This document shows, one piece after another, positions 1 to 64,000 of a stretch of DNA of 64,000 bases (positions within the stretch are counted from its first letter, which is position 1; every line of letters begins with the position of its first letter). Under the pieces are notes generated by a model that saw only the letters and a list, made by a program, of their open reading frames with translations, searched no databases and had not been told where the DNA came from. This DNA is from Rhodoferax sp. TH121 (GTDB lineage: Bacteria > Pseudomonadota > Gammaproteobacteria > Burkholderiales > Burkholderiaceae_C). Position numbers and translations under genes: made by a program. The stretch is taken from positions 1-64,000 of the forward strand of contig NZ_NOXW01000022.1 in NCBI RefSeq assembly GCF_002251855.1, written 5' to 3'.

Positions 1-503
1 ACTCCGGGGTCTATGTCGTGGGCAAGGGAGGAACTGGAGGATATGGGGGTGTTACAAATCAAGGGTACGCATCGGCAGGCGGTGGCGGAGCTGGGGGACC
101 AGCTGTGCGAGTACAACGTGCAGTCTCTGTGATCAATAACGGGACTATCGGTGGCGGTGGCGGGGGAGGCGGTGGTTCTGCACACCCTGGTGGGAACTAC
201 GACGGTGGCGGTGGCGGTGGTGGAGGCGCCGGTTTAGGCGATGGCGGCTCAGGACGATACCCTGGGAATAGCGGACAAATAGGGACACCTGGCGCCGGTC
301 TTAGCAGAGGCTGGTATAGCGGCTCGGGCGGTCGGCTTGGAGCTTCTGGCACATCAGGCTCTACGCTTGATTTTCCACCGGCTGACGGATTCAACGGGTT
401 TTATCTAGCTGGTGGCGTCGGAGGATCGGGAGGAGCCGCGGTAGTAGGTAACTCATTTGTGACGTGGACGACAACTGGAACCCGCCTGGGAGCATTGCAA
501 TGA
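1..503 (+). CDS. Glycine-rich tail/surface protein, 3' part only
   Basis: The reading frame is open to the window edge, so this is the C-terminal part (about 167 residues) of a longer protein. It is very rich in glycine, with runs of six or more Gly, and ends in a short TWTTTGTRLG segment. That ending resembles the C-termini of phage tail-tip and tail-fibre proteins; this is a family-level impression, not a firm match. The stop TGA overlaps the ATG of the following Rhs gene (ATGA), so the two are probably translated together. The role is unknown. A surface or tail-like component delivered or assembled with the Rhs protein is an inference from the coupling. Confidence 0.6.
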   Translation, partial: SGVYVVGKGGTGGYGGVTNQGYASAGGGGAGGPAVRVQRAVSVINNGTIGGGGGGGGGSAHPGGNYDGGGGGGGGAGLGDGGSGRYPGNSGQIGTPGAGLSRGWYSGSGGRLGASGTSGSTLDFPPADGFNGFYLAGGVGGSGGAAVVGNSFVTWTTTGTRLGALQ

Positions 504-3259
504 ACAAGAAGAGCAACATCAAGCGCAACACACTGGCCCTGCTGGGCACGCTGAGTTTGACCGTGGGTCTAGCGGGGGCCCAAACGCAAAGCCAAACGAC
601 AGTCTTTGTGAAGAACGCCCAAGGCCAAATGGCCAGCGTAACCGACGCCATGGGCAACAAGGTGGACTACCGCTACGACGCAGCGGGCAACCTGATTCAG
701 ACCAATGCAGCAGGCTCCATCACAACCCTGCAGTACGACCAGCGTGGCAACAAGATCGCCATGCAAGACCCCGTCATGGGATCGTGGACCTACGGCTACA
801 ACGCCTTTGGAGAGTTGGTCACCCAACGCGACAGCCTGAACCAGAACACCACACTGGCCTACGACGTCCTGGGGCGCATGACCAAGCGCACAGAGCCGGA
901 CCTGGTGAGTGACTGGAGCTATGACAAGAAATTCGATGGCACCGCCTGCGGCAAGGGGATCGGCAAACTCTGCGAAGCCAAGACCGACAACAACTACAAG
1001 CGAGTCCACACCTACGACAGCCTGGGGCGTCCCAGCAGCACGGCCACCGTACTGGACAACGTAGCAAGCCCAGAGATCGTCTCGGAAACCTTTGATGCCA
1101 ACACCGGGCGAGTCGCCACCAAGACCTGGCCCACCGGCTACCAAGTCAGCTACAGCTACAGCGCCTTGGGATACCTGACGGCCGTCACCGGCGGAGGCAG
1201 CAACGGATTCAGCCAGACCACCAATTACCAAATCCAGGGCATGACCCCCAATGGGCAGATCACCCAGTACCGCAGTGGCAACAACGTCACCGTTGTTAAA
1301 ACCTACGATCCTTTGGTAGAGCGTCAGACCGGCCAGATCGCTACCACTGACGGCCAGACTGCCGGCAACGTCATGAACCAAGCCTACCGCTTCAATGCGC
1401 TGGGCAACCTGCTCGCTCGCCTGGACAACACCCCAGGCGTAGGCACCCAAGAGAGCTTCAGCTATGACAGCCTGAACCGACTCACTACTGCCTCCATCCT
1501 GGGTGGTGCGGTAAGCCCGCCCACCACCACGGAAGTCATGTACGACCAACGTGGCAACATTGCTTACAAAAGTGATGTAGGCCGTTACTGGTACGACGCA
1601 GCCCGCCCCAACCGCATGACCCAGGTCACCCTGGAGACTGCGGCTGGTGCCACGGTGGCCCTGACAGGCACCCGAGCCTTGAGCTACGCCTTTGATGATG
1701 ACAGCGTCAACGCCCAAAGCCTCAACGGCACCACGGTGGGCAACGGCAACCTGCAGTACACCGTCAGTCAAGACACTGCCAACAGCCGTCACACCGTGCG
1801 CACGGAAATCTACACCAGCTACAACATGCCTGGGCGAATCACCTACGGCAACTTCGTGACCAACACCAGCAACACGTCGGACCGGGTGCTGGACTTTGTG
1901 TACGGGCCTGAGCATCAGCGCATCCGGCAAACCGTTGCCCTGTCCGGCAACGGCACCAGCAGCTACTTCTCCGGCAACACGTGGTACTTGAACGGAGAAG
2001 ACAACCTGGGGCTCACCTATGAGAAAGAGGTACGAGCCAACGGCACCACCGAGCACAAGCACTACCTGAGTGCCCAAGGCGTGACGTTTGCGCTGTTTAC
2101 CAGCCGCACCGGAACGTTGAACGGACTACCTGCAACGACCACAAGCTACTTCCACCAGGACCAGATGAGCAGTATCTCGACCATCACGGACGAGACAGGG
2201 GCGGTGACGGAACGTCTGGCCTACGACCCCTGGGGCAAGCGCAGGTTCATCAGCACGACACCTGGGCTAATGGACACGTTGGACGCCATCGTGGGGCAGA
2301 AGACGGATCGTGGCTACACGATGCATGAGCATCTGGATGAGGTGGGCGTGATCCACATGAATGGACGGGTCTATGACCCGCTCATGGCGAGATTCATGTC
2401 TGCGGATCCGATCATCCAATCGCCTGATGACCTCAGGTCATTCAACAGGTACTCCTACGTATGGAACAACCCTATGCGGATGTTTGATCCTACAGGGTTC
2501 TTCAGTTGGAGTGTTGGCGGGCCCAATTCACCCAGCAGTAGCGATGGTGGTGGTTATGGGTACACAAGCAATGGAGTGTCAACCACTTATGGCTGCTCCG
2601 CCTGTGGCACCTCTACCTCAACGCCCCCAGCTGGTTGGAGTAGTGGTGGGGGATCTGGCGGACACACAGCCTATTTCTCACAGGTCGACGAAAATGGAAA
2701 TCCACTAGGGACCAATCCGCTGGCCCAAGAAGCTCCAAAGATGGTAGCGATGAGCGCTCTGACATTGGGATCTGGTGTCGCGGGAATTTATGGGATAGGG
2801 CAGTTAGGACTTGGTTTGTGGGGCTTAACCGAAGCAGCCGAAACAGGCCTACCTCCAGTGATTTTGCCGCCAGGCATTAAGCCATTTCGCACTCCTCCTC
2901 GAGTTGCAGATAGAGTGGAAATGTCATCAGGGCAAGTGCTAGATCGAGCAATTGCGTCAGGTCCTGAGCGCGTCGCAGGTTTTGAGATAGACGGCGCAAA
3001 ACAGATGGTTGAGGCTACGTTGCAACGCGATGTATTGCGCATAGCTACGGAGGCAGGCCCTGGCATGGGGAGCATTAAAGCTCTAATACGGGGGTTAGAG
3101 AAGGATGCCTTATCAGCTGGGGCCAATGCTCTACGTGTTGTTGGGCACGAGATCCAAAACAACACTTGGTTTAGAAACTCTAGTCTGGCAGAAAAGCTGG
3201 GGTATCAGTTCAACAAGCTATCTGAAACAACGTTTGAAATAGTTAAGGAACTCAAATGA
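500..3259 (+). CDS. Rhs/YD-repeat polymorphic toxin
   Basis: This is a 919-residue Rhs protein. The ATG at 500 is chosen over an in-frame ATG at 464 because it overlaps the upstream stop and starts a signal-peptide-like segment (basic NKKSNIKRN, then hydrophobic LALLGTLSLTVGLAGA). YD repeats such as YDAAGNL, YDQRGN and YDSLNRL run through about residues 60-600. The Rhs core hallmark (GRVYDPLMARFMSADP, then RYSYVWNNP and DPTG) lies around 620-663. After it the sequence changes to a variable tip of about 255 residues with noticeably more AT-rich codons, as expected for an exchanged toxin domain. The last 70 residues (GMGSIKALI ... AEKLGYQF) look like the motif A/B region of a GNAT acetyltransferase; this is tentative. 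Family knowledge: the Rhs core forms a shell around a C-terminal toxin. Confidence 0.9.
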   Translation: MNKKSNIKRNTLALLGTLSLTVGLAGAQTQSQTTVFVKNAQGQMASVTDAMGNKVDYRYDAAGNLIQTNAAGSITTLQYDQRGNKIAMQDPVMGSWTYGYNAFGELVTQRDSLNQNTTLAYDVLGRMTKRTEPDLVSDWSYDKKFDGTACGKGIGKLCEAKTDNNYKRVHTYDSLGRPSSTATVLDNVASPEIVSETFDANTGRVATKTWPTGYQVSYSYSALGYLTAVTGGGSNGFSQTTNYQIQGMTPNGQITQYRSGNNVTVVKTYDPLVERQTGQIATTDGQTAGNVMNQAYRFNALGNLLARLDNTPGVGTQESFSYDSLNRLTTASILGGAVSPPTTTEVMYDQRGNIAYKSDVGRYWYDAARPNRMTQVTLETAAGATVALTGTRALSYAFDDDSVNAQSLNGTTVGNGNLQYTVSQDTANSRHTVRTEIYTSYNMPGRITYGNFVTNTSNTSDRVLDFVYGPEHQRIRQTVALSGNGTSSYFSGNTWYLNGEDNLGLTYEKEVRANGTTEHKHYLSAQGVTFALFTSRTGTLNGLPATTTSYFHQDQMSSISTITDETGAVTERLAYDPWGKRRFISTTPGLMDTLDAIVGQKTDRGYTMHEHLDEVGVIHMNGRVYDPLMARFMSADPIIQSPDDLRSFNRYSYVWNNPMRMFDPTGFFSWSVGGPNSPSSSDGGGYGYTSNGVSTTYGCSACGTSTSTPPAGWSSGGGSGGHTAYFSQVDENGNPLGTNPLAQEAPKMVAMSALTLGSGVAGIYGIGQLGLGLWGLTEAAETGLPPVILPPGIKPFRTPPRVADRVEMSSGQVLDRAIASGPERVAGFEIDGAKQMVEATLQRDVLRIATEAGPGMGSIKALIRGLEKDALSAGANALRVVGHEIQNNTWFRNSSLAEKLGYQFNKLSETTFEIVKELK

Positions 3260-3693
3260 TTGATCGTGATCATCTAGTTCGAATATTTCGTCGAACCATT
3301 ATTTCAACTGAGTTTACGCGGCCATATTTAGACTGGGACGAAAATACAAGAGCAAAATTTCAGGAATTAATCCAGTTAAACGATCTAGCAAAATCGGCTG
3401 TCATTCTTTATTTTAAGAAGATTGATCAATGGCTTTTGCTGACCACTAAAGATTTGTACTTCAAATCTCCGGATAAACCCATTGATCATGTTTTGGTAGA
3501 TGAAGTAGTGTCAGCACGAATTGACCTCCGCATAAATAAGGAGAATGGATTCTCCCAAGGAAAGGGCTTCAGCATCATCACTTTATCGATGATTGATGGG
3601 CATCCTTGGAATATAAATATTGAGCACGGATCTGCGACAGAAGGCGTACTTAGAGTTTTGACCGAAATGATTCGAAATCGTCCAGTTGCATGA
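3256..3693 (+). CDS. Probable immunity protein for the Rhs toxin
   Basis: A 145-residue cytoplasmic-looking protein with no signal peptide. Its ATG overlaps the Rhs stop codon (ATGA), the usual position of a cognate immunity gene. The middle of the protein (WLLLTTKDLYF, then alternating beta-like segments and a C-terminal helix ending LRVLTEMIRNR) has the pattern of a PH-like fold (LT-x-x-R/K-L-Y/I-F). No named immunity family is recognised. The gene is AT-rich like the Rhs tip, suggesting the two arrived together. The immunity role is inferred from position; the fold guess is weak. Confidence 0.6.
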   Translation: MIDRDHLVRIFRRTIISTEFTRPYLDWDENTRAKFQELIQLNDLAKSAVILYFKKIDQWLLLTTKDLYFKSPDKPIDHVLVDEVVSARIDLRINKENGFSQGKGFSIITLSMIDGHPWNINIEHGSATEGVLRVLTEMIRNRPVA

Positions 3694-3759
3694 GCAATCA
3701 AGGTGTTGCAGCCGACCGAAAACTGACCATCTGGGGGTGCAGCGTAAAACTTGGACTGG

Positions 3760-4210
3760 TTAAGTGACGATCCCAAGGCTTGCCCGGTACTCGATAGGGC
3801 TAAGTGACCCTAAGGATGCTTGATCCTCTTCTCGTTGTACCAGCGGATATAGGCGTCCACTGTCTGGATGAATTGGTCAACAGAAACATCCTGCCAGTTC
3901 CGAGGATAGAACATCTCTGTCTTCAATCGACCAAAGAAGCCCTCACAGGCCGCATTGTCTGGCGAACAACCTTTGCGTGACATCGAACGGATTAACTTGG
4001 CGTTGTGTAATCTTTGCAACCACCCTGGCCAACGATAGTGGGCTCCACGGTCGGAATGAATTACAGGTTTCATTTCACTGGTGGCTACCGTCTCAATCGC
4101 GGCGTCCAGCATCGTACGGGAACAAATGTCCATGCGCGAGATTTCCAATCCTAACCAATACCACGTAAAGCAGTAAATGACCAGCGATGGAATAACTTTG
4201 CTCGACAGTC
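3760..4210 (-). pseudogene. IS3-family (IS150-like) transposase OrfB remnant
   Basis: The fragment carries the second half of an IS3 OrfB integrase core: HSDRG with the second catalytic Asp, then SRKGCSPDNAACEGFFGRLK with the catalytic Glu, then RWYNEKRIK. Reading upstream of a TTG at 4148 in the same frame gives a recognisable stretch (LVIYCFTWYWLG) back to about 4210, where similarity stops at an in-frame stop, so the 5' half is gone. At the 3' end, one missing base near 3820 puts KHP-stop in place of the normal tail. The expected ending (SLGSLSPIEYRASLGIVT-stop, stop at 3760-3762) is intact in the next frame. The sequence at about 3731-3758 (CTGGGGGTGCAGCGTAAAACTTGGACT) resembles an IS3-type terminal repeat. 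The copy is non-functional. Confidence 0.8.
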
Positions 4211-4368
4211 AAGTGCAAGACCTTGTGAGTGCAATGGCGGCGTTTGCACCACCGGCGGCGGGGTAGACCACAGCCTATGCAAAAACACTTATTCAGAAAC
4301 CAGTTTATTTAACCCCGGACTCCAAACCAAAGTGCTACTGAAAATGGGGGACGTCGCCTGGGTACCAA
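4211..4368. other. Gap between IS remnant and tnsC; no gene
   Basis: No credible coding sequence is seen. This is where one end of the Tn7-like element might lie. Two AAACCA-containing stretches (AAACCAGTTTATTTAA near 4297 and AAACCAAAGTGCTACTG near 4326) could be weak TnsB-site candidates. I could not find a matching inverted copy elsewhere in the window, so the transposon end is not established. Confidence 0.3.
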
Positions 4369-5703
4369 CTACAAGTCACGAAGGCTTGCCGCATTGGTCC
4401 TCAGTGTTTCGGCATCGGGACGAGCGCGGCGCGGCAACTTCACTACGGTGCTTGATTCACCCGTGTGATGGGTCCGGTTGACAGGTTTATTGGTTTTTCT
4501 CTCTTGTCCCGACGTAGCGGCTCGCTGAATTTCTTCGGTGAGTCGCAGATCTCTTCTTTGCCTCATTTCCTCTGTGAGCTTGGGGTGGAGTCTGTCGGGC
4601 TGCCCAATGGGGCACCAAAGGTCATTTCGCTTATTGTCTACTTGGCGCCCCAGAATGAGCTGTTGGGTAACAATTTCAATATCGATACGATGCGCAAAAA
4701 ACAAATGCGATCGATAGGCCGATTGAATGTGCTCCATGTTGACTGTGAAGCGGCCGTCGTTTGTTTGGCTACGTGCTATGCGATACCCCTCAACTAGTAA
4801 CCCTACCGCCGCGCGTTTGATGCCTGCACAGTAGCGGTGAAACTGGGGGGCATCAGTTTTCGGATTAATTCGGAAAATTTCCGGCGACACAGCAATCAAG
4901 GCCGCCAGCGTATCGCTCCAGTCGTCACTTTCCGGGGTATCCGGCGACAGGATCATCAGATCTGCCAGTAGCCGGTCACGATCTTCTTGTGGACGTCGCA
5001 ATAGGCGATGCAGCAGGCTGTGGTTGGCAACATACACGGTTGGCAGTCCGCAGTACCCCATTGAAAGTAACGTCTGTGTGATTCTCGTGTTGGCCGATGC
5101 GCTTGCTGTCAGAAACTGAAACTCGTCCGCAAGCAACAACGCCACTCCATCGCGATACGCACGCTTGCGTGCCGTCTTGAGCTGATCCCCTAGCGAACCC
5201 TCGGAGCCGCCCAGTGGAGCAAGCATATCTTTCAGTGAAGAACGGACCTGTACGTCAACCCTCCACAAGGATCGCATGGGGAACTTGGATGACTCGGGTG
5301 GACATGCGACGTATCCATCCGACGGAAGAACACGCTCCAAGGCACTCGCGAGGCAGGATTTTCCGACACCTGCCAGTCCGGTGATGCAAGCCGGTGATGC
5401 GAACTGGGGGAGTGGGGAGTCTTGCCGGTAGACATTGCCTGTAAAACTCTGGATGTCCGGATAGAGTTGCAGGCAATGCCCGTAGGCCCGACTGACCAAT
5501 TGATGCAGGATATCCACGATCTGTGTCGTGGGATGGAAGACCAGCTGCATTGCGTCGGTCAGAGCCCGGCAAGCTGAGTCAGTAGGTAGTTCGTGGAGGG
5601 CTGACAAAGGTACTGCTGATCGCAATGCTCGTCGTTTGATTTCCTCTTTGTCCAGGACAGGCAGAAACCGATCAATCCATGGAGATGTTGTTGTGCCGGT
5701 CAT
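4369..5703 (-). CDS. tnsC: TnsC-like AAA+ transposition regulator
   Basis: A 444-residue ATPase. Walker A is GLAGVGKS at 109-116 and Walker B is ALLLADEF at 188-195, followed by a typical AAA+ lid region and a basic, probably disordered C-terminus (KLPRRARPD). In the Tn7/Tn5053 family TnsC/TniB polymerises on DNA with ATP and links the target selector (TniQ/TnsD) to the TnsA-TnsB transposase. It is the last gene of a minus-strand tnsA-tnsB-tnsC operon, and its ATG overlaps the tnsB stop (ATGA). The family call rests on motif and context; the exact Tn7 subgroup is not determined. Confidence 0.88.
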   Translation of the reverse strand: MTGTTTSPWIDRFLPVLDKEEIKRRALRSAVPLSALHELPTDSACRALTDAMQLVFHPTTQIVDILHQLVSRAYGHCLQLYPDIQSFTGNVYRQDSPLPQFASPACITGLAGVGKSCLASALERVLPSDGYVACPPESSKFPMRSLWRVDVQVRSSLKDMLAPLGGSEGSLGDQLKTARKRAYRDGVALLLADEFQFLTASASANTRITQTLLSMGYCGLPTVYVANHSLLHRLLRRPQEDRDRLLADLMILSPDTPESDDWSDTLAALIAVSPEIFRINPKTDAPQFHRYCAGIKRAAVGLLVEGYRIARSQTNDGRFTVNMEHIQSAYRSHLFFAHRIDIEIVTQQLILGRQVDNKRNDLWCPIGQPDRLHPKLTEEMRQRRDLRLTEEIQRAATSGQERKTNKPVNRTHHTGESSTVVKLPRRARPDAETLRTNAASLRDL

Positions 5704-7724
5704 GCGCGTTTTTTCCCAGAAAGATATTGACTTGCTTCTTCATATTCGCGCTGGGCGATGGCATTCTTCTTGGGCTTGCCTGTGCGCAGCTTCGCGGCAT
5801 CCCAGGGTTTTCCGACATCGGCCTCAAAGGCCTGCATGGTGCCAGTCGTTACCGCATGCTGGTGAGGTCTAAACGCTGAATCAACGTCTCTTCGTACATC
5901 GTCCCACTGCTCCAATTCCTTGTGCGACAGATAAAGCAGTCCCTCGTCGTCACGCAGTCGGAGCTTGGCGTCAAGCATGAATAGCTGTCCTTCGTGCTCA
6001 ACCCAGATATGGCGCACGGCCATCTCCAGCATGTAGCCTTGGATTGTTACGGTCGTTGAGGCGCGCTTAAGCTTGTCGAACAGACCGGTCTCGCGAAACT
6101 CTTTGGATTCGAAGCGCTGCCCCAGAAGCCAAACCCCTTTTTCGTTGACGGTCAGCTCAATGGGAGTCAAGAAAGCTCGTACCGCATCCGCAATAGGCAT
6201 TGGAAGCGAGTCATTGCGAAAACGGCCGTCGTAGTAGTTCCACAGACTGATCGGATCGGGCGGGACGTAGGCCAGGTCTCCAATCGGTTGGAAACGCGCA
6301 GACATATCCGCCGTGCGGTTGTAGTTCAGGAGGCGGTAGATCTCTTGCTTGGCCAGCTCCACAGGATTGAGATCACTTTGGCGGTACGTAGGTGCACCTT
6401 CAATTTTGATGTCGCGCGGATGAGAGGACTCGACCGTTGCTTTGGACTGGGCCGTCCAGGAAGGAGCTGTTTCTCCAATGGGGAGTTTGTTAAGTAGATC
6501 TTTCTGCAGTTTCTTGGATGCGCCTGGGCCGCGGTCCAAAGTCATAAAGCCGGGCACACCTTCATTGGGCCAATGCTTTTTCTCAATGGATATGCCGAAG
6601 AGCGAACAGAAGAAATCCTTGGGTACGGCCATGCAGAACAGCATCGCTCGGTAAGCTGAATTGCGCTCAGCGCCAAACGAGAAACCAATACCGAGTTTGA
6701 GTCCGCTGAGCACATCCCGCGCAATGACGACCGACAACGCCGGTAGTGTGCTCCCTTCAATGAAGCCTTTGGGCCGTTCATCGGTGTTGTAGGCATCGGC
6801 TTCCACTCGCTCGACTAGATTTGCAACCGCCTCTGAAAAAGCGCCCTTGCTGGCGACTTTGCGATTGCGATGACGGATCTGGCCATACAGACTCAACTGA
6901 ATGGCGTCCAGACCGAATTTTTGCAAGACACGGTAGCGAAACTGCCAATAGCTGGGGAACGGCTTGCCCTCGGGCTGAATAAAGTCCTCGGTTCCAAAGG
7001 CCGTTGTCATCGGCCGGCACTTGAACTCGTTCTTCATGGTTCGCCGATAGATGTCTTGCATGGTGCGCTTTGGCGCGCTGTGCTTCAACCACCCTTGGAT
7101 GCAGGCATCCACTACGTCATGGCGACACCCAAAACCATAGTGCTTGCCGAATTTCCTGTTCTCGCGCCCTTGCTTGGAGTCAGGGAAGGCGAACCGGTCG
7201 TGATGTCCGGCGTTGAGAAACGGCGGCAGAAGTACCCAGGAATCTCGTCCGAAACATAGGTAGGTGTAGAACCAGAGGCGGTACCGTGTCTCGTTTTGAG
7301 TAGGCTTGCAATTGCGTGCGAGGGTGTTGAGCAGGCGGTCCGGTTTAACGGCATCCAGGATGGTTTCCCATTGCTCGAGTGCAGGCGCGAGCAGCAAAAG
7401 ACGATCTTCGACGCGTGATGTATGTGACTTCTTCGCACGGGGCCGCAAAACATCGATCTGAGTCAGGTCGACGCCCTCCAGCGGCGATAGCCAAGGAGGA
7501 AGCGAAGCCTGCGAAGGACACGCTACAAGCTGGCCACCGTCTATGGCGTCTTCGAAGGCTCCTTGGGGCAGGATTAGCAGCTCAGCCTTTGCTTGGTGCT
7601 TTCGATCGCCAGCAAAGCGTAACAGCATGATTCTGTTCTTGCGGCTGCGTAAGAAGTGGTAGGTCTCACCTGCACGGAGGGTACCCCATCCCTGAGGGGC
7701 CATCAGTTGGTTGCCGCAGTGCAT
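5700..7724 (-). CDS. tnsB: TnsB-like DDE transposase
   Basis: About 674 residues in the Mu/Tn7 DDE integrase family. The ATG at 7724 is preferred because it overlaps the tnsA stop as TGATG; a GTG lies one codon earlier. An N-terminal region of about 290 residues should bind transposon ends. The RNase H-like core shows the triad as D (VEADAYNTDERP, about 310), D (FMTLDRGPGA, about 397) and E (ATVESSHPR, about 432), with spacing normal for TnsB. A Mu-C-like beta-barrel domain and a basic tail (TGKPKKNA ... SGKKRA), likely to contact TnsC, follow. Family role: cuts and joins the 3' ends of the element. The triad is complete, so the gene looks functional. Confidence 0.9.
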   Translation of the reverse strand: MHCGNQLMAPQGWGTLRAGETYHFLRSRKNRIMLLRFAGDRKHQAKAELLILPQGAFEDAIDGGQLVACPSQASLPPWLSPLEGVDLTQIDVLRPRAKKSHTSRVEDRLLLLAPALEQWETILDAVKPDRLLNTLARNCKPTQNETRYRLWFYTYLCFGRDSWVLLPPFLNAGHHDRFAFPDSKQGRENRKFGKHYGFGCRHDVVDACIQGWLKHSAPKRTMQDIYRRTMKNEFKCRPMTTAFGTEDFIQPEGKPFPSYWQFRYRVLQKFGLDAIQLSLYGQIRHRNRKVASKGAFSEAVANLVERVEADAYNTDERPKGFIEGSTLPALSVVIARDVLSGLKLGIGFSFGAERNSAYRAMLFCMAVPKDFFCSLFGISIEKKHWPNEGVPGFMTLDRGPGASKKLQKDLLNKLPIGETAPSWTAQSKATVESSHPRDIKIEGAPTYRQSDLNPVELAKQEIYRLLNYNRTADMSARFQPIGDLAYVPPDPISLWNYYDGRFRNDSLPMPIADAVRAFLTPIELTVNEKGVWLLGQRFESKEFRETGLFDKLKRASTTVTIQGYMLEMAVRHIWVEHEGQLFMLDAKLRLRDDEGLLYLSHKELEQWDDVRRDVDSAFRPHQHAVTTGTMQAFEADVGKPWDAAKLRTGKPKKNAIAQREYEEASQYLSGKKRA

Positions 7725-8704
7725 CACTTGCGTCCAAACCAGGGGCCATAGACTTCGAGAACATCGGCGGTCTCTGGCCGCAACGGGCGGTCAATCAGTA
7801 CTGGTTTGAAAAGGTCGCAGCGAATCTCGCGCTTCCAAATCGCCTGCCACAGGTAGGTTCGGCATTGATGCACAGTGAAACGGTCACGTGCCACGCATAA
7901 GGAAATCACCTCCAAAGGCGAAATGCCGTTCGCAAGCACGGTCGCGAAACGCTCCTTTAGCTCAGCGCATTGAGCGGGACTGAGATCCAGTGGTGTCTTG
8001 TGGTGCAAAAAGAGCTGGGTCAGGTTGGCAACCACATGCGAGTCCAACTGTTCGAGTGCCAGATGTTCAGTTCGAATACCCGCGTCAACGTAGTACACCC
8101 GTTCCATTTCGTTGCGCGGCAACTCTGACACTTCGTCTTGTGCGAGACGTCGCTTGCTGTTCAGGGCGCCAGGACGCTTGAAGGCCTGGATTTGATCTTT
8201 GATGTTCCAGTTGATGCAGTAGGGCACTTCCCCAGGGGGTAGCATGTAGAGCAACAAGTCCCCCACATAGGGAAAGACGAATACACGTGGATTCTGTGGA
8301 TCAGCTGGCGAAGTCTCCGTTACCAACGGAAGCAGATGGCTGTATCCAAGTCGCTCCGCCACATCAATCATCCCTTTGATCGGCGGTAAGTCAAAACTCT
8401 CCACTTCAGGCCAACCGGTCAGTGGATGCAGACGTGGCTCCGCAGAGAGCATCTTTTGTTCGTGGATCTCTTTGACATAGGGGTGGTAGAGCGCCAGCAA
8501 GGCAAACGCGCGTTCAGCTGGGGACAGCAAATGCATGTTGCGTCCACCAAGCTTCTGCGGCGTGAGAATGGATGCCCTAGATAGGTTGGGGGCCTCCTTG
8601 GGAGTGGCTTCAATGGACGCTTGGTAGGCCGCCCTCCATTGCTTCTCTTGCTGACGCTTGTAGATGAGCATGAGGCGGGCAAATGTTGGGCGATTTAATG
8701 CCAT
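7724..8704 (-). CDS. tnsA: TnsA-like endonuclease
   Basis: A 326-residue protein with the restriction-enzyme-like TnsA fold. The N-terminal domain has the TnsA signature SPAERAFALL ... VKEIHEQ. Candidate catalytic residues are E64, D149 (YVGDLLLY) and K169 (CINWNIKDQ), matching the E-D-K set of Tn7 TnsA. The C-terminal part is helical, as in the TnsC-binding domain. In Tn7, TnsA cuts the 5' strands so that, with TnsB, the element moves by cut-and-paste. A strong ribosome binding site (AGGAGG, 5 bases before ATG) supports the start. It is the first gene of the tnsABC operon and is overlapped at its start by a 41-codon upstream ORF. Confidence 0.88.
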   Translation of the reverse strand: MALNRPTFARLMLIYKRQQEKQWRAAYQASIEATPKEAPNLSRASILTPQKLGGRNMHLLSPAERAFALLALYHPYVKEIHEQKMLSAEPRLHPLTGWPEVESFDLPPIKGMIDVAERLGYSHLLPLVTETSPADPQNPRVFVFPYVGDLLLYMLPPGEVPYCINWNIKDQIQAFKRPGALNSKRRLAQDEVSELPRNEMERVYYVDAGIRTEHLALEQLDSHVVANLTQLFLHHKTPLDLSPAQCAELKERFATVLANGISPLEVISLCVARDRFTVHQCRTYLWQAIWKREIRCDLFKPVLIDRPLRPETADVLEVYGPWFGRK

Positions 8705-8820
8705 AGCCGCCTCCTGGCAGTGGCAAACGGGACACCAAGGGGCGTGATTTCAGGCGCTGGAAGTTGGCGGAATGCCGCTAATCGGACATGGCCACTCCAA
8801 ATGAGGCGTAACAAACACAT
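8695..8820 (-). CDS. 41-residue upstream ORF overlapping tnsA start
   Basis: An ATG at 8820, preceded by AAGGAG at a spacing of 6, opens a 41-residue frame (MCLLRLIWSG ... RRRLW H). Its TAA lies inside the tnsA start, overlapping it by 10 bases (ATGGCATTAA). The peptide is basic and hydrophobic at its N-terminus and matches nothing I recognise. The arrangement suggests translational coupling that could limit or time TnsA synthesis. It could equally be a chance frame in the leader; the good ribosome binding site is the main support. Confidence 0.4.
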   Translation of the reverse strand: MCLLRLIWSGHVRLAAFRQLPAPEITPLGVPFATARRRLWH

Positions 8821-8844
8821 GAGTATCTCCTTGCAGACCGACAG

Positions 8845-8860
8845 GTCTCCTATAAGAGAC
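8845..8860. promoter_or_regulatory. Near-palindrome upstream of tnsA, candidate operator
   Basis: GTCTCCTATAAGAGAC is a 16-base near-perfect palindrome about 25 bases upstream of the leader ORF. Its core TCCTATAAG recurs as the complement CTTATAGGA or TTTATAGGA in the divergent control region at 9305-9313 and 9334-9342. It is a plausible binding site for one of the two neighbouring helix-turn-helix proteins. Confidence 0.45.
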
Positions 8861-8968
8861 TCAGGCCAATCGGTTGCGGGTTTCAGTAGACAAAAGCATT
8901 GACAGCCCTACCGAATTTGGAGATACTTCAGGTACCAAGTGAAAGTATTTCTTACTCCGGTAAGAGCG

Positions 8969-9007
8969 AAAAGCCGAGTTCTTCAGCAATGGGGGATTCG
9001 GTTTTTT
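8969..9007 (-). terminator. Hairpin terminator after the small HTH gene
   Basis: AAAAGCCGA at 8969-8977 pairs with TCGGTTTTTT at 8998-9007 through a 9-base stem with one G-T pair. It sits just after the stop of the minus-strand HTH gene (9011). The CTTTT on the minus strand gives a modest U-tract, and the plus strand has TTTTTT, so it may work both ways and insulate tnsA from the regulators. Confidence 0.55.
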
Positions 9008-9010
9008 CGT

Positions 9011-9286
9011 TTATGTGTGTTGCTGCCCTTCTTGCGCAGGCGCCCCGGGCCGAGCGGCCTGGAGGCGTTGCGTCAATTCTTGGATATCCATCTTTTTTCC
9101 CTCTTTAAGTCCCAACGCCATGGCGATTTGGTGGCTTTGTCCGCGAAGGCATTTACGCCGACCTTCGAGAACCTGGTAGACCAAGCCTGTCGAAAAGCCC
9201 TGCACACGCGCCCACTCAGCTACTGAAATACCCGTGTCCGCGAAAAGCGCGCGGGCCGAGTCGGTTTCGTGCAATTGGGCATTCAC
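9011..9286 (-). CDS. Small Cro/Ner-like DNA-binding protein
   Basis: A 91-residue protein with a helix-turn-helix around residues 19-60 (ISVAEWARVQGF, STGLVYQVLEGRRK, HQIAMALGL). This type is common in transposable phages and integrative elements, where it acts as a Cro- or Ner-like repressor. It diverges from the XRE regulator across a 94-base control region, forming a two-regulator switch beside the transposition genes. It is followed directly by a hairpin terminator. Regulation of tnsABC is inferred from position. Confidence 0.7.
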   Translation of the reverse strand: MNAQLHETDSARALFADTGISVAEWARVQGFSTGLVYQVLEGRRKCLRGQSHQIAMALGLKEGKKMDIQELTQRLQAARPGAPAQEGQQHT

Positions 9287-9304
9287 GATGGATTGTATTG
9301 AATG

Positions 9305-9342
9305 TTTATAGGAATAGACATGGTAACCAGATTCTTATAGGA
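9305..9342. promoter_or_regulatory. Divergent control region with two CTTATAGGA-type motifs
   Basis: TTTATAGGA at 9305-9313 and CTTATAGGA at 9334-9342 are direct repeats spaced 29 bases apart, start to start, between the two divergent regulator genes. The complement of the same core is in the palindrome at 8845-8860. A fourth copy at 13543-13551 overlaps a ribosome binding site and may be coincidence. Confidence 0.45.
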
Positions 9343-9380
9343 TGCAAATTGTGTTTACTGATCGACAGGAATCTCTACAA

Positions 9381-9845
9381 ATGTCTTCTAAGCCAGAGGT
9401 TTGGGGCGTCCCGCCTGGATTTGGCCAGCGGTTGAAGGAAGAGCGCACGCGTCTGGGGAAGAGCCAGGTTGAGTTTGCGCAGGCGGGGGGCGTTGGCCGC
9501 CTGTCTCAAATTCAGTACGAAGGGGAGACAACGTCTCCGACGACGCGCTACCTGTCAGGGATTGCGAAAGTAGGTGCCGATTTGACGTATCTGCTGCTTG
9601 GTGCCCGATCGAACATCGCCAAACTAACGTTGGCGCAAGAGGAGCGTATCGAGAGGTTGGCCTTTGATTTGGTCGAAAACTACGCCAAAACCCAACCAGG
9701 CGGGCAATTGGGTGCGGAGAGTCGGCACATTCTGTATCGCGTCTTCAGAAGCAGTCTGATGCAAGTGGAGGCCGGTGCTTTGCCGGCAGATTTCGATCCT
9801 GCATCCCTCATACCTAGTTACCAGGTAACCAGCATCCAGGAGTAA
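9381..9845 (+). CDS. XRE-family repressor of the Tn7-like module
   Basis: A 154-residue protein. The N-terminal XRE helix-turn-helix spans about residues 10-65 (FGQRLKEERTRLGKSQVEFA ... SGIAKVGADLTYLLLG), and a helical C-terminal part probably dimerises. The ATG at 9381 is preferred to one at 9342, which has its AGG directly against the start and no proper spacing; AGGA lies 10 bases before 9381. The stop is 3 bases before tniQ1, so the regulator and both tniQ genes probably share a transcript. A phage-repressor-like role over transposition is an inference. Confidence 0.72.
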   Translation: MSSKPEVWGVPPGFGQRLKEERTRLGKSQVEFAQAGGVGRLSQIQYEGETTSPTTRYLSGIAKVGADLTYLLLGARSNIAKLTLAQEERIERLAFDLVENYAKTQPGGQLGAESRHILYRVFRSSLMQVEAGALPADFDPASLIPSYQVTSIQE

Positions 9846-9848
9846 ACA

Positions 9849-11348
9849 ATGAAACAAGATCAAAACCATCAACCGAAGCTTTTGATCTTGCGCAAGGCGC
9901 TGGATACGGCCAAGGTGGCGGGGCACACGATAGAAGAGTTTGCACGCAACGTTGCGGCGGATCTCGCCGAAAGTGGGAAGCATGTGGGCCACCCGAAACC
10001 TCGCCCGAGTCAGCCAGTACTGCCCGGAGAAGACATAGAACTGGTGATTCCCAGGATTCAGCCCAACGAATTGCTTCACGGTTGGCGAGGTCGCGTGGCG
10101 ACGAACAACTGCCTGAAGGCTGCCAAAAAGGTGGATTCCGTACTGTTGAACTGGGCCCGCAAGGAGTCATTGGTCACGGATGAGAACGCGGGCTTTGTGC
10201 AGTGCGCCGCATATGCGCTGGGCGTCACCCAGCAAGAGCTGATCCGGGACCACACACTCACGCCCTACTTCTCAGCCCTGTGCAACATGAAGCCGAACAA
10301 GCCAGGTGAACCAGGTAAACGTCAGCAGACAAGCTTGCAACAAGCACACTTGCGCATAGACGTGAAAATGGCCATGTTTTGTCCTGAATGCGCAAGGGAA
10401 GATATTGGCTCGCGAGGGCTCCCGTTCTCGTACTGGCGGCGAGGCCACCATTTGGCCGGCGTGGTCAGCTGCAGCACACATGCCGTTCCTTTGTTGGTGG
10501 CTGGTGACGATTCATGCTTTGATCGTTGTCCAGACCATTACTTATCTGAATTCAATACGGAGAGTGCCCGGCCTCTCGATGAATCCGCTCAAGCCATATT
10601 GCTTCGCTACGCCAGAATCTCCGAAGAAATTCTCGAAAGCGCGCCGAACATTGATAGCGCAGCCGCTTCATGCCTCATCAGAGAACGGGCGAAAGCGATC
10701 GGGCTTCGCAGCATCAAGGGTGGAAACCGTAAGACACTGAGTACCCACTTGATGGATCTGCTGCCCTTGGAGTGGTTGGAGCAGACGTTTCCGCGTATCC
10801 ATTGGAAGCGCGACAAGTACATCTCCACCATTGACGGCATTTGCATGCCACTAGTCACCAGGTACACCACGGCCATGCTGTGCCTGTTGGCAGCCGTCTT
10901 GTATGACGACGCAGATCGTGCGCTCGTTGAACTCATGGGCAGTTCTCGCAAGAGTCGCGAACCATTCTTGGGATTTGATTTCTGGGCGAGTCGCGAGATT
11001 TTTGATTCCTATTGTCTTTACAAGGGTGTCGTGAATCAAATGGCTGAAGCAATCGGATTACCGGCCAGCACCGTATCCGTGGGGCTACTGAACCAAGGGT
11101 TGCCAGGTCTTGGTGGAAGAGCTGCGCCGATGCGATCTGCTTTGCGGGCGTTTTATGTTGGTGAATCGATAGAAACATCGTGCGAGCTGGCTGGCGTGCC
11201 CAAAGAGGCATTCATAGAGTTGTTGCGGAGCACCGGTTCCCGCTTGGCGAAAGCGTTGGATCGAATGTCGGATGCAGATGAAAGGATTCCCGGAAAGCAG
11301 GACGTGGCGGAGTCGCCATCATTCGATCCAATCGCTCAACCGAAGTAA
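9849..11348 (+). CDS. tniQ: TniQ-family target selector 1
   Basis: A 499-residue TniQ/TnsD-family protein. A zinc-finger-like set C178-x2-C181 and C208-x2-H211 (FCPECARED ... YWRRGHHLAGVVSCSTH) is the family hallmark. The first 170 residues are unusual for TniQ and the C-terminal 250 residues are helical. TniQ proteins bind the target DNA or a guide complex and recruit TnsC. AGGAG lies 7 bases before the start, and the gene follows the XRE regulator by 3 bases. It differs strongly from the second TniQ, so the two probably recognise different targets. Confidence 0.78.
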   Translation: MKQDQNHQPKLLILRKALDTAKVAGHTIEEFARNVAADLAESGKHVGHPKPRPSQPVLPGEDIELVIPRIQPNELLHGWRGRVATNNCLKAAKKVDSVLLNWARKESLVTDENAGFVQCAAYALGVTQQELIRDHTLTPYFSALCNMKPNKPGEPGKRQQTSLQQAHLRIDVKMAMFCPECAREDIGSRGLPFSYWRRGHHLAGVVSCSTHAVPLLVAGDDSCFDRCPDHYLSEFNTESARPLDESAQAILLRYARISEEILESAPNIDSAAASCLIRERAKAIGLRSIKGGNRKTLSTHLMDLLPLEWLEQTFPRIHWKRDKYISTIDGICMPLVTRYTTAMLCLLAAVLYDDADRALVELMGSSRKSREPFLGFDFWASREIFDSYCLYKGVVNQMAEAIGLPASTVSVGLLNQGLPGLGGRAAPMRSALRAFYVGESIETSCELAGVPKEAFIELLRSTGSRLAKALDRMSDADERIPGKQDVAESPSFDPIAQPK

Positions 11349-11415
11349 GGTTCAAGCAAATCCAGCTTAGGTTCATGCCCTACCGTATGAACACGCTGCC
11401 TGTGTCCACTGGACA

Positions 11416-12945
11416 ATGCGCATGACCAAGAGCGCCGCGCCCAGCACTGAATACCCAGGCCTTTTTAGTCCTCACCAAGAGCCACTCCCTGGCGCATTGG
11501 ATGGTGAGCTGCTCTACAGTTGGTGTGCGCGATTTCATCGCCTCAGTGGAAACTCGAAGGCAAGTACAACCAGCCAAATGCTCTTTGGACACGCGACTAC
11601 GGGATTACGTCACGACTTCCCAGGTCAACTTGGCTATTTCGGGGCGGCAACTGGAGGACATCTCGGCACTTTGCAGGAGATCGTGCAGGCACGGACACAG
11701 TTTGCGCTGCACGCACTTTTTTTGGATGAATCCACGCGGCGAGCGACGGAAAGCGTTTTCCAAGGGAATGACCGAAGTCAGCTCAGCCGAACTCTGGGCC
11801 TCAGTCGCAGCGGGCAGGTGTCGCTAACGCCATTGAAGGCGTGCCCGGCATGTATAGGCGAAGATCGCGGAACTGTTCTGACGGGTTGGTGGCGCATGGA
11901 TCACCAATGGCCGAGCATGTATGCCTGTCTGAAACATCGTTGTCTGCTCAACGTCATGGCGAATCAAGGGCGCGCGCACTGGCTCCAAGAGTGGTATCTG
12001 CCAGTTGAGTTGCGGGAAGACCAGTGGGCAGAACACACAGAGATGGGGCAGTCGCAAGTGGAGCGCTTGATCCATATTGCGCGGTGGACGGAAGCGCTTC
12101 TCCATCAGCGAGACATCTACTTCGACGCAACACTGTTGCGCCACGTCTATTTGTACCAGGCGAAGGCGCGTGGTTGGATGACATGGGATGGGGCGCTACG
12201 TTTCGCGACTCTGCGTGCCGCCTTTGCAGACTCACACCGGGGTTTGGAAGCACTGCCGGGGTGGGAATTTATCAAAGAAGTAGGTTCGGTCAATGGGGGA
12301 TTTCTGGGACTGTTGCTGAGAAAGCATCCAGGGCGGCGGCATCCACTCAAGCATGTGCTGCTGATGGCGTTTCTCTATGAAGAACCATTGGATTTCTATG
12401 CCCAGTATGAAAACTCCAAGTTGATACTGGAGACTGAGGGTCCAGCTGCACTGGATCGGCGGCTGACGGACATGCAATCACGTCTGATTGAAATGGTGGA
12501 GAGTGAAGGCAAGTCGGCAAATGCATCGTGTCTTGAACTTGGTATCCCAACCACCCAAGGACTTCGACTGCTGACCAGAAAGAATGTTGCTGTTCATCGA
12601 CGCCCGCGAATACTGACAGATGCACTGAAGGCAGAGCTGGAGGCGCTACTGCGCGCTGGTACAGAACGCGATGAAATCGCACGTCGGTTGAAACTGAGAA
12701 AAGCCTATGTGAAAGACTATTTGGCTACACAGCCAGAGCTTCGGAATGCGTGGGAGCAAGCAGCCAAAGTCCAGCTGGCGGCGCGCTATCGAGCCCATTT
12801 TCTGAGAGTCTTGGAAGACAACCCAGATGTGCCGATTAAGCGGATACGGCGAATTGGTGGCAATGGTTTTGAATGGCTGTACAGGAATGATCGAGAGTGG
12901 CTGGCGGAGAACTTGCCGGGAATTTGGCGCAGGCCAGAAACTTGA
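11416..12945 (+). CDS. tniQ: TniQ/TnsD-type target selector 2
   Basis: A 509-residue TnsD-like protein. The N-terminus has the classic TniQ opening (PGALDGELLYSWCARFHRLS, then SQMLFG), missing from the first copy. The zinc motif is C143-x2-C146 and C171-x2-H174 (KACPACIGED ... YACLKH). The C-terminal half contains HTH-like stretches (ERDEIARRLKLRKAYVKDYL) and ends WLAENLPGIWRR, as in TnsD proteins that read a specific attachment site. It lies 67 bases after tniQ1. An in-frame ATG two codons in (11422) is an alternative start. Which chromosomal site it uses cannot be read from this window. Confidence 0.82.
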   Translation: MRMTKSAAPSTEYPGLFSPHQEPLPGALDGELLYSWCARFHRLSGNSKASTTSQMLFGHATTGLRHDFPGQLGYFGAATGGHLGTLQEIVQARTQFALHALFLDESTRRATESVFQGNDRSQLSRTLGLSRSGQVSLTPLKACPACIGEDRGTVLTGWWRMDHQWPSMYACLKHRCLLNVMANQGRAHWLQEWYLPVELREDQWAEHTEMGQSQVERLIHIARWTEALLHQRDIYFDATLLRHVYLYQAKARGWMTWDGALRFATLRAAFADSHRGLEALPGWEFIKEVGSVNGGFLGLLLRKHPGRRHPLKHVLLMAFLYEEPLDFYAQYENSKLILETEGPAALDRRLTDMQSRLIEMVESEGKSANASCLELGIPTTQGLRLLTRKNVAVHRRPRILTDALKAELEALLRAGTERDEIARRLKLRKAYVKDYLATQPELRNAWEQAAKVQLAARYRAHFLRVLEDNPDVPIKRIRRIGGNGFEWLYRNDREWLAENLPGIWRRPET

Positions 12946-13021
12946 GTGTTCTACTATCTCACCCATTGCTATGCGGGCTGCACCAAACGCCTTACAAGTG
13001 AATGAGTAGTATTTCATCGTC

Positions 13022-13520
13022 ATGAAATATCGTAACTACTACCTGAACCATCGCAACCCACAAAGCCACGAACGAGGCTATATACGAGCGTGGTTTTCTC
13101 ACATATCTGCAAATGGGCCCGGCTCACCATCTGTTTGCCCATGCCAGTCTTCTGGCGCATCTGCTGGTTCCTTACCCAGAAGTACGCATTGTGCTGAGCA
13201 CATCCTGGGTGCTGAAGTACGGATACGAAGACACGGCCGAGCGGTTACCGCATGCGCTACGGGAGCGTGTCATCGGCGCGACCTATCACAGCGCCATGCA
13301 CAAGGACGACTTCCGCACACTACCCCGCTGGCAGCAGATAGTTCAGGACTATGGTCGCCGCAAACCGTCAGCTTGGATTGCACTGGATGATGACCATGAA
13401 GGTTGGCCCGACCCGCTGAGGGACAACTATGTCATGACTGATCCCGTGGAAGGTCTGAGCAAACCGTCCGTCTTGCAAGATTTGCAGATGAAGCTGCGTC
13501 AGCACTTTGAGCCGGTATAG
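13022..13520 (+). pseudogene. HAD-like hydrolase gene missing its catalytic N-terminus
   Basis: The frame ending at 13520 (135 residues from the ATG at 13113) matches the C-terminal part of small HAD-domain proteins: hydrophobic LLVPYPEVRIVLSTSW, then RVIGATYH, then WIALDDD and a terminal VMTDPVEGL. The family should begin with a DxDGVLH catalytic motif. In the same frame, similarity continues upstream of 13113 (NEAIYERGFLTYLQ) but then hits a stop. The normal-looking start MKYRNYYL lies at 13022 in another frame, with no DxD after it. I read this as a frameshifted or rearranged gene lacking nucleophile residues. Confidence 0.6.
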
Positions 13521-13558
13521 CCATTCAGTTTGTAGCCATCACCTTATAGGAGGCAGTC

Positions 13559-13936
13559 ATGGTTGAGCATTTCAAGACAGACGCTAGTAAGAAACCAGTC
13601 TCGGATGTCCTGGTGCCAGATGACTATCCTCGTGATCCCTATCCTGCCGCGTTAGGTGGAGCCCAGCCAAAGTTCGCGGCCAGACTCATTGATGGACGTT
13701 ACGTCGTTGGCCTGACCGATGAATAGCGTCAGGAGTGGTATCTCCATTGCGCTAGCTGGGTCGAGACACTGGTTATCTATGTACCCAACAAGCGGCTCCG
13801 AAGACCTGACATGTCTATGGAGGATGTCCTGCAGTACGTCCATGCAGGAATTCGCAGCGAGCGTGGCGACCTCGGCGAGGTCGAGTTGGACTGGAACATG
13901 GCCAAGCTGCGTGCCCGAGTCCTGCCCAATGGCTGA
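13559..13936 (+). pseudogene. Small conserved gene interrupted by an in-frame TAG
   Basis: AGGAGG at 13548-13553 precedes the ATG at 13559. The frame reads 55 residues (MVEHFKTDASKKP ... LGGAQPKFAARLIDGRYV VGLTDE) to a TAG at 13724-13726. It then continues without a stop for 69 more codons (RQEWYLHCASWVETLV ... ELDWNMAKLRARVLPNG) to TGA at 13936. The whole 125-codon frame reads like one protein of a small family seen near mobile genes (GGAQPK, GRYV-GL, then a helical C-terminal half); the amber probably replaces a Glu codon. It follows the HAD-like gene, and both look decayed. Confidence 0.6.
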
Positions 13937-13953
13937 GATGGGCATGCTTTTTT
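13923..13953 (+). terminator. Hairpin with T-run
   Basis: TGCCCA at 13923-13928 pairs with TGGGCA at 13939-13944, followed by TGCTTTTTT. It overlaps the end of the amber-interrupted gene and probably ends its transcript. Confidence 0.5.
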
Positions 13954-14045
13954 AAGTAAGTCCGGGACGACGTACACGAGCGAGTTAGCGCATTCATAGC
14001 CACCCGATTCAACAGAGTTTGATCCAGTGGATTTGATTTTCCACA

Positions 14046-14065
14046 ATGGCTTCAAAAGAAGCCAT
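14046..14065. promoter_or_regulatory. Perfect inverted repeat before the HipB-like gene
   Basis: ATGGCTTC-AAAA-GAAGCCAT is a perfect 8-base inverted repeat 47 bases before the regulator start. A partial third copy (AATGGCTTTATTTTG) lies just downstream near 14086. It is a likely operator for the adjacent HTH protein, since HipB-type regulators usually repress their own promoter. Confidence 0.45.
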
Positions 14066-14111
14066 AAAGGTCTGTTTGCCTGATTAATGGCTTTATTTTG
14101 AACCCTTGTAT

Positions 14112-14408
14112 ATGACAGCCAACACCATTGAAGAATTCGAAATGGATATAGGAGAGCAGATCAAGTCGCTGCGGTTGAAGCAGAACATTGATCGAGCTAC
14201 ATTGGCATTACGTGCGGGCTGCAGCGTCAGCGCCTTGAAGAATCTAGAAAATGGGTCTGGCTCCACCCTGCACACGCTCATTGCGGTCGTTCGGGCCTTG
14301 GGCCGGGGAGACTGGCTGCGAAACGTCGCCCCCATGGCCACAATCAGCCCTTTGAACATGCTTAAGACTGGACAGACCCGCCAGCGTGCCCGTCCTTCTA
14401 TCAAGTAA
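14112..14408 (+). CDS. Orphan HipB-like XRE regulator
   Basis: A 98-residue XRE-type protein: IGEQIKSLRLKQNIDRATLA, AGCSVSALKNLENG, then LIAVVRALGRGDWL and a basic tail. This architecture is that of HipB-like antitoxins that precede hipA. The ATG at 14112 is chosen over an upstream TTG at 14106. No hipA-like kinase follows; the next gene is on the other strand. It is therefore an orphan antitoxin or a stand-alone regulator. Confidence 0.7.
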   Translation: MTANTIEEFEMDIGEQIKSLRLKQNIDRATLALRAGCSVSALKNLENGSGSTLHTLIAVVRALGRGDWLRNVAPMATISPLNMLKTGQTRQRARPSIK

Positions 14409-14622
14409 GCCCACCCCATAACTTACCCAACTAAAGCCAGATCGCCATGTGCTACCAACTGGTTCTCGCTGGGTCATGGCTAGCAAAGGCGCATAACTTA
14501 GTATTTGATTGAGTCTTAGCGACAGGTCTGGGCCATTTACCGTCTTTGGCCAATCACCGGTTGCAGAAATCCCAAGCAGCTCGGCTGAAAGTCGATATGT
14601 CCACGACGTGGCTCACATCCAG

Positions 14623-15378
14623 TCAAGAGGAATCTTTCTTGTATGGATCCTGATCAAGGGTATCGAGCTCCTTCACTTCCACTACCATTCCGAGGGTCTT
14701 GTACCAAGTTGCCAAAGGTTGTAGCAACCGGTCAGCCGGAGTGGCGCTCAATCCTTGTTGCATGTTGTCCAGTCCGCGGACGACCAAGTAAACACCTGCA
14801 GTCAGAAGTGCGATCAGAAGATTTGGGTCTGTAGGCGCCGCTGAGTGCGTTCCCGTAGAGACTTCGATGTACTTATACGTGGCAATCGAAATGCCAGCGG
14901 CGACTTCTGTCAAACCGTAGGTTGCTCTGTATCGAACACGAAATAGAAACAGCACTAGTCCAATTAGAAATACTGCCATACCGACAAGGAGTGGACCTGA
15001 ATAGGGCCGGTCCCACTGCTGGATTAGCCATCTCAAAAAATCGTAGGCTGAGGCTACTAAGGAGTAGTAGAGTGCGCCACCGATCGCCGCTCCTGCAATC
15101 AGATGGACCAACATCAAAATCCGAAGCCAGACCTTAATCTGCTTAGATTTCCGCCAAGTGGAAAACCATAAGTTACCTACGGCGAGCATTAGCGGGATTC
15201 CAAAAATCCAGCCATATCGCAAGTACTCAGCCGCAGTTCGAGTTGTCGCGGCGTGATAAATCGCCCATAGGGTCATCACCCCAACAATGATGAACAGTGG
15301 AATCGGGGTTCCGACTCCAAGATAATAGAAGTACCCATGTTTGATGGGGGCGTTTTTGGGATAGTCTGGATTGTTCAA
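14623..15378 (-). CDS. Multi-pass membrane protein, unknown
   Basis: A 251-residue protein with about six hydrophobic segments: roughly residues 24-43, 55-67, 85-107, 127-146, 155-170 and 184-200. Its cytosolic tail is charged (VVEVKELDTLDQDPYKKD). No family is recognised. It lies 50 bases downstream of a second unknown membrane-anchored protein on the same strand, so the two may form an operon. A role in phage defence is possible given the HNH gene upstream but cannot be shown. Confidence 0.55.
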   Translation of the reverse strand: MNNPDYPKNAPIKHGYFYYLGVGTPIPLFIIVGVMTLWAIYHAATTRTAAEYLRYGWIFGIPLMLAVGNLWFSTWRKSKQIKVWLRILMLVHLIAGAAIGGALYYSLVASAYDFLRWLIQQWDRPYSGPLLVGMAVFLIGLVLFLFRVRYRATYGLTEVAAGISIATYKYIEVSTGTHSAAPTDPNLLIALLTAGVYLVVRGLDNMQQGLSATPADRLLQPLATWYKTLGMVVEVKELDTLDQDPYKKDSS

Positions 15379-15427
15379 TTCTTCCCCCTGAATAGAGGCG
15401 ACTTCGAGGTGCGATGGAAATCCATAT

Positions 15428-16153
15428 CTAGGGACTTGTTGCTCTTGGCCCTTGAATGCTCTGAAAGTATGTTTCTAGGAAATCACTAATGTCTGTATCG
15501 AGTTCAGTAAATGCCTCTCGATTGCCCTGGCGACTCAATTGCGCTCGACATTTCCAATAGGTCCATACGCCGCAATGCCACGCAACCAGCAAAACCGAAC
15601 GCCGAAGTTCCCGCACTGCAATGGCGTGTATGAAGTCATCCGCTTCGATGCTTAGAAACTTTCGCCCTTGTATGGATTCTTCACTTCCGTCATTGAGTTC
15701 ACGTTCCATATAGTCGCGGACAAATTTTGAAGGCTTGTCCAAGCCCTCCTTGCCTTTGAGCTGAAAAGCCAACAGTGGATTTTCTTTTGCAAGATCCTCA
15801 AGAGCCTTGAGAAACGGTGGGCCAATAATCAGTGCCGTCTGTTCGATTTCCGTGACTGCAGTATTCCGTATCAGATTTGAGAGGGCTGCCTCAAGTGCCT
15901 TATGGTTCTCCTCTGAAAGGACTAAACCTCGTTTCTTCAAAACTTCGTTGCATTTTCGTAGGTAGTTTTTTGGAAAATCTGTTACGCCCTCGTTCCATCG
16001 CGCAATGTGATGATGCATTTCCAGAACGTGATACAACACCACTCGGGTAGCACGACGATGCTCATAGCGAATCTTCGCAAAATACGTCCAAGCAGCAAAC
16101 AGGGCACTGAGCGCAGTTCCCAGTACCCCCAAAATTTTGGCATCTATGTCCAC
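15428..16153 (-). CDS. Membrane-anchored protein, unknown
   Basis: A 241-residue protein with one N-terminal transmembrane segment (about residues 7-25, ILGVLGTALSALFAAWTYF) followed by a basic stretch and a mostly helical cytosolic domain. No motif is recognised. The anchor-plus-helical-domain layout resembles small inner-membrane sensor or effector proteins. It lies between the unknown membrane protein (50-base gap) and the HNH nuclease gene (85-base gap), all on the minus strand. Confidence 0.5.
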   Translation of the reverse strand: MDIDAKILGVLGTALSALFAAWTYFAKIRYEHRRATRVVLYHVLEMHHHIARWNEGVTDFPKNYLRKCNEVLKKRGLVLSEENHKALEAALSNLIRNTAVTEIEQTALIIGPPFLKALEDLAKENPLLAFQLKGKEGLDKPSKFVRDYMERELNDGSEESIQGRKFLSIEADDFIHAIAVRELRRSVLLVAWHCGVWTYWKCRAQLSRQGNREAFTELDTDISDFLETYFQSIQGPRATSP

Positions 16154-16238
16154 GTTTTTCCTTCTATCTCATTTGGGCATTGCAGCGATTAAACGGATTC
16201 AAATAACAACCTTTGGCTTGTAGATTGCCCCAATCGCA

Positions 16239-17012
16239 CTAGTTGGAGGGGCGTTTTCTTGCATAGGCATGAAGCTGTTTATTGAGTGCATCCTTGTTTG
16301 GTGAGTAGTGTGCATCACGGTGGCAATTAGGGCAAAGCGCCACACAGTTAGTCACCCTGTCACTTTTTGCAATTCCAAGAATGTGGTGCACATCTAGGAA
16401 ACTCTTGTATCGGAGTTGTTCGGAGCATCCCTTTCGCTCGCACTTTTCCCCGGACTTCTTCAGCACATCTTCACGCACCTTCCTGTCCCGCGGGAAATAG
16501 TGCCCGGGACCAGTCGGCTTGCTATGACCTTCATCACGTCCCAGTTCCGGGGCGCCGACATCTGCGAGGTCATCTTGAACGTCTGGCTCCGAGTGAAGGG
16601 CTACAACGGATAGATCTTGTGCCCACCACATCCCGCCTTCATGCACCAAGGTCTTTGGCGTAAGCCTAGGTTCAAACCGCCCTATGGATGACGGGTCCCG
16701 CCCCGCTCCCGTTTTCCCCACTGATGCCTGCCAGATTGGGAACGTGAACAGTGCATAGCCCTCTTCAGCAACACGCGACAAATGTTCGATAGCTTGGGGG
16801 TAGCCTGGTTGACGACGGGCCTTGGTTGAACCTTTGGGAATGCGCGTTGCCCAGTGCTCATCTAGTATCAAGTGTCGCCCGGCAATATGATGGCTATCCT
16901 CCTGCCAGGCGCCAAAGATCACAAAACGTTGCGTCTTGTTCACGAATGACCAACTCCAGGTCCAGTTCTTGCAGGTGGCACCGTAGCTTTCTATGAAGGT
17001 CGTTCTACGCAT
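16239..17012 (-). CDS. HNH endonuclease with unassigned N-terminal domain
   Basis: A 257-residue protein. The C-terminal 67 residues form an HNH zinc-finger nuclease: C191 and C196 (CERKGC), HH at about 209-210 (LDVHHI), N-C at 222 and the CPNCHRDAH zinc/catalytic end. This type occurs in McrA-like restriction enzymes. The N-terminal 185 residues contain several aromatic beta-like stretches (NWTWSWSFV, RFVIFGAW, YALFTFPIW) that might read modified DNA, but I cannot assign them. It is the first of three minus-strand genes in the accessory region. A restriction-like defence role is inferred. Confidence 0.65.
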   Translation of the reverse strand: MRRTTFIESYGATCKNWTWSWSFVNKTQRFVIFGAWQEDSHHIAGRHLILDEHWATRIPKGSTKARRQPGYPQAIEHLSRVAEEGYALFTFPIWQASVGKTGAGRDPSSIGRFEPRLTPKTLVHEGGMWWAQDLSVVALHSEPDVQDDLADVGAPELGRDEGHSKPTGPGHYFPRDRKVREDVLKKSGEKCERKGCSEQLRYKSFLDVHHILGIAKSDRVTNCVALCPNCHRDAHYSPNKDALNKQLHAYARKRPSN

Positions 17013-17429
17013 TCTTGCTCCTACTCCGGTTGTCCAGTACGCTAAGAAAGCTCCAGATCATTGCCCGCATCGGTGCATGGTAAAAATAGCTGTGTGCACC
17101 TACGCTCGTTCCGTAAAGTCCTAGTCAATTTGAACGTTGGTCCGAAGCACTTTGATCCATCCAAATCAACTATGAACTATGAACTATGAACTATGTAAGG
17201 GTAGTCTGCGCTTGCGTCTTGTCCATCCCCCGTTCGAGTGAATTTGACTGCAAATCTCTTGAAAGCAGACTAACAATCTGATCGGAGGAGGCTGACGGCC
17301 AAGCTGCCCAGGAAGGCAACCAAGTCGCAGCCCCTGCGCTGTTCAACTTCAGCACGCTGAAGCACCCAGACATAGACCTGCCCTTCGAGTGCTCGCAGGT
17401 TTAGTAAGTGAATGAAGCCAAGCGCCCCT
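17013..17429. other. Intergenic gap with a short tandem repeat; no gene
   Basis: Short overlapping frames here have no coding character. The only structure seen is the AACTATG tandem repeat at 17168-17195. The gap separates two minus-strand accessory genes. Confidence 0.5.
17168..17195. repeat. Four tandem copies of AACTATG
   Basis: Four perfect head-to-tail copies of the 7-base unit AACTATG, followed by TAAGG. It is too short and lacks spacers to be a CRISPR. It could be a slippage-prone variable-number repeat. Confidence 0.85.
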
Positions 17430-18935
17430 CTAGGAGAAAAATCCTCCAGGTTGCCCGGAGTACACCTGCTCATTGACGATGCTCTGAAGAAATTGCTCCG
17501 GCAGCACACGTTCCCATACATTCAATGATGCTTTGACCAGTGCGAGGTATTGGTCATCTGTACCACCTTCAATCCGCCGCCATGCACTTGGCATGTACCT
17601 AACCATGATCGAGAGTGCGTAGAGGGTTGCCGCTGCAATAGTTCGGTACTCCGTCATACCTCCGATGGTCGGGAGCAACAGCGTTGTTCTGTGAGCGAAC
17701 GGAGATGAATGGGTTGGCAATGCGCTCCACCAGATGTCATGTCCCGCGTGATCCACACGAGCACTGAAAACTTGCCCCTCGTCGCCTTTTCCTTTGATCC
17801 GCAACTCCGCCAATGGCCACCCCGCCGACTCGACTCGCTGCAACGACACCAAACTCGATCGGTCATACAAGCAAGCATAGGCACTGCTCGCCTTACGCTT
17901 GGTCTGCAAGACTACTGTATGGGGGTTCGCCTCATTGTCGTAGCCAGGAGTTAGCCAACCCTGCGCACTTCCAAAAACTTCTGAAAACAGGTCATCTATT
18001 TCGGGCATCGATGAGAAAAGCTGTTCCAGCGTACACCAGCTATCGGCAGGTAGTCTCCCGAAATCCTCGGTACTCTTTGCCTTGCGTCTTGGAAAACCAG
18101 CGGTGTCATGCCCAAGCATGTCGAGCCATCGCGTCATGAAACCTTCAGCTAGTACCCCAACCCTCAAATCATTGAATCCACTCTCGGCATACGTGTACAA
18201 ACCATGACCTTGCCTGGTCATGCCCTCGATGACATCCAGACTGTTGGGGCCAGTTGGTTTGGCCAACATCTCCGCGAATGCGAATGCCATGGTGCCGTAA
18301 TACAGACCCAAGATGCGCTTGTTGAGCTTCTCTGTCGCAGAAGATGTTACATAGTCCAGGGCATTTCTCATTGAGTAGGCAATGCCCTCTGCCTTGGTTC
18401 TTACATCTTGCGCTGATAGTTCGACTGCGGCATCGTTCGCCCTACGCTGCACGAGCTTTACGGCAAGGTTGATGCTGGTGAACTGCCCCAACCGCATAAA
18501 AATCCCTTCGAGCGGGTTTTCTTCAGTAATTCTGCGGACTCGAAGCTTCTGCGGTGGCTTTGACGAAGAACGATCGGGCTCGGACTGTTTGTTCAGTTCG
18601 ACTAGATAGGGAAAAAATTCAGCTATCGACTCCACGGGTATCCTCACGCCCTGGGCAAACGACTCCAGCATATAGGCTTGTCCGCGGAAGAAAATTCTCT
18701 CCACCCGCTTCTCTAGCAGCTTGTAGTGCTGGTTTTCAGTTCCCGTGCTGTACAAAACCGCCAGCCGAATCAAATGCTCGCCCTTCTTTGCCTCGAACTC
18801 TAAGCTCGAATGAGCATCGTGTTCTGCGACGATGTTTACGCTCCAACCGTGCGTCCGCATCGGCGAGAACATGTCCCGCTCCACTTCCTCTCGCAAGATA
18901 TCGAGGCGCGGATTGGGTTCACGGGATGAGATCAT
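17430..18935 (-). CDS. Large hypothetical protein, possibly YaaC-like
   Basis: A 501-residue soluble protein. The C-terminal third, with the stretch TLYALSIMVRYMPSAWRRIE and a long final helix, is reminiscent of the YaaC family, where a similar hydrophobic helix and YxPxxW motif occur; I give this about one chance in three. The N-terminal part (MISSREPNPRLDIL, charged helices) is unassigned, and there is no signal peptide. It is isolated from its neighbours by gaps of several hundred bases. Location among HNH genes suggests an accessory or defence role, unproven. Confidence 0.45.
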   Translation of the reverse strand: MISSREPNPRLDILREEVERDMFSPMRTHGWSVNIVAEHDAHSSLEFEAKKGEHLIRLAVLYSTGTENQHYKLLEKRVERIFFRGQAYMLESFAQGVRIPVESIAEFFPYLVELNKQSEPDRSSSKPPQKLRVRRITEENPLEGIFMRLGQFTSINLAVKLVQRRANDAAVELSAQDVRTKAEGIAYSMRNALDYVTSSATEKLNKRILGLYYGTMAFAFAEMLAKPTGPNSLDVIEGMTRQGHGLYTYAESGFNDLRVGVLAEGFMTRWLDMLGHDTAGFPRRKAKSTEDFGRLPADSWCTLEQLFSSMPEIDDLFSEVFGSAQGWLTPGYDNEANPHTVVLQTKRKASSAYACLYDRSSLVSLQRVESAGWPLAELRIKGKGDEGQVFSARVDHAGHDIWWSALPTHSSPFAHRTTLLLPTIGGMTEYRTIAAATLYALSIMVRYMPSAWRRIEGGTDDQYLALVKASLNVWERVLPEQFLQSIVNEQVYSGQPGGFFS

Positions 18936-19191
18936 CAGGCACTCACTTTGAGGGTTTTATGGTATCCGGCTAAAGGTTCTGAACCAGTGCAGCCTTCATT
19001 GGCACTGCTCACTGTACCCCTTGCGCTTGGTGGCCACGCCCGGCACAATTCACTCGCTCGAGGACCATAAGCGCACTTCGACCGCCTGATCCCTACGGAC
19101 AGGCATAGCGGCATACAGGCATTTAGCCACCGCTCCCGCCATATCCAATTCGGACAACGGGGACAGCTTGAACTTGTTCAAGGAGTCTCTG

Positions 19192-19554
19192 ATGACATCA
19201 CTCATCAACAATCGAAAACGCGCTTACGAAAGTCAAGGCGGTATCTGCTATTACTGTGGATTGCCCATGTGGCTTGAGGAAGACGCCGAAGTCCTGACCG
19301 ATTACCTGGGCTTAGAAGCTCCCCAGGTGAAGTTGCTTAGGTGTACCGCCGAACATCTGCACGCAAGAACTGACGGAGGTACAAATGCGGGCGAGAACAT
19401 TGCTGCCGCATGCTACTTTTGTAACTCCCGACGTCACAGGCAGAGGCACGACCAGGCACCAGAACCAGACGACTACCGCGCCCGTGTCAAAGCCCGCATG
19501 GCATCGGGGCATTGGCACCCCGCTCTGTCTGCGCTAGGACGATGGGGTAGCTGA
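19192..19554 (+). CDS. Small HNH endonuclease
   Basis: A 120-residue HNH protein. C19 and C22 (GICYYCGLP) and a later CYFCNSRRH supply the zinc Cys pairs; EHLHAR-TDGG-N supplies the H and N of the HNH motif. The ATG at 19192, with AAGGAG 6 bases upstream, is preferred to a TTG at 19168. Such single-domain HNH proteins occur in prophages and defence loci. It is separated from its neighbours on both sides. Confidence 0.75.
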   Translation: MTSLINNRKRAYESQGGICYYCGLPMWLEEDAEVLTDYLGLEAPQVKLLRCTAEHLHARTDGGTNAGENIAAACYFCNSRRHRQRHDQAPEPDDYRARVKARMASGHWHPALSALGRWGS

Positions 19555-20019
19555 TAGGTACGGATTCCCGCTTTGGGTCGAGAGTGATTGTTCAGCTTGC
19601 GCCAGCGCCATAAATAGCGTTGGTGGATTTGATGCGAATCACTGGTGGTTTTAGGGTGCGAACGGCTGGTGGAATTCACGCGAATACTCAACTATCCTGG
19701 TAAGGGGCACTCGGCGAAGGACGTAGTCCTCATTGCTGCTACTGCTCTTATGCATGTATGTGCTGGCGTTGAAAAGTGGCTAGGTACCACTTCTTCGATT
19801 AACCGAGCAATACACGCGCGCCTCACAGAGTTCGAAGCGTTCGGACCAAGGTCGGAGTGGTGACCAGTTCTCAATCCAATCCCACGAGCAAGATTCACCC
19901 AATCGCAACTTTGGCCTGGCCATGGATCACTTCTAGTGCCCATGGTTAGTTCCAATAGATAAGTCCGGGCGTCCCAGGTTATCCTGGCGTTATCGGCTCG
20001 AAGCCAGTGTAATAACGGC
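19555..20019. other. Intergenic stretch; no supported gene
   Basis: A 72-codon frame at 19645-19863 has no ribosome binding site and no recognisable domain. The TTTGGGTCGA dispersed repeat is at 19572. A doubled phrase (GCGAATCACTGGTGG, then GCGAACGGCTGGTGG) lies near 19632-19672. Otherwise nothing is seen. Confidence 0.5.
19572..19581 (+). repeat. Dispersed TTTGGGTCGA repeat, copy 1
   Basis: The context is CCCGCTTTGGGTCGAGAGTG. It is one of four same-strand copies in non-coding gaps of the accessory region. Flanks share CGCTTTGGGTCGA with the copy at 32556. Confidence 0.5.
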
Positions 20020-20538
20020 ATGGAAACCATCGACTTTGCGGAAAAGACTGTTGATGCCTCGCTCAAAGAGGCACGAGCCTCATATGACGCTATGCATGAG
20101 CGGGCATACAAGTTCGCCACCTTGACCATGGGCGCATCGGGCGCAGTCTCCATCTACGCCCTCGGCAAGATCGGCGCTGACGGATACCTCTGGCAAATCA
20201 TCCCAATGGCTCTCATGGCCGCTTGGTGGTTCGTGGCGGCGTCCGTGCTTCTCCTTAAAGGGGCGGCTACCAATGAGATGTCGGCTGGCACCACGAGCGC
20301 GAAGATCCGCGAGAGGGTCACGAAGCACTCAGAGAAGGAAGGTGGCGAGGCCGATCTGGAGCAAGGTTTGAATCTCACCAGATGGGACCAACTGGCAGCG
20401 GCAGACATCCAGATCCAAGCGTTCAGCTATGCGAACATTGAGCGGGCCAAAGCGCTCGACGCGGCCTACCGTTGGATGGTCGCTTCGCCTCTAGCAGGAC
20501 TGGCTGGATTGGTTTTGGCGCACCTCATCCAGCACTAG
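20020..20538 (+). CDS. Small membrane protein, SLATT-like layout
   Basis: A 172-residue protein with two neighbouring hydrophobic segments (about 34-53 and 60-80) after an N-terminal amphipathic helix, a charged central helical part (KIRERVTKHSEKEGGEADLE), and a third hydrophobic segment at the C-terminus (about 151-170). The layout recalls SLATT-type pore effectors of nucleotide-signalling defence systems, but no nucleotide cyclase is nearby and no motif confirms it. Its stop lies 3 bases from the end of a micro-ORF on the opposite strand. Confidence 0.55.
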   Translation: METIDFAEKTVDASLKEARASYDAMHERAYKFATLTMGASGAVSIYALGKIGADGYLWQIIPMALMAAWWFVAASVLLLKGAATNEMSAGTTSAKIRERVTKHSEKEGGEADLEQGLNLTRWDQLAAADIQIQAFSYANIERAKALDAAYRWMVASPLAGLAGLVLAHLIQH

Positions 20539-20541
20539 GTC

Positions 20542-20643
20542 TTACTTGGTTTCGTAAGGGCGTTGATCGTCTCTGCGCATTGGAACTTGGTCCAACGGCT
20601 GAGGATTGGCCGGGATCGGTGCGGGAGCGGGGTTCGTGGCCAT
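20542..20643 (-). CDS. 33-residue Pro-rich micro-protein (paralogue B)
   Basis: The ATG at 20643 has GGAG 6 bases upstream. The peptide is MATNPAPAPIPANPQPLDQV, then PMRRDDQRPYETK, ending in TAA. It shares PAPIPANPQP-[IL]-[ED]-QVP-[MV]-R with the micro-ORF at 20657-20749, which lies 13 bases upstream on the same strand. Two neighbouring frames conserving the same peptide while their DNA differs argues for real coding sequence. Function is unknown. Confidence 0.55.
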   Translation of the reverse strand: MATNPAPAPIPANPQPLDQVPMRRDDQRPYETK

Positions 20644-20656
20644 GCAACTCTCCGAT

Positions 20657-20749
20657 TCAATACTTTGGCTTCAAGGGAACGTCGATTCGCACTGGGACCT
20701 GTTCAATGGGCTGTGGATTGGCGGGAATAGGTGCGGGAGTTGATGCCAT
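20657..20749 (-). CDS. 30-residue Pro-rich micro-protein (paralogue A)
   Basis: The ATG at 20749 has GAGGA 8 bases upstream. The peptide is MASTPAPIPANPQPIEQVPV followed by RIDVPLKPKY and TGA. It is the upstream member of a tandem pair with the ORF at 20542-20643. The N-terminal 20 residues are conserved between the pair and the C-terminal third differs. There is no signal peptide and no hydrophobic segment, and no known family is recognised. Confidence 0.55.
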   Translation of the reverse strand: MASTPAPIPANPQPIEQVPVRIDVPLKPKY

Positions 20750-21229
20750 GGTAATGTCCTCGTTGCCGATGCTTAATCATAGGGTAGTTCAAACACTCCC
20801 TTACCATCGTAACCGCTGGGTGAGCCAACCTTGTATGTCCGCTATCTGGCCATGAATCAGAGCTACCAGAAGGCTGCTTTGGGTCGACTGCTGAGACAGG
20901 TCAGGGCCAGTTGCGGATATTGTTGAATGCCCGCAATCGAGCGTCAAAATAGTAGTCGTAGCATTACCCACCTTTCAACACCCATATTTGCTTTGGAAAC
21001 CGATCGCTAGAATCGGCACATGGTTAGGTGCTCAAATCCACGTTGCTATAGCCAGGTTCACTACCGTGGTGCTGGCTTGCCACGAGGTTATTTTTGTTCT
21101 GTCACGCCACCTTGAAGCAACACTGGCCAAAGGCCCACTGTTAGCTTTCGCCCGTCTCTCGTTTCTTGAGAGATGGAGCATCTTCCTTTTTTTGTGTAAC
21201 GGCTCCTTACCTGAGCGGTTGGATCTTCC
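20750..21229. other. Gap between micro-ORFs and sulP; one dispersed repeat
   Basis: No gene is supported. The TTTGGGTCGA repeat is at 20878. Close to sulP, TCTCTC-GTTTCTT-GAGAGA (about 21156-21174) forms a small hairpin, followed about 14 bases later by a seven-T run. It could be a terminator or leader structure ahead of sulP. Confidence 0.4.
20878..20887 (+). repeat. Dispersed TTTGGGTCGA repeat, copy 2
   Basis: The context is CTGCTTTGGGTCGACTGCTG. It shares TTTGGGTCGACTGC with the copy at 32556. Confidence 0.5.
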
Positions 21230-22711
21230 ATGTCATTCCAAATCATTAAACAAAGTTGGCTTTTCAACGTCCGCGGCGACGTGCTCGCCGGCCTGGTCGT
21301 CGCGCTCGCGCTGATTCCTGAAGCCATCGCGTTTTCCATCATCGCGGGGGTGGACCCCAAGGTCGGCCTGTATGCCTCGTTTTCCATTGCCACCATCATC
21401 GCGTTCGCGGGTGGTCGGCCCGGCATGATCTCGGCGGCCACCGGCGCAATGGCACTGGTCATTGCGTCGCTGGTCAAAGACCATGGCCTGCAGTACCTGC
21501 TGGCCGCCACGGTGCTGACCGGTGTGCTGCAAATTGTTGCCGGCTGGGTCAAGCTGGGGGCCTTGATGCGTTTTGTCTCACGCTCGGTGGTCACCGGTTT
21601 TGTAAATGCCCTGGCCATTTTGATTTTCATGGCGCAGTTGCCTGAACTCACCAACGTGGGTTGGCAGGTCTATGCCATGACCGCTGCTGGCCTGGCCATC
21701 ATCTACGGTCTGCCATACCTCACCAAGGCGGTGCCCTCACCGCTGGTGACCATCGTGGTGCTGACAGGAGTGTCCATCTACCTGGGTCTGGATATCCGCA
21801 CCGTGGGCCATATGGGTGAATTGCCGGACAGCCTGCCAGTCTTTCTGATGCCAGATGTGCCGCTGAACTGGACCACGCTGGGCATCATCCTGCCTTACTC
21901 GGCCACGCTGATGGTGGTGGGTCTGCTGGAGTCGCTAATGACCGCCACCATCGTCGACGACATGACTGACACCAAGAGCAACAAGAACCGTGAATGTGTG
22001 GGCCAGGGCGTCGCCAATATCGCCACCGGATTCATCGGCGGCATGGCCGGTTGCGCCATGATTGGCCAATCGGTCATCAACGTAAAGTCCGGCGGGCGTG
22101 GGCGCCTGTCCACCTTGGTGGCAGGTGTGGTGCTGTTGATTTTGGTGGTATTTCTGGGCGATTGGGTCAAACAGATCCCCATGGCTGCGCTGGTTGCCGT
22201 GATGATCATGGTGTCTATCGGCACCTTCAGCTGGGGCTCGTTCAAGAACCTGCGCGAACACCCCAAAAGCTCCAGCGTGGTGATGTTGGCCACGGTGGCC
22301 GTCACGGTCTACACCCACGACCTGGCGCGCGGTGTGCTCACTGGTGTGTTGCTGTCAGGCTTCTTTTTCGCGCACAAGATCGGGCAGATTCTGCTGATCC
22401 AAGCCAAGACCGAAGACGACGGTACGACTCGCATTTACGAGATCTACGGTCAGGTGTTCTTCGCGTCTGCCGACCGCTTTATCGACGCCTTTGATTTCGA
22501 AACCCCACAGGCTAAGGTCCGCATTGACCTTACGCATGCCCACTTCTGGGACATCACAGCTGTCAGCGCGCTAGATAAGGTTGTCCTGAAATTCCGCAGA
22601 AAGGGTACCGATGTCGAAGTTCTGGGCCTGAACGAGGCTAGTGCAACCCTGGTGGACAAGTTTGGTGTTCACGACAAGAACGTTGCTGATGACATCCTGA
22701 TGGGGCATTGA
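21230..22711 (+). CDS. SulP-family anion transporter with STAS domain
   Basis: A 493-residue SulP permease: a hydrophobic domain of 10-14 segments over about residues 12-385 with the typical opening [20 protein letters not shown], and a C-terminal STAS domain from about 400 ([13 protein letters not shown] ... [18 protein letters not shown]). SulP proteins move sulfate, bicarbonate or other anions; the substrate cannot be told from sequence alone. No carbonic anhydrase or cysteine genes are adjacent. A hairpin follows the stop. Confidence 0.88.
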
Positions 22712-22720
22712 GTGCCTCAG

Positions 22721-22745
22721 AGGCTCGCCAGAAATAAACGAGCCT
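22721..22745 (+). terminator. Hairpin after sulP
   Basis: AGGCTCG at 22721-22727 pairs with CGAGCCT at 22739-22745, 10 bases after the sulP stop. There is no strong T-run, so termination is only probable. Confidence 0.4.
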
Positions 22746-22974
22746 ATTCGACTGCTATGGGCAGGCCCTCAGGCAGCTGCAAGGACCGCTTGCTGAGACG
22801 GGTCTGGGTTGCCAGCTGCTGAGGGCAAGCAGCTGCAAATCCACGGTTCAGGATCTCAAGCAATCTTAGGATGCTGTTCACATCCGCCAACACTGCAGAC
22901 CATTCGGCATCGCTCAGGAGCATGACGTGCATGGACCGCGTCATCATGGCCCCTTCCAGCGCACACAAGCGCAA
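22744..22974 (-). CDS. Hypothetical fragment, helical
   Basis: A 76-codon frame; the likely start is one of the ATGs at 22947 or 22944. The sequence MTRSMHVMLLSDAEWSAVLA DVNSILRLLEIL is a plausible helical protein segment but belongs to no family I know. It overlaps, in another frame, the end of an MTHFR-like remnant. It may be the surviving part of a neighbouring decayed gene. Confidence 0.3.
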   Translation of the reverse strand: MRLCALEGAMMTRSMHVMLLSDAEWSAVLADVNSILRLLEILNRGFAAACPQQLATQTRLSKRSLQLPEGLPIAVE

Positions 22975-22984
22975 AATGTCTTGT

Positions 22985-23199
22985 CAGCCCTGCGCAGTGT
23001 CCGCTGTGTGCATCCTCGGTCGCCATGTACGGGAAGGGACGCTCTTGCGCGGTCCGGTCGGCCTCATCTTGAATCCAATACAGCACCAAGCCGTCCAGGG
23101 CAATGTCCTGCATGGCGGCTGCCTCGGTGCCTAACCGGGTGGCACCAACCCGTACAGCACGATGCCAGTTTGCCGATGCTGTAATTTCTCAATCAACAT
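22985..23199 (-). pseudogene. MTHFR-like gene remnant, frameshifted and truncated
   Basis: From the ATG at 23199 the frame reads MLIEKLQHRQTGIVLYGLVPP and then stops. Dropping one base at the CCC run near 23137-23139 continues it as RLGTEAAAMQDIALDGLVLY, WIQDEADRT and ERPFPYMATEDAH. GLVPPR-xGT, the IQDE-x-DRT segment and RPFPFxPT are characteristic of methylenetetrahydrofolate-reductase-like TIM-barrel proteins. Only about 70 of the roughly 300 family residues remain, so the gene is both frameshifted and truncated. Confidence 0.55.
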
Positions 23200-23285
23200 A
23201 GAACACTCCGTAGAACCCAGGCCAACGTAGGCTTGGAACACGTCATCTAAGCGGACTGGCATTGGGCGAGAATCACGCCACCACA

Positions 23286-23987
23286 TCATCGCCAAGCGCT
23301 GGCATCTACCCCAAGGACAGTGGCGAAATAGTGTTCTACATGGATGGTCGCAGTGGTCTCAAATGTTTCGGGCAAGGCTGTCACCGAGTGCATTCGGTCA
23401 AACCGGAAGTTGCGGTAATCCTGACGCATCTCGCACCAAGCCAGCAGTAGCCAGACTCCTTGCAGCCCCACAAGGCTCAGAGGCCAAACAGTTCGATGTG
23501 TGATGTGTTGCGCCTCATCGGCATAGTGCAGATGAAGCTTGGACTGCGATGTGCAGGCATCCCGAATTACGCCGTGCAATGCCCGCAATTTGGCATCTTT
23601 CTCCAGTTGGGGAATGCGATAGGGCTGCTGATCTGCCTGTGCCTTCAAGGCATCGCTCAATACTGCACGAATTTTTTGCTCAGCCGCGCGGGCGGCGAGC
23701 CCCAGCTCCCGGTCTGTGGTGGCCTGCACCATGCGACTACCAACCAGCAGGGCCAATACCTCGTCGGCACTGAACATGAGGGGCGGCACATGGGCCTGTT
23801 TGTGCAGCACATAACCAACGCCCGCCTCTCCCTCGATGTGCATCCCGGAGTGCACCAGGCCCTCGATGTCCCGGTACACCGTGCGCAGGGAGACCTGCAT
23901 TTCACGCGCAATGACGTGTGCAGGCAAGGCAGTCCGCCTGCCTTGCAAAAGCTGGACCAAGCGAAAGAGGCGGTCGGATTTTTTCAT
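23286..23987 (-). CDS. YafY-type HTH-WYL transcriptional regulator
   Basis: A 233-residue regulator. The N-terminal DeoR-like winged helix covers about 1-60 (SDRLFRLVQLLQG, VSLRTVYRDIEGL). The WYL domain lies over about 140-215 with a variant core (SLVGLQGVWLLLAWCEMRQDYRNFRFDRM). WYL regulators sense nucleic-acid or small ligands. It starts 2 bases after the stop of the small monooxygenase gene upstream, so the two form an operon. Confidence 0.8.
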   Translation of the reverse strand: MKKSDRLFRLVQLLQGRRTALPAHVIAREMQVSLRTVYRDIEGLVHSGMHIEGEAGVGYVLHKQAHVPPLMFSADEVLALLVGSRMVQATTDRELGLAARAAEQKIRAVLSDALKAQADQQPYRIPQLEKDAKLRALHGVIRDACTSQSKLHLHYADEAQHITHRTVWPLSLVGLQGVWLLLAWCEMRQDYRNFRFDRMHSVTALPETFETTATIHVEHYFATVLGVDASAWR

Positions 23988-23989
23988 CG

Positions 23990-24289
23990 TCAGGTGTGTG
24001 CGTGCACCGCAGTGTGCTGCATCTGCACTGTTGTAGGGTCCATCAGAGCCATGAATGCAGAGTCGCCAAAGTTATGCATGAAAGCTTCGCTGGCGGCTTG
24101 TGCTTGGACCATCGACACCCACAAAACCTGGTCCGACCATTGCCCGGCTTCGTCACAGCTCAAGACCCTGTGCACAAAGCCCGGCTGCTGCCGCACCCAA
24201 GCAAACGTGACCTCACTGGCCTGGGTGAAAGCACTCACTGTGGCTTCAGGAGCCAATCGAAAGGTCACGGATTCCAATACTGCTGACAT
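23990..24289 (-). CDS. Small ABM-type monooxygenase-like protein
   Basis: A 99-residue protein with the alpha/beta ferredoxin-like pattern of antibiotic-biosynthesis-monooxygenase or dimeric alpha-beta barrel proteins: VLESVTFRLAPEATVSAF, WVRQQPGFVHRVLS, WVSMVQAQAASEAFM. The ATG at 24289 with AAGGAAA just upstream is preferred to the ATG at 24304. Its partner is the WYL regulator, which probably controls the operon. The substrate is unknown. Confidence 0.6.
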   Translation of the reverse strand: MSAVLESVTFRLAPEATVSAFTQASEVTFAWVRQQPGFVHRVLSCDEAGQWSDQVLWVSMVQAQAASEAFMHNFGDSAFMALMDPTTVQMQHTAVHAHT

Positions 24290-24415
24290 GATTTTCCTTT
24301 GCATCTGTTGAATATCACCGCTAGCTCAGCGGCAAGACGCAGTGTTCACTGAAGCAGTGACAGAACCTGTCAGCAGACAGCAACTGACCAGCCCACGCAG
24401 CGAAGTCCCAAGTGG

Positions 24416-25333
24416 CTAGATGGCGCGAGTGGACGGTCGAAACTCGGAAAAACAGGACTGAAGAAAATCCATGGCCGCCACTATCTTGGGCGCCCTGTGC
24501 CGGGTGCTCAAAATCACTGCATACACGGGGTTGCTGCCTGGATGTACAAACTTGGTCAATACGGGGCGCAACCGTCCTTCTTTGACCAGCGCATCACCCA
24601 CCACGTCATTAATTCGGGCAATTCCGGCACCATTCAGCGCCAGCGAAATAACGGACGCACTGTTGTTCACCCGCACATTGCCCTGAACCTCCAAAGTGAC
24701 AGGAGCCGCTTCGCCCAGGAATTCCCATCGATTGTGAGATTGGGTGGCTGCGTTGGAAATAAGTCGATGCGCGGACAAGTCGTCTATGGACTTTGGTGTG
24801 CCCCACTTGCGCAAATAGGTTGGTGACGCGTAAAGGGCGCGACCATGTGTCCCCAGTGTTCTGGCAATTGCGGCCTGGGCGGGTTCTGCACCCGCACGAA
24901 TGGCGATGTCGATGGACTCGTCCGCCATGTCCACCAGCCGGTCTTCCACCTGCAACTCCACAGACAAACCGGCATGCAGCCCGGCGAGTTTGTGCAAACG
25001 AGGGATCAGCACATATTCCGCCAGCAATTGGCTCACGCTGATACGCACTACGCCCGAAATACTCTTGCTACGCCCACCAATACCGTCTTGAAGCTGGCCA
25101 AACTCTTCGAGGATTCGGCGGGCATGCTCCAGAAACACTTCGCCTTCTTCAGTCAAGGAAAGGCTGTGGGTGGTGCGATGGGCTAGCCGCAGACCACAGG
25201 CGGCTTCAATGCGCGCCATTCTTCTCGATACGTAACTAGGGGCGACATTGCGGTCGCGGGCGACAGTTGAGAACGACTGCGCACTGGCCACCTGCGCAAA
25301 CAACAAAAAATCGTCCAGATTCAATTCATGCAT
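24416..25333 (-). CDS. LysR-family regulator of the adjacent catabolic cluster
   Basis: A 305-residue LysR protein. The HTH is at about 5-60 (LDDFLLFAQVASAQSFSTVA, APSYVSRRMARIEAACGLRL), followed by a substrate-binding domain. The start MHELNLDDF at 25333 is used, since the 23 codons before it look non-coding. It diverges from the tautomerase gene at 25486 across 152 bases, the usual arrangement for LysR control of the neighbouring operon. Confidence 0.88.
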   Translation of the reverse strand: MHELNLDDFLLFAQVASAQSFSTVARDRNVAPSYVSRRMARIEAACGLRLAHRTTHSLSLTEEGEVFLEHARRILEEFGQLQDGIGGRSKSISGVVRISVSQLLAEYVLIPRLHKLAGLHAGLSVELQVEDRLVDMADESIDIAIRAGAEPAQAAIARTLGTHGRALYASPTYLRKWGTPKSIDDLSAHRLISNAATQSHNRWEFLGEAAPVTLEVQGNVRVNNSASVISLALNGAGIARINDVVGDALVKEGRLRPVLTKFVHPGSNPVYAVILSTRHRAPKIVAAMDFLQSCFSEFRPSTRAI

Positions 25334-25485
25334 GGTTGTGCATTTTCTGCACAAGCACTGTTCGTCACAAGTGGTTTCCGAAATGCCCCTGCCATCGCAC
25401 ATTACGCCGGTGCGGATGCTCCGTACACAACGCAGGACAGAGCCACGCCGAGTTCTGCACTTATCTCATGACTCTTGGAGTAGAA

Positions 25486-25902
25486 ATGCCACTCACACTC
25501 ATCATCACCGAAGGACTGCTTCCCAAGGAGCGCCGCCAGGCTACCGTAGCCAAGCTCTCAGAAGCTTTCTTGAAGCTGCACGGACTGACCGGCAACAAAT
25601 TCTTTACCCCCAATGTGATTGGACATATTGCAGACATTGCTGCAGACAGCACCTTTGCGGGCTTGCAGCCAACGCCGGTGGCAATTGTCGAATGGCTGAC
25701 GCCCTCGTTCGCTTTTGCCTCTCGGGAGATTCAGGAAGCCTACGTGGCGGAAGCCACGCAGATCGTTTTTGACGCCTGCGATGGCAAGCATCCGCGGGAA
25801 AAAATCTGGGTGAATCTGAAATACGCAATTGATGGCATGTGGGGCATTGGTGGCAAGGCGTACACCAACGAGCAGCTAGGCGCAGCTGCAGCCCTGGGCT
25901 AG
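25486..25902 (+). CDS. Tautomerase-family protein
   Basis: A 138-residue protein beginning MPLTLIITEG, so Pro follows the initiator Met as in 4-oxalocrotonate tautomerases, where Pro1 is the catalytic base. The chain is twice the length of a 4-OT subunit and has two beta-alpha-beta-like halves. GGAG lies 5 bases before the ATG; longer upstream frames lack that. It is the first gene of the LysR-linked cluster. The substrate is unknown, probably a keto-enol acid. Confidence 0.7.
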   Translation: MPLTLIITEGLLPKERRQATVAKLSEAFLKLHGLTGNKFFTPNVIGHIADIAADSTFAGLQPTPVAIVEWLTPSFAFASREIQEAYVAEATQIVFDACDGKHPREKIWVNLKYAIDGMWGIGGKAYTNEQLGAAAALG

Positions 25903-25976
25903 AGCCGACTCCGGGTGGCTACACGCTTTGCGATCTGTAGCCACCTGCCCGTATCAACGCCATACAAACCAAGTCC

Positions 25977-26414
25977 ATGACACACCACGATGAAGTCGTG
26001 CACTCCAGCCATCCAACCCGTCTGTTGCACACCATGCTCCGCGTCTCCGAGTTGGAGCGCTCCATCAAGTTCTATACGGAGCTACTAGGCATGCGACTCA
26101 TGCGCATGGAACGGTATCCCGATGGGCAGTTCACGCTCGCCTTTCTCGGCTATGGCGACGAAGGCTCCAGCTCGGTCATTGAGTTGACACACAACTGGGG
26201 CGAAAGAACCTACGCCATGGGTGATGCCTATGGGCACATCGCGCTGGGATGCAGCGACATCTATGCGACGTGCAATGACTTGAAAGCCGCCGGCATTTCT
26301 GTCGTTCGGCAGCCTGGCCCCATGTCTGCAACGTCACTAGACCGTGCAGATGTCGAACACATTGCTTTCATTCTGGACCCGGACGGGTACCGGATTGAGT
26401 TGATTCAAACGTAA
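25977..26414 (+). CDS. gloA: Glyoxalase I (lactoylglutathione lyase) family
   Basis: A 145-residue VOC-fold protein very close to GlxI: LLHTMLRVSELERSIKFYTE LLGMRL, NWGERTYAMGDAYGHIALG, DPDGYRIELIQT. The four metal ligands fit H18, E69, H87 and E141. It makes S-lactoylglutathione from methylglyoxal and glutathione, or a related aldehyde adduct. Within this cluster it may remove reactive aldehydes or act on a pathway intermediate. Confidence 0.85.
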   Translation: MTHHDEVVHSSHPTRLLHTMLRVSELERSIKFYTELLGMRLMRMERYPDGQFTLAFLGYGDEGSSSVIELTHNWGERTYAMGDAYGHIALGCSDIYATCNDLKAAGISVVRQPGPMSATSLDRADVEHIAFILDPDGYRIELIQT

Positions 26415-26446
26415 CCCGCCAGCCTCACAACACCTAAGGAGACAAC

Positions 26447-26824
26447 ATGCCACTCGTCCGGATTGATATTCCTGCTGACACACCACCACAGACCATTCGA
26501 CATGTGGCAGACCTGGTCCACAAGGCCATGGTCGGAGCGCTCAATATTCCGATTGCGGATCGCTTTCAGACCATTTCACGCCGAATGCGCGATGAATTGG
26601 TTTGTACCGAGGACTTTTTGGGCATCACGCACACCCAGGCCATTGTGCTGATTCAGATCACTTTGGCCCCGAGGCCAACAGAACTGAAGAAGGCATTGTT
26701 TTCCGCCATTGCCTCAGAGATTGAACACCACACACCGTTTAAAGCACAAGACGTGATCATCAACCTCATTGAGGCTCCCAGAGAAAACTGGAGTTTCGGC
26801 AACGGCATTGCCCAGTTCGCCTGA
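26447..26824 (+). CDS. Tautomerase-family protein, MSAD-like
   Basis: A 125-residue protein starting MPLVRIDIPADTPPQ with catalytic Pro1. The overall length, ADRFQTISRR and the ending LIEAPRENWSFGNG are similar in pattern to malonate semialdehyde decarboxylase-type tautomerases. AAGGAG precedes the start. It is followed after 20 bases by a hydroxyacid dehydrogenase, so the two may handle consecutive steps. The exact reaction is not assigned. Confidence 0.72.
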   Translation: MPLVRIDIPADTPPQTIRHVADLVHKAMVGALNIPIADRFQTISRRMRDELVCTEDFLGITHTQAIVLIQITLAPRPTELKKALFSAIASEIEHHTPFKAQDVIINLIEAPRENWSFGNGIAQFA

Positions 26825-26844
26825 AACTGCGTGAGAGCTCCCCC

Positions 26845-27771
26845 ATGCCCAACATCAACGACAAGACCTACGAACCCTCTCCCGCTTACTCCGTTGCCTT
26901 TCTGGGCCTGGGCGTCATGGGTTACCCCATGGCCGGGCACCTGGCACGCGCGGGTCACCAAGTGACCGTTTACAACCGAACTGCTAGCAAATCGATAGCT
27001 TGGTGCGCAGAGTTTGCGGATGCCAGCAGCCAATTGGGTGCCCATTCGCATGCCCCCACGCCACGCCAGGCGGTGCAGCAGGCCGACATTGTGTTTTGCT
27101 GCGTGGGCAATGACAACGACCTGCGCAGCGTGACCCTGGGGGCCGACGGCGCCTTTGCCGGCATGAAGCCCGGCGCCATTTTTGTGGACCACACCACAGC
27201 CTCGGCCGACATTGCCTGCGAGCTCAGCGCGGCAGCCCGGGCCAAAGGTCTGCAGTTCATCGACGCCCCGGTGTCGGGTGGCCAGGCCGGTGCACAGAAC
27301 GGCCTGCTGACCGTGATGTGTGGCGGTGATGCCAATGCGTTTGAGACCGTCAAACCCGTGGCAATGGCCTTCTCACGCGCCTTCACGCTGCTGGGTGACA
27401 GCGGCGCCGGCCAACTGGCCAAGATGGTCAACCAGATTTGTATTGCCGGGCTGGTGCAAAGTCTGAGCGAAGCGATTGCCTTTGGCCAAAAAGCCGGGCT
27501 GGACATGAACCAGGTGCTGGATGTGATTGGCAAGGGTGCGGCGCAAAGCTGGCAGATGGACAACCGTGGCAAGACCATGGTGGCCGACAAGTTTGACTTT
27601 GGTTTTGCGGTGGACTGGATGCGCAAAGACCTGGGCCTGGTGCTGGACGAAGCCAAACGCAACGGCGCCCGCCTGCCAGTGACCGCGCTGGTGGACCAGT
27701 TCTACGCCGATGTGCAGCAGATGGGCGGCCAGCGCTGGGACACCTCCAGCCTGATCAAACGGCTCAACTAG
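26845..27771 (+). CDS. 3-hydroxyisobutyrate/tartronate-semialdehyde reductase family
   Basis: A 308-residue beta-hydroxyacid dehydrogenase. The Rossmann motif is GLGVMGYPMAGHL (about 20-32), the substrate loop is DAPVSGGQAGA, and the catalytic Lys sits in QLAKMVNQI. NAD(P) interconverts a hydroxyacid and a semialdehyde. A dispersed mini-repeat (26983-27000) is built into the coding sequence, adding TASKSIAWC near residues 46-54. It belongs to the LysR-linked cluster beside a semialdehyde dehydrogenase. Confidence 0.85.
   Translation: MPNINDKTYEPSPAYSVAFLGLGVMGYPMAGHLARAGHQVTVYNRTASKSIAWCAEFADASSQLGAHSHAPTPRQAVQQADIVFCCVGNDNDLRSVTLGADGAFAGMKPGAIFVDHTTASADIACELSAAARAKGLQFIDAPVSGGQAGAQNGLLTVMCGGDANAFETVKPVAMAFSRAFTLLGDSGAGQLAKMVNQICIAGLVQSLSEAIAFGQKAGLDMNQVLDVIGKGAAQSWQMDNRGKTMVADKFDFGFAVDWMRKDLGLVLDEAKRNGARLPVTALVDQFYADVQQMGGQRWDTSSLIKRLN
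26983..27000 (+). repeat. Mini inverted repeat inside dehydrogenase gene
   Basis: GCTAGCAAATCGATAGCT, followed by TGGTGCGCA. It matches the GCTAnnAAAnnnATAGC pattern also found at 37911, 39095, 47693 and 53013. Confidence 0.5.
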
Positions 27772-28001
27772 CCGGTAATGACGATGTCTCGGTGTCGAAG
27801 CTTTTTGGAGTAGTTCTGAAATCACACCTGAGACAAATGGCATAGCAATCGAGACGATTCGTCAGCGCACGAACACGCACAAACCTCAGAATTTCCAGGC
27901 GCCTCGACACAAGAGCGCAGCAGATCAGCAAGCCAGAAGTATCCATGCCGGGTGCTGGTTTACCGACAGCTGCGCCAATACCAACACCATCTGGAGACAA
28001 A

Positions 28002-28766
28002 ATGAACATCGGTTGCAAAGTACATGGATACGGCCCTACAAAACTTCTGCTGTTGCACGGATGGTTGAGTGACCATTCCATCTACTCAACTGTGCTCGGC
28101 TATTTCGACCACGATCGATACTCAGTTGCGCTGATGGACTACCGCGGCTATGGAATGTCCAGCGACAAGAATGGGGATTTCACTCTGGATGAAGTGGCAG
28201 AAGATGCACTTCATCTGACAGCAGCCCTTGGCTGGAAGTCCTTTCATGTGATTGGTCACTCCATGGGAGGCATGGTTGCCCAGAAGATGGCGCTCCGTGC
28301 GCCCGAGCGCTTGGTCTCGCTGATTGCAATAACGCCTGTACCGAGCTCTGGATTTGCACTCGACACAGCTACTCAAGACTTTTTTGAATCCTCTGCGACC
28401 AGCGACCACGCGCTGACAGAAATATTCAATACGCTGACCGGCAAACGTCACAGCACCAAGTTACTTCAGAACTTGACGAAAAGTGCCCGCGCAAGCTCGA
28501 CAACACCGGCATTTCTCGCCTACCTTCAGGAATGGACCAGGACGGACTTCTCGCAAACTACACAGGGTCTGGCGACACCCACCTTGGTCATCGGCGGTAA
28601 GCACGATGGGGCGATTGGGCAGCAACTTCTCACCGACACCTACCTCCGCTGGCTGCCCAACGCAAATCTGGTGATGATCGATGGTGCTGGGCATTACCCC
28701 ATGATTGAAACACCGCTGGAGTTCTTTACCTTGCTGGACCAGCACCTGACCCAGCTCGGAGCATAG
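28002..28766 (+). CDS. Alpha/beta hydrolase
   Basis: A 254-residue alpha/beta hydrolase. The oxyanion region is LLLHGWLSD, the nucleophile elbow GHSMGG, the acid in GGKHDGAIG and the His in DGAGHYPMIE, so the triad is complete. The start at 28002 follows GGAG; an earlier in-frame ATG at 27945 has no such site. Small cofactor-free hydrolases of this kind cleave esters or C-C bonds in ring-cleavage products. It is separated from the upstream gene by 230 bases without a gene and is followed after 3 bases by an aldehyde dehydrogenase. Confidence 0.82.
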   Translation: MNIGCKVHGYGPTKLLLLHGWLSDHSIYSTVLGYFDHDRYSVALMDYRGYGMSSDKNGDFTLDEVAEDALHLTAALGWKSFHVIGHSMGGMVAQKMALRAPERLVSLIAITPVPSSGFALDTATQDFFESSATSDHALTEIFNTLTGKRHSTKLLQNLTKSARASSTTPAFLAYLQEWTRTDFSQTTQGLATPTLVIGGKHDGAIGQQLLTDTYLRWLPNANLVMIDGAGHYPMIETPLEFFTLLDQHLTQLGA

Positions 28767-28769
28767 CCA

Positions 28770-30257
28770 GTGGATCAGTCAAAGCTCACAGTGATTCAAA
28801 AAAACACTTCCCCCGAGTATCCGGACAGCCTTCTTTTCATTGGAAACACTTGGCGGGAAGCACAGGATGGCGCGCGCCTGCCAGTCGTCAATCCCGCGAC
28901 AGGTCACCACATTGGCAGCGTCGCCAAGGCTTCGGCGACGGATGTGGATGAATCCCTGATTCACGCGCAACAAGGCTTTCAGGTTTGGAGCAGAACCCCA
29001 GCCTCCGCCAGATCGGAAGTGCTGGACCGAGCTGCCCATTTGTTGCGGGCGCGTGCCCCCGAGATTGCCCGTCTGATGACGCTGGAGCAAGGAAAGCCCC
29101 TGGCCGAATCGCTCACAGAAGTTCTTTCGGCTGCGCAGACGATTGCCTACTTCTCGCAAGAGGGGCCTCGTATTGCGGGGCGTGTGGTGCAGGCAAGACT
29201 CAGCAACACACAACAACTGGTTGTGAAAGAACCGGTGGGCGTTGTCGCCGCGTTCACACCTTGGAACTTCCCGGTCAATCAGGCAGCACGCAAGGTGGCA
29301 GCTGCGTTGACGGTAGGTTGCAGCATCATTCTCAAAGCCGCCGAAGAAACACCAGCGTCCCCCAGCGAACTCGTACGAGCCTTTGCAGATGCAGGCCTGC
29401 CTAAAGGCGTCATCGGCCTGCTTTTTGGAAATCCGGCAGACATCTCCCACCAACTGATTTCCAGTCCGCTGGTGCAAAAGGTGACGTTTACCGGCAGCAC
29501 CCCGGTAGGCAAACAATTGGCGGCACTTGCGGGCCAACATATGAAACGTGTCTCGATGGAGCTGGGCGGGCATGCTCCCGTCATCGTTGCCGAGGACGCA
29601 GACATAGAACGCGCTGCAGACACCTGTCTCTTGGCAAAGTTCAGAAACGCAGGACAAGTCTGCATCGCACCCAGCCGGTTCCTAGTTCATTCGTCTATTG
29701 AAAAAGCTTTTACCAGCGCACTCTGCGCCAGAATCCAGCAAATCCATATTGGTGACGGCTTGTCGCCCGCAAGCACCATGGGGCCATTGACCAATCAGCG
29801 CCGGGTTACCGCCATGCAGAGTTTCGTGGACGACGCTGTGCGCAAAGGTGCCACTTGGGTCGCAGGTGCAAAAGTCGATGACTTCGGTGGCTACTTCTTT
29901 GCCCCACATGTTTTCACCGATGTCCCTTTGAGCGCCAAACTCTTCAATGAGGAACCGTTTGGCCCCATCGTAGCCATCCGAACCTTCAATCGGCTGCAGG
30001 AGGCGATCCAAGAATCGAACCGACTGCCCTATGGCTTGGCGAGCTACCTGTTTACAGAAAACCTGAACACTCTGCATCAGGTCAGCCAAGACATTCAGGC
30101 GGGAATGCTATGGGTCAACCAAGCCGCAAAATCTGCGCCAGAAATGCCCTTCGGTGGTCAGAAGGATTCAGGTTATGGCAGCGAAGGTGGTATGGAAGCG
30201 CTGGATGCCTACTTGAATACGAAAGCCGTCAGTGTGTACTTTCAGCCAAAAGACTAA
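28770..30257 (+). CDS. NAD(P)-dependent (succinate-)semialdehyde dehydrogenase family
   Basis: A 495-residue aldehyde dehydrogenase. Motifs are TPWNFPVNQ, FTGSTPVGKQ, the catalytic Glu in MELGGHAPVIV and the Cys in NAGQVCIAPSR. The closest general type is succinate-semialdehyde dehydrogenase. The start is GTG at 28770, just after the hydrolase stop. It probably oxidises the semialdehyde end-product of this pathway. Confidence 0.85.
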   Translation: MDQSKLTVIQKNTSPEYPDSLLFIGNTWREAQDGARLPVVNPATGHHIGSVAKASATDVDESLIHAQQGFQVWSRTPASARSEVLDRAAHLLRARAPEIARLMTLEQGKPLAESLTEVLSAAQTIAYFSQEGPRIAGRVVQARLSNTQQLVVKEPVGVVAAFTPWNFPVNQAARKVAAALTVGCSIILKAAEETPASPSELVRAFADAGLPKGVIGLLFGNPADISHQLISSPLVQKVTFTGSTPVGKQLAALAGQHMKRVSMELGGHAPVIVAEDADIERAADTCLLAKFRNAGQVCIAPSRFLVHSSIEKAFTSALCARIQQIHIGDGLSPASTMGPLTNQRRVTAMQSFVDDAVRKGATWVAGAKVDDFGGYFFAPHVFTDVPLSAKLFNEEPFGPIVAIRTFNRLQEAIQESNRLPYGLASYLFTENLNTLHQVSQDIQAGMLWVNQAAKSAPEMPFGGQKDSGYGSEGGMEALDAYLNTKAVSVYFQPKD

Positions 30258-30314
30258 TGCTTCGTAGCATTTACTGCGCTCCATGCAAGTGCGTGGGGCA
30301 TTGACGGATACGGC

Positions 30315-30539
30315 ATGCAAGACTTTATCCGGATGGCCTGTTCACGCGATATTGTCCATAACGCTGTGCGCATCGCATTAGTAGTGGGCTCTCTGCTCAA
30401 TGCACTAAATCAGGGCGAGGCATTGCTGGAAGGAAGTGGTATCGCGTGGGTGCATATCGCCATGAATTTTGTAGTGCCCTATTGCGTGGCGACCTACCGC
30501 GCGACCAAACATGCTTTGGCAACGCAAACGAGACCTTAG
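30315..30539 (+). CDS. nrtS: NrtS-like small membrane protein
   Basis: A 74-residue protein with two membrane segments: VRIALVVGSLLNALNQG and a second ending NFVVPYCVATYRATK. The LVVG-LN-x-x-NQG and VPYxVxTYxA motifs are those of the NrtS family, linked to nitrate/nitrite transport. It stands alone between the catabolic cluster and an AraC regulator; there are no nitrate genes nearby. Confidence 0.7.
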   Translation: MQDFIRMACSRDIVHNAVRIALVVGSLLNALNQGEALLEGSGIAWVHIAMNFVVPYCVATYRATKHALATQTRP

Positions 30540-30611
30540 GGGGCTTTTGCGAACCCCGAGCGCTCTCTGGGCAAGCGCGCATTGGGTGTAAAAATGTCCC
30601 CCAGAAGAAAC

Positions 30612-30647
30612 GAAATGGATAGAAAATGACATTTTTATATCCATTTC
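30612..30647. promoter_or_regulatory. Large palindrome just before araC-type gene
   Basis: GAAATGGAT at 30612-30620 and ATCCATTTC at 30639-30647 are perfect inverted arms. Within them AAAATG-A-CATTTT is a second perfect palindrome on nearly the same centre. The end is 6 bases before the ATG, so it may be an operator for autoregulation or an mRNA hairpin hiding the start; no ribosome binding site is seen. Confidence 0.6.
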
Positions 30648-30653
30648 ATCCTC

Positions 30654-31541
30654 ATGGATAGCTTAACCATCCTGCTCAATCAGTACGCCCTGCGCGCCGG
30701 TGTTTTCTATGCGGGAAACATTTGTGGGGTGTATGGCTTTCCTGATGACTCCAGCCGTGGGCACTTGCACCTTGTGCGTTCCGGTACGGCACAGCTGATT
30801 GGTATCAACGCCAAGCCCATTGTGGTGAACGAGCCTACGGTGCTTTTTCTGCCACGCCCTGGGCCTCATCGATTGGTGGTGGACCAAGATGCAGGGTCGG
30901 ACATGGTGTGTGGCACGGTTCAGTTCGGCATGGGCGGGTGGAACCCGATTACCAGCGCATTGCCATCTGCGGTGATGGTGCCTCTTCAGGCCATGCCTGA
31001 CATGGCCACCTTGTTGCAAGCCATGTTTGACGAAGCCTTTGAGCAACAGTTTGGGCGCCAAGCCATTTTGGACCGCTATTGCGAAATCATCATGGTGAAA
31101 CTGCTGCGCTACTGCATGGAGAACGGTCTGGCTCAGGGGGGCTCCATGGCGGGCCTGGCCCACCCACGCTTGTCCAAAGTCTTGCATGCAGTGCATGAGC
31201 ACCCAGAGCAGGCTTGGACGCTGGAATCCATGGCCGATCACGCTGGCATGTCGCGCGCACGCTTCGCGCTGTTGTTTCGTCAGATCACCGGGGACACGCC
31301 GGCTGACTACGTCAGCTCCTGGCGGATTACCACTGCACAAAGGCTGATGCGTAGCGGCCGCGGCCTCAAGCACGTGGTTGACGAAGTGGGCTACACCAGT
31401 GCCAGTGCTTTTACGCGAGCCTTCACGCGCAAGGTGGGGCAACCACCAGGCGCGTGGTTGAAAGGGCCACACCCACAGCCCTTGGACACACACACTGAGA
31501 TGCCTGGTACAAGCAACGAGACATTAGGGCAACGCAAATAA
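30654..31541 (+). CDS. AraC-family regulator with cupin sensor
   Basis: A 295-residue protein. An N-terminal cupin-like sensor domain (HLHLVRSGTAQLIG, PTVLFLPRPGPHRLV) covers about 25-190. C-terminal tandem HTHs cover about 190-275 (LESMADHAGMSRARFALLFR, VDEVGYTSASAFTRAFTR). This cupin-AraC type usually controls a neighbouring detoxification or oxidoreductase gene, here the carboxymuconolactone-decarboxylase-like gene downstream. Confidence 0.85.
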   Translation: MDSLTILLNQYALRAGVFYAGNICGVYGFPDDSSRGHLHLVRSGTAQLIGINAKPIVVNEPTVLFLPRPGPHRLVVDQDAGSDMVCGTVQFGMGGWNPITSALPSAVMVPLQAMPDMATLLQAMFDEAFEQQFGRQAILDRYCEIIMVKLLRYCMENGLAQGGSMAGLAHPRLSKVLHAVHEHPEQAWTLESMADHAGMSRARFALLFRQITGDTPADYVSSWRITTAQRLMRSGRGLKHVVDEVGYTSASAFTRAFTRKVGQPPGAWLKGPHPQPLDTHTEMPGTSNETLGQRK

Positions 31542-31646
31542 GGCGTGAATTTTTAGCATTCATGCACGCCCCACCAGTGGCCGGCAATCGTGCCATCACC
31601 GGGTTGGGACGCACCGGTGCACAGCACCATCGCCTGGAGTTATTGC

Positions 31647-32225
31647 ATGTCTGCCTCGTCGTTTATCAACACCCTTACCGCACTCACCCCCGCCACTGCT
31701 ACAGGCACAGCAGCTGCCCAACTAGCAGATGCTCAAAGCAAGATGGGCTTTGTGCCCGCGATGTATGCCAACATGGCCAACGCACCTGCGGTACTGAGCA
31801 CGTATTTGCACGGATACGGCCTGTTTCGCAGCGATTCAGGCTTCAGCCCCGCGGAGCAGGAAGTCGTTTTTCTGGCTACAAGCATTGCCAACGGCTGTGA
31901 CTATTGCACCGCCGCACACAGCATGGTGGCAGACAAGATGTCGGGCGTGCCTGCGCCCGTGCTGCAAGCCATTCGCTCAGGTACCACCGTGCCGGACAGC
32001 AAGCTGGAAGTCTTGCGCGCAACCACCACAGCCCTAGTGCTCCAACGTGGACGCCTCAATGATGCACAGGCACGGGCCTTTTATGGTGCGGGCTACACGG
32101 AGCACCAATTGCTGTACATCGTCCTGGCGTTGGCCGTCAAAACCCTGAGCAACTACAGCAACCACGCGTTTGACCCACTGCTGGACGCACCGTTTGCGGC
32201 CTACGCTGTGTCGCCCAAGGCATAA
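31647..32225 (+). CDS. Carboxymuconolactone decarboxylase/AhpD-like protein
   Basis: A 192-residue AhpD-fold protein. The redox motif is NGCDYCTAAHS (C-x2-C with downstream His), as in peroxidase-like members of the family. The ATG at 31647 after TGGAG is preferred to one at 31590. The AraC gene upstream probably regulates it. It may reduce peroxides or reactive carbonyls. Confidence 0.82.
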   Translation: MSASSFINTLTALTPATATGTAAAQLADAQSKMGFVPAMYANMANAPAVLSTYLHGYGLFRSDSGFSPAEQEVVFLATSIANGCDYCTAAHSMVADKMSGVPAPVLQAIRSGTTVPDSKLEVLRATTTALVLQRGRLNDAQARAFYGAGYTEHQLLYIVLALAVKTLSNYSNHAFDPLLDAPFAAYAVSPKA

Positions 32226-32235
32226 GGGAGCTCCC

Positions 32236-32523
32236 ATGCCGTACAGAATGCTGCGGATATGGCAATCCTTTCAAAGCGTCCCCCTGTGGGTGCAGGTTTG
32301 GATTGCTGTCTTCCTGTTTCCAGTCAAAGCCGCTTCATTAGCACTGACACACTGGGAAACCGCAATCTGGGCGGCATTCGCATATGCTGTTGTGAGTATC
32401 AGCAACGTAACGATGTTGGTGGTCTAGCCGGGACTAAGTCGCATGATGGCTCTCCCTCATATCATCGCGTGGCTGCCCTTGCAGGCTTACCCGCCTAACC
32501 AGCCTTTTTTGAATGTCAGCTAA
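32236..32523 (+). pseudogene. Small membrane protein gene interrupted by in-frame TAG
   Basis: GGGAG precedes the ATG at 32236. The frame reads 63 residues (VPLWVQVWIAVFLFPVKAAS, then a second membrane segment) to TAG at 32425-32427. Without a further stop it then reads PGLSRMMALPHIIAWLPLQA to TAA at 32523. The post-amber part fits the G-L-S-R-x-M-A-L-P-H-hydrophobic block I expect next in this membrane family, so the TAG is probably a mutation (perhaps GAG to TAG). It follows the CMD gene by 10 bases. Confidence 0.55.
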
Positions 32524-33014
32524 TAGGTCATCAATTCGCACCACCAGACGACCGCTTTGGGTCGACTGCGGCACAGGGCCACTTTCGGGTATTCGCGAGT
32601 GTCTGGTTTAGCGCAATGAACAGATTGATCACAGGCATGGACGGAAGCTGACGCTCTTCTACGGAGCTTTCGCCCCCTTAGCACTCCTCCGAAACCTACG
32701 GCGAGCGATGTCCGACATAGATTGGAGCTGAATCGCAAGATGACACTTGGCGCTGCCGAATCCGCAATATGGTTGCACACATCCCTGCCAGCCCGACATA
32801 TGGCGCGCAGACCCTCCGGCGTTTCATTGAGCACCCGGATCGCTTTGATTTCAGCTAAGTTGCCACGTTTTGGCCGAAGGGTTCAGAAAACCGAAGGTCG
32901 ACGCTCGTTAATCATGATCGTATCCTTGGGCAATACGAGTTTCTTGCTTCGAAATAAGGCGCGAAAATTGGAGCTATCCTTCATAAGTCTTCAGATCCGA
33001 TACCGATTCGCAGA
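32524..33014. other. Intergenic stretch with dispersed repeat; no gene
   Basis: Short frames on both strands look non-coding. The TTTGGGTCGA repeat is at 32556. The promoter of the two-gene cassette starting at 33060 should lie in its right half. Confidence 0.45.
32556..32565 (+). repeat. Dispersed TTTGGGTCGA repeat, copy 3
   Basis: The context is ACCGCTTTGGGTCGACTGCG. It is the best-conserved copy. Confidence 0.5.
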
Positions 33015-33042
33015 GCTTCGGTGTCGGAGCTTCGACCGAAGC
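33015..33042. promoter_or_regulatory. Inverted repeat before DGxQR-HEPN cassette
   Basis: GCTTCGGT at 33015-33022 and ACCGAAGC at 33035-33042 are perfect 8-base arms, ending 17 bases before the ATG at 33060. It could be an operator or leader hairpin controlling the cassette. Confidence 0.5.
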
Positions 33043-33059
33043 AACCAACCAAGGACCCT

Positions 33060-34220
33060 ATGGCTGACATATTTTTGAGCGACGCGCGCGTCAACTGCTT
33101 ATCCGGGATGGGGCAAATCGGTGCCGCCGAATATCTCTCCATGGTAGAAGCTGTTTATCGGGAATCTGGTGGCATTGAGGGCCAGCGCGCACCACTGAAG
33201 ACTAAGACAGGTATTAACATCCGGAAGCGGATGGTCGAGGACATTAAAAACGGAGCACTCTTGCCTCCAATCGTCCTCGGCGCCGTGGTAGGAGACGAAA
33301 TTTTCGAGGCCGCTTCCAAAGTGGAGTCGAATGAGGCCTTTGTGCACCTATTGAGATCAATTGACAAGAGTCGCCTCTCGATCATTGACGGCATGCAGCG
33401 CACCACAGCCCTCGATGCCGCGATGCGTGATTCAAACATCGACGGCACGAACATTCGCGTTGATCTTTGGTTAGCCAAAAGCTTAGACAGCCTCGTATAT
33501 CGCATGTTGGTGCTCAACACAGGTCAAGTGCCATGGGACATCAAGCGGCAGCTGGAGACGATCTACAAGCAAGTGCTACTTGAGATCGAAAAGGGCGCCA
33601 CCGAAATTACGGTCTTCGAAATCGACTCCAAGGAGCGCCGCAGCGGCGCAGGCCAATATCGCTCGGCGCGGATCGTTGAGCTCTTCTTGGCGTTCACCTC
33701 TCGCAAACCGCATATTGAACTCAAAGAAAAGGTGGCAGAGGACTTCGCGCGGATGGACGCGACCGAAGCTACGGCCAATCAAGACACGCTCCCGGTGTTC
33801 ATCGAAACGATGAAGTTGCTGGCGAGGTTCGACCAGGTACTTTCTAAGACTACCTGCTCCGAGGATTTGGTGACCGATTCAACACGTTTCAAAGAAGGCC
33901 GCGACATCTTCACCAGCGCGCCGGCGAGCATAGGCTTTGCGGCGGCCGCCGCCCAGTATCTTCTCGGCAAGCCTGGCTACGCCTTCACTTTTTCGGAAAT
34001 GCGCTTAAAGCTTGAGCGCCTGACATCGGCCGTCCAAATTGTGATCGATAAGGTCTCGTCGGAATTCGTCGACTACGCCACCCTAAATGAGAAAATCTCT
34101 GCGAGGTCAGGGCGGATAGGCGAGTACGAGCGCGAATTTTTCTTCAGGGCGTTCGAGCTCATGTTCAATGACGCTGCCCAGCTGCAAAGCCTGACTCCGT
34201 GTTGGTCGGCTTATAAATGA
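33060..34220 (+). CDS. DGxQR-motif protein (DndB/ParB-like)
   Basis: A 386-residue protein. The ATG at 33060 with AGGA 5 bases upstream is used rather than one at 33021. An N-terminal domain contains SIIDGMQRTTAL (DGMQR at 110-114), similar to the DGQHR/DGQQR catalytic-loop motif of DndB, DUF262 and ParB-like proteins. NTP-dependent members of that superfamily act in DNA-modification defence. The remaining sequence (SKERRSGAGQYRSARIVELF) is helical and unassigned. It overlaps the downstream HEPN-motif gene by ATGA, so they function together. The specific DndB assignment is uncertain because no dnd genes are nearby. Confidence 0.6.
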   Translation: MADIFLSDARVNCLSGMGQIGAAEYLSMVEAVYRESGGIEGQRAPLKTKTGINIRKRMVEDIKNGALLPPIVLGAVVGDEIFEAASKVESNEAFVHLLRSIDKSRLSIIDGMQRTTALDAAMRDSNIDGTNIRVDLWLAKSLDSLVYRMLVLNTGQVPWDIKRQLETIYKQVLLEIEKGATEITVFEIDSKERRSGAGQYRSARIVELFLAFTSRKPHIELKEKVAEDFARMDATEATANQDTLPVFIETMKLLARFDQVLSKTTCSEDLVTDSTRFKEGRDIFTSAPASIGFAAAAAQYLLGKPGYAFTFSEMRLKLERLTSAVQIVIDKVSSEFVDYATLNEKISARSGRIGEYEREFFFRAFELMFNDAAQLQSLTPCWSAYK

Positions 34221-35365
34221 CCACCGACATTGGAAAGCTAGAAGCCAGGGCACTTGCCAAGTTCGTGGGCATAAACGGAGTGCCGGTTAAGGGTAAGGTT
34301 GCTCCACCGAGCGATATTGAGGCTGACGTCCTAGAACTCAAATCGCTGGTGAAAGGTAACGCTTGGACGGCTGCTGGTGGGATTTCGGCATTCGATTTTT
34401 CAATTGCGGGCAAGTATTGCGTTGCGCTCAAAATGAGCCTAGCGGAAAGCGACTCGGAGGATTTGATCGGCGCCGGCAATGCTCCCATCGAGTTGGTCGA
34501 TTTCGGAATTGCGGTTGGCCTTTTCTTGATCGACCAATTGAAACTCACCCCTCGCTCAGAGTCCCTGGATTGGGTCGAGGAGTACATTGCCTTTCCGGCA
34601 AGCCAAGGCGACGGAGTGGATTTCGCGGTACTTCGCGGCGCCTTCGAAGAGTTCTCAGTCTTTCGGGTCCGAAATGCGGAGGCTGTTCGTCCATCAAAGC
34701 CTGGAGCGAGCAGGCATGTTGCCAACTTTATTCTCGCCCATCACAAGCCTCTGACCGCCCGTGGGGGCCTCAGCCAGAAATCGATCGACTGCATCCGAGA
34801 GATCTTCTTGCAAGAGAGGTCTCACTTGTTCGACGATAACCTGTTCACGGCACTATCGAGCCCTATACCTCGCCACGCCTTCTTGGAGCTGTATCGCACG
34901 CTCGAGTTCGTATTCGTGCTTCCGCGCGTGAGGGCACTGGCCGGCGCACTCAAGTTGGACAGAGGCGAAGGCGAATTGGACTTGATTGAGTTGGCCCGCG
35001 CATGCTATTCGGAGCTTCGCTGGAAGCGTGTCGAGCGAGACTCGCTGGAACGACTGTTCGACGAATACTCGCAGCGCCACATGGTGTCCTTTCAAAACCT
35101 AACTACGCAGTGCAAACCGTTCAATTCGCTTTCCCAAGCGCTTGGATCCGACGACGCTAAAGAGGTTCGCTCTGCGTTGCCAAAATTCGTAGATAAGTTT
35201 TATGCCCTCCGCAACCAAGTTGTTCATCAACTGTGGAAGGATGAGGAAACCGATTGCGATGCCGACGACTGGACGGCCCTCGCGGAATTCACCATTGGCT
35301 GCGTAAAGTTCTTCTATGAAAGGTACTTGAGCGTTCCAGTGAGGACTCATGCAGAGGCTATTTAA
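34217..35365 (+). CDS. Unknown protein with C-terminal HEPN-like RNxxxH motif
   Basis: A 382-residue protein. Near the C-terminus (332-337) RNQVVH fits the HEPN ribonuclease motif Rx4-6H with a polar residue after Arg, inside a helical stretch (ALPKFVDKFYALRNQVVHQL). The N-terminal 200 residues are unassigned. Its start overlaps the DGxQR gene (ATGA). HEPN proteins are common RNA-cutting effectors in defence and toxin systems, and the partner could be a sensor or control protein. This is inference from a short motif. Confidence 0.55.
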   Translation: MTTDIGKLEARALAKFVGINGVPVKGKVAPPSDIEADVLELKSLVKGNAWTAAGGISAFDFSIAGKYCVALKMSLAESDSEDLIGAGNAPIELVDFGIAVGLFLIDQLKLTPRSESLDWVEEYIAFPASQGDGVDFAVLRGAFEEFSVFRVRNAEAVRPSKPGASRHVANFILAHHKPLTARGGLSQKSIDCIREIFLQERSHLFDDNLFTALSSPIPRHAFLELYRTLEFVFVLPRVRALAGALKLDRGEGELDLIELARACYSELRWKRVERDSLERLFDEYSQRHMVSFQNLTTQCKPFNSLSQALGSDDAKEVRSALPKFVDKFYALRNQVVHQLWKDEETDCDADDWTALAEFTIGCVKFFYERYLSVPVRTHAEAI

Positions 35366-35767
35366 ACTGATTGACACCAGGCACCCCCGTCGAACCGCCG
35401 GTCTCTGGTAGTGAACCGACACTGATGTTCCGGCTGCGACCGCCCGTACGGTCTGCGGCAATCATTCATGGGCTAAAGTTGAATCCCCCCACTGGCCAAC
35501 ATGCAGATTGAGTTTCCCGGACGCAGACATTGGTGACGTGAATTCGCAGGTCCGTGAATGTCCGCAGTCGGGCAAATATTTGATCGTTCGCTACTGCCGG
35601 TTTGGGTCGACTCCTGCCTAGAGTGGACTGTGCTGTCGATTGAGTTCTCCAATTTGCATTGCCTAGTTATTGGGCGGTGTTGCATAGAGACTGCCGAGAC
35701 AATTTCCTCAGAATAGTTCGACAGACTTAATTCTCGTCCGACAGACTCAATTGTTTCCTATCAGCGG
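35366..35767. other. Intergenic stretch with dispersed repeat; no gene
   Basis: No gene is supported. The repeat is at 35601. The left part (CGACCGCCCGTACGGTCTGCGG, CATGCAGATTGAG) looks like degraded repeat sequence. It separates the cassette from amt. Confidence 0.45.
35601..35610 (+). repeat. Dispersed TTTGGGTCGA repeat, copy 4
   Basis: The context is TGCCGGTTTGGGTCGACTCC. The flanks are more divergent than in copies 2 and 3. Confidence 0.45.
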
Positions 35768-36970
35768 TCACCAGTTTGCTTCGCGCTCCGGCGTGGCACT
35801 GATTTTGTGGATGCTGAGGTCAGCGCCATCAAATTCCTCCTCCTGGCTGAGGCGCAGGCCCGTGGTTGCCTTAAGCACACCGTAGACCACAAAGCCGCCC
35901 GCCGTGGCCCAGGCCACGCCTATCAGTGTGCCGATCACCTGCGCACCCAAACTTACACCGCCCAGGCCGCCCAAGGTCTGGCTGCCAAACAGGCCGGCTG
36001 CAATGCCGCCCCAGGTGCCGCACAGCCCGTGCAACGGCCACACGCCCAGCACGTCGTCGATCTTCCACTTGTTTTGTGTGAGCGTGAACATCACGACAAA
36101 AATGGCGCCGGCCACACCGCCCACCACCAGAGCGCCCAACGGGTGCATCAGGTCGGAGCCCGCGCACACCGCCACCAAGCCGGCCAGCGGGCCGTTGTGC
36201 ACAAAGCCGGGGTCGTTTTTGCCCGCAGCTAGCGCTGCCAGTGTGCCGCCCACCATGGCCATGAGCGAGTTCACCGCCACCAAGCCGCTGATCTTGTCCA
36301 GCGTCTGCGCACTCATCACATTGAAGCCAAACCAGCCTACCGTCAGAATCCAGGCGCCCAGCGCTAGGAAGGGGATGCTGGACGGGGGGTGCGCCGAGAT
36401 GGCGCCGTCCTTGCGGTAGCGGTTGCTGCGTGCACCCAGCAGCAGCACCGCGCCCAGTGCAATCCAGCCGCCCACGGCGTGCACCACCACACTGCCAGCA
36501 AAGTCGTGAAACTCGGCGCCAGTCAAACCCTTGATCCAGGCCTGCACGCCGAAGTGCTGGTTCCACACAATGCCCTCGTAAAACGGGTAGACAAAACCCA
36601 CGATGACGGCGGTGGCAATCAGCTGCGGCCAGAACTTTGCGCGCTCGGCAATACCGCCCGAGATGATGGCCGGGATAGCTGCCGCGAAGGTGAGCAGGAA
36701 GAAGAACTTCACCAGGTCGTAGCCGTTTTTGGCGGCCAACTGCTCTGCGCCCACAAAAAACGTAGTGCCATAGGCCACCGCGTAACCCACCGCAAAGTAG
36801 ACGACGGTGGAGACCGAGAAGTCCACCAGAATCTTGACCAGGGCGTTGACCTGGTTTTTGCGGCGTACCGTGCCCAGCTCTAGAAAGGCAAATCCGGCGT
36901 GCATGGCCAAGACCATGATGGCGCCGAGCAGGATGAACAAGGCATCCGCGCCCTGTTTGAGTGCTTCCAT
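35768..36970 (-). CDS. amt: Ammonium transporter Amt
   Basis: A 400-residue Amt protein with about 11 membrane segments. Family motifs are DFAGSVVVHAVGGWIALGA (with pore His), HPPSSIPFLALGAWILTVGW FGFN and HGLCGTWGGIAAGLFG (second pore His). The start at 36970 with GAGGAA upstream is used; the longer frame to 37099 reads through the promoter and leader. Residues after the last segment (EEFDGADLSIHKI) form the usual PII-facing tail. No glnK is adjacent. A sigma-54-type promoter and a leader hairpin lie upstream. Confidence 0.93.
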   Translation of the reverse strand: MEALKQGADALFILLGAIMVLAMHAGFAFLELGTVRRKNQVNALVKILVDFSVSTVVYFAVGYAVAYGTTFFVGAEQLAAKNGYDLVKFFFLLTFAAAIPAIISGGIAERAKFWPQLIATAVIVGFVYPFYEGIVWNQHFGVQAWIKGLTGAEFHDFAGSVVVHAVGGWIALGAVLLLGARSNRYRKDGAISAHPPSSIPFLALGAWILTVGWFGFNVMSAQTLDKISGLVAVNSLMAMVGGTLAALAAGKNDPGFVHNGPLAGLVAVCAGSDLMHPLGALVVGGVAGAIFVVMFTLTQNKWKIDDVLGVWPLHGLCGTWGGIAAGLFGSQTLGGLGGVSLGAQVIGTLIGVAWATAGGFVVYGVLKATTGLRLSQEEEFDGADLSIHKISATPEREANW

Positions 36971-37000
36971 ACGTTCCTCTATCGTGTAATTGCTTTGTAT

Positions 37001-37036
37001 TGGTGCATCTTTGCCAAGAAATTGGCAAACGCACCA
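37001..37036 (-). promoter_or_regulatory. Leader hairpin of amt
   Basis: TTTGCCAA at 37010-37017 and TTGGCAAA at 37022-37029 are perfect arms. Outside them, TGGTGC at 37001-37006 and GCACCA at 37031-37036 also pair. The composite 14-pair hairpin lies between the sigma-54-type promoter and the ribosome binding site, in the predicted 5' leader. Confidence 0.6.
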
Positions 37037-37043
37037 AAATAAA

Positions 37044-37059
37044 GCAAAAACTGCGCCAG
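37044..37059 (-). promoter_or_regulatory. Sigma-54-type promoter of amt
   Basis: On the minus strand CTGGCGCAGTTTTTGC has GG and GC separated by exactly 10 bases, as required at -24/-12, and matches TGGC-N-C ... TTGC. Nitrogen control of amt through RpoN/NtrC is common in this group. Confidence 0.6.
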
Positions 37060-37106
37060 TTTGGGGCTGGGTGAAAACTGCTGTGCGGTATACAATCAAC
37101 GCTTGT

Positions 37107-37281
37107 CATTGGGGAGTAGCCGCCCTTCTTCATTGAGAGGGGCTTGCGTCAACAGACTTGTGATGCCGGAGACGGTATCCATGGCGCAAGCAGGGCCCGT
37201 CACGCGGGTCTTGGCGAGACCTTTGACTGCACGCCTCTGATTTCGGCCGGGGGTGTCGTGCAGTCATTGGTAGGTCCCCGG
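37107..37281 (+). ncRNA. yybP-ykoY manganese riboswitch
   Basis: It begins with CATTGGGGAGTAGCC and ends with CATTGGTAGGTCCCCGG, which closes the P1 helix; CTTTGACTGCACGCC lies in the expected binding-core position. The GGGGAGTAG opening is diagnostic of this class. It senses Mn2+ and sits directly before a GDT1/UPF0016 exporter gene, the usual partner. The 3' helix ends 2 bases before the first ATG, so control of translation is likely. Confidence 0.85.
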
Positions 37282-37283
37282 CC

Positions 37284-37853
37284 ATGGATCTCGTCATGGA
37301 AGCTTTTCTCCTCTCCACCGGTATCGTTGCACTCGCTGAAATGGGCGACAAAACCCAGCTGCTCGCCCTCATCCTGGCCGCGCGCTTTCGCAAACCTTGG
37401 CCCATCGTCTGGGGCATCTTGGTGGCCACGTTGGCCAACCACGCCATGGCGGGTGCCTTGGGTGCCTGGGTGACCACCGTCATCGGCCCCACCACCTTGC
37501 GTTGGATTCTGGGCGCGTCCTTCATCGCCATGGCCGTGTGGATGTTGATCCCCGACAAAATCGACGATGACGAGGCAGATGCGCAGCCGCGCTGGGGCGT
37601 ATTCGGCACCACCGTGGTGGCCTTCTTTCTGGCCGAAATGGGTGACAAGACACAGATCGCCACCGTCATGCTGGCCGCCAAATACAACGCCTACTTGTGG
37701 GTGGTGGCCGGTACCACGCTGGGCATGATGCTGGCCAACGCCCCCGTGGTCTGGCTGGGTGAGCGCATGACACGCCTGGTGCCGCTGCGCGTCGTGCACA
37801 TCGTGTCGGCGTTGATCTTTGCCGGGTTGGGTTTGTATGCCCTGCTGGCCTGA
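37284..37853 (+). CDS. GDT1/UPF0016 (TMEM165-type) manganese exporter
   Basis: A 189-residue, six-segment membrane protein with the two signature repeats EMGDKTQL (about residues 22-29) and EMGDKTQI (about 120-127), the ion-binding motifs of the family. The Mn riboswitch upstream supports manganese export. An in-frame ATG at 37296 is an alternative start. A hairpin terminator follows. Confidence 0.88.
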   Translation: MDLVMEAFLLSTGIVALAEMGDKTQLLALILAARFRKPWPIVWGILVATLANHAMAGALGAWVTTVIGPTTLRWILGASFIAMAVWMLIPDKIDDDEADAQPRWGVFGTTVVAFFLAEMGDKTQIATVMLAAKYNAYLWVVAGTTLGMMLANAPVVWLGERMTRLVPLRVVHIVSALIFAGLGLYALLA

Positions 37854-37910
37854 GCAGACCTCATTGGTATACTGCCAGCGCACAGCGCCAATTTGCTCCA
37901 GCTTGCGGGC

Positions 37911-37926
37911 GCTTAATAAATACAGC
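37911..37926 (-). repeat. Mini inverted repeat before metX
   Basis: GCTTAATAAATACAGC, with CCAGCTTGCGGGC beside it. It resembles the GCTAnnAAAnnnATAGC family read on the other strand. Confidence 0.4.
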
Positions 37927-37954
37927 TAAACACGGACCCGCCTTTTGGCATTGC

Positions 37955-37993
37955 AACCCGGCCCGCGTTTAGCGTTGCCGGGTTTTGTTTTTA
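37955..37993 (+). terminator. Strong terminator or attenuator just before metX
   Basis: AACCCGGC at 37955-37962 pairs perfectly with GCCGGGTT at 37977-37984, followed by TTTGTTTTT that runs to the metX ATG at 37993. As a terminator it would end the exporter transcript, but its position abutting metX makes it a candidate attenuator. Confidence 0.65.
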
Positions 37994-39141
37994 TGCTGAT
38001 TGCCACGCCTCAGACCATGCGCTTTGATTCCCCTTTGCAGCTGCAAAGCGGAGCGTCCATCCACGGCTATTCCCTGAGTTACGAGACCTACGGCACGCTC
38101 AATGCCGACAAGTCCAACGCAGTGCTGGTGTGCCACGCCCTGAACGCCTCGCATCATGTGGCGGGCGTGTACGAAGGGCAGGAAAAGTCTGAGGGCTGGT
38201 GGGACAACATGATTGGCCCGGGCAAGTCGGTGGATACGAACAAGTTCTTCGTTATCGGTGTGAACAACCTTGGCTCCTGTTTTGGCTCCACCGGTCCTAT
38301 GCATACCCACCCCGACACCGGCAAGGTGTATGGCGCCGACTTTCCAGTAGTCACGGTGGAAGACTGGGTCAATGCGCAGGCGCGCCTGCTGGATGCGTTG
38401 GGCATCCAGACGCTGGCTGCTGTGTTGGGCGGTTCGCTGGGGGGCATGCAGGCATTGAGCTGGACATTGCAGTACCCTGACCGAATGCGCCATGCAGTGG
38501 TAGTGGCCAGTGCGCCCAACCTCACGGCGGAGAATATTGCCTTCAACGAAGTAGCACGGCGCGCCATCGTGACCGACCCCGATTTCCACGGCGGGCACTT
38601 CTACGAGCACGGCGTCATCCCCAAGCGCGGTTTGCGCATCGCCCGCATGATCGGCCACATCACCTACCTGAGCGACGACGTGATGAACGAGAAATTTGGG
38701 CGCGAACTAAAAGAGGCGGTGTTGGCCAGCGCTAGCGGCTACAAGTACAGCACGCAAGATGTGGAGTTCCAAATCGAGAGCTACTTGCGCTACCAAGGCG
38801 ACAAGTTCGCCGAGTACTTTGACGCGAACACCTACTTGCTGATCACGCGGGCGCTCGATTACTTTGATCCGGCAAAGGCCTGTGGCGGTGACCTCAGCCA
38901 AGCGCTGGCACGTGCCACCTGCAAATTCCTGCTGGTCAGCTTCACCACCGACTGGCGCTTCAGCCCCAAGCGCAGCCGCGAAGTTGTCAAAGCCCTGCTG
39001 GACAACCAGCGCGACGTGAGCTACGCCGAAATCGATGCACCCCACGGGCATGATGCATTTTTGCTGGATGATCCCCGATACATGAGCGTCATTCGCTCCT
39101 ATTTTGATAGCATTGCGTGTGACGTGAAGGTGGCAGCATGA
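37993..39141 (+). CDS. metX: Homoserine O-acyltransferase MetX
   Basis: A 382-residue alpha/beta-hydrolase-fold acyltransferase. The start [17 protein letters not shown] at 37993 is used because the frame extension to 37945 covers the terminator hairpin. The nucleophile is in [10 protein letters not shown], and DWRF and [11 protein letters not shown] carry the Asp and His of the triad. It acylates homoserine in methionine biosynthesis; acetyl versus succinyl specificity is not resolved. It is coupled to metW by an ATGA overlap. A mini-repeat encodes [10 protein letters not shown] near the C-terminus. Confidence 0.92.
39095..39111 (-). repeat. Mini inverted repeat inside metX
   Basis: GCTCCTATTTTGATAGC, near the 3' end of metX and in frame. 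It is a member of the dispersed family. Confidence 0.5.
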
Positions 39142-39719
39142 CCGATCAAAACACCCTGCATGCCATTGCCAGCTTGGTACCCCACGGCTCCCGCGTGCTG
39201 GACTTAGGCTGCGGCGACGGCGCCATGCTCGACCATCTGCAGCGGGTGCGCGGCTGTACCGGCTACGGCGTGGAGCTGGACGACGCCAATGTGCTGGCCT
39301 GCGTGCAGCGTGGTGTCAACGTGCTGCAGCTCAACCTGGACCAGGGCTTGAGCATGTTCGAGGATGCGAGCTTTGACGTGGTGTTGCAGATCGACACGCT
39401 GCAGCACCTGCGCAATGCAGAGACCATGCTGCGCGAGACCGTGCGCGTGGGGCGCGTGGGCATTGTGGCCTTTCCCAATTTCGCCCATTGGCCCAACCGA
39501 TTGAGCATCCTCCAAGGTCGCATGCCGGTGACCAAGCGCCTTCCCTACCAGTGGTATGACACGCCCAACATCCGCGTTGGCACCCATGCTGACCTGGCCT
39601 TGCTAGCGCAGCGCAATGGCCTGCGCGTGCTCGACAGCTTTGGCCTGCAAGAGGGGCGTAGCGTGCGCTTGGCGCCCAATCTGCGCGCAGGTACCTCTGT
39701 CTACAAACTCTCGCGCTAA
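39138..39719 (+). CDS. metW: MetW, methionine biosynthesis partner of MetX
   Basis: A 193-residue methyltransferase-fold protein with the SAM motif [16 protein letters not shown] at 20-35, and the family blocks NFAHWPNR and [12 protein letters not shown]. MetW is required with MetX for homoserine acylation in many proteobacteria. Its ATG overlaps the metX stop. Confidence 0.92.
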
Positions 39720-39725
39720 ACCGCC

Positions 39726-40553
39726 ATGCCCCGTCTGGCCGCCAACCTGAGTTTTCTCTACAACGAGCTGCCTTTTCTGGAACGCTTTGCTGCTGCTGCT
39801 GCTGATGGCTTTGATGGGGTGGAGTTCCTGTTTCCATACGCTTGGGAGGCGCAGACCATTGGTCAGGCCTTGCGGCAGGCCGGCTTGCAGCAGGTGCTGC
39901 TCAATGCGCCCCCGGCTGGTGTTGATCGCATCGGCATGGCTGCTGCCTGGGAGCATGGCGCGCGCGGCACGGCATGCCTGCCGGGTCGTGAGGCTGAATT
40001 TCGCGCGGGCATCGTCGAGGCTTTGCGTTATGCCCGGGCCTTGGATTGCCCGCGCATCCACGTGATGGCGGGTCTGGTGCCACCGGGCGCCGAACGGGAC
40101 ACATTGCATACTACCTATGTGCATAACCTGCGCTGGGCGGTGGAACAAGCCGCACCGCAGGGGTGCACGCTGCTGATCGAACCCATCAATCCGCATGATA
40201 TGCCGGGCTATTTTCTGCGCCAGCAGGCCCAGGCCCATGCCGTGGCGGCCGAGGTAGGCTCGCCCCATTTGCAGGTGCAGATGGACCTCTACCATTGCCA
40301 AGTCACCGAGGGCGATGTGGCTAGCAAGCTGCGCCAATACCTGCCGACTGGGGCCGTCGGCCATATCCAGATTGCAAGCGTGCCGGATCGCCAAGAGCCC
40401 GATGGTGGCGAATTGAACTACGGCTACTTGCTGGCGCTGTTGGACCAGCTTGGTTACAGCGCTTGGGTAGGATGTGAGTACCGGCCTCGTGGCGGCGCGG
40501 TGCCAGGAGCAACCCGTGACGGATTGCGCTGGCGCAACACGCTGTTGCGCTGA
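39726..40553 (+). CDS. hyi: Hydroxypyruvate isomerase-type TIM barrel
   Basis: A 275-residue xylose-isomerase-like barrel. Motifs are ANLSFLYNELPFLERF, the acid in LLIEPINPHDMPGYFL and the second in WVGCEYRPRGG. The family interconverts hydroxypyruvate and tartronate semialdehyde. Six bases separate it from metW, so it is likely on the same transcript. Substrate is uncertain because no glyoxylate-carboligase genes are adjacent. Confidence 0.82.
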   Translation: MPRLAANLSFLYNELPFLERFAAAAADGFDGVEFLFPYAWEAQTIGQALRQAGLQQVLLNAPPAGVDRIGMAAAWEHGARGTACLPGREAEFRAGIVEALRYARALDCPRIHVMAGLVPPGAERDTLHTTYVHNLRWAVEQAAPQGCTLLIEPINPHDMPGYFLRQQAQAHAVAAEVGSPHLQVQMDLYHCQVTEGDVASKLRQYLPTGAVGHIQIASVPDRQEPDGGELNYGYLLALLDQLGYSAWVGCEYRPRGGAVPGATRDGLRWRNTLLR

Positions 40554-40630
40554 GGGTTTGCCACAGCCGGAAGCGGCTACACCCATGGCATGATGGCGCT
40601 TTACCAACTCTGCCGATTCAGGAGTTCGCC

Positions 40631-42091
40631 ATGAACGCCCGCGTACCGTCCGCCGCTTTGAATGCGCCACAAGCGTTGGAGCAGGTCAGCCAAGCCTGGG
40701 ACCGTGACATTGTTCATCGTCTGGAAGACTACATCCGTATCCCCGCCAAGTCCCCCATGTTCGACGCCGACTGGGCCAGCGGTGGTTACATCGACACCGT
40801 GGTGCGCAACACCGCGCAATGGATTGAGTCGCAAAAGGTGCCCGGCCTCACGCTGGAGGTGGTCCGCCTAGAAGGTCGCACCCCGGTGATCTTTTTTGAA
40901 GTGGCCGCCAGTGGAAGCACCTCGGCCCAGACCGTGCTTATGTACGGCCACCTGGACAAGCAGCCCGAGTTCTCCGGCTGGCGCAACGATCTCGGTCCCT
41001 GGACTCCCAAATACGAAGATGGCAAGCTCTATGGCCGCGGTGGTGCTGACGATGGCTATGCGGCCTATGCCGCCATTGCTGCCCTGCAGGCTCTCAAGAG
41101 CCAGAACTTGGCCCACCCGCGCGTAGTGGGCCTGATCGAAACCTGCGAGGAAAGCGGCTCCTACGACTTGCTGCCCTACATCGATATCCTCAAGCCGCGC
41201 CTGGGCGACGTGGGGCTGGTGGTGTGCCTGGACTCGGGTGCTGGTAATTACGACCAGCTTTGGCTCACCAACAGCCTTCGCGGCATGGCCAGCGGCGTGC
41301 TCAAGGTGGAGGTCCTGACCGAAGGCATCCATTCGGGCGATGCCAGCGGTCTGGTGCCTTCGAGCTTTCGCATCATGCGCCAAGTGCTTGACCGGCTGGA
41401 AGACAGCAAGACCGGTCGCCTTTTGCCGCAGAGCTTCCATTGCGAAGTACCTGGGGAACGTCTGCAGCAGGCTCAGGCCACGGCGGCCATTTTGGGCGAG
41501 GAGCTGTTCAAACGCTTTCCTTGGGCACACTATGACTGCGGTGGGGCCACGACCTTCGCTCTGCCCACCACCACCGATCCTCTGGAAGCACTGTTGAAGC
41601 GCACCTGGCAGCCCACGCTGAGCGTGACCGGTGCCGAAGGGTTCCCCGACCTGAAGAATGCGGGCAATGTGCTGCGACCTTTCACCGCCTTCAAGCTCAG
41701 CCTGCGCTTGCCCCCACTTGTGGAGGCGGCAACCGCAGTGCAGGAACTCAAAGCCTTGCTGGAGGACAATGCGCCGTACCAGGCGAAAGTCACTTTCGAA
41801 GGTTTGTCCAGCGCGACCGGCTGGAATGCGCCCGACACGGCGCCCTGGTTTGAAGCCGCGTTGAACGAAGCCTCGCAGGCCCACTTCGGTGCGCCTTGCG
41901 GACACATTGGCCAGGGAGGCACCATTCCGCTCATGAATATGCTCTCCAAGGGCTTCCCCAAGGCGCAGATGATGGTCTGCGGTGTGCTGGGCCCCAAGAG
42001 CAACGCCCATGGCCCCAACGAATTCCTGCATGTCCCCTATGCCAAGAAGCTCACCGCTGCCGTGGCCCAGGTGATCTCCCGTTTCCCCTGA
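40631..42091 (+). CDS. M20-family metallopeptidase
   Basis: A 486-residue M20 peptidase. Metal-binding blocks are MYGHLDKQPE (His), GRGGADDGYA (bridging Asp), ETCEESGS (base Glu and ligand Glu), VVCLDSG (Asp) and HGPNEFLHV (His). A dimerisation domain is inserted around 205-370. It cleaves dipeptides or acylated amino acids; substrate is unknown. AGGAG precedes the start. Confidence 0.88.
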   Translation: MNARVPSAALNAPQALEQVSQAWDRDIVHRLEDYIRIPAKSPMFDADWASGGYIDTVVRNTAQWIESQKVPGLTLEVVRLEGRTPVIFFEVAASGSTSAQTVLMYGHLDKQPEFSGWRNDLGPWTPKYEDGKLYGRGGADDGYAAYAAIAALQALKSQNLAHPRVVGLIETCEESGSYDLLPYIDILKPRLGDVGLVVCLDSGAGNYDQLWLTNSLRGMASGVLKVEVLTEGIHSGDASGLVPSSFRIMRQVLDRLEDSKTGRLLPQSFHCEVPGERLQQAQATAAILGEELFKRFPWAHYDCGGATTFALPTTTDPLEALLKRTWQPTLSVTGAEGFPDLKNAGNVLRPFTAFKLSLRLPPLVEAATAVQELKALLEDNAPYQAKVTFEGLSSATGWNAPDTAPWFEAALNEASQAHFGAPCGHIGQGGTIPLMNMLSKGFPKAQMMVCGVLGPKSNAHGPNEFLHVPYAKKLTAAVAQVISRFP

Positions 42092-42107
42092 ACTTTGGAA
42101 GTCCTGC

Positions 42108-42950
42108 ATGTGCGCTGACACCACCCTCACCACCTTCGTGGCCAGCGATGGCGATAACGTTGTGATCCAGGACTGGCCCCTTGAACCCGGCGTGCGTTTG
42201 CGTGGTGTGGTCATCTTGGTGCACGGGCTGGGGGAGCATGCGGGTCGGTATGACCATGTGGCGCGTCAGCTCAATGCGTGGGGCTTTGCGGTGCGGGGCT
42301 ACGACCAGTGCGGCCACGGTGAGTCAGGAGGTTTGCCGGGCAGCCTGCCCACCGACACCCGACTGCTAGATGACCTCGCGGACATTGTGGACAGCACACG
42401 GGCTCGCATGGACAAACACTCGCCGCTGATCGTGCTGGGGCACAGTATGGGCGGCTTGGTGGCTGGGCGTTTTGTGTCGCTGGGCATCCGCCAGGTGGAT
42501 GCCTTGGTGATGTCCTCCCCTGCGCTGAATCCTGGCTTGAGCGCTTTCCAGAAGCTGCTGGTGGCCGTATTGCCCAAGTTGTTTCCCAACCTGCGGGTGG
42601 GTAATGGCCTCAATGCCAGCTACATCTCGCACGATCCTGCCGTGGTCGCGGCCTACCAAGCTGACAAGCTGGTGCATGACCGCATCTCGGCCCGGCTAGC
42701 CCGTTTTATTGCCACCGCTGGTCCGGCCACCGTGGCCTTGGCGCCGCAGTGGAAGGTTCCGACTTTGCTCATGTATGCCGGGGAAGACAAATTGGTACAT
42801 CCCCAAGGCAGCCGCGATTTCGCGGCCGCGGCTCCTGCAGCCCTTGTCACCACACATTGTTTCGAAAATCTCTACCACGAGATTTTCAACGAGTTGGATG
42901 CGGCCCCTGTGTTTGCAGCGCTACGCCAGTGGTTAGACGAGCGGTTTTGA
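42108..42950 (+). CDS. Monoacylglycerol-lipase-like alpha/beta hydrolase
   Basis: A 280-residue S33-type hydrolase: VILVHGLGEHAGRYDH (oxyanion region), GHSMGGLVAG (Ser), AGEDKLVHPQGS (Asp) and ENLYHEIFNE (His). This set is typical of monoacylglycerol lipases and lysophospholipases. It lies 16 bases after the peptidase gene. Confidence 0.85.
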   Translation: MCADTTLTTFVASDGDNVVIQDWPLEPGVRLRGVVILVHGLGEHAGRYDHVARQLNAWGFAVRGYDQCGHGESGGLPGSLPTDTRLLDDLADIVDSTRARMDKHSPLIVLGHSMGGLVAGRFVSLGIRQVDALVMSSPALNPGLSAFQKLLVAVLPKLFPNLRVGNGLNASYISHDPAVVAAYQADKLVHDRISARLARFIATAGPATVALAPQWKVPTLLMYAGEDKLVHPQGSRDFAAAAPAALVTTHCFENLYHEIFNELDAAPVFAALRQWLDERF

Positions 42951-42992
42951 GCGTGGCACTGCCTGTGCTTCTCTGACGTGTCCCAAGCCCCT

Positions 42993-45062
42993 ATGCATCG
43001 ATTCCCCCTGAGCTTTTCGAACTTGCGCGCCCGTTGGCGGGCGGGCCTCCCTTTGCGCTACACCATGATGGTGGTGGTGGTGGTGGGCGTGACCCTGCCG
43101 GCCTTGCTGCTGCTGACCTTGGAGCAGGAGTTGGCTGAAAAGTCGCAGAAAGCCCTGTTGGCGCAGAGTGAGACAGCCCTCATGAAGATTGGCAGTGTCT
43201 CGATAGCCGAACCCATGTGGGTGGTGGATCGCGTGGCGTTGGATGCGGCGGCCGTGCGCCTGCTGGAGAGTCCACAGGTGGTGGCGGTACGCATTGAGGA
43301 TGGCTTGGCCAACACTCCCGAGTTGGAACGGGTGAGGCCGGACTACGGCAAGACCCTGGCCACAGAGACCGCGTCAGGCAGCCTGACCCGGCGTACCCAG
43401 ACCGTGGTGCGCTCCGGCGAGGTGCTGGGTACTCTGGTGGTGTGGTTTGACGCGACCTATGGCCAAGGCCTGTTGCAGGCGCGGCGTAGCCAGATGCTGT
43501 CGCTAGTTGCACTCCAAGTTCTGGCTATTTTGGCAGTGCTGATGCCCGTTTTGGTCTCGCGCGTGCTGCGCCCTATCGAGCGGCTCAAGGAGCAGGCCTC
43601 TGCCCTGCTGGAGCATGGTCAGGATGGGGTAGCTGACCGGGCACGTTTCGTTTGGCGCCGTCAGGATGAGCTGGGCCTGCTGGGCCGCCACTTGGGTCGC
43701 GTGCAGGAAGAGTTGCGCACCCTGTTTGGCCAGCTGGGCACCAAAAACGCCCAGCTGCAGCAAATGGCCTTTTACGACCAACTGACCGGTCTGCCCAACC
43801 GAGCCCTGTTTATCGACCTCGTGCAGCGCGAAATGCTGCAAGCTCACCGCAGCCAGCAGCAATTCGGCATTTTCTTTATCGATCTGGATCGCTTCAAAGC
43901 TGTCAACGACTCTATGGGCCATGCTGCGGGTGACGAGCTATTGATTGAAGTGGCGCGCCGCTTGCGGGACACATTGCGCGAAGTGGATGTGGTGTGCCGC
44001 CAAAGTGGCGACGAGTTTTTGGTGATGGTGCGTGACATCGACCACTGGGAGTCGCTCGGGGAAATGGCCGAGCGCATCCTTCGCGTGATCGAGGCCCCAG
44101 TCGAGTTGGCCAACACCACGGTGCGGGTATCGGCCAGTATCGGTATCGCCCTGTTCCCCGAGGATGCGCAGGATTTCGAGACCTTGGTCAAGCACGCCGA
44201 CATTGCGGTCTACCAAGCCAAGACCCTGGGCCGTGCACGCTACAGTTTTTTCCACTCAGAGCTCAACTTCCGCCTCCAAGCCAGCCTAGAGCTGGAGCAG
44301 CAGCTGGCCCAAGCGATTGCCCATGGCGAGCTGGTGCTGCATTACCAACCCCAGGTGGACGCCAAGACCGGCCGCATGGTGGCGGTGGAGGCCCTGGTAC
44401 GCTGGCAGCACCCCACGCGCGGCCTGCTCTATCCGGGTCAGTTCATCGGTCTGGCCGAAGAGTCCGGAAAAATTGCGGAAATGGGCGTCTGGACCCTGCG
44501 CGAAGCCTGCCGCCAACTGGCCGACTGGAAGGCCCGTGGTATTCATGTGGGCAATATGGCGGTCAATGTATCGGCCTTGGAGTTTCGCGACCACCGCCTG
44601 CTCGACAGCTTGCAGGCCGCGCTGGAAGCCAGCGGCATTGCGCCCAGTGAGCTTGAGATCGAAATTACCGAGAGTGTGCTGATGGCAGAGACGGAAACTA
44701 GCCAGCGCATCATTGAGCGCTTGCGTCAGCTTGGTGTCGGGATTGCGATTGATGATTTCGGCACGGGATATTCTTCGCTCGCTTACCTCAAGCGCCTGCG
44801 CCCCAACCAGCTCAAGATCGACCGCTCCTTTGTGAACGATGCTGATGTGGACAGTGATTCGCGTGCCATCGTCCGGGGTGTGGTCGGCTTGGCCGAGGCA
44901 TTGGGTCTCAATGTGGTGGCTGAGGGGGTAGAGACGGTAGAGCAGCAGGCATTTTTACGGGAGAGTGGTTGCCACACCCTTCAGGGGTATTACATCGCGC
45001 GACCTTTGGCGGTGCAAGCTCTGGAGGCGTGGATGGCGGACCGCCATAACAAGGAGAGTTGA
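42993..45062 (+). CDS. GGDEF-EAL cyclic-di-GMP protein with periplasmic sensor and HAMP
   Basis: About 689 residues from the ATG at 42993 (GTG at 42978 is also possible). A first membrane segment lies near 22-45, then a periplasmic sensor of about 125 residues, a second segment (LVALQVLAILAVLMPVLV) and a HAMP linker. The GGDEF domain has SGDEF in place of GGDEF and an upstream R-x2-D inhibitory site; activity is uncertain. The EAL domain keeps EALVRWQHP and DDFGTGYSSL, so phosphodiesterase activity is likely. Confidence 0.9.
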   Translation: MHRFPLSFSNLRARWRAGLPLRYTMMVVVVVGVTLPALLLLTLEQELAEKSQKALLAQSETALMKIGSVSIAEPMWVVDRVALDAAAVRLLESPQVVAVRIEDGLANTPELERVRPDYGKTLATETASGSLTRRTQTVVRSGEVLGTLVVWFDATYGQGLLQARRSQMLSLVALQVLAILAVLMPVLVSRVLRPIERLKEQASALLEHGQDGVADRARFVWRRQDELGLLGRHLGRVQEELRTLFGQLGTKNAQLQQMAFYDQLTGLPNRALFIDLVQREMLQAHRSQQQFGIFFIDLDRFKAVNDSMGHAAGDELLIEVARRLRDTLREVDVVCRQSGDEFLVMVRDIDHWESLGEMAERILRVIEAPVELANTTVRVSASIGIALFPEDAQDFETLVKHADIAVYQAKTLGRARYSFFHSELNFRLQASLELEQQLAQAIAHGELVLHYQPQVDAKTGRMVAVEALVRWQHPTRGLLYPGQFIGLAEESGKIAEMGVWTLREACRQLADWKARGIHVGNMAVNVSALEFRDHRLLDSLQAALEASGIAPSELEIEITESVLMAETETSQRIIERLRQLGVGIAIDDFGTGYSSLAYLKRLRPNQLKIDRSFVNDADVDSDSRAIVRGVVGLAEALGLNVVAEGVETVEQQAFLRESGCHTLQGYYIARPLAVQALEAWMADRHNKES

Positions 45063-45065
45063 ACG

Positions 45066-45659
45066 ATGAAACCTATTTCTTTTCACATTCGGTACGCCCT
45101 TTTGGCTGGTGCCATGTGTTGTGCCTGCGCTGCCTTGCAAGTGCAGGCCGCCACGGCGGTGAGCAGCACCTTCGCGCCTACGCAGGTGGTGCAGGGAACC
45201 ACCTTGTCGGTAAACGGCATGGGGACGCGCTACAGAGCCATTTTCAAGGTCTATGACTTGGCGCTTTACACCGCTAGCAAAGTGAGTACGCCGGAGGCTT
45301 TGTTGGCACTGCCGGGGCCCAAACGCCTGAATTTTGTGGCCCTGCGCGACATGCCTGGCACTGACCTGGGGCTGGCCTTTATCAAGGGCCTGAACAGCAA
45401 TTCATCGCCTGAGCTGGTGCAGAAACACACGGCTTCGAGCACCCGACTGATTGACATTTTCTCGGGCAAGCCCAAGCTGGTGGCGGGTGATACGTTTGCC
45501 ATGGAGTACGTGCCGGGCAAAGGGACCACCTTTTTCATACAGGGCCAGCCCCAGGGTGCCCCGGTGGGTGATGCCGAATTCTTCAGCATGGTGTTAAAGA
45601 TTTGGGTGGGCCCTGCGCCCGCCGATTTCAAGTTGAAGGATGCCTTGCTGGGCATGTAA
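45066..45659 (+). CDS. Chalcone-isomerase-like periplasmic protein
   Basis: A 197-residue protein with a signal peptide (about 1-28, ALLAGAMCCACAALQVQA). The mature part (VNGMGTRYRAIFKVYDLALY, FVALRDMPG, FFIQGQPQGAPVGD) matches the bacterial chalcone-isomerase-like domain. Biochemical role is unknown. It follows the GGDEF-EAL gene by 3 bases. Confidence 0.82.
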   Translation: MKPISFHIRYALLAGAMCCACAALQVQAATAVSSTFAPTQVVQGTTLSVNGMGTRYRAIFKVYDLALYTASKVSTPEALLALPGPKRLNFVALRDMPGTDLGLAFIKGLNSNSSPELVQKHTASSTRLIDIFSGKPKLVAGDTFAMEYVPGKGTTFFIQGQPQGAPVGDAEFFSMVLKIWVGPAPADFKLKDALLGM

Positions 45660-45698
45660 GTCTTTGGCCCCCCGCGAGCCGCCGCTACACGGGTTGCT

Positions 45699-45712
45699 GC
45701 CCCCGAGGGGGC
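45699..45712. repeat. GC-rich palindrome between convergent genes
   Basis: GCCCCCGAGGGGGC, followed by GTTT, between two convergent genes. It is a REP-like or terminator element common in this bacterial group. Confidence 0.5.
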
Positions 45713-45763
45713 GTTTCACTGTGGGGCGGCCTAGCGTCGAAACCTGGCTCCCACACTCCACCG

Positions 45764-46927
45764 CTATGCGGATCGCTGCCTCGCGGCCAGCCACAGTAGT
45801 GCGGCGCCGGTCAGCAGCACCAGTGGCAGAGAACCCAGGTTGAGCCAGGTCCAGCCGCTGGTCACCACAAGCGCGCCGGAGGCCAGCGAACTCAGCGCCA
45901 TCACGGCAAACACGGCGAAGTTGATGGCGGCCTGTGCGCGGTCTTTTTCCTCGGGCCGGTAGGCCGCCAGCGACAGTGTGGTGCTGCCGGTGAACAGGAA
46001 GTTCCAGCCCACCCCCAGCAAAAATAGTGCGATGGTGAACTGGTGCAGTTCCACGCCGGAGAGTGCTACCGCAATACATAGCAGATTCAGCAGCACGCCC
46101 ACGCCCATGATGGTCAGGGTGCCAAAGCGTTTGATCAGATGGCCGGTGAAAAAGCCTGGCGCAAACATGCCGATCACATGCCACTCCAGCACGAAGGCGG
46201 CATCGTCAAAACCCAGTCCACACTGCTGCATGGCCAGCGGGGTGGCGGCCATCAGCAGGTTCATGACCCCGTAGCCCAGCGCCGCACAAATGCAGGCCAC
46301 CAGGAAGGCGGGCTGGCGTGCAATCTCCCACATCGGGCGGCCCCGCAGTGTCTGGGCGGTGGGTGCCTGGTGCTGCGGAAATTGCACAAACGCCATCAAC
46401 GCCATGGCCAGCAGTGCGACGCCGGCCAGCACCACGTAGGCACCGGCAAATGGTACGTCCAGCAGCGTGCGGGTGCGGGCCGCGAGGTTGGGGCCGGCCA
46501 CGGCGCCAATCAGCCCGCCTGCGAGCACCAGGGACACAGCTTTTTCACGGAACGCGGGCGGTGCCAGTTCTGCGGCGGCAAAGCGGTAGAGCTGGCCGTT
46601 GGCACTGTAGTAGCCCGCCACCACGGTGGCAGCGACCAGCCACCAGAACTGCTTTTCGGCCACGGCCCATGCACCCAACAGCGCTGACGCGACCGCCACG
46701 GCCAGACCAATCTGGAACGAGATGCGCCGCCCGTAGCGTGATTGCGTGCGGGCCACCAGCGGCGTGGCCAGCGCTCCGCCCACCACATAGCCCATGACCG
46801 GCAACGTCGCCATCCAGCCGTAGGGCGCCAGCGCCAAGCCGACCAGGCCGTTGATGGCAATGAAGGTGACGTTGTTGGTGAGAAACAGTCCCTGGCACAG
46901 GGCCAGCAGCCAAAGGTTGCGGTTCAT
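45764..46927 (-). CDS. MFS transporter
   Basis: A 387-residue protein with 12 predicted membrane segments and the MFS arrangement of two six-segment halves. TRSQSRYGRR-like basic residues (ARTQSRYGRRISFQ) mark the loop between segments 2 and 3. Substrate is unknown. It is followed upstream by rsmE on the same strand with a short gap, possibly one transcript. Confidence 0.82.
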   Translation of the reverse strand: MNRNLWLLALCQGLFLTNNVTFIAINGLVGLALAPYGWMATLPVMGYVVGGALATPLVARTQSRYGRRISFQIGLAVAVASALLGAWAVAEKQFWWLVAATVVAGYYSANGQLYRFAAAELAPPAFREKAVSLVLAGGLIGAVAGPNLAARTRTLLDVPFAGAYVVLAGVALLAMALMAFVQFPQHQAPTAQTLRGRPMWEIARQPAFLVACICAALGYGVMNLLMAATPLAMQQCGLGFDDAAFVLEWHVIGMFAPGFFTGHLIKRFGTLTIMGVGVLLNLLCIAVALSGVELHQFTIALFLLGVGWNFLFTGSTTLSLAAYRPEEKDRAQAAINFAVFAVMALSSLASGALVVTSGWTWLNLGSLPLVLLTGAALLWLAARQRSA

Positions 46928-46954
46928 ATGGTGTGCCCGTGGGCGTGGTGCGGG

Positions 46955-47680
46955 TTAAGGCAGCAGGGCCAGGGTGGCAAGTGCTGCCAGCGCTGCGGTT
47001 TCGGCCCGCAGCACACGTGGCCCCAGCGACACAGGCGCAAACCCCTGGGCCAGCGCCAGTTCTTCCTCTGCGCTTGCCAGTCCGCCTTCGGGGCCGGAGA
47101 GAAACACGGTCGCCTGTGTTGGGGGACGGATATGCAAGGCTTCGCTGCCCTCGCGCAGGGACAGTAGCAAGCGCTGGCTGTCTTTCGCGGCTTCGGGCAA
47201 AGTTTTGAGCCAGTGGCTGAGCGTTAGCACGGGATGCACCGTGGGAACCCGGTTGCCGCCGCACTGCTCGCAGGCGGAGATGGCCACACTTTGCCAGTGC
47301 GCCACTTTTTTCTCGGCGCGCTCGCCCGCCAGACGCAGCACGCTGCGCTCGGTCATCAGCGGCTGGATGCTGGCCACGCCGAGTTCGGTGGCTTTTTCGA
47401 CCAGCCAGTCCATGCGGTCATTGGCGGGCATGCCCACGACCAGGTGTACGCGGCGTGCTGGCTCGCGATCAGTGGTGCGCGGGGCGCCTACGTGCACCTG
47501 TACATCGCTGCGGCCCATGCGGGTGACGGTGGCGTCGAACTCTTCGGTGCTTTCACCGTTGAACAGTGTGATGGCATCGCCGGGCTGCAGGCGCAGCACC
47601 TGCACGTGACGCGCGGCACCCGCAGGCAGCTCCAGCAGGGTATTGCTCAACAGCGGCGTGGGGCAGTAGAAGCGGGGCAT
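46955..47680 (-). CDS. rsmE: 16S rRNA m3U1498 methyltransferase RsmE
   Basis: A 241-residue SPOUT methyltransferase. The N-terminal PUA-like part is MPRFYCPTPL ... HVQVLRLQPGD, and the knotted C-terminal domain has EKATELGVASIQPL and the SAM loop LSGPEGGLASAEEE. It methylates U1498 in 16S rRNA. Confidence 0.93.
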   Translation of the reverse strand: MPRFYCPTPLLSNTLLELPAGAARHVQVLRLQPGDAITLFNGESTEEFDATVTRMGRSDVQVHVGAPRTTDREPARRVHLVVGMPANDRMDWLVEKATELGVASIQPLMTERSVLRLAGERAEKKVAHWQSVAISACEQCGGNRVPTVHPVLTLSHWLKTLPEAAKDSQRLLLSLREGSEALHIRPPTQATVFLSGPEGGLASAEEELALAQGFAPVSLGPRVLRAETAALAALATLALLP

Positions 47681-47692
47681 GGCGGCAAATTT

Positions 47693-47709
47693 GCTATGAA
47701 ATTAAGAGC
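47693..47709. repeat. Mini inverted repeat between rsmE and amgK
   Basis: GCTATGAAATTAAGAGC, followed by TGCTTGCGCA. A non-coding copy of the dispersed family. Confidence 0.5.
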
Positions 47710-47751
47710 TGCTTGCGCAATATCCACGATGTCTAGAGGCATGAATGACTC

Positions 47752-48903
47752 TTAACGGCCGATGACAAAGACGTCGGAGGCGGCAATGCCTTCCACCTGG
47801 TCCACCAGGCGCAGCAGTGGCTTGAACTGGATATAACGGTTGCAGGTGCTGCGGATGTAGTGGATGAAGCGGGGCGTGTCAGCTAGGTACTTGGGCTTGC
47901 CGTCGCGCAGCGTCAGGCGGGCAAAGATGCCAGCGATTTTGAGGTGGCGCTGCAGGCCCATCCACTCCACGGCGCGGTAGAACTCGCCAAAGTCCTCGCC
48001 CACGGGCAGGCCGGCCTTGCGCGCCTTTTGCCAGTAGCGGATGGTCACGTCCAGGCAAAAGTCTTCCTCCCATGTGAGGAAGGCATCGCGCATCAGGCTG
48101 GCAATGTCGTAGGTGATGGGGCCGTAGACGGCGTCCTGAAAGTCCAGCACGCCCAGTGTGGTGGCGTCCAGTTTTGCGGGCAACCCGTCCACGGGCACCA
48201 TCAGGTTGCGCGGCATGAAATCGCGGTGCACATAGACGCTGGGCCAGGATAGGTTGTCCTTGATGAGTAGCGCAAAGGTGTCGTCCAGCGTCTTGCGCAT
48301 GGCGGCGTCGATGGTGACCTGGCGGTACGCGCCCAAGTACCACTGGGGGAACAGTTCCAGCTCGCGTAGCAGCAGCGCGTGGTCGTAGGGCGGCAGCACG
48401 TCCGGCTTGGAGGCCAGCTGCCACTGCACCAGCGCATCCACGGCGCCCAGGTAGAGGTCCAAGGGAGGGGCGATCAGCGCCTGGCCAGTGGCGCTGGTGG
48501 CGGGGTTCAAGTCCCCGCGGGCGTCCATCAGCTGCATCATGGTCAGCGTGCCCAGGTCGCTCAGCAGCATGAAGCCGTGGGGCTGGTTCCAGTCCAGGAT
48601 TTCGGGTGCGCGCAGCCCGGCATTGCGCAGCAGGCCGGCAATGTCGACAAAGGGCTGGCAGTTTTCCTTGTCAGGTGGCGCATCCATGATGACGCGGGTG
48701 CCATGGGGGCCCTGCACCCGGAAGTAACGGCGGAAACTGGCGTCGGCCGAGGCCAGGCCCAGGGTGTTGGCGTCGAGCTGGTGGGTCACCTGCACCTGTG
48801 CAAACCAGGTGGCAAACAGAGCCTGGCGTGCTGGGTCGTCCCAGAGGATGGCGGTGTCGGCGGGGGTGGGGGTGTTCGGGGGAAGGGCGGTGCTTGGGCT
48901 CAT
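47752..48903 (-). CDS. amgK: Cell-wall sugar kinase AmgK
   Basis: A 383-residue aminoglycoside-phosphotransferase-fold kinase. Motifs are FRRYFRVQG (nucleotide region), HRDFMPRNLMV (catalytic Asp) and LDFQDAVYGPITYD (metal Asp). Divergent position next to lptD and its length fit AmgK, which phosphorylates N-acetylmuramate or GlcNAc during peptidoglycan recycling. The murU partner normally follows amgK, but here the next gene is rsmE. Confidence 0.85.
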   Translation of the reverse strand: MSPSTALPPNTPTPADTAILWDDPARQALFATWFAQVQVTHQLDANTLGLASADASFRRYFRVQGPHGTRVIMDAPPDKENCQPFVDIAGLLRNAGLRAPEILDWNQPHGFMLLSDLGTLTMMQLMDARGDLNPATSATGQALIAPPLDLYLGAVDALVQWQLASKPDVLPPYDHALLLRELELFPQWYLGAYRQVTIDAAMRKTLDDTFALLIKDNLSWPSVYVHRDFMPRNLMVPVDGLPAKLDATTLGVLDFQDAVYGPITYDIASLMRDAFLTWEEDFCLDVTIRYWQKARKAGLPVGEDFGEFYRAVEWMGLQRHLKIAGIFARLTLRDGKPKYLADTPRFIHYIRSTCNRYIQFKPLLRLVDQVEGIAASDVFVIGR

Positions 48904-49006
48904 GGATAATCCATTCTACAAAGCCCCCCGGGCAGCGCCTGCTGGCGCCAACCGGGCGGTGCCGCTTCTTTGAACCCAATTGTCGACCGACCCTGCGCTC
49001 CGCCCC

Positions 49007-51415
49007 ATGCGTTTTTCTCCGCACGGCCTGTCCTCCAGGCCGCTCCTCTGTTTGCCCCCGCTGACCCGCCTGGTGGCCCTGGTGGCGCTGGCCTGCGCAC
49101 AGATGGCGGCCCAGGCCCAGCAGGAGGCACCCGCCGTCCCGAGCCCTGACATCGAGCCGGCGCGCCTGACCGCCAGTCCCAAGTTGCAGGAATCCTTGTC
49201 GCCTGCGCAGCGCAATCAGGCACCGACCTTCTTGCTGGGTGAGCGCATCTCGGGCCGCCCCGACCTGGAGACGGTGGTGGAAGGCCAGGCTGAGTTGCGC
49301 AAGCCCGGCACCGTGATCAAGGCCGACCGGATGGAGTACGACGCGGCCACAGACCGCGCCAAGGCGAGCGGCAACGTGCGTATCAACCGCGGTGGCAACG
49401 TGTTTGAAGGTCCGCTGCTGGAGCTGCAGGTGGAGACCTTTGAGGGTTTTTTCATTGAACCGCGTTACCAGTTTCTGCAGGGCGATGCCCATGGCGATGC
49501 CAGCCGTGCCGACTTTGTGGATGCCAGCACCACTGTGGTCCACAACGCGACTTACACCACCTGCCGGCGCAAGCCCGGCCCCAGCTGGATGCCCGATTGG
49601 GTGCTCAAGGCAGCGAATATCGAGTTCGACAGCAGCGAGGATGTGGGCATTGCCCACGGCGGCTACCTGAGTTTCAAGGACGTGCCGATCTTGCCGGTGC
49701 CCGCCATCAGCTTTCCGTTAAGCGACAAGCGCAAGTCGGGTGTGCTGCCGCCCACCATTGGCGCGGATAGCGTCAACGGGACGCAACTTAGCGTGCCGTA
49801 TTACTGGAATATCGCACCCAACCGCGACGCGACCATCACGCCCACGCTGATGACGGCGCGGGGCGTCGATCTGGGCGGTGAGTTCCGCTACCTCGAACCC
49901 ACCTACTCGGGGGTTTTGCGTGCCAATTACATGCCGAGCGACAAGCTGCGCAGTGCCGACCGTTGGGGTGCTTCGATCAACCAGACCGGTACGGTGGACA
50001 CTGGCTGGCCCGAGGTCGGCCAGGTGAGCTACCTGCTGAACATCAACCGGGTCAGCGACGACAACTACTGGCGCGACTTCACCAGTTCCGCCAACGGGAC
50101 CTTGACACAGCGCCTGTTGCAGAGCAACGGATCCGTGAGCTGGTCACAGGGTCCGTACAGCCTGAGTGCGAGCGTGCTGAAATGGCAGACGCTGCAGGAC
50201 CCCACGGCGCCCATCGTTCCGCCGTACGACCGCGTGCCCCAACTGGTGGCAACTTATTCGCAGACCAACGACCATGGGTTCGACTGGTCCCTGCAGGGCG
50301 ACTTCACGCAGTTTGAGGCGGATCGCACCCTGACGCTACAACCCAATGCACAGCGGGTGTATGGGCTGGCGCAGGTGAGCTATCCTTGGTTGGGTTCGGC
50401 TGGTTTTGTGGTGCCCAAGCTGCAATTGCACACTGCGGCCTACCAGTTTGACGCCATGCTGGCCAACGGCACTCGCTCGGCGGACAGCACTGTGCCCACC
50501 TTCAGCCTGGATGCGGGTTTGGTGTTTGAGCGAGATACCAGCTATTGGGGCCAAAGCATGGTGCAGACCCTGGAGCCGCGCCTGTTTTATGTTCGCACTC
50601 CCTACCGCAACCAAAGCCTGCTGCCCAACTACGACACCGGGGCCAATGATTTCAACTTTGCCACCATCTTTACCGAGAACGCCTATGGTGGGCATGACAA
50701 AATTTCGGACAACAACCTGCTCACCTTCGGGCTGACAACGCGCTTTCTGGATGCTGGCACCGGTGCACAGTTGGCACGCTTTGGCATCGCGCAACGCTTC
50801 CGCTTTGAAGACCAGTTGGTGACCCTCACCCCCACCGCAGAGCCGGCGCGAGCAGGCTTTAGCGATGTGCTGTTGGGTGCGGGTGTGAATGTCAGTGAAC
50901 GTTGGGCGCTGGATTCCACGGTGCAGTACAACCCCCGCACCGACAAGTCGGTGCGTTCCACCATCGGAGCTCGCTACAGCCCCAGCAGCTATCGGGTGCT
51001 GAATGCCGCCTACCGCTTCCAGCGTGACGTGAGTGAACAGGTGGATGTGAGCTGGCAGTGGCCGCTCAACGACCTCTGGGGTGACCGGGGCCAGGACTTG
51101 GGCGCTGGCCGCGGTCAGGGTGAGGGACGGTATTACGCTGTGGGTCGGATGAACTACAGCATGAACGAACGCCGCCTTGTCGACACCATTTTGGGCGTCG
51201 AGTACGATGCAGGTTGCTGGCTGGCACGGGTGGTGGTGGGCCGGGTGCAGACCAGTACTTCCTCGGCCACAGACAGCATCAAATTTGAGCTGGAGTTTGT
51301 GGGCTTTACCCGCTTGGGTGTGAGCCCACTGCAGAGCCTGAAATCCAATATCTCGCGTTACCAGAACTTGCGCGATGTCGGCGGCTCCAACAGCCGCTTC
51401 AGTAACTACGATTGA
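49007..51415 (+). CDS. lptD: LPS-assembly protein LptD
   Basis: An 802-residue outer-membrane protein. The ATG at 49007 opens a signal peptide (about 1-35); the longer frame from 48980 lacks one. An OstA-like jellyroll (GQAELRKPGTVIKADRMEYD, NVRINRGGNVFEGP) covers about 70-200, followed by a large beta-barrel. Cysteines in TYTTCRRKPG and GCWLARV are positioned for the required disulfide. With LptE it inserts LPS into the outer membrane. surA follows closely. Confidence 0.95.
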   Translation: MRFSPHGLSSRPLLCLPPLTRLVALVALACAQMAAQAQQEAPAVPSPDIEPARLTASPKLQESLSPAQRNQAPTFLLGERISGRPDLETVVEGQAELRKPGTVIKADRMEYDAATDRAKASGNVRINRGGNVFEGPLLELQVETFEGFFIEPRYQFLQGDAHGDASRADFVDASTTVVHNATYTTCRRKPGPSWMPDWVLKAANIEFDSSEDVGIAHGGYLSFKDVPILPVPAISFPLSDKRKSGVLPPTIGADSVNGTQLSVPYYWNIAPNRDATITPTLMTARGVDLGGEFRYLEPTYSGVLRANYMPSDKLRSADRWGASINQTGTVDTGWPEVGQVSYLLNINRVSDDNYWRDFTSSANGTLTQRLLQSNGSVSWSQGPYSLSASVLKWQTLQDPTAPIVPPYDRVPQLVATYSQTNDHGFDWSLQGDFTQFEADRTLTLQPNAQRVYGLAQVSYPWLGSAGFVVPKLQLHTAAYQFDAMLANGTRSADSTVPTFSLDAGLVFERDTSYWGQSMVQTLEPRLFYVRTPYRNQSLLPNYDTGANDFNFATIFTENAYGGHDKISDNNLLTFGLTTRFLDAGTGAQLARFGIAQRFRFEDQLVTLTPTAEPARAGFSDVLLGAGVNVSERWALDSTVQYNPRTDKSVRSTIGARYSPSSYRVLNAAYRFQRDVSEQVDVSWQWPLNDLWGDRGQDLGAGRGQGEGRYYAVGRMNYSMNERRLVDTILGVEYDAGCWLARVVVGRVQTSTSSATDSIKFELEFVGFTRLGVSPLQSLKSNISRYQNLRDVGGSNSRFSNYD

Positions 51416-51420
51416 GAACC

Positions 51421-52728
51421 ATGAAATTACGCCTGTGGGCTATTGCCCTTGCTTGTGCCTGCGGATTGGCCATGCCATCGCTGCACGCGCAAACCAGCCA
51501 ACCGCTGGACTACATCGTGGCACTGGTCAATTCCGAGCCGATCACGCACCAAGAGTTGGAGCGTGAGATAAAGCGCGTAGCGCAACAGATTGTCCAGCAA
51601 GGCCAGGCCATGCCGCCCGCTGCCGAACTGCGCCGCCTGGTTCTGGAGCGCATGATCAATGACCGTGCCCAGTTGCAATTGGCCCGTGAGACCGGCATAC
51701 GTATTGATGTCTCGGCAATCGACCGTGCAGAGCAAGCCGTGGCGACCCAAAACGAAGTAGATGTTGCCGGTTTGCACCAGCGCTTGACCAAAGACGGCGT
51801 GAGTGTGGCCACTTTTCGCAACGGTCTGCGTGACCAGCTCATGCTCAACCGTCTGCACGAGCGTGAGGTGGAGTCCACCATCAAGGTGTCGGATGTGGAC
51901 GTTGATCGCGCCATGCAAACTCAGTTGGCAGCCAACACCGATCCGCTGACCTTCGATATCAATTTGGCCCAGATTTTGGTCGCCGTCCCCGAAAAAGCCA
52001 CGGCCGAACAGGCCGCGGCCATTTTTGTGCAAGCCAAGCGCCTGCTGGACCGCATCCGTGCCGGCGAAGACTTCGACCGCCTGGTCAAGGAGACTTCGGC
52101 GGCCGACCGCAACAACGGAGGCCAGCTGGGTCTGCGCCGTGCCGACCGCTACCCGCTCCTGTTCGTGGAGGCCACCCAGGCGTTGAAAGTGGGGGAGGTC
52201 TCGGAGGTGGTACGCTCCGGCGCTGGGTTCCATATCCTCAAGGTGATCGAAAAGCGCGCCCCCACCCGACTGGTGCAAACCGTGGTCCAAAGTCGTGCGC
52301 GCCACGTGTTGCTGCGCAGCAGCCCGCAGCTCCCGCAGGCGCAGGCCATCGCCAAGCTGGCAGATGCCCGTCAACGCATCATGGCGGGTAAGACCGACTT
52401 TGCGGCTGTGGCGCGCAGCCTCTCGCAAGACACGTCGGCCGAACAAGGCGGTGATTTGGGCTGGGCCAGCCCCGGCATGTTTGTGCCGGAGTTCGAAGAG
52501 GCGATGAACGCGCTCAAGGAAAGCGAAATCAGCCAGCCCGTGGTCTCGCGCTTTGGGGTGCATCTGATCCAGCTGATGGAGCGCCGACGCGTCGAGCTCA
52601 GCCCGCAGCAGGTGCGTGAGTCGGTGCGCAGCCAGTTGCGTCGCAGCCGCTATGACGAAGCCTACCGCAATTGGGCCCAGGACGTGCGTGGCCGCGCCTA
52701 TGTCGAAATGCGTGAGCCACCGCAATGA
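51421..52728 (+). CDS. surA: Periplasmic chaperone/PPIase SurA
   Basis: A 435-residue protein with a signal peptide (about 1-22, ending SLHAQ). An N-terminal chaperone domain ([19 protein letters not shown]) is followed by two parvulin domains at about 170-270 ([23 protein letters not shown]) and 285-385 ([19 protein letters not shown]). It assists outer-membrane protein folding, including LptD. Confidence 0.95.
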
Positions 52729-53534
52729 CACAGCACATCGCGCGCAAGCGTTTCGGGCAGCACTTTTTGTCCGATAGCGGCATCATTGACGCCATCGTGC
52801 GTGCCATTGATCCCAAGCCGGGCGACCCGATGGTGGAAATTGGCCCGGGCCTGGCGGCGTTGACGCAGCCCTTGGTGGAGCGTTTGGGCAATCTCACTGT
52901 CATTGAGCTGGACCGTGACCTCGCCAAACGCCTGCGCGGCCACGGACAGCTGACCGTGATCGAATCTGATGTGCTGAAAGTGGATTTTAGCCTTATAGAA
53001 ACTGCGCTGTCAGCTACTAAAAATATAGCAATAACTGCGCCCGCCCCACGCCGCAAGTTGCGCGTGGTCGGCAACCTGCCTTACAACATCTCCACGCCCA
53101 TTCTGTTTCACTTGCTGGACCACGTAGATAGCATTGAAGACCAGCACTTCATGCTACAAAAAGAGGTGATCGACCGCATGGTGGCTGAGCCAGATACCTC
53201 CGACTTCAGTCGCCTGAGTGTGATGCTGCAGTGGCGCTACGCCATGGAGGATGTGCTGTTTGTGCCCCCCGAGAGTTTCGATCCGCCCCCGCGGGTGGAC
53301 AGTGCGGTGGTGCGCATGTTGCCACTGGCCGAGCCACCGGCGATTGACCAAGCCCTCTTCTCCGAGTTGGTGCAAGTCGCATTCAGCCAGCGCCGCAAAC
53401 TCTTGCGCCACACCTTGGGTCGTTGGTTGGAGGACAAGGGATTTGCAGGTAGCTTCGACGTCCAGCGCCGTGCCCAAGAAGTGCCGGTGCAGGATTACCT
53501 GGACTTGGTGAAGCAGCTCCGCCCTGCGCAGTAA
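52725..53534 (+). CDS. rsmA: 16S rRNA dimethyladenosine transferase RsmA (KsgA)
   Basis: A 269-residue protein: [11 protein letters not shown], the SAM motif [14 protein letters not shown], and the catalytic NLPYNIS. It dimethylates A1518 and A1519 of 16S rRNA. It overlaps surA by ATGA; pdxA, often between the two in other proteobacteria, is absent. Between VLKVDF and KLRVVG the protein carries about 20 extra residues ([18 protein letters not shown]), encoded by an inserted mini-repeat with lower GC. Confidence 0.95.
53013..53029 (+). repeat. Mini inverted repeat inside rsmA
   Basis: GCTACTAAAAATATAGC lies inside an AT-rich block (about 52990-53040) that interrupts rsmA in frame, just before the catalytic NLPYNIS segment. 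Confidence 0.65.
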
Positions 53535-53549
53535 TGGTACGTCTGCATC

Positions 53550-55622
53550 TCAGCCGTCGCTAAGGTGCAGGCTGGCGGCGCCTTCCACCCGCTCAGGCGC
53601 GCTTGTTGGCAGTGTGATACTGAATGTCGCTCCTGCGCCGGGGCGGCTGTGCACCTCGATACGTCCGCCCAGCACGCTGTGCACGAGGTTGTGCACGATG
53701 TGCAAACCCAGCCCAGAGCCACCTTGGCCCAGCCGGGTGGTAAAGAAAGGGTCAAACACGCGGTGCAGATTCTCGGGGGCGATACCACGGCCGCTGTCAC
53801 GCACTTCAATCACCACCTGTCGGGCATTTTGGGCCCAAGCTTGCACCTCGATTTTTCCCTCTTCGCCGGGGGCAAAGCCGTGCAACACCGCATTGTTGAT
53901 CAGGTTGGTCAGTACCTGCCCCAGTGGGCCGGGGTAGCTGTCCATGGTCAGTGCGTCCTCAATGTGCGTATGGACGCTGCAGGCCGTCTTGCGTAAAGCG
54001 GGGTTTAGCGTGACCAGGATCTCCGCGACTACGGCGCCCAGGTCAAACTTGCGTCGTTGGGAGCTGGTCTGGTCTACCGCGACCTGTTTGAAGCTGGCCA
54101 CTAATGCAGCAGCCCGGCCCAGGTTGCGCACCAAAATTTCAGAGGCCAGTTGCATATCGGTTAGCAAGGTCTGCAGGTCGGACTTGCGCAACCCGCTGTC
54201 CATCAGTCCCTGGAAACTCTCTATGCGGTGTTCCAGTGTGCTGGCCACGGTCAAACCATTGCCAATCGGCGTGTTCAACTCGTGGGCCACGCCGGCAACC
54301 AGGGCGCCCAATGCTGCCAACTTCTCGCTTTGCACCAACTGGTTCTGTGCAATCTGCAGCGTTGAGAGTGCCTGTGACAGCTCTCCGTTGGCGCCTTGCA
54401 GTTCGGCAGTGCGACGCGCCACACGCGCCTCCAGTTGTGCATTGAGCTCCAGGATTCCTTCTTGGGCTAGCTTGCGTTCGGTGATATCGAAGTAGGTGAA
54501 CAACACCATGGTGCGCCGCAACTCACCAAACAGCCGTGTGGACAGCGAGATCCACCGCAATTCTCCATCACGACGCCGCATCTGTACTTCAACGTCGCTG
54601 AAAGCCGTGCCTTCGGCGGTCATGCGCAGCAGCCGTGCGCGCTGTTCCGGGTCTACCCACACATTGAGCAGCAAACCTGATTTGCCTTGATCCTCCACGG
54701 GGTCAAAGCCGAAGGCCTCGAACCAGGCCAGGTTCCATTGCGTGGTCTGGTATTGGTTTTCGTCGCTGGAGTAGCACATGGGCAGTGGCGACTGATCAAA
54801 CAGGCGCACAAAGCGGGATTCGCTCTCTTGCAAGGCCCGCGCGGCCTTGCGTTCATCGGTCACATCGCGCAGCAAGGCAATGATGTAGCGTTCCCCACGT
54901 GACTCAAATGCCACTGCATTGAGCAAGGCTTCGCGTACCTGTCCCTTGGCGTTCAACGCCATGGGAAAGTCGTACACTGCGCCTTCTGTTTCCAACAGCT
55001 GTATCAGGCTCGGGCGTTTGTCCGGTTCCGCCCAAATCTTCAGTTCGGTGGAAGTTTTGCCCACCGCGTCTAACCGCGCAATGCCCGTGATGCGTTCAAA
55101 CGCGGCATTCACTTCCACATAGCGTCCATCCGTCACCCGGGATATAGACATGAAGTCTGGCGTGAGTTGGAAGGCTGCCTTGAATTGTTCGTGCACGATG
55201 TTGTGTTCCGTCACATCGCGGGCTATCCACACTGCGTGTGAGTGTTCCGGGCCGTCCAAGGCGATCAGGGCGCAATTGACCACGCAGTCGCGCAAGGCGC
55301 CATCGCGCCGACGCAGGGTGACTAGGTGGTTGCGGACCGATCCAGTGCGCATCATTTCCGCGACCAGAGTGGCCCGTTGCTCGGGGTGGGCCCAGACATT
55401 GAAGTCCAACATGCGCCGTCCTAGGACTTCCTCCTGTCGGTAGCCGCTGATTGCCTCAAACCCGGAATTCGCTTTGGCAATGGTGCTGTCACTCAGGCGG
55501 GTGATCACGATCCAGTCGGCACTGGTATTGAAGACCCGCGAGAACATGTCATCGCCGTCCGAGAGTGCGTTCAGTATCCGGCGCCTGAGCGCCTTGGGGA
55601 GAAGCTTTGCCAGGATGCCCAT
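53550..55622 (-). CDS. Multi-PAS sensor histidine kinase
   Basis: A 690-residue soluble kinase without clear membrane segments. Three or four PAS domains lie between about 20 and 395, several with the PAC-like ending WISLSTRLFG or VVNCALIALDG. A coiled-coil (about 395-430) precedes the HisKA box with H447 (AGVAHELNTP). The HATPase part has NLINNAVLHG, RDSGRGIAPE and GSGLGLHIV. No response regulator is adjacent. It is convergent with rsmA. Confidence 0.88.
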   Translation of the reverse strand: MGILAKLLPKALRRRILNALSDGDDMFSRVFNTSADWIVITRLSDSTIAKANSGFEAISGYRQEEVLGRRMLDFNVWAHPEQRATLVAEMMRTGSVRNHLVTLRRRDGALRDCVVNCALIALDGPEHSHAVWIARDVTEHNIVHEQFKAAFQLTPDFMSISRVTDGRYVEVNAAFERITGIARLDAVGKTSTELKIWAEPDKRPSLIQLLETEGAVYDFPMALNAKGQVREALLNAVAFESRGERYIIALLRDVTDERKAARALQESESRFVRLFDQSPLPMCYSSDENQYQTTQWNLAWFEAFGFDPVEDQGKSGLLLNVWVDPEQRARLLRMTAEGTAFSDVEVQMRRRDGELRWISLSTRLFGELRRTMVLFTYFDITERKLAQEGILELNAQLEARVARRTAELQGANGELSQALSTLQIAQNQLVQSEKLAALGALVAGVAHELNTPIGNGLTVASTLEHRIESFQGLMDSGLRKSDLQTLLTDMQLASEILVRNLGRAAALVASFKQVAVDQTSSQRRKFDLGAVVAEILVTLNPALRKTACSVHTHIEDALTMDSYPGPLGQVLTNLINNAVLHGFAPGEEGKIEVQAWAQNARQVVIEVRDSGRGIAPENLHRVFDPFFTTRLGQGGSGLGLHIVHNLVHSVLGGRIEVHSRPGAGATFSITLPTSAPERVEGAASLHLSDG

Positions 55623-55671
55623 GCCAACGAGTGTTTATGTGTTTTGCGCAATAGTACAGCGCTCAAAAAGC

Positions 55672-55698
55672 AAAAGCCTGCCGCAAGGGCAGGCTTTT
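55672..55698 (-). terminator. Perfect hairpin terminator
   Basis: AAAAGCCTGCC at 55672-55682 pairs perfectly with GGCAGGCTTTT at 55688-55698 around a five-base loop. On the minus strand it is followed by GCTTTTTG. It ends the barstar operon before the kinase gene. Confidence 0.8.
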
Positions 55699-55729
55699 GA
55701 TGGGCAATCGCCCCAAGGGGTCTCGGCGT

Positions 55730-55925
55730 TTAGGCCGCGGCTAGCCAGTACCCTGCGTTAAAGGGGCTGCTCATGCGCAGTGCCAAGGGAGAGACATCCA
55801 ACAATTTGTCGGTCGGCATTTTTTCTCCGGCTTCTGCGCCCAGTTCCACGCCCACTACCTCTGTAGGTGCGGGCTCGTTGCTTGCCTCGTTCGCCCGTTC
55901 TGCTTGGCTGGTGTGTGCAGAACGG
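55730..55925 (-). pseudogene. Displaced C-terminal tail of the barstar-like gene
   Basis: Immediately after the barstar stop, another frame reads VARSAHTSQAERANEASNEP APTEVVG and on to TAG at 55730 without interruption. If five bases in the TTCTTTTCTG run near 55929 are removed, the barstar frame joins it as FYSVARSAH. The tail also lies upstream of the terminator and so belongs to the same transcript. This reads as a frameshift that cut off a natural C-terminal extension. Confidence 0.45.
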
Positions 55926-55926
55926 G

Positions 55927-56328
55927 CTACAGAAAAGAATAGAAGCACCGGAACGGAATTTTCCGGTCTCCCCAGTAATCGGCGGTGTCACGGAAGATGT
56001 CGAGCAGCTGCTCGCGCGCTTCCTTATCGAACTTCACGTTCGCAGGGATGTGCTCCAGCACGGCGATAAAACCAGGCTGAGGCCCGGATTTGTGCACTGG
56101 GTCAGTCATGCTGTCGTACAGCGCATCAAAATTTTTGCTGACTGTGGTGGGCAGCATGAATTGCTGACCGATCATGTCCAGCACATCCTGTTTGGTCTGC
56201 GCATTCGCCAGGTTGGCGTACAGAAAGTGATGTCCCAAGCCTTGGGCGGCTTCCTGCAGATCCGATACCCGGAAGGCACGGATCGATTGAACGATATTCG
56301 TTCTTACAGTTCGAAGTGGCATGTCCAT
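55927..56328 (-). CDS. Barstar-family ribonuclease inhibitor
   Basis: A 133-residue barstar-fold protein: helical N-terminus (AFRVSDLQEAAQGLGHHFLY, ANLANAQTKQDVLDMIGQQF), LPTTVSKNFDALYDSMTD with the acidic segment that fills the RNase active site, and a C-terminal strand IPFRCFYSF. It is cytosolic and lies 34 bases downstream of a secreted RNase gene on the same strand, the normal inhibitor-enzyme pair. The ATG at 56322 is an alternative start. The C-terminus appears shortened by a frameshift, but the core fold is complete. Confidence 0.82.
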   Translation of the reverse strand: MDMPLRTVRTNIVQSIRAFRVSDLQEAAQGLGHHFLYANLANAQTKQDVLDMIGQQFMLPTTVSKNFDALYDSMTDPVHKSGPQPGFIAVLEHIPANVKFDKEAREQLLDIFRDTADYWGDRKIPFRCFYSFL

Positions 56329-56362
56329 CCCCGATTCTCTTTCTCAAAGTACAAAATTCAAT

Positions 56363-56752
56363 TCAAGGCACGATCTTGCGAAAACTCGCATAGTGATCGG
56401 CCGTGTAATAACAAGCATCTGGCACCGTGGCCGGGCCACCGCATACCAATCGGCGTGCACCCCGGGTCGATACTCCCGGGGTTTTGACGGTGTACTCGCG
56501 GTAATACCCACGCGTGTTCAGGGGCAGTAAACGCTCACGGTTGCCGAAGACCACGCCATCTTTGGCATAAGGGAAGGGGCCGCCTTGCCGCACCAGCGCA
56601 TAAGTGGTTTGGGCTTGGACTGGCAGACTACCCAGTGCAACGTCGGTACCGGGCGGCAGAGACCGCGTATCTTTGGCCGAAAGGGCGGTGACAACCAGTG
56701 TCACGCTCAAAAACAAGCCAGTGAGTACTAACTTGGAAGCACCCTTACGCAC
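56363..56752 (-). CDS. Secreted guanyl-type ribonuclease (N1/T1/barnase family)
   Basis: About 129 residues from a GTG at 56752 with AAGGA upstream. This start gives a clean signal peptide (RKGASKLVLTGLFLSVTLVV TALSA), unlike the longer frame from 56854. The mature part has FGNRERLLP, REYTVKTPG (catalytic Glu), RGARRLV (Arg) and DHYASFRKI (His), the E-R-H set of microbial guanyl RNases. It pairs with the barstar gene downstream. Confidence 0.82.
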   Translation of the reverse strand: MRKGASKLVLTGLFLSVTLVVTALSAKDTRSLPPGTDVALGSLPVQAQTTYALVRQGGPFPYAKDGVVFGNRERLLPLNTRGYYREYTVKTPGVSTRGARRLVCGGPATVPDACYYTADHYASFRKIVP

Positions 56753-56829
56753 CCTGAATCCTTGTGTGGTTACTGCGGGTAAACCCGAAAAAGTAAGCGC
56801 GTAGTGTCGCGTATCCGGCACAAAAAAGC

Positions 56830-56860
56830 AAGGCCTTGCCCAAGAAATGGGCAAGGCCTT
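56830..56860 (-). terminator. Perfect 12-base hairpin terminator after maeB
   Basis: AAGGCCTTGCCC at 56830-56841 and GGGCAAGGCCTT at 56849-56860 pair perfectly around seven bases. On the minus strand it is followed by GCTTTTTTG, ending the maeB transcript. Confidence 0.85.
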
Positions 56861-56906
56861 ACGGGTTTTTACAGATTAAAGTGTGTACTAACTGTAAGGT
56901 AAACAC

Positions 56907-59267
56907 TTACCGGGTGGCATTGGCATCTGCCACTGTCAAAGCTGTCATATTCACAATGCGGCGCACCGTCGTGCTGGCGGTCAGCACATGCACCGGTTTG
57001 GCCGCACCTAGCAGCACGGGTCCAATGGCAATGTTGCCGCCCGCTGCGGTTTTGAGCAGGTTGTACGCGATATTCGCTGCATCAATGTTGGGCAGTACCA
57101 GCAGATTGGCGTCACCGTGCAAGGTGCTGTTGGGCATCAAAGCCTTGCGGGCTGCACCGTCCAGCGCCACGTCACCATGCATTTCGCCATCCACTTCCAG
57201 CCAAGGTGCTTGCTCGCGCAACAGCTCCAGGGTACGTCGCATCTTGATGGCGCTGGGTTCGTTGCTGCTGCCAAAATTGGAGTGGCTCAGCAAGGCCGCT
57301 TTGGGCTTGAAGCCAAAGCGCATCATTTCCTCAGCCGCCATCACCGTGATCTCGCACAACTGCTCGGCCGTCGGGTCGTAGTTGACATGGGTGTCGACCA
57401 GGAACACCTGGCGGTTGGGCAACATCAGTCCGTTCATGCAGGCGTAAATCTGCACATCCTGCGGCGTGCTGGGGCTGCCGCCATGGCGTTTGCCGATGAC
57501 CTGGTCGATGTAATGCAAGTGAGTCGAGGTGGTTCCCCATGTGCCGCAGATCAGGCCATCCACATCGCCTTTGTGCAAGAGCATGGCGCCAATGAGGGTC
57601 AGGCGCCGGCGCATTTCAATTTTGGCCATTTGAACCGTCACGCCTTTGCGCTCTGTCATCTGGTGGTAGGTCTGCCAGAAGTCACGGTAGCGGTGGTCCT
57701 GCTCGACGTTGACCACGTTGTAATCCACGCCTTCTTTGAGACGAAGACCGAACTTTTCTACCCGTTCGGCAATCACGGCGGGGCGGCCGATCAGCGTGGG
57801 CAGCGCCAGGCGCTCATCCACCACGATTTGGGCCGCACGCAGGACGCGTTCGTCTTCACCCTCTGCATAGGCGACGCGTTTGCGCAGAGCTTTCTTGGCA
57901 GCATTGAAGATGGGCTTCATCGTTGTGCCAGAGGCGTAGACGAAACTCTGTAGTTTCTCCCGATAAGCGTCCATGTCTGTGATGGGCCGCAATGCCACAC
58001 CACTGTCTGCAGCCGCTTGCGCGACGGCCGGCGCAATCTTCATCATCAGGCGTGGGTCAAACGGCTTGGGGATGAGGTACTCGGGACCAAACGCCAATTG
58101 CTCGCCGACATAGGCGGCAGCGACCACTTCGCTTTGCTCCGCTTGGGCCAGTTCGGCGATCGCGTGCACCGCGGCGATTTCCATCTCCAGCGTGATGGTG
58201 GACGCACCGGCATCCAGTGCGCCGCGGAAGATGTAGGGGAAGCACAGGACGTTATTGACCTGGTTGGGATAGTCCGTGCGGCCTGTCGCCATGATGGCAT
58301 CGTCGCGCACGGCCTTGACTTCTTCGGGCAGGATTTCGGGTGTGGGGTTGGCCAGCGCAAAGATCAGCGGTTTGTCTGCCATGGACTTGACCATGTCTTG
58401 CTTCAGTACGCCACCTGCGGATAGTCCCAAGAAGATGTCGGCACCGACGATGACTTCACGTAGCGTGCGTGCATCGGTCTTCTGGGCGAACTGGATCTTG
58501 TCCTCGTCCATTAGCTCGGTACGGCCCTCATAGACCACGCCGGCCAGGTCGGTCACAAAGATGTTCTCGCGTGGAATGCCCAGCTTGACCAGCAAGCTCA
58601 GGCAGGCCAAGGCTGCAGCGCCGGCGCCGGAGGTCACCAGTTTGACCTGTTTGGGGTCTTTGCCTGCGATCTTCAGGCCATTCAGGATGGCAGCGCCCAC
58701 GCAAATGGCAGTGCCGTGTTGGTCGTCGTGGAAGACTGGAATCTTCATGCGCTCACGCAGCTTGCGTTCCACATAGAAGCAGTCGGGCGCCTTGATATCT
58801 TCGAGGTTGATGCCGCCGAAGGTGGGTTCCAGCGAGGCGATGATGTCGACCAGTTTGTCGAGATCGTTCTTCTCATCGATTTCGATGTCGAACACGTCAA
58901 TGCCGGCAAACTTCTTGAACAGGACACCTTTGCCTTCCATCACCGGCTTGGAGGCCAGCGGACCGATGTCGCCCAAGCCCAGTACTGCCGTGCCGTTGGT
59001 GATCACGGCCACCAAATTGCCGCGGCTGGTGTACCTGAAGGCGTTGTTGGGGTCTTTGACGATTTCTTCGCACGGAGCCGCCACGCCGGGTGAGTACGCC
59101 AGTGCCAGATCGTGTTGGTTGATCAACTGCTTGGTGGCGCAAATGGCAACTTTGCCTGGGGTGGGAAACTCGTGGTACTCCAGCGCGGCTTGACGCAATT
59201 GCGCTTTCTTTTCGGCCGAGTTGGACACCGGTGGGTGCGGAACGAGAGGTGCGGGTTGCTGGGGCAT
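56907..59267 (-). CDS. maeB: NADP-dependent malic enzyme with PTA domain (MaeB)
   Basis: A 786-residue protein. The start MPQQPAPLV at 59267 with GAGG upstream is preferred to 59297. The malic-enzyme N-domain ([23 protein letters not shown]) and NAD(P)-binding domain ([20 protein letters not shown]) cover about 1-430. The C-terminal phosphotransacetylase-like domain follows ([29 protein letters not shown]). It decarboxylates malate to pyruvate; the PTA domain is usually regulatory. Confidence 0.93.
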
Positions 59268-59403
59268 TAAAGGTCCTCTGGACGAGGGTTTTGACACAGG
59301 TGCATGCCCCTCAGTCCGGTCATGGGTTGTGGATTGTAGACCTGGCGACCTAATCCTCTATCGCGTGGCCCCGAAACTTTATGCGGATAAAGAATGAGGT
59401 TAT

Positions 59404-60609
59404 TCAGGCGTGCGTGGCCTTGCTTTGCTCCATGCGGCGCGCGGTACTTTTGCCTGTCAACACAAAGCCACGTTGCACGCCGTCGGCATCTACAAACTGC
59501 CAAACACCCTCCCCATCACCTGCTTTCCAAGTGCCTGGCAATGCGGGGTGCGGTGCTGCCACCACAGTGGGTAACGCAGGTGTTTTGATGCTCACTGGCA
59601 TGAGCGGAAACACCACCGGTGTGGGAGTGCCGGCCAGTGTCGCGGCCAATGCTCTGGCGGCATTCATGATGGGCATCACATACGGCAAGGTGCGCTGACC
59701 GGCCGATGCGTACTGTGCGCAATCGCCCAGCGCGTACACGTGAGGCGCCGAGGTTTGCAGCATGTCGTCCACCACAATGCCACGCTCGCAGGCCAGTCCG
59801 GCCGCAGTAGCGAGTGCCGTGTCAGCACGCAGACCGATGGCGCTGAGCACCATCTGCGCGGCCACCCCACTGCCATTTGCGAATTGCACTTGCAGGCGGT
59901 TATCCGCCCCTTCTACGGCAGTCACCGTTGTGCCAAAGTGCCAGACCACGCCTTGCGCTTGCAAAGCGGCTTGGAGTTGTTCGCCGGCTTCGGCTGGCAA
60001 CAATAGCGCCAGTGGACGTGGTGACGGGTCTACCACATGAACAGCGACGCCTGCCTGCACCAAGTCGTTGGCAAACTCGCAACCAATCAGTCCTGCGCCC
60101 ATGATGACCACCGTGGTGGTGGGGGGCTGCATGGCCGCGCTCGCGTCCAGCCCCAAGGCTTGGTGGAATGCAGCAAAGTCATCCAGGTTGTTGATGGATT
60201 TCACCTGGTCAGCGGCGCTGCCGGCCACCGGAATGCGGATGGGATGGCCACCTGTGGCAAGCACCAGTTGGCGGTAGTGGAGGGTTTGGGGGTGCCCGTT
60301 GTGGCTGACGATGGCGGTTTGCGCGGCAGTGTCCAGTGATTGCACCTGATGGTGTGCCAACAGCGTGACGTTCAGTGTTTCCGCCATCTTGGCAGCTGGT
60401 GTGGTGACCAACTGGGGGGGCGTACGTTTCTGTGCATAGGCGTTGGACAGCGTCGGCTTGGCATAAAAGTCACCGCTGTCGGCGGTGACCAGCACTACCG
60501 GGCTGGTTGCGTCCAGTTTGCGAAACTCGCGCACAGTGGTCCAGCCGGCCAGGCCGGCACCAATGATGAGTAGAGGGGCAATCGAAGGCGATGTGTCAGT
60601 CATGGGCAT
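59404..60609 (-). CDS. FAD-dependent NAD(P)H oxidoreductase (rubredoxin-reductase-like)
   Basis: About 401 residues from the ATG at 60609 (60603 also possible). The FAD motif LLIIGAGLAGWTTVREFR is at the N-terminus, a second Rossmann GAGLIGCEFANDL binds NAD(P)H, and YALGDCAQY closes the FAD site. This matches reductases of the rubredoxin or ferredoxin type. No rubredoxin gene is adjacent in the window. It diverges from a Bcr/CflA gene across 127 bases. Confidence 0.85.
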   Translation of the reverse strand: MPMTDTSPSIAPLLIIGAGLAGWTTVREFRKLDATSPVVLVTADSGDFYAKPTLSNAYAQKRTPPQLVTTPAAKMAETLNVTLLAHHQVQSLDTAAQTAIVSHNGHPQTLHYRQLVLATGGHPIRIPVAGSAADQVKSINNLDDFAAFHQALGLDASAAMQPPTTTVVIMGAGLIGCEFANDLVQAGVAVHVVDPSPRPLALLLPAEAGEQLQAALQAQGVVWHFGTTVTAVEGADNRLQVQFANGSGVAAQMVLSAIGLRADTALATAAGLACERGIVVDDMLQTSAPHVYALGDCAQYASAGQRTLPYVMPIMNAARALAATLAGTPTPVVFPLMPVSIKTPALPTVVAAPHPALPGTWKAGDGEGVWQFVDADGVQRGFVLTGKSTARRMEQSKATHA

Positions 60610-60736
60610 AGGTGGTGAAAGGCGCAACACCGTATTAAAGCCCATGCCACTGCAGTGCCCTACCTTCGCCGCTTTGTCGGCATCCAAGTATCCCTAAGCC
60701 CCCACAGGTTGGAGGGTGAAGGGTATCCTCAGGCCA

Positions 60737-61942
60737 ATGAAATCTTCCTTCTTTGGCACCGCGCTGGTGCTCGGCCTGTTGTCGGCCATTGGTCCCTTCG
60801 CTATCGATATGTACCTCCCCGCCCTGCCCTCTATTGGGCAGAACCTAGGCGCCTCCATGGGGGCAGTGCAGGCCAGTTTGATGGCTTTCTTCATCGCGCT
60901 GGGTATTGGCCAAATCATCTATGGCCCTGTATCTGACATGGTGGGACGTAAGCCCCCGCTGTATTTCGGTCTGGCGTTGTTTGCCGTGGCCAGCGTGGGC
61001 TGCGCCCTGGCACCGGACATTGAAACTCTGGTCGTGCTGCGTTTTATCCAAGGCCTGGGTGCTTGTGCGGGCATGGTGGTGCCGCGTGCCGTAGTGCGCG
61101 ACCTGCACACTGGCCACGATGCGGCGCGCCTGATGTCGCTGTTGATGCTGGTGTTCAGCGTGTCGCCCATTCTGGCGCCCCTGGCAGGCAGTGTGCTGAT
61201 CGAGACCGTCGGCTGGCGCAGCGTGTTTTGGGCGGTGATGGTGGCGGCTTTGCTGGGCATCATCTTGCTGGCGAGCAGCTTGCCCGAAACCCGTCCTGCC
61301 GAAGAGCGCGTCAACAGCAGTGTGGCCAGCGCGATGGCTGCCTACGGCGTGTTGCTGCGCGACCGGCATTTTCTTGGTTTGGTGTTCATCGGTGCTTTTG
61401 GTATCTCCAGCTTCTTTGCCTACTTGGCTAATTCCTCGTTTGTGCTGATTGACCACTACGGCCTCACGCCGCGGCAGTACAGCCTGGCGTTTGCGGCCAA
61501 TGCCGCGTCGTTCATTGGCATTTCTCAATTCACTGGCAAGCTCAGCGCGCGCTTTGGCCTGGTGCGCTTGGTCAAGTTTGCGGTGGTCGGCTATGCGGCC
61601 ATGATGACGTTGCTGCTGGCCATCAATCTGGCCGGCGTGGACCGCTTGGATGTCATGATTGGTGTGTTGTTTGTGGGCTATGGATTTCTGGGGCTGGTCG
61701 TGCCTACCACCGCTGTGCTGGCGCTGGAAGAACACGGCGCCATTGCCGGCACGGCCTCGGCCCTGATGGGCACGCTGCAGTTTGTGACTGGTGCCGTTGT
61801 CATGGCGTTGACCGGCTTGTTTGTGGACGGCAGTGCGCGCCCCATGGTGGCCGGTATTGCCGGTTCGGCCATCGTCGCGCTGCTGCTGGCCCGGCTGACC
61901 TTGGGCCACGCCCAGCGTATGGAGGAGAAAGCCTATGTCTGA
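60737..61942 (+). CDS. Bcr/CflA-family drug efflux transporter
   Basis: A 401-residue MFS protein with 12 membrane segments. The family motifs are FAIDMYLPALPSI at the first segment, GPVSDMVGRKPPLYFG in the 2-3 loop and RAVVRDLHTG after segment 4, typical of Bcr/CflA exporters. Substrate range is unknown. The esterase gene starts inside its last codons. Confidence 0.88.
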   Translation: MKSSFFGTALVLGLLSAIGPFAIDMYLPALPSIGQNLGASMGAVQASLMAFFIALGIGQIIYGPVSDMVGRKPPLYFGLALFAVASVGCALAPDIETLVVLRFIQGLGACAGMVVPRAVVRDLHTGHDAARLMSLLMLVFSVSPILAPLAGSVLIETVGWRSVFWAVMVAALLGIILLASSLPETRPAEERVNSSVASAMAAYGVLLRDRHFLGLVFIGAFGISSFFAYLANSSFVLIDHYGLTPRQYSLAFAANAASFIGISQFTGKLSARFGLVRLVKFAVVGYAAMMTLLLAINLAGVDRLDVMIGVLFVGYGFLGLVVPTTAVLALEEHGAIAGTASALMGTLQFVTGAVVMALTGLFVDGSARPMVAGIAGSAIVALLLARLTLGHAQRMEEKAYV

Positions 61943-62621
61943 AACCATCGTGGTCCAGCGGCCTAGCGGTCCGGCCAAGCAGCTCATGCTGCTGTTGCAC
62001 GGGGTGGGCGCAACCCCGCAGGGGCTGGTGCCCTTGGGCCAGCGTCTGGCGCACGAGTTCCCCCAAGCGATGGTGGTTAGCGTGCAAGCCCCGCATGCTT
62101 CGGACCTGGGGCAGGGCTACCAGTGGTTTTCGGTGCGCGGCATTACCGAAGAAGATCGCCCCGCTCGCGTGGCAGAGGCCATGCCCGCCTTCGTGGCTAT
62201 GGTGCATGACTGGCAGCGCCAAAGTGGTGTGGGGCCCGAGGCCACGGCGTTGATTGGGTTCTCGCAGGGCGCCATCATGTCACTGGAAGCGACGCAGCGC
62301 CCCGAGCTACTGGCCGGTCGCGTGGTGGCCCTGTCCGGCCGCTTTGCCGCTCTACCGCAGACTCCCCATCCGCACACCACCTTGCACTTGGTGCATGGCA
62401 AGAGTGATGCCGTTATCCACTACGGCTACACCGTGACCGGTGCCGAACACCTGATCAGTCTGGGCGCGGACGTGACGGCCGATGTGATCCCCTTCCTGGG
62501 GCACGAGATCAATGACGGGGTGCTGGACACGGTGATGGAACGCCTGCTGGGCCATTTGCCCAAGCGCTATTGGGAAGAGGTGCAGCGCGCTGCCGAGGCC
62601 GGTGAGTCCGCGGCGGAATAA
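61935..62621 (+). CDS. YpfH-type esterase
   Basis: A 228-residue carboxylesterase/phospholipase: LLLHGVGATPQGL, nucleophile GFSQGAIMSL, Asp in VHGKSDAVIHY and His in FLGHEINDGV. It overlaps the efflux gene by 8 bases, so the two are translationally coupled. The substrate is unknown, and a link to efflux is only positional. Confidence 0.85.
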   Translation: MSETIVVQRPSGPAKQLMLLLHGVGATPQGLVPLGQRLAHEFPQAMVVSVQAPHASDLGQGYQWFSVRGITEEDRPARVAEAMPAFVAMVHDWQRQSGVGPEATALIGFSQGAIMSLEATQRPELLAGRVVALSGRFAALPQTPHPHTTLHLVHGKSDAVIHYGYTVTGAEHLISLGADVTADVIPFLGHEINDGVLDTVMERLLGHLPKRYWEEVQRAAEAGESAAE

Positions 62622-62624
62622 GCC

Positions 62625-63005
62625 TCAGCGTGGGGCCTGGCGCAGTGTGCCATCCAGAAACTCAATGCCCCACACGGGTGGTCCGTCGCCGCGGGAGCGT
62701 CCGGGTGGCAGTGCACCGCTCATGAACACCTTGATGATGGCTGCTCGCACCTCCTGGGTGTCCAGCAGCTCCTCGTACGAGCCATTCACACGCAGGTAGT
62801 CGCCTGCCGGCGAGATGGCGAGCAGACCATACTCCTGCCCCCAGCGTACCACCCCGATCACCACATGCGGGCTCTTGGCAATCACAAAGGCCTTGACCGC
62901 ATTGCGCCGCAGCGACACGGTCAACGGCCCCCGCTCCAGTCGCAATGCCAGCGCTGCCCGCTGGGGCAGTGTGCTGTCTTTGCTGCTGAACCGGGTGGTG
63001 GCCAT
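62625..63005 (-). CDS. Conserved hypothetical protein downstream of pepP
   Basis: A 126-residue protein with no membrane segment. The sequence (LALRLERGPLTVSLRRNAVK, VVIGVVRWGQEYGLLAISPA GDYLRVNG, VWGIEFLDGTLRQAPR) has a beta-rich centre but no domain I can name. Its ATG follows the pepP stop by one base, so it is in the pepP operon. Confidence 0.65.
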   Translation of the reverse strand: MATTRFSSKDSTLPQRAALALRLERGPLTVSLRRNAVKAFVIAKSPHVVIGVVRWGQEYGLLAISPAGDYLRVNGSYEELLDTQEVRAAIIKVFMSGALPPGRSRGDGPPVWGIEFLDGTLRQAPR

Positions 63006-63006
63006 G

Positions 63007-64000
63007 TCAGCCGCGCATCAGCGCTTCAATGGCGTCGGGATCGACGGGCACACCGCGGCTGATCAACTCGCAGCCCGTGTCGGTGACGATGGCATCGTCC
63101 TCGATGCGGATGCCGATGTTGTGGAATTGTTCGGGTACGCCCTCGGATGGGCGCACGTAGATGCCGGGCTCAATGGTCAGCACCATGCCACTGCGCAGAA
63201 TGCGTGCGGGGCGGTTCACGATCTCGGCGCCCGTCAGCGCATCCTTGCGGACACTGCCCTGGCCCAGTTCGCTAGGTTCGGTGTAGCTGCCGCAGTCGTG
63301 CACGTCCATGCCCAGCCAGTGGCCGGTGCGGTGCATGTAGAACTGGAAGTAGCTCCGGTTCTCGATCACGTCGTCCAGGCTCCCCACTGTGTTCTTGTTC
63401 AGCAGGCCCAGGTCCAGCATGCCCTGCGCCAGTACCTTCACCGTAGCCTCGTGCGGGTCGGTAAAGCGGGCGCCAGCTTTGGTGGCGTTCACTGCGGCCA
63501 CTTGGCTGGCCAGCACCAGGTCATACAGCGCGCGCTGGGGGCCGCTGAACTTGCCGTTGGCCGGAAAGGTGCGCGTAATGTCGCTGGCATAGCCGTCCAG
63601 CTCGCAGCCTGCGTCAATCAGCACCAGCTCGCCATCACGCACGGCACCCGCGTCGGCGCGGTAGTGCAGAACGCAGGCGTTAGCTCCAGCAGCCACGATG
63701 GAGCCATAGGCCGGGGACTGCGAGCCGTGGTGACGGAATTCGTGCAGCAACTCGGCGTCCAGGTGGTACTCGCGGACATCCTGTCCCTCGCGCAGCATGC
63801 GGGCGCTGAGCTGCATGGCGCGGATATGGGCGCCCGCGCTGATTTGCGCGGCGCGGCGCATAGTGTCTTGCTCGTAGGCGTCCTTGATGAGGCGCATCTC
63901 ATCCAGCGGGCCGCAGAGGTCGCGCGTTTGTTCGGGCGTCAGCGCGCCAAAGCGCACGCGGGCGCGCAGGCCGCTGAGCCAGCCGTCCACGCGCGTTTCC
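63007..64000 (-). CDS. pepP: Xaa-Pro aminopeptidase PepP, 5' part outside window
   Basis: The frame is open to the window end, so the N-terminal domain is missing. The C-terminal pita-bread metalloprotease domain is complete: YRADAGAVRDGELVLIDAGC and YASDITRTFPANG (two Asp ligands), MHRTGHWLGMDVHDCG (His ligand), LTIEPGIYVRP (Glu) and GIRIEDDAIVT (Glu). It removes an N-terminal residue before proline. It is followed by the hypothetical gene at 62625. Confidence 0.92.
   Translation of the reverse strand, partial: ETRVDGWLSGLRARVRFGALTPEQTRDLCGPLDEMRLIKDAYEQDTMRRAAQISAGAHIRAMQLSARMLREGQDVREYHLDAELLHEFRHHGSQSPAYGSIVAAGANACVLHYRADAGAVRDGELVLIDAGCELDGYASDITRTFPANGKFSGPQRALYDLVLASQVAAVNATKAGARFTDPHEATVKVLAQGMLDLGLLNKNTVGSLDDVIENRSYFQFYMHRTGHWLGMDVHDCGSYTEPSELGQGSVRKDALTGAEIVNRPARILRSGMVLTIEPGIYVRPSEGVPEQFHNIGIRIEDDAIVTDTGCELISRGVPVDPDAIEALMRG

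Follow-up and report, generated by a model that had tools for sequence, protein, structure and literature searches.

A probable Tn7-like transposon with two distant TniQ proteins and a phage-type regulator pair, from a lineage in which most measurable elements duplicate four target bases

Tn7, with termini that read 5'-TGT, couples TnsA, TnsB and TnsC to a TnsD-type TniQ protein, homes to the 3' end of a conserved gene (attTn7 at glmS) with its right end toward that gene, and has tnsABC read away from the right end. Its TnsB-type sites are packed at the right end and spaced at the left, and elements of its family are described as making a 5-bp target duplication (PMC11406308); a 2024 review presents the 5-bp stagger as common to Tn7 and all its relatives. 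Loci with two TniQ/TnsD genes and one tnsABC set, one of the two selectors bearing the TnsD C-terminal domain, have also been reported and are inferred to stem from in-situ duplication, few of them holding distantly related proteins (Faure et al., 2023; PMC10293859). In the phages Dobby, D14A, Sirocco and Komp_PAO1_1, a gp16-family helix-turn-helix (HTH) gene adjoins and diverges from an XRE/CI-like repressor gene. The DNA discussed below, called the window, is the whole stretch of 64,000 nucleotides analysed from Rhodoferax sp. TH121 (contig NZ_NOXW01000022.1). Most relatives of its element in which the target duplication can be measured duplicate four bases, as against the five thought universal in the Tn7 group, and its 4369-12945 block very probably forms only the core of a larger element of 39.4 kb or more, a cut-and-paste transposon whose lineage operates in the manner of Tn7 with a 4-bp stagger.

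The core comprises two operons read in opposite directions, tnsABC (4369-8704, minus strand) and XRE-tniQ1-tniQ2 (9342-12945, plus strand), and the ORF coordinates place every gene as the preliminary description had it. Its claim of complete catalytic sets also held, with the same TnsA residues and with all sets invariant in the lineage alignments. TnsC (4369-5703, minus; 444 aa) is an AAA+ ATPase with Walker A (G112, K115) and DExQ (D193, E194, Q196) motifs in 17/17 aligned proteins and a profile match to Tn7-type TnsC (probability 98.0). NCBIfam and Pfam gave no name for TnsB or TnsA, neither of which had a Pfam match at E<=0.1; both were identified by alignment. In the DDE transposase TnsB (5700-7727, minus; 675 aa), related to Tn7 TnsB (7pik) by phmmer at E 7.9e-5, residues D311, D398 and E433 correspond to Tn7 D273/D361/E396 and occur in all 26 aligned TnsBs (19 of the window element's lineage and seven controls). 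The endonuclease TnsA (7724-8704, minus; 326 aa) has E64, D149 and K169, invariant in 17/17 aligned TnsAs, and its profile matches Tn7-type TnsA in hhalign (probability 98.9, E 1.6e-17).

Between the operons lie the two opposed HTH genes noted earlier, separated by a 55-bp divergent intergenic region (9287-9341) that is a putative promoter/operator. The first gene on the tnsABC side (9011-9286, minus) encodes a gp16-like regulator (TIGR04111, BcepMu gp16, 1.4e-22), and the first gene of the tniQ operon (9342-9845, plus) an XRE-type protein similar to phage immunity repressors, with HTH_3 at E 0.0079, below the cut-off, and weak matches to the repressors DicA (5.6e-5) and RstR (8e-5), both under curated cut-offs. 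Both proteins match divergent neighbour genes in phages Dobby, D14A and Komp_PAO1_1, a homology that backs the proposal of a phage-style switch; in the window, as opposed to the phage regions, the pair is flanked by transposition genes on one side and target-selector genes on the other. We infer that the switch may control both operons. Across 17 contexts, the gp16-like gene lies 5' of tnsA in ten and is absent there in seven, and the divergent XRE gene occurs in only six.

The two TniQ proteins are as unlike as first described, and both have conserved zinc-type ligands: C178/C181/C208/H211 in TniQ1 (12/12 aligned) and C143/C146/C171/H174 in TniQ2 (16/16 aligned). TniQ1 (9849-11348, plus; 499 aa) is a TniQ-domain selector (PF06527, 3.4e-17), and TniQ2 (11416-12945, plus; 509 aa) a TnsD-like selector (PF15978, 4.7e-28, and PF06527) that lacks the C-terminal tail of most relatives. 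In the TniQ tree, whose Tn7 TnsD row is a 224-aa fragment, all but one of the 13 TniQ1 proteins group in a clade separate from TniQ2 (support 98/96), TniQ2 is a single group at only 89/78 with G677 outside, and the window TniQ2 sits on a long branch (1.78). The pair is thus distant in 12/13 cases, a difference from the dual loci of Faure et al. (2023; PMC10293859), as is the fact that no CRISPR, TnsE or TnsF partner was recognised in the window element (TnsF was not searched by name). That the TniQ genes might form a separate element had been considered earlier, but distinct TniQ1 and TniQ2 proteins occur together in 12/20 loci and several groupings in the TniQ tree mirror those in the TnsB tree, so that both genes are part of the element. 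Both match TniQ models of CAST systems (PADLOC), TniQ2 scores 20 bits against a Cbp1 HTH model with a cut-off of 140, and the confidence of structure prediction was low (pLDDT 38 for TniQ2, 34 for TniQ1).

The right end of the element (35713-35763, minus), with two TnsB-type sites 20 bp apart and the terminus TGATAGGAAAC, lies at 35763, 22.8 kb beyond the core. A second contig has the left end (C13:146714), and both ends carry arrays of about 20-bp sites, tandem at the right and spaced at the left as in Tn7. The right end abuts the 3' end of an intact amt-family ammonium transporter gene (35768-37099, minus; PF00909, 8e-89; TIGR00836, 312.8 bits, below its 343.3 cut-off), and a 4-bp target duplication, GCGG (35764-35767; other copy C13:146710-146713), directly follows the amt stop codon. 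Matching termini, the 4-bp repeat and a shared neighbour gene are the grounds on which the two contigs would join into one element across an unassembled gap, and a species of the same genus has the same two neighbour genes with no element between them. The preliminary case for a mobile module, which called for ends and empty sites, is borne out by these features and by nine further two-ended elements. Left of the core, 1-4368 holds an Rhs-repeat protein, a small ORF and a transposase fragment that we take to be IS3-type (rve_2/rve_3 in Pfam), and this part continues on C13:146714-150379. Right of the core, the cargo (12946-35712, by profile scans) includes HAD, HNH and YaaC-like proteins, a metabolic cluster and a DzbA/DzbB-like pair (33021-35365). 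Scanned proteins, covering part of the cargo ORFs, gave no Cas effector or TnsE profile, and 12946-35763 held no close direct repeats of at least 20 bases such as a CRISPR array would have; the gene set of a CAST was thus not seen in this part of an element that is partly unassembled, in line with the earlier view that there is no sign of RNA guiding. The HNH protein at 16239 scored 28 bits against an IscB model with a cut-off of 175. Alongside the shared Tns proteins, orientation and homing, the element differs from Tn7 in that tnsA is far from the right end, tnsABC diverges from the tniQ operon, and a gp16/XRE pair and a second TniQ are present, with no TnsE in the proteins scanned.

In the TnsB tree, the proteins of 19 loci cluster together, to the exclusion of Tn7, with 100/100 support. 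Elements of this lineage are inserted beside glmS (five) or amt (two), with the right end nearest the conserved gene, inside an ABC-transporter gene, and in two Pseudomonas plasmids. Insertions thus occur both at conserved gene ends and elsewhere, plasmids included, for which reason the two target pathways suggested earlier are likely to exist. Elements stack at one site, as is seen from end pairs that adjoin further ends in five of them (G156, G151, G1065, L005 and G830), and boundaries between stacked elements were left out of the duplication counts.

Five-base duplications, expected in the preliminary description, gave way to four: nine of the ten two-ended elements have a 4-bp target duplication, the exception being G1025, which has a stop in tnsB and 5 bp with both ends found. 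It could be argued that these are ordinary Tn7-family elements whose exact ends were misplaced by one base, as published descriptions (PMC11406308) and G1025 itself would favour, and the base before the 4-bp repeat is indeed A in four of the five elements first read (the window, G1065, G156 and G151, not G679), which would agree with a 5-bp repeat if one of the ends were shorter by a base. Empty sites contradict this, since the flanks of two plasmid elements overlap by exactly 4 bp (L007 against NZ_CP083747.1, both flanks 100%; L008 against CP104568.1, flanks 99.8%). In G679 the interrupted reading frame is restored with 4 only (3-6 bp tried), the interrupted gene's frame being longest with 4 (2-6 bp tried), and the repeat in L005 is preceded by G. 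Two of seven plasmid Tn7-like control loci, moreover, do give 5 bp, L122 with and without TGT required and L123 when TGT was required, its top pairs otherwise coming from an unrelated inverted repeat; misplaced ends are hence extremely unlikely to be the explanation. The Shewanella control locus L119 had an 18/18 end pair flanked by no matching repeat of 4 or 5 bp, and L117 (Tn7), L118, L120 and L121 gave no convincing end pair. Termini in the lineage read TGA or TGG, with TGC at one end of L007, as opposed to the TGT of Tn7, which control L122 showed when only TG was demanded; the L123 search demanded TGT and is hence no test.

A different origin, in a transposable (Mu-like) phage reduced to a remnant that kept its transposition genes and immunity switch and acquired TniQ genes, would account for the homology of the gp16/XRE pair to phages and for its layout in Komp_PAO1_1, where the gp16-like match shares its strand with the annotated transposase and diverges from the XRE match. 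Such a remnant is very improbable, for the profiles of TnsA and TnsC match those of Tn7-type proteins, TniQ2 fits the TnsD model, end arrays and 3'-gene homing are of the Tn7 type, and the combination of structural genes and related transposase that marks a transposable phage was not seen, no phage structural genes being recognised in the scanned proteins. With no match to TnsB among 50,697 phage records at E<=1e-5, a phage source for the transposase was dismissed. That TniQ1 selects amt and TniQ2 keeps another target is suggested by L005, which shares the amt site and TniQ1 (45% over residues 11-319) and has no TniQ2 on its contig. That TniQ1, however, is cut to 320 aa and looks like decay or cargo replacement, and the same genome encodes one TniQ2-like protein elsewhere (C80, E 6e-18, residues 24-332). 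It is TniQ2, too, that bears the TnsD domain, its long branch in the window is what a change of target would produce, and all five glmS-sited relatives have a TniQ2 with a long C-tail, which makes selection of amt by TniQ1 unlikely, though a serious contender. We infer instead that TniQ2 may home to the attachment gene and TniQ1 serve the second pathway.

In the preferred reading of a Tn7-like transposon with a 4-bp stagger, TnsA and TnsB would excise the element, and TniQ2, bound at the amt 3' end, would recruit TnsC and TnsAB, which would place the right end nearest amt with a 4-bp stagger between the strand transfers. A second pathway would have the support of TniQ1 and might lead into plasmids. 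The XRE protein would act as repressor and the gp16-like protein as its antagonist, an arrangement also proposed for phages, and in this way tnsABC and the tniQ genes might be expressed under alternative conditions. Tentatively, and with some doubt, this can be extended to a separate TnsABC-TniQ lineage in which a captured phage lysogeny switch chooses between TniQ2-guided chromosomal homing and TniQ1-guided, Cas- and TnsE-independent plasmid hopping. The amt attachment site, the distant TniQ pair with no recognised Cas or TnsE partner and the phage-type switch bring two long-standing questions within reach of testing, namely the aiming of a second pathway and the element's choice of one pathway or the other, and a 4-bp lineage opens active-site spacing to structural and mutational study and adds to the range of DNA-insertion tools.

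As for the ends, a first search with TG/CA termini and 5-bp repeats returned chance pairs only, and they were found through clustered 18-mers (in G830 and G666) that supplied the motif for the window search; the lineage search required an AATAAA-like core near the terminus. With this requirement dropped, chance-like pairs in places equalled or outdid true ones: G679 gave such a pair at 15/18, its true pair (14/18) falling outside the three listed, and G813 and G666 gave 16/18 pairs with 6-bp and 5-bp repeats, respectively, all judged chance because the TnsB-site core was missing; G677, G983 and G1025 gave no accepted pair in that search. G666 has end-like arrays on both sides with unlike motifs and flanks, treated here as the probable ends of two elements, and a small second element is stacked behind L005, from 31218 to about 35969, with the unlike flanks GTTA and AGGC.

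All genes claimed for the Tn7-like module in the preliminary description are present and intact, with tnsC (4369-5703), tnsB (5700-7727), tnsA (7724-8704) and a small gp16-like helix-turn-helix (HTH) gene (9011-9286) on the minus strand, and an XRE-type gene (9342-9845), tniQ1 (9849-11348) and tniQ2 (11416-12945) on the plus strand. Because TnsA and TnsB of the window have no match in Pfam at E<=0.1, both were examined by alignment: TnsA residues E64, D149 and K169 are kept in 17 of 17 proteins, and a TnsA profile matches Tn7-type TnsA (probability 98.9), while TnsB D311, D398 and E433 line up with the Tn7 triad in all 26 sequences. With the Walker residues of TnsC likewise retained in 17 of 17 aligned sequences, the complete catalytic sets read in the three proteins are borne out.

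The end motif AAATAAAGTCYGTCG, derived from clustered repeats, occurs at the right end of the window element in two copies 20 bp apart, terminating at 35763, and, allowing up to 3 mismatches, the terminal pattern recurs only once elsewhere in the genome, at C13:146715, on another contig and 3.7 kb from its end. The left flank, on C13, reads GCGG then TGATCG, and the right ...TATCA then GCGG. Since the window starts at base 1 of its contig, the element amounts to at least 39.4 kb: 3,666 bp lie on C13 and 35,763 bp in the window, with a gap in the assembly between them. Within the element, at the beginning of the contig, lie an Rhs-repeat protein and a small downstream ORF (464-3693); the repetition of Rhs sequences perhaps explains the contig break there. 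The GCGG duplication immediately follows, on the 3′ side, the stop codon of an amt-family ammonium-transporter gene, which scores under the cut-off of the NCBIfam amt model, and the left flank reaches a small membrane-protein gene that we take to be doxX. A congeneric genome, G876, has no element there: its alignment with the left flank (70% identity) stops about 107 bases short of the insertion point, that with the right flank (83% identity) starts at the amt end, and 104 bp separate the two. Ends flanking the block are thus established by the paired termini with GCGG and by this unoccupied site. The flanks are about 2.3 kb apart in G1007, and only the amt side aligns in G945. G783, also of this genus, has end-like repeats after amt (L052, 7314-7370) and no tnsB match; these right-end repeats are the scar of an earlier occupation of the same site.

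The 5-base target duplications that had been expected are the exception in this lineage, which is represented by the window locus and 19 related loci, 20 in all. Repeat lengths of 6, 5, 4 and 3 were tested, longest first, requiring that 14 or more of the 18 terminal bases match in each pair, and an end pair was accepted in 8 of 16 contexts, the repeat being exactly 4 bp in all eight: CAAG (G1060), GTTA (L005), CCAG (L007), GAGA (L008), GCTG (G156), ATTT (G151), TTGC (G679) and CTAG (G1065). The window element also has 4 bp, GCGG, and G1025, read by hand, has 5 bp, AAGCT, so that the duplication is 4 bp in nine of the ten elements having both ends. Both ends were not found for the other ten loci, among them G666, with two end-like arrays of unlike motifs and unlike flanks. 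Direct proof of the 4-bp duplication is provided by two empty sites: the L007 flanks match NZ_CP083747.1 at 240084-241101 (left) and 241098-242200 (right), both at 100% and overlapping by 4 bp, and those of L008 match CP104568.1 at 99.8%, again with a 4-bp overlap. The reading frames agree, as excision with 4 bp, and not with 3, 5 or 6, of the 33,396-bp G679 element from an ABC-transporter gene (SbmA/BacA-like match) gives a 642-aa protein again, and of 2 to 6 bp tried in L008, the joined frame is longest with 4. Among control Tn7-like elements, from plasmids and outside the lineage, two have 5-bp repeats, TTAAT (two runs) and CCTAG (one run), and in L119 the perfectly paired ends lack a repeat.

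Relatives were sought with TnsB, and the counts include the source genome: matches occurred in 4 of 300 genomes of the order, 2 of 369 of the class, 7 of 200 of the family at E<=1e-10 and, in an overlapping family set, 10 of 399 at E<=1e-40, as well as in 4 of 13 genomes of one genus (4 of 61 in that genus's family) and 1 of 10 of another family. Genome contigs added two loci; 27 plasmid records matched, two with at least 80% of the protein covered, and the phage records searched gave no match. G695 was left out (28% identity across only part of TnsB, E 8e-11). In a tree of 19 lineage TnsBs and seven controls chosen from the weaker plasmid matches, with G1025 excluded for a stop in its tnsB frame, the lineage forms a single group separate from the Tn7-like controls, with 100/100 support and a long stem; the window TnsB is closest to L005 (65% identity), then L006.

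For seven elements the gene beside which they insert was identified, glmS in five (G156, G151, G813, G1065, G865) and amt in two, the L005 element also being located after amt. In all seven the tandem-site end faces this gene and tnsABC is transcribed away from that end (tnsC was not found in G865), as in Tn7, whose right end is of the same design (PMC11406308); unlike in Tn7, tnsA in the window is parted from the right end by cargo. Elements are stacked at one attachment site, the next element's end abutting, in G1065 (C1, L082-L085, context 18726-53298), G857 (C15, L092-L094, 2264-35969), G156, G151 and G830, where older copies seem to have been pushed outward by newer ones.

That the two TniQ proteins are unlike was upheld by a tree of 36, where TniQ2 and the control TnsDs fall outside a clade (98/96) that unites 12 of 13 TniQ1 rows (exception G314), and 15 of 16 TniQ2 rows cluster with weaker support (89/78; G677 outside). 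The pairings G156/G151, G666/G983 and G1065/G1060 appear in the TniQ1 as well as the TniQ2 half; the window TniQ2 is without a C-terminal tail and on a long branch. Both genes are represented, as tree rows, in 12 of the 20 loci; the L005 contig has TniQ1 only, in G865 only TniQ2 was found, the second TniQ is weak or judged by eye in G813 and L008, and contigs end close by in L006, G223, G830 and G882. Between tniQ1 and the right end, at the position of the window tniQ2, L005 has a two-gene unit (2461-6799) encoding a GHKL-type ATPase-domain protein and a 655-aa protein without a Pfam match. As for the two target pathways proposed, insertions away from attachment genes, within a gene in G679 and on plasmids in L007 and L008, point to a putative second pathway. 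The annotated genes of L007, in an incomplete gene table, include no TnsE and no Cas.

The phage-style switch is matched in its arrangement, with a regulatory role for the gp16-like/XRE pair that we infer from phage homologues. The gp16-like gene lies upstream of tnsA in 10 of 17 contexts, with a divergent XRE-like gene in six of these 17 (G679 by eye). Both proteins match divergent neighbours in phage Dobby, gp35 (HTH) and gp36 (BcepMu gp16 family), and likewise in D14A; in Komp_PAO1_1 the gp16-like match shares its strand with the annotated transposase and the XRE match is divergent. The gp16-like match in Sirocco bears the annotation cox-like antirepressor and neighbours a divergent CI-like repressor; no XRE match to that repressor is among the matches listed.

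Akin to Tn7 and similar to it in how it works, the element departs from the published definition in one feature, the 5-bp duplication, and is therefore described as a variant, belonging to a TnsABC-TniQ transposon lineage with 4 bp. The parts of the open-access literature consulted (including PMC8649781) hold no description of this lineage by 4-bp duplication, amt site or divergent tniQ/tnsA; as the PMC10293859 survey, seen in part, spans 80,028 loci, the lineage may be present there unnamed.

The cargo includes two defence-type pairs detected by PADLOC, one DzbA/DzbB-like near the right end (33021-35365; 6.4e-53 and 3.5e-9) and, on C13 close to the left end, one PD-Lambda-2-like of the HigB toxin type (L051, 8144-9682). 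An HNH protein (16239-17012) has matches to models of type IV restriction and to further HNH models, and other cargo genes are metabolic or regulatory. A yybP-ykoY manganese riboswitch (RF00080, E 4.3e-20; 37099-37292, plus strand) directly adjoins the start of the oppositely oriented, minus-strand amt gene.
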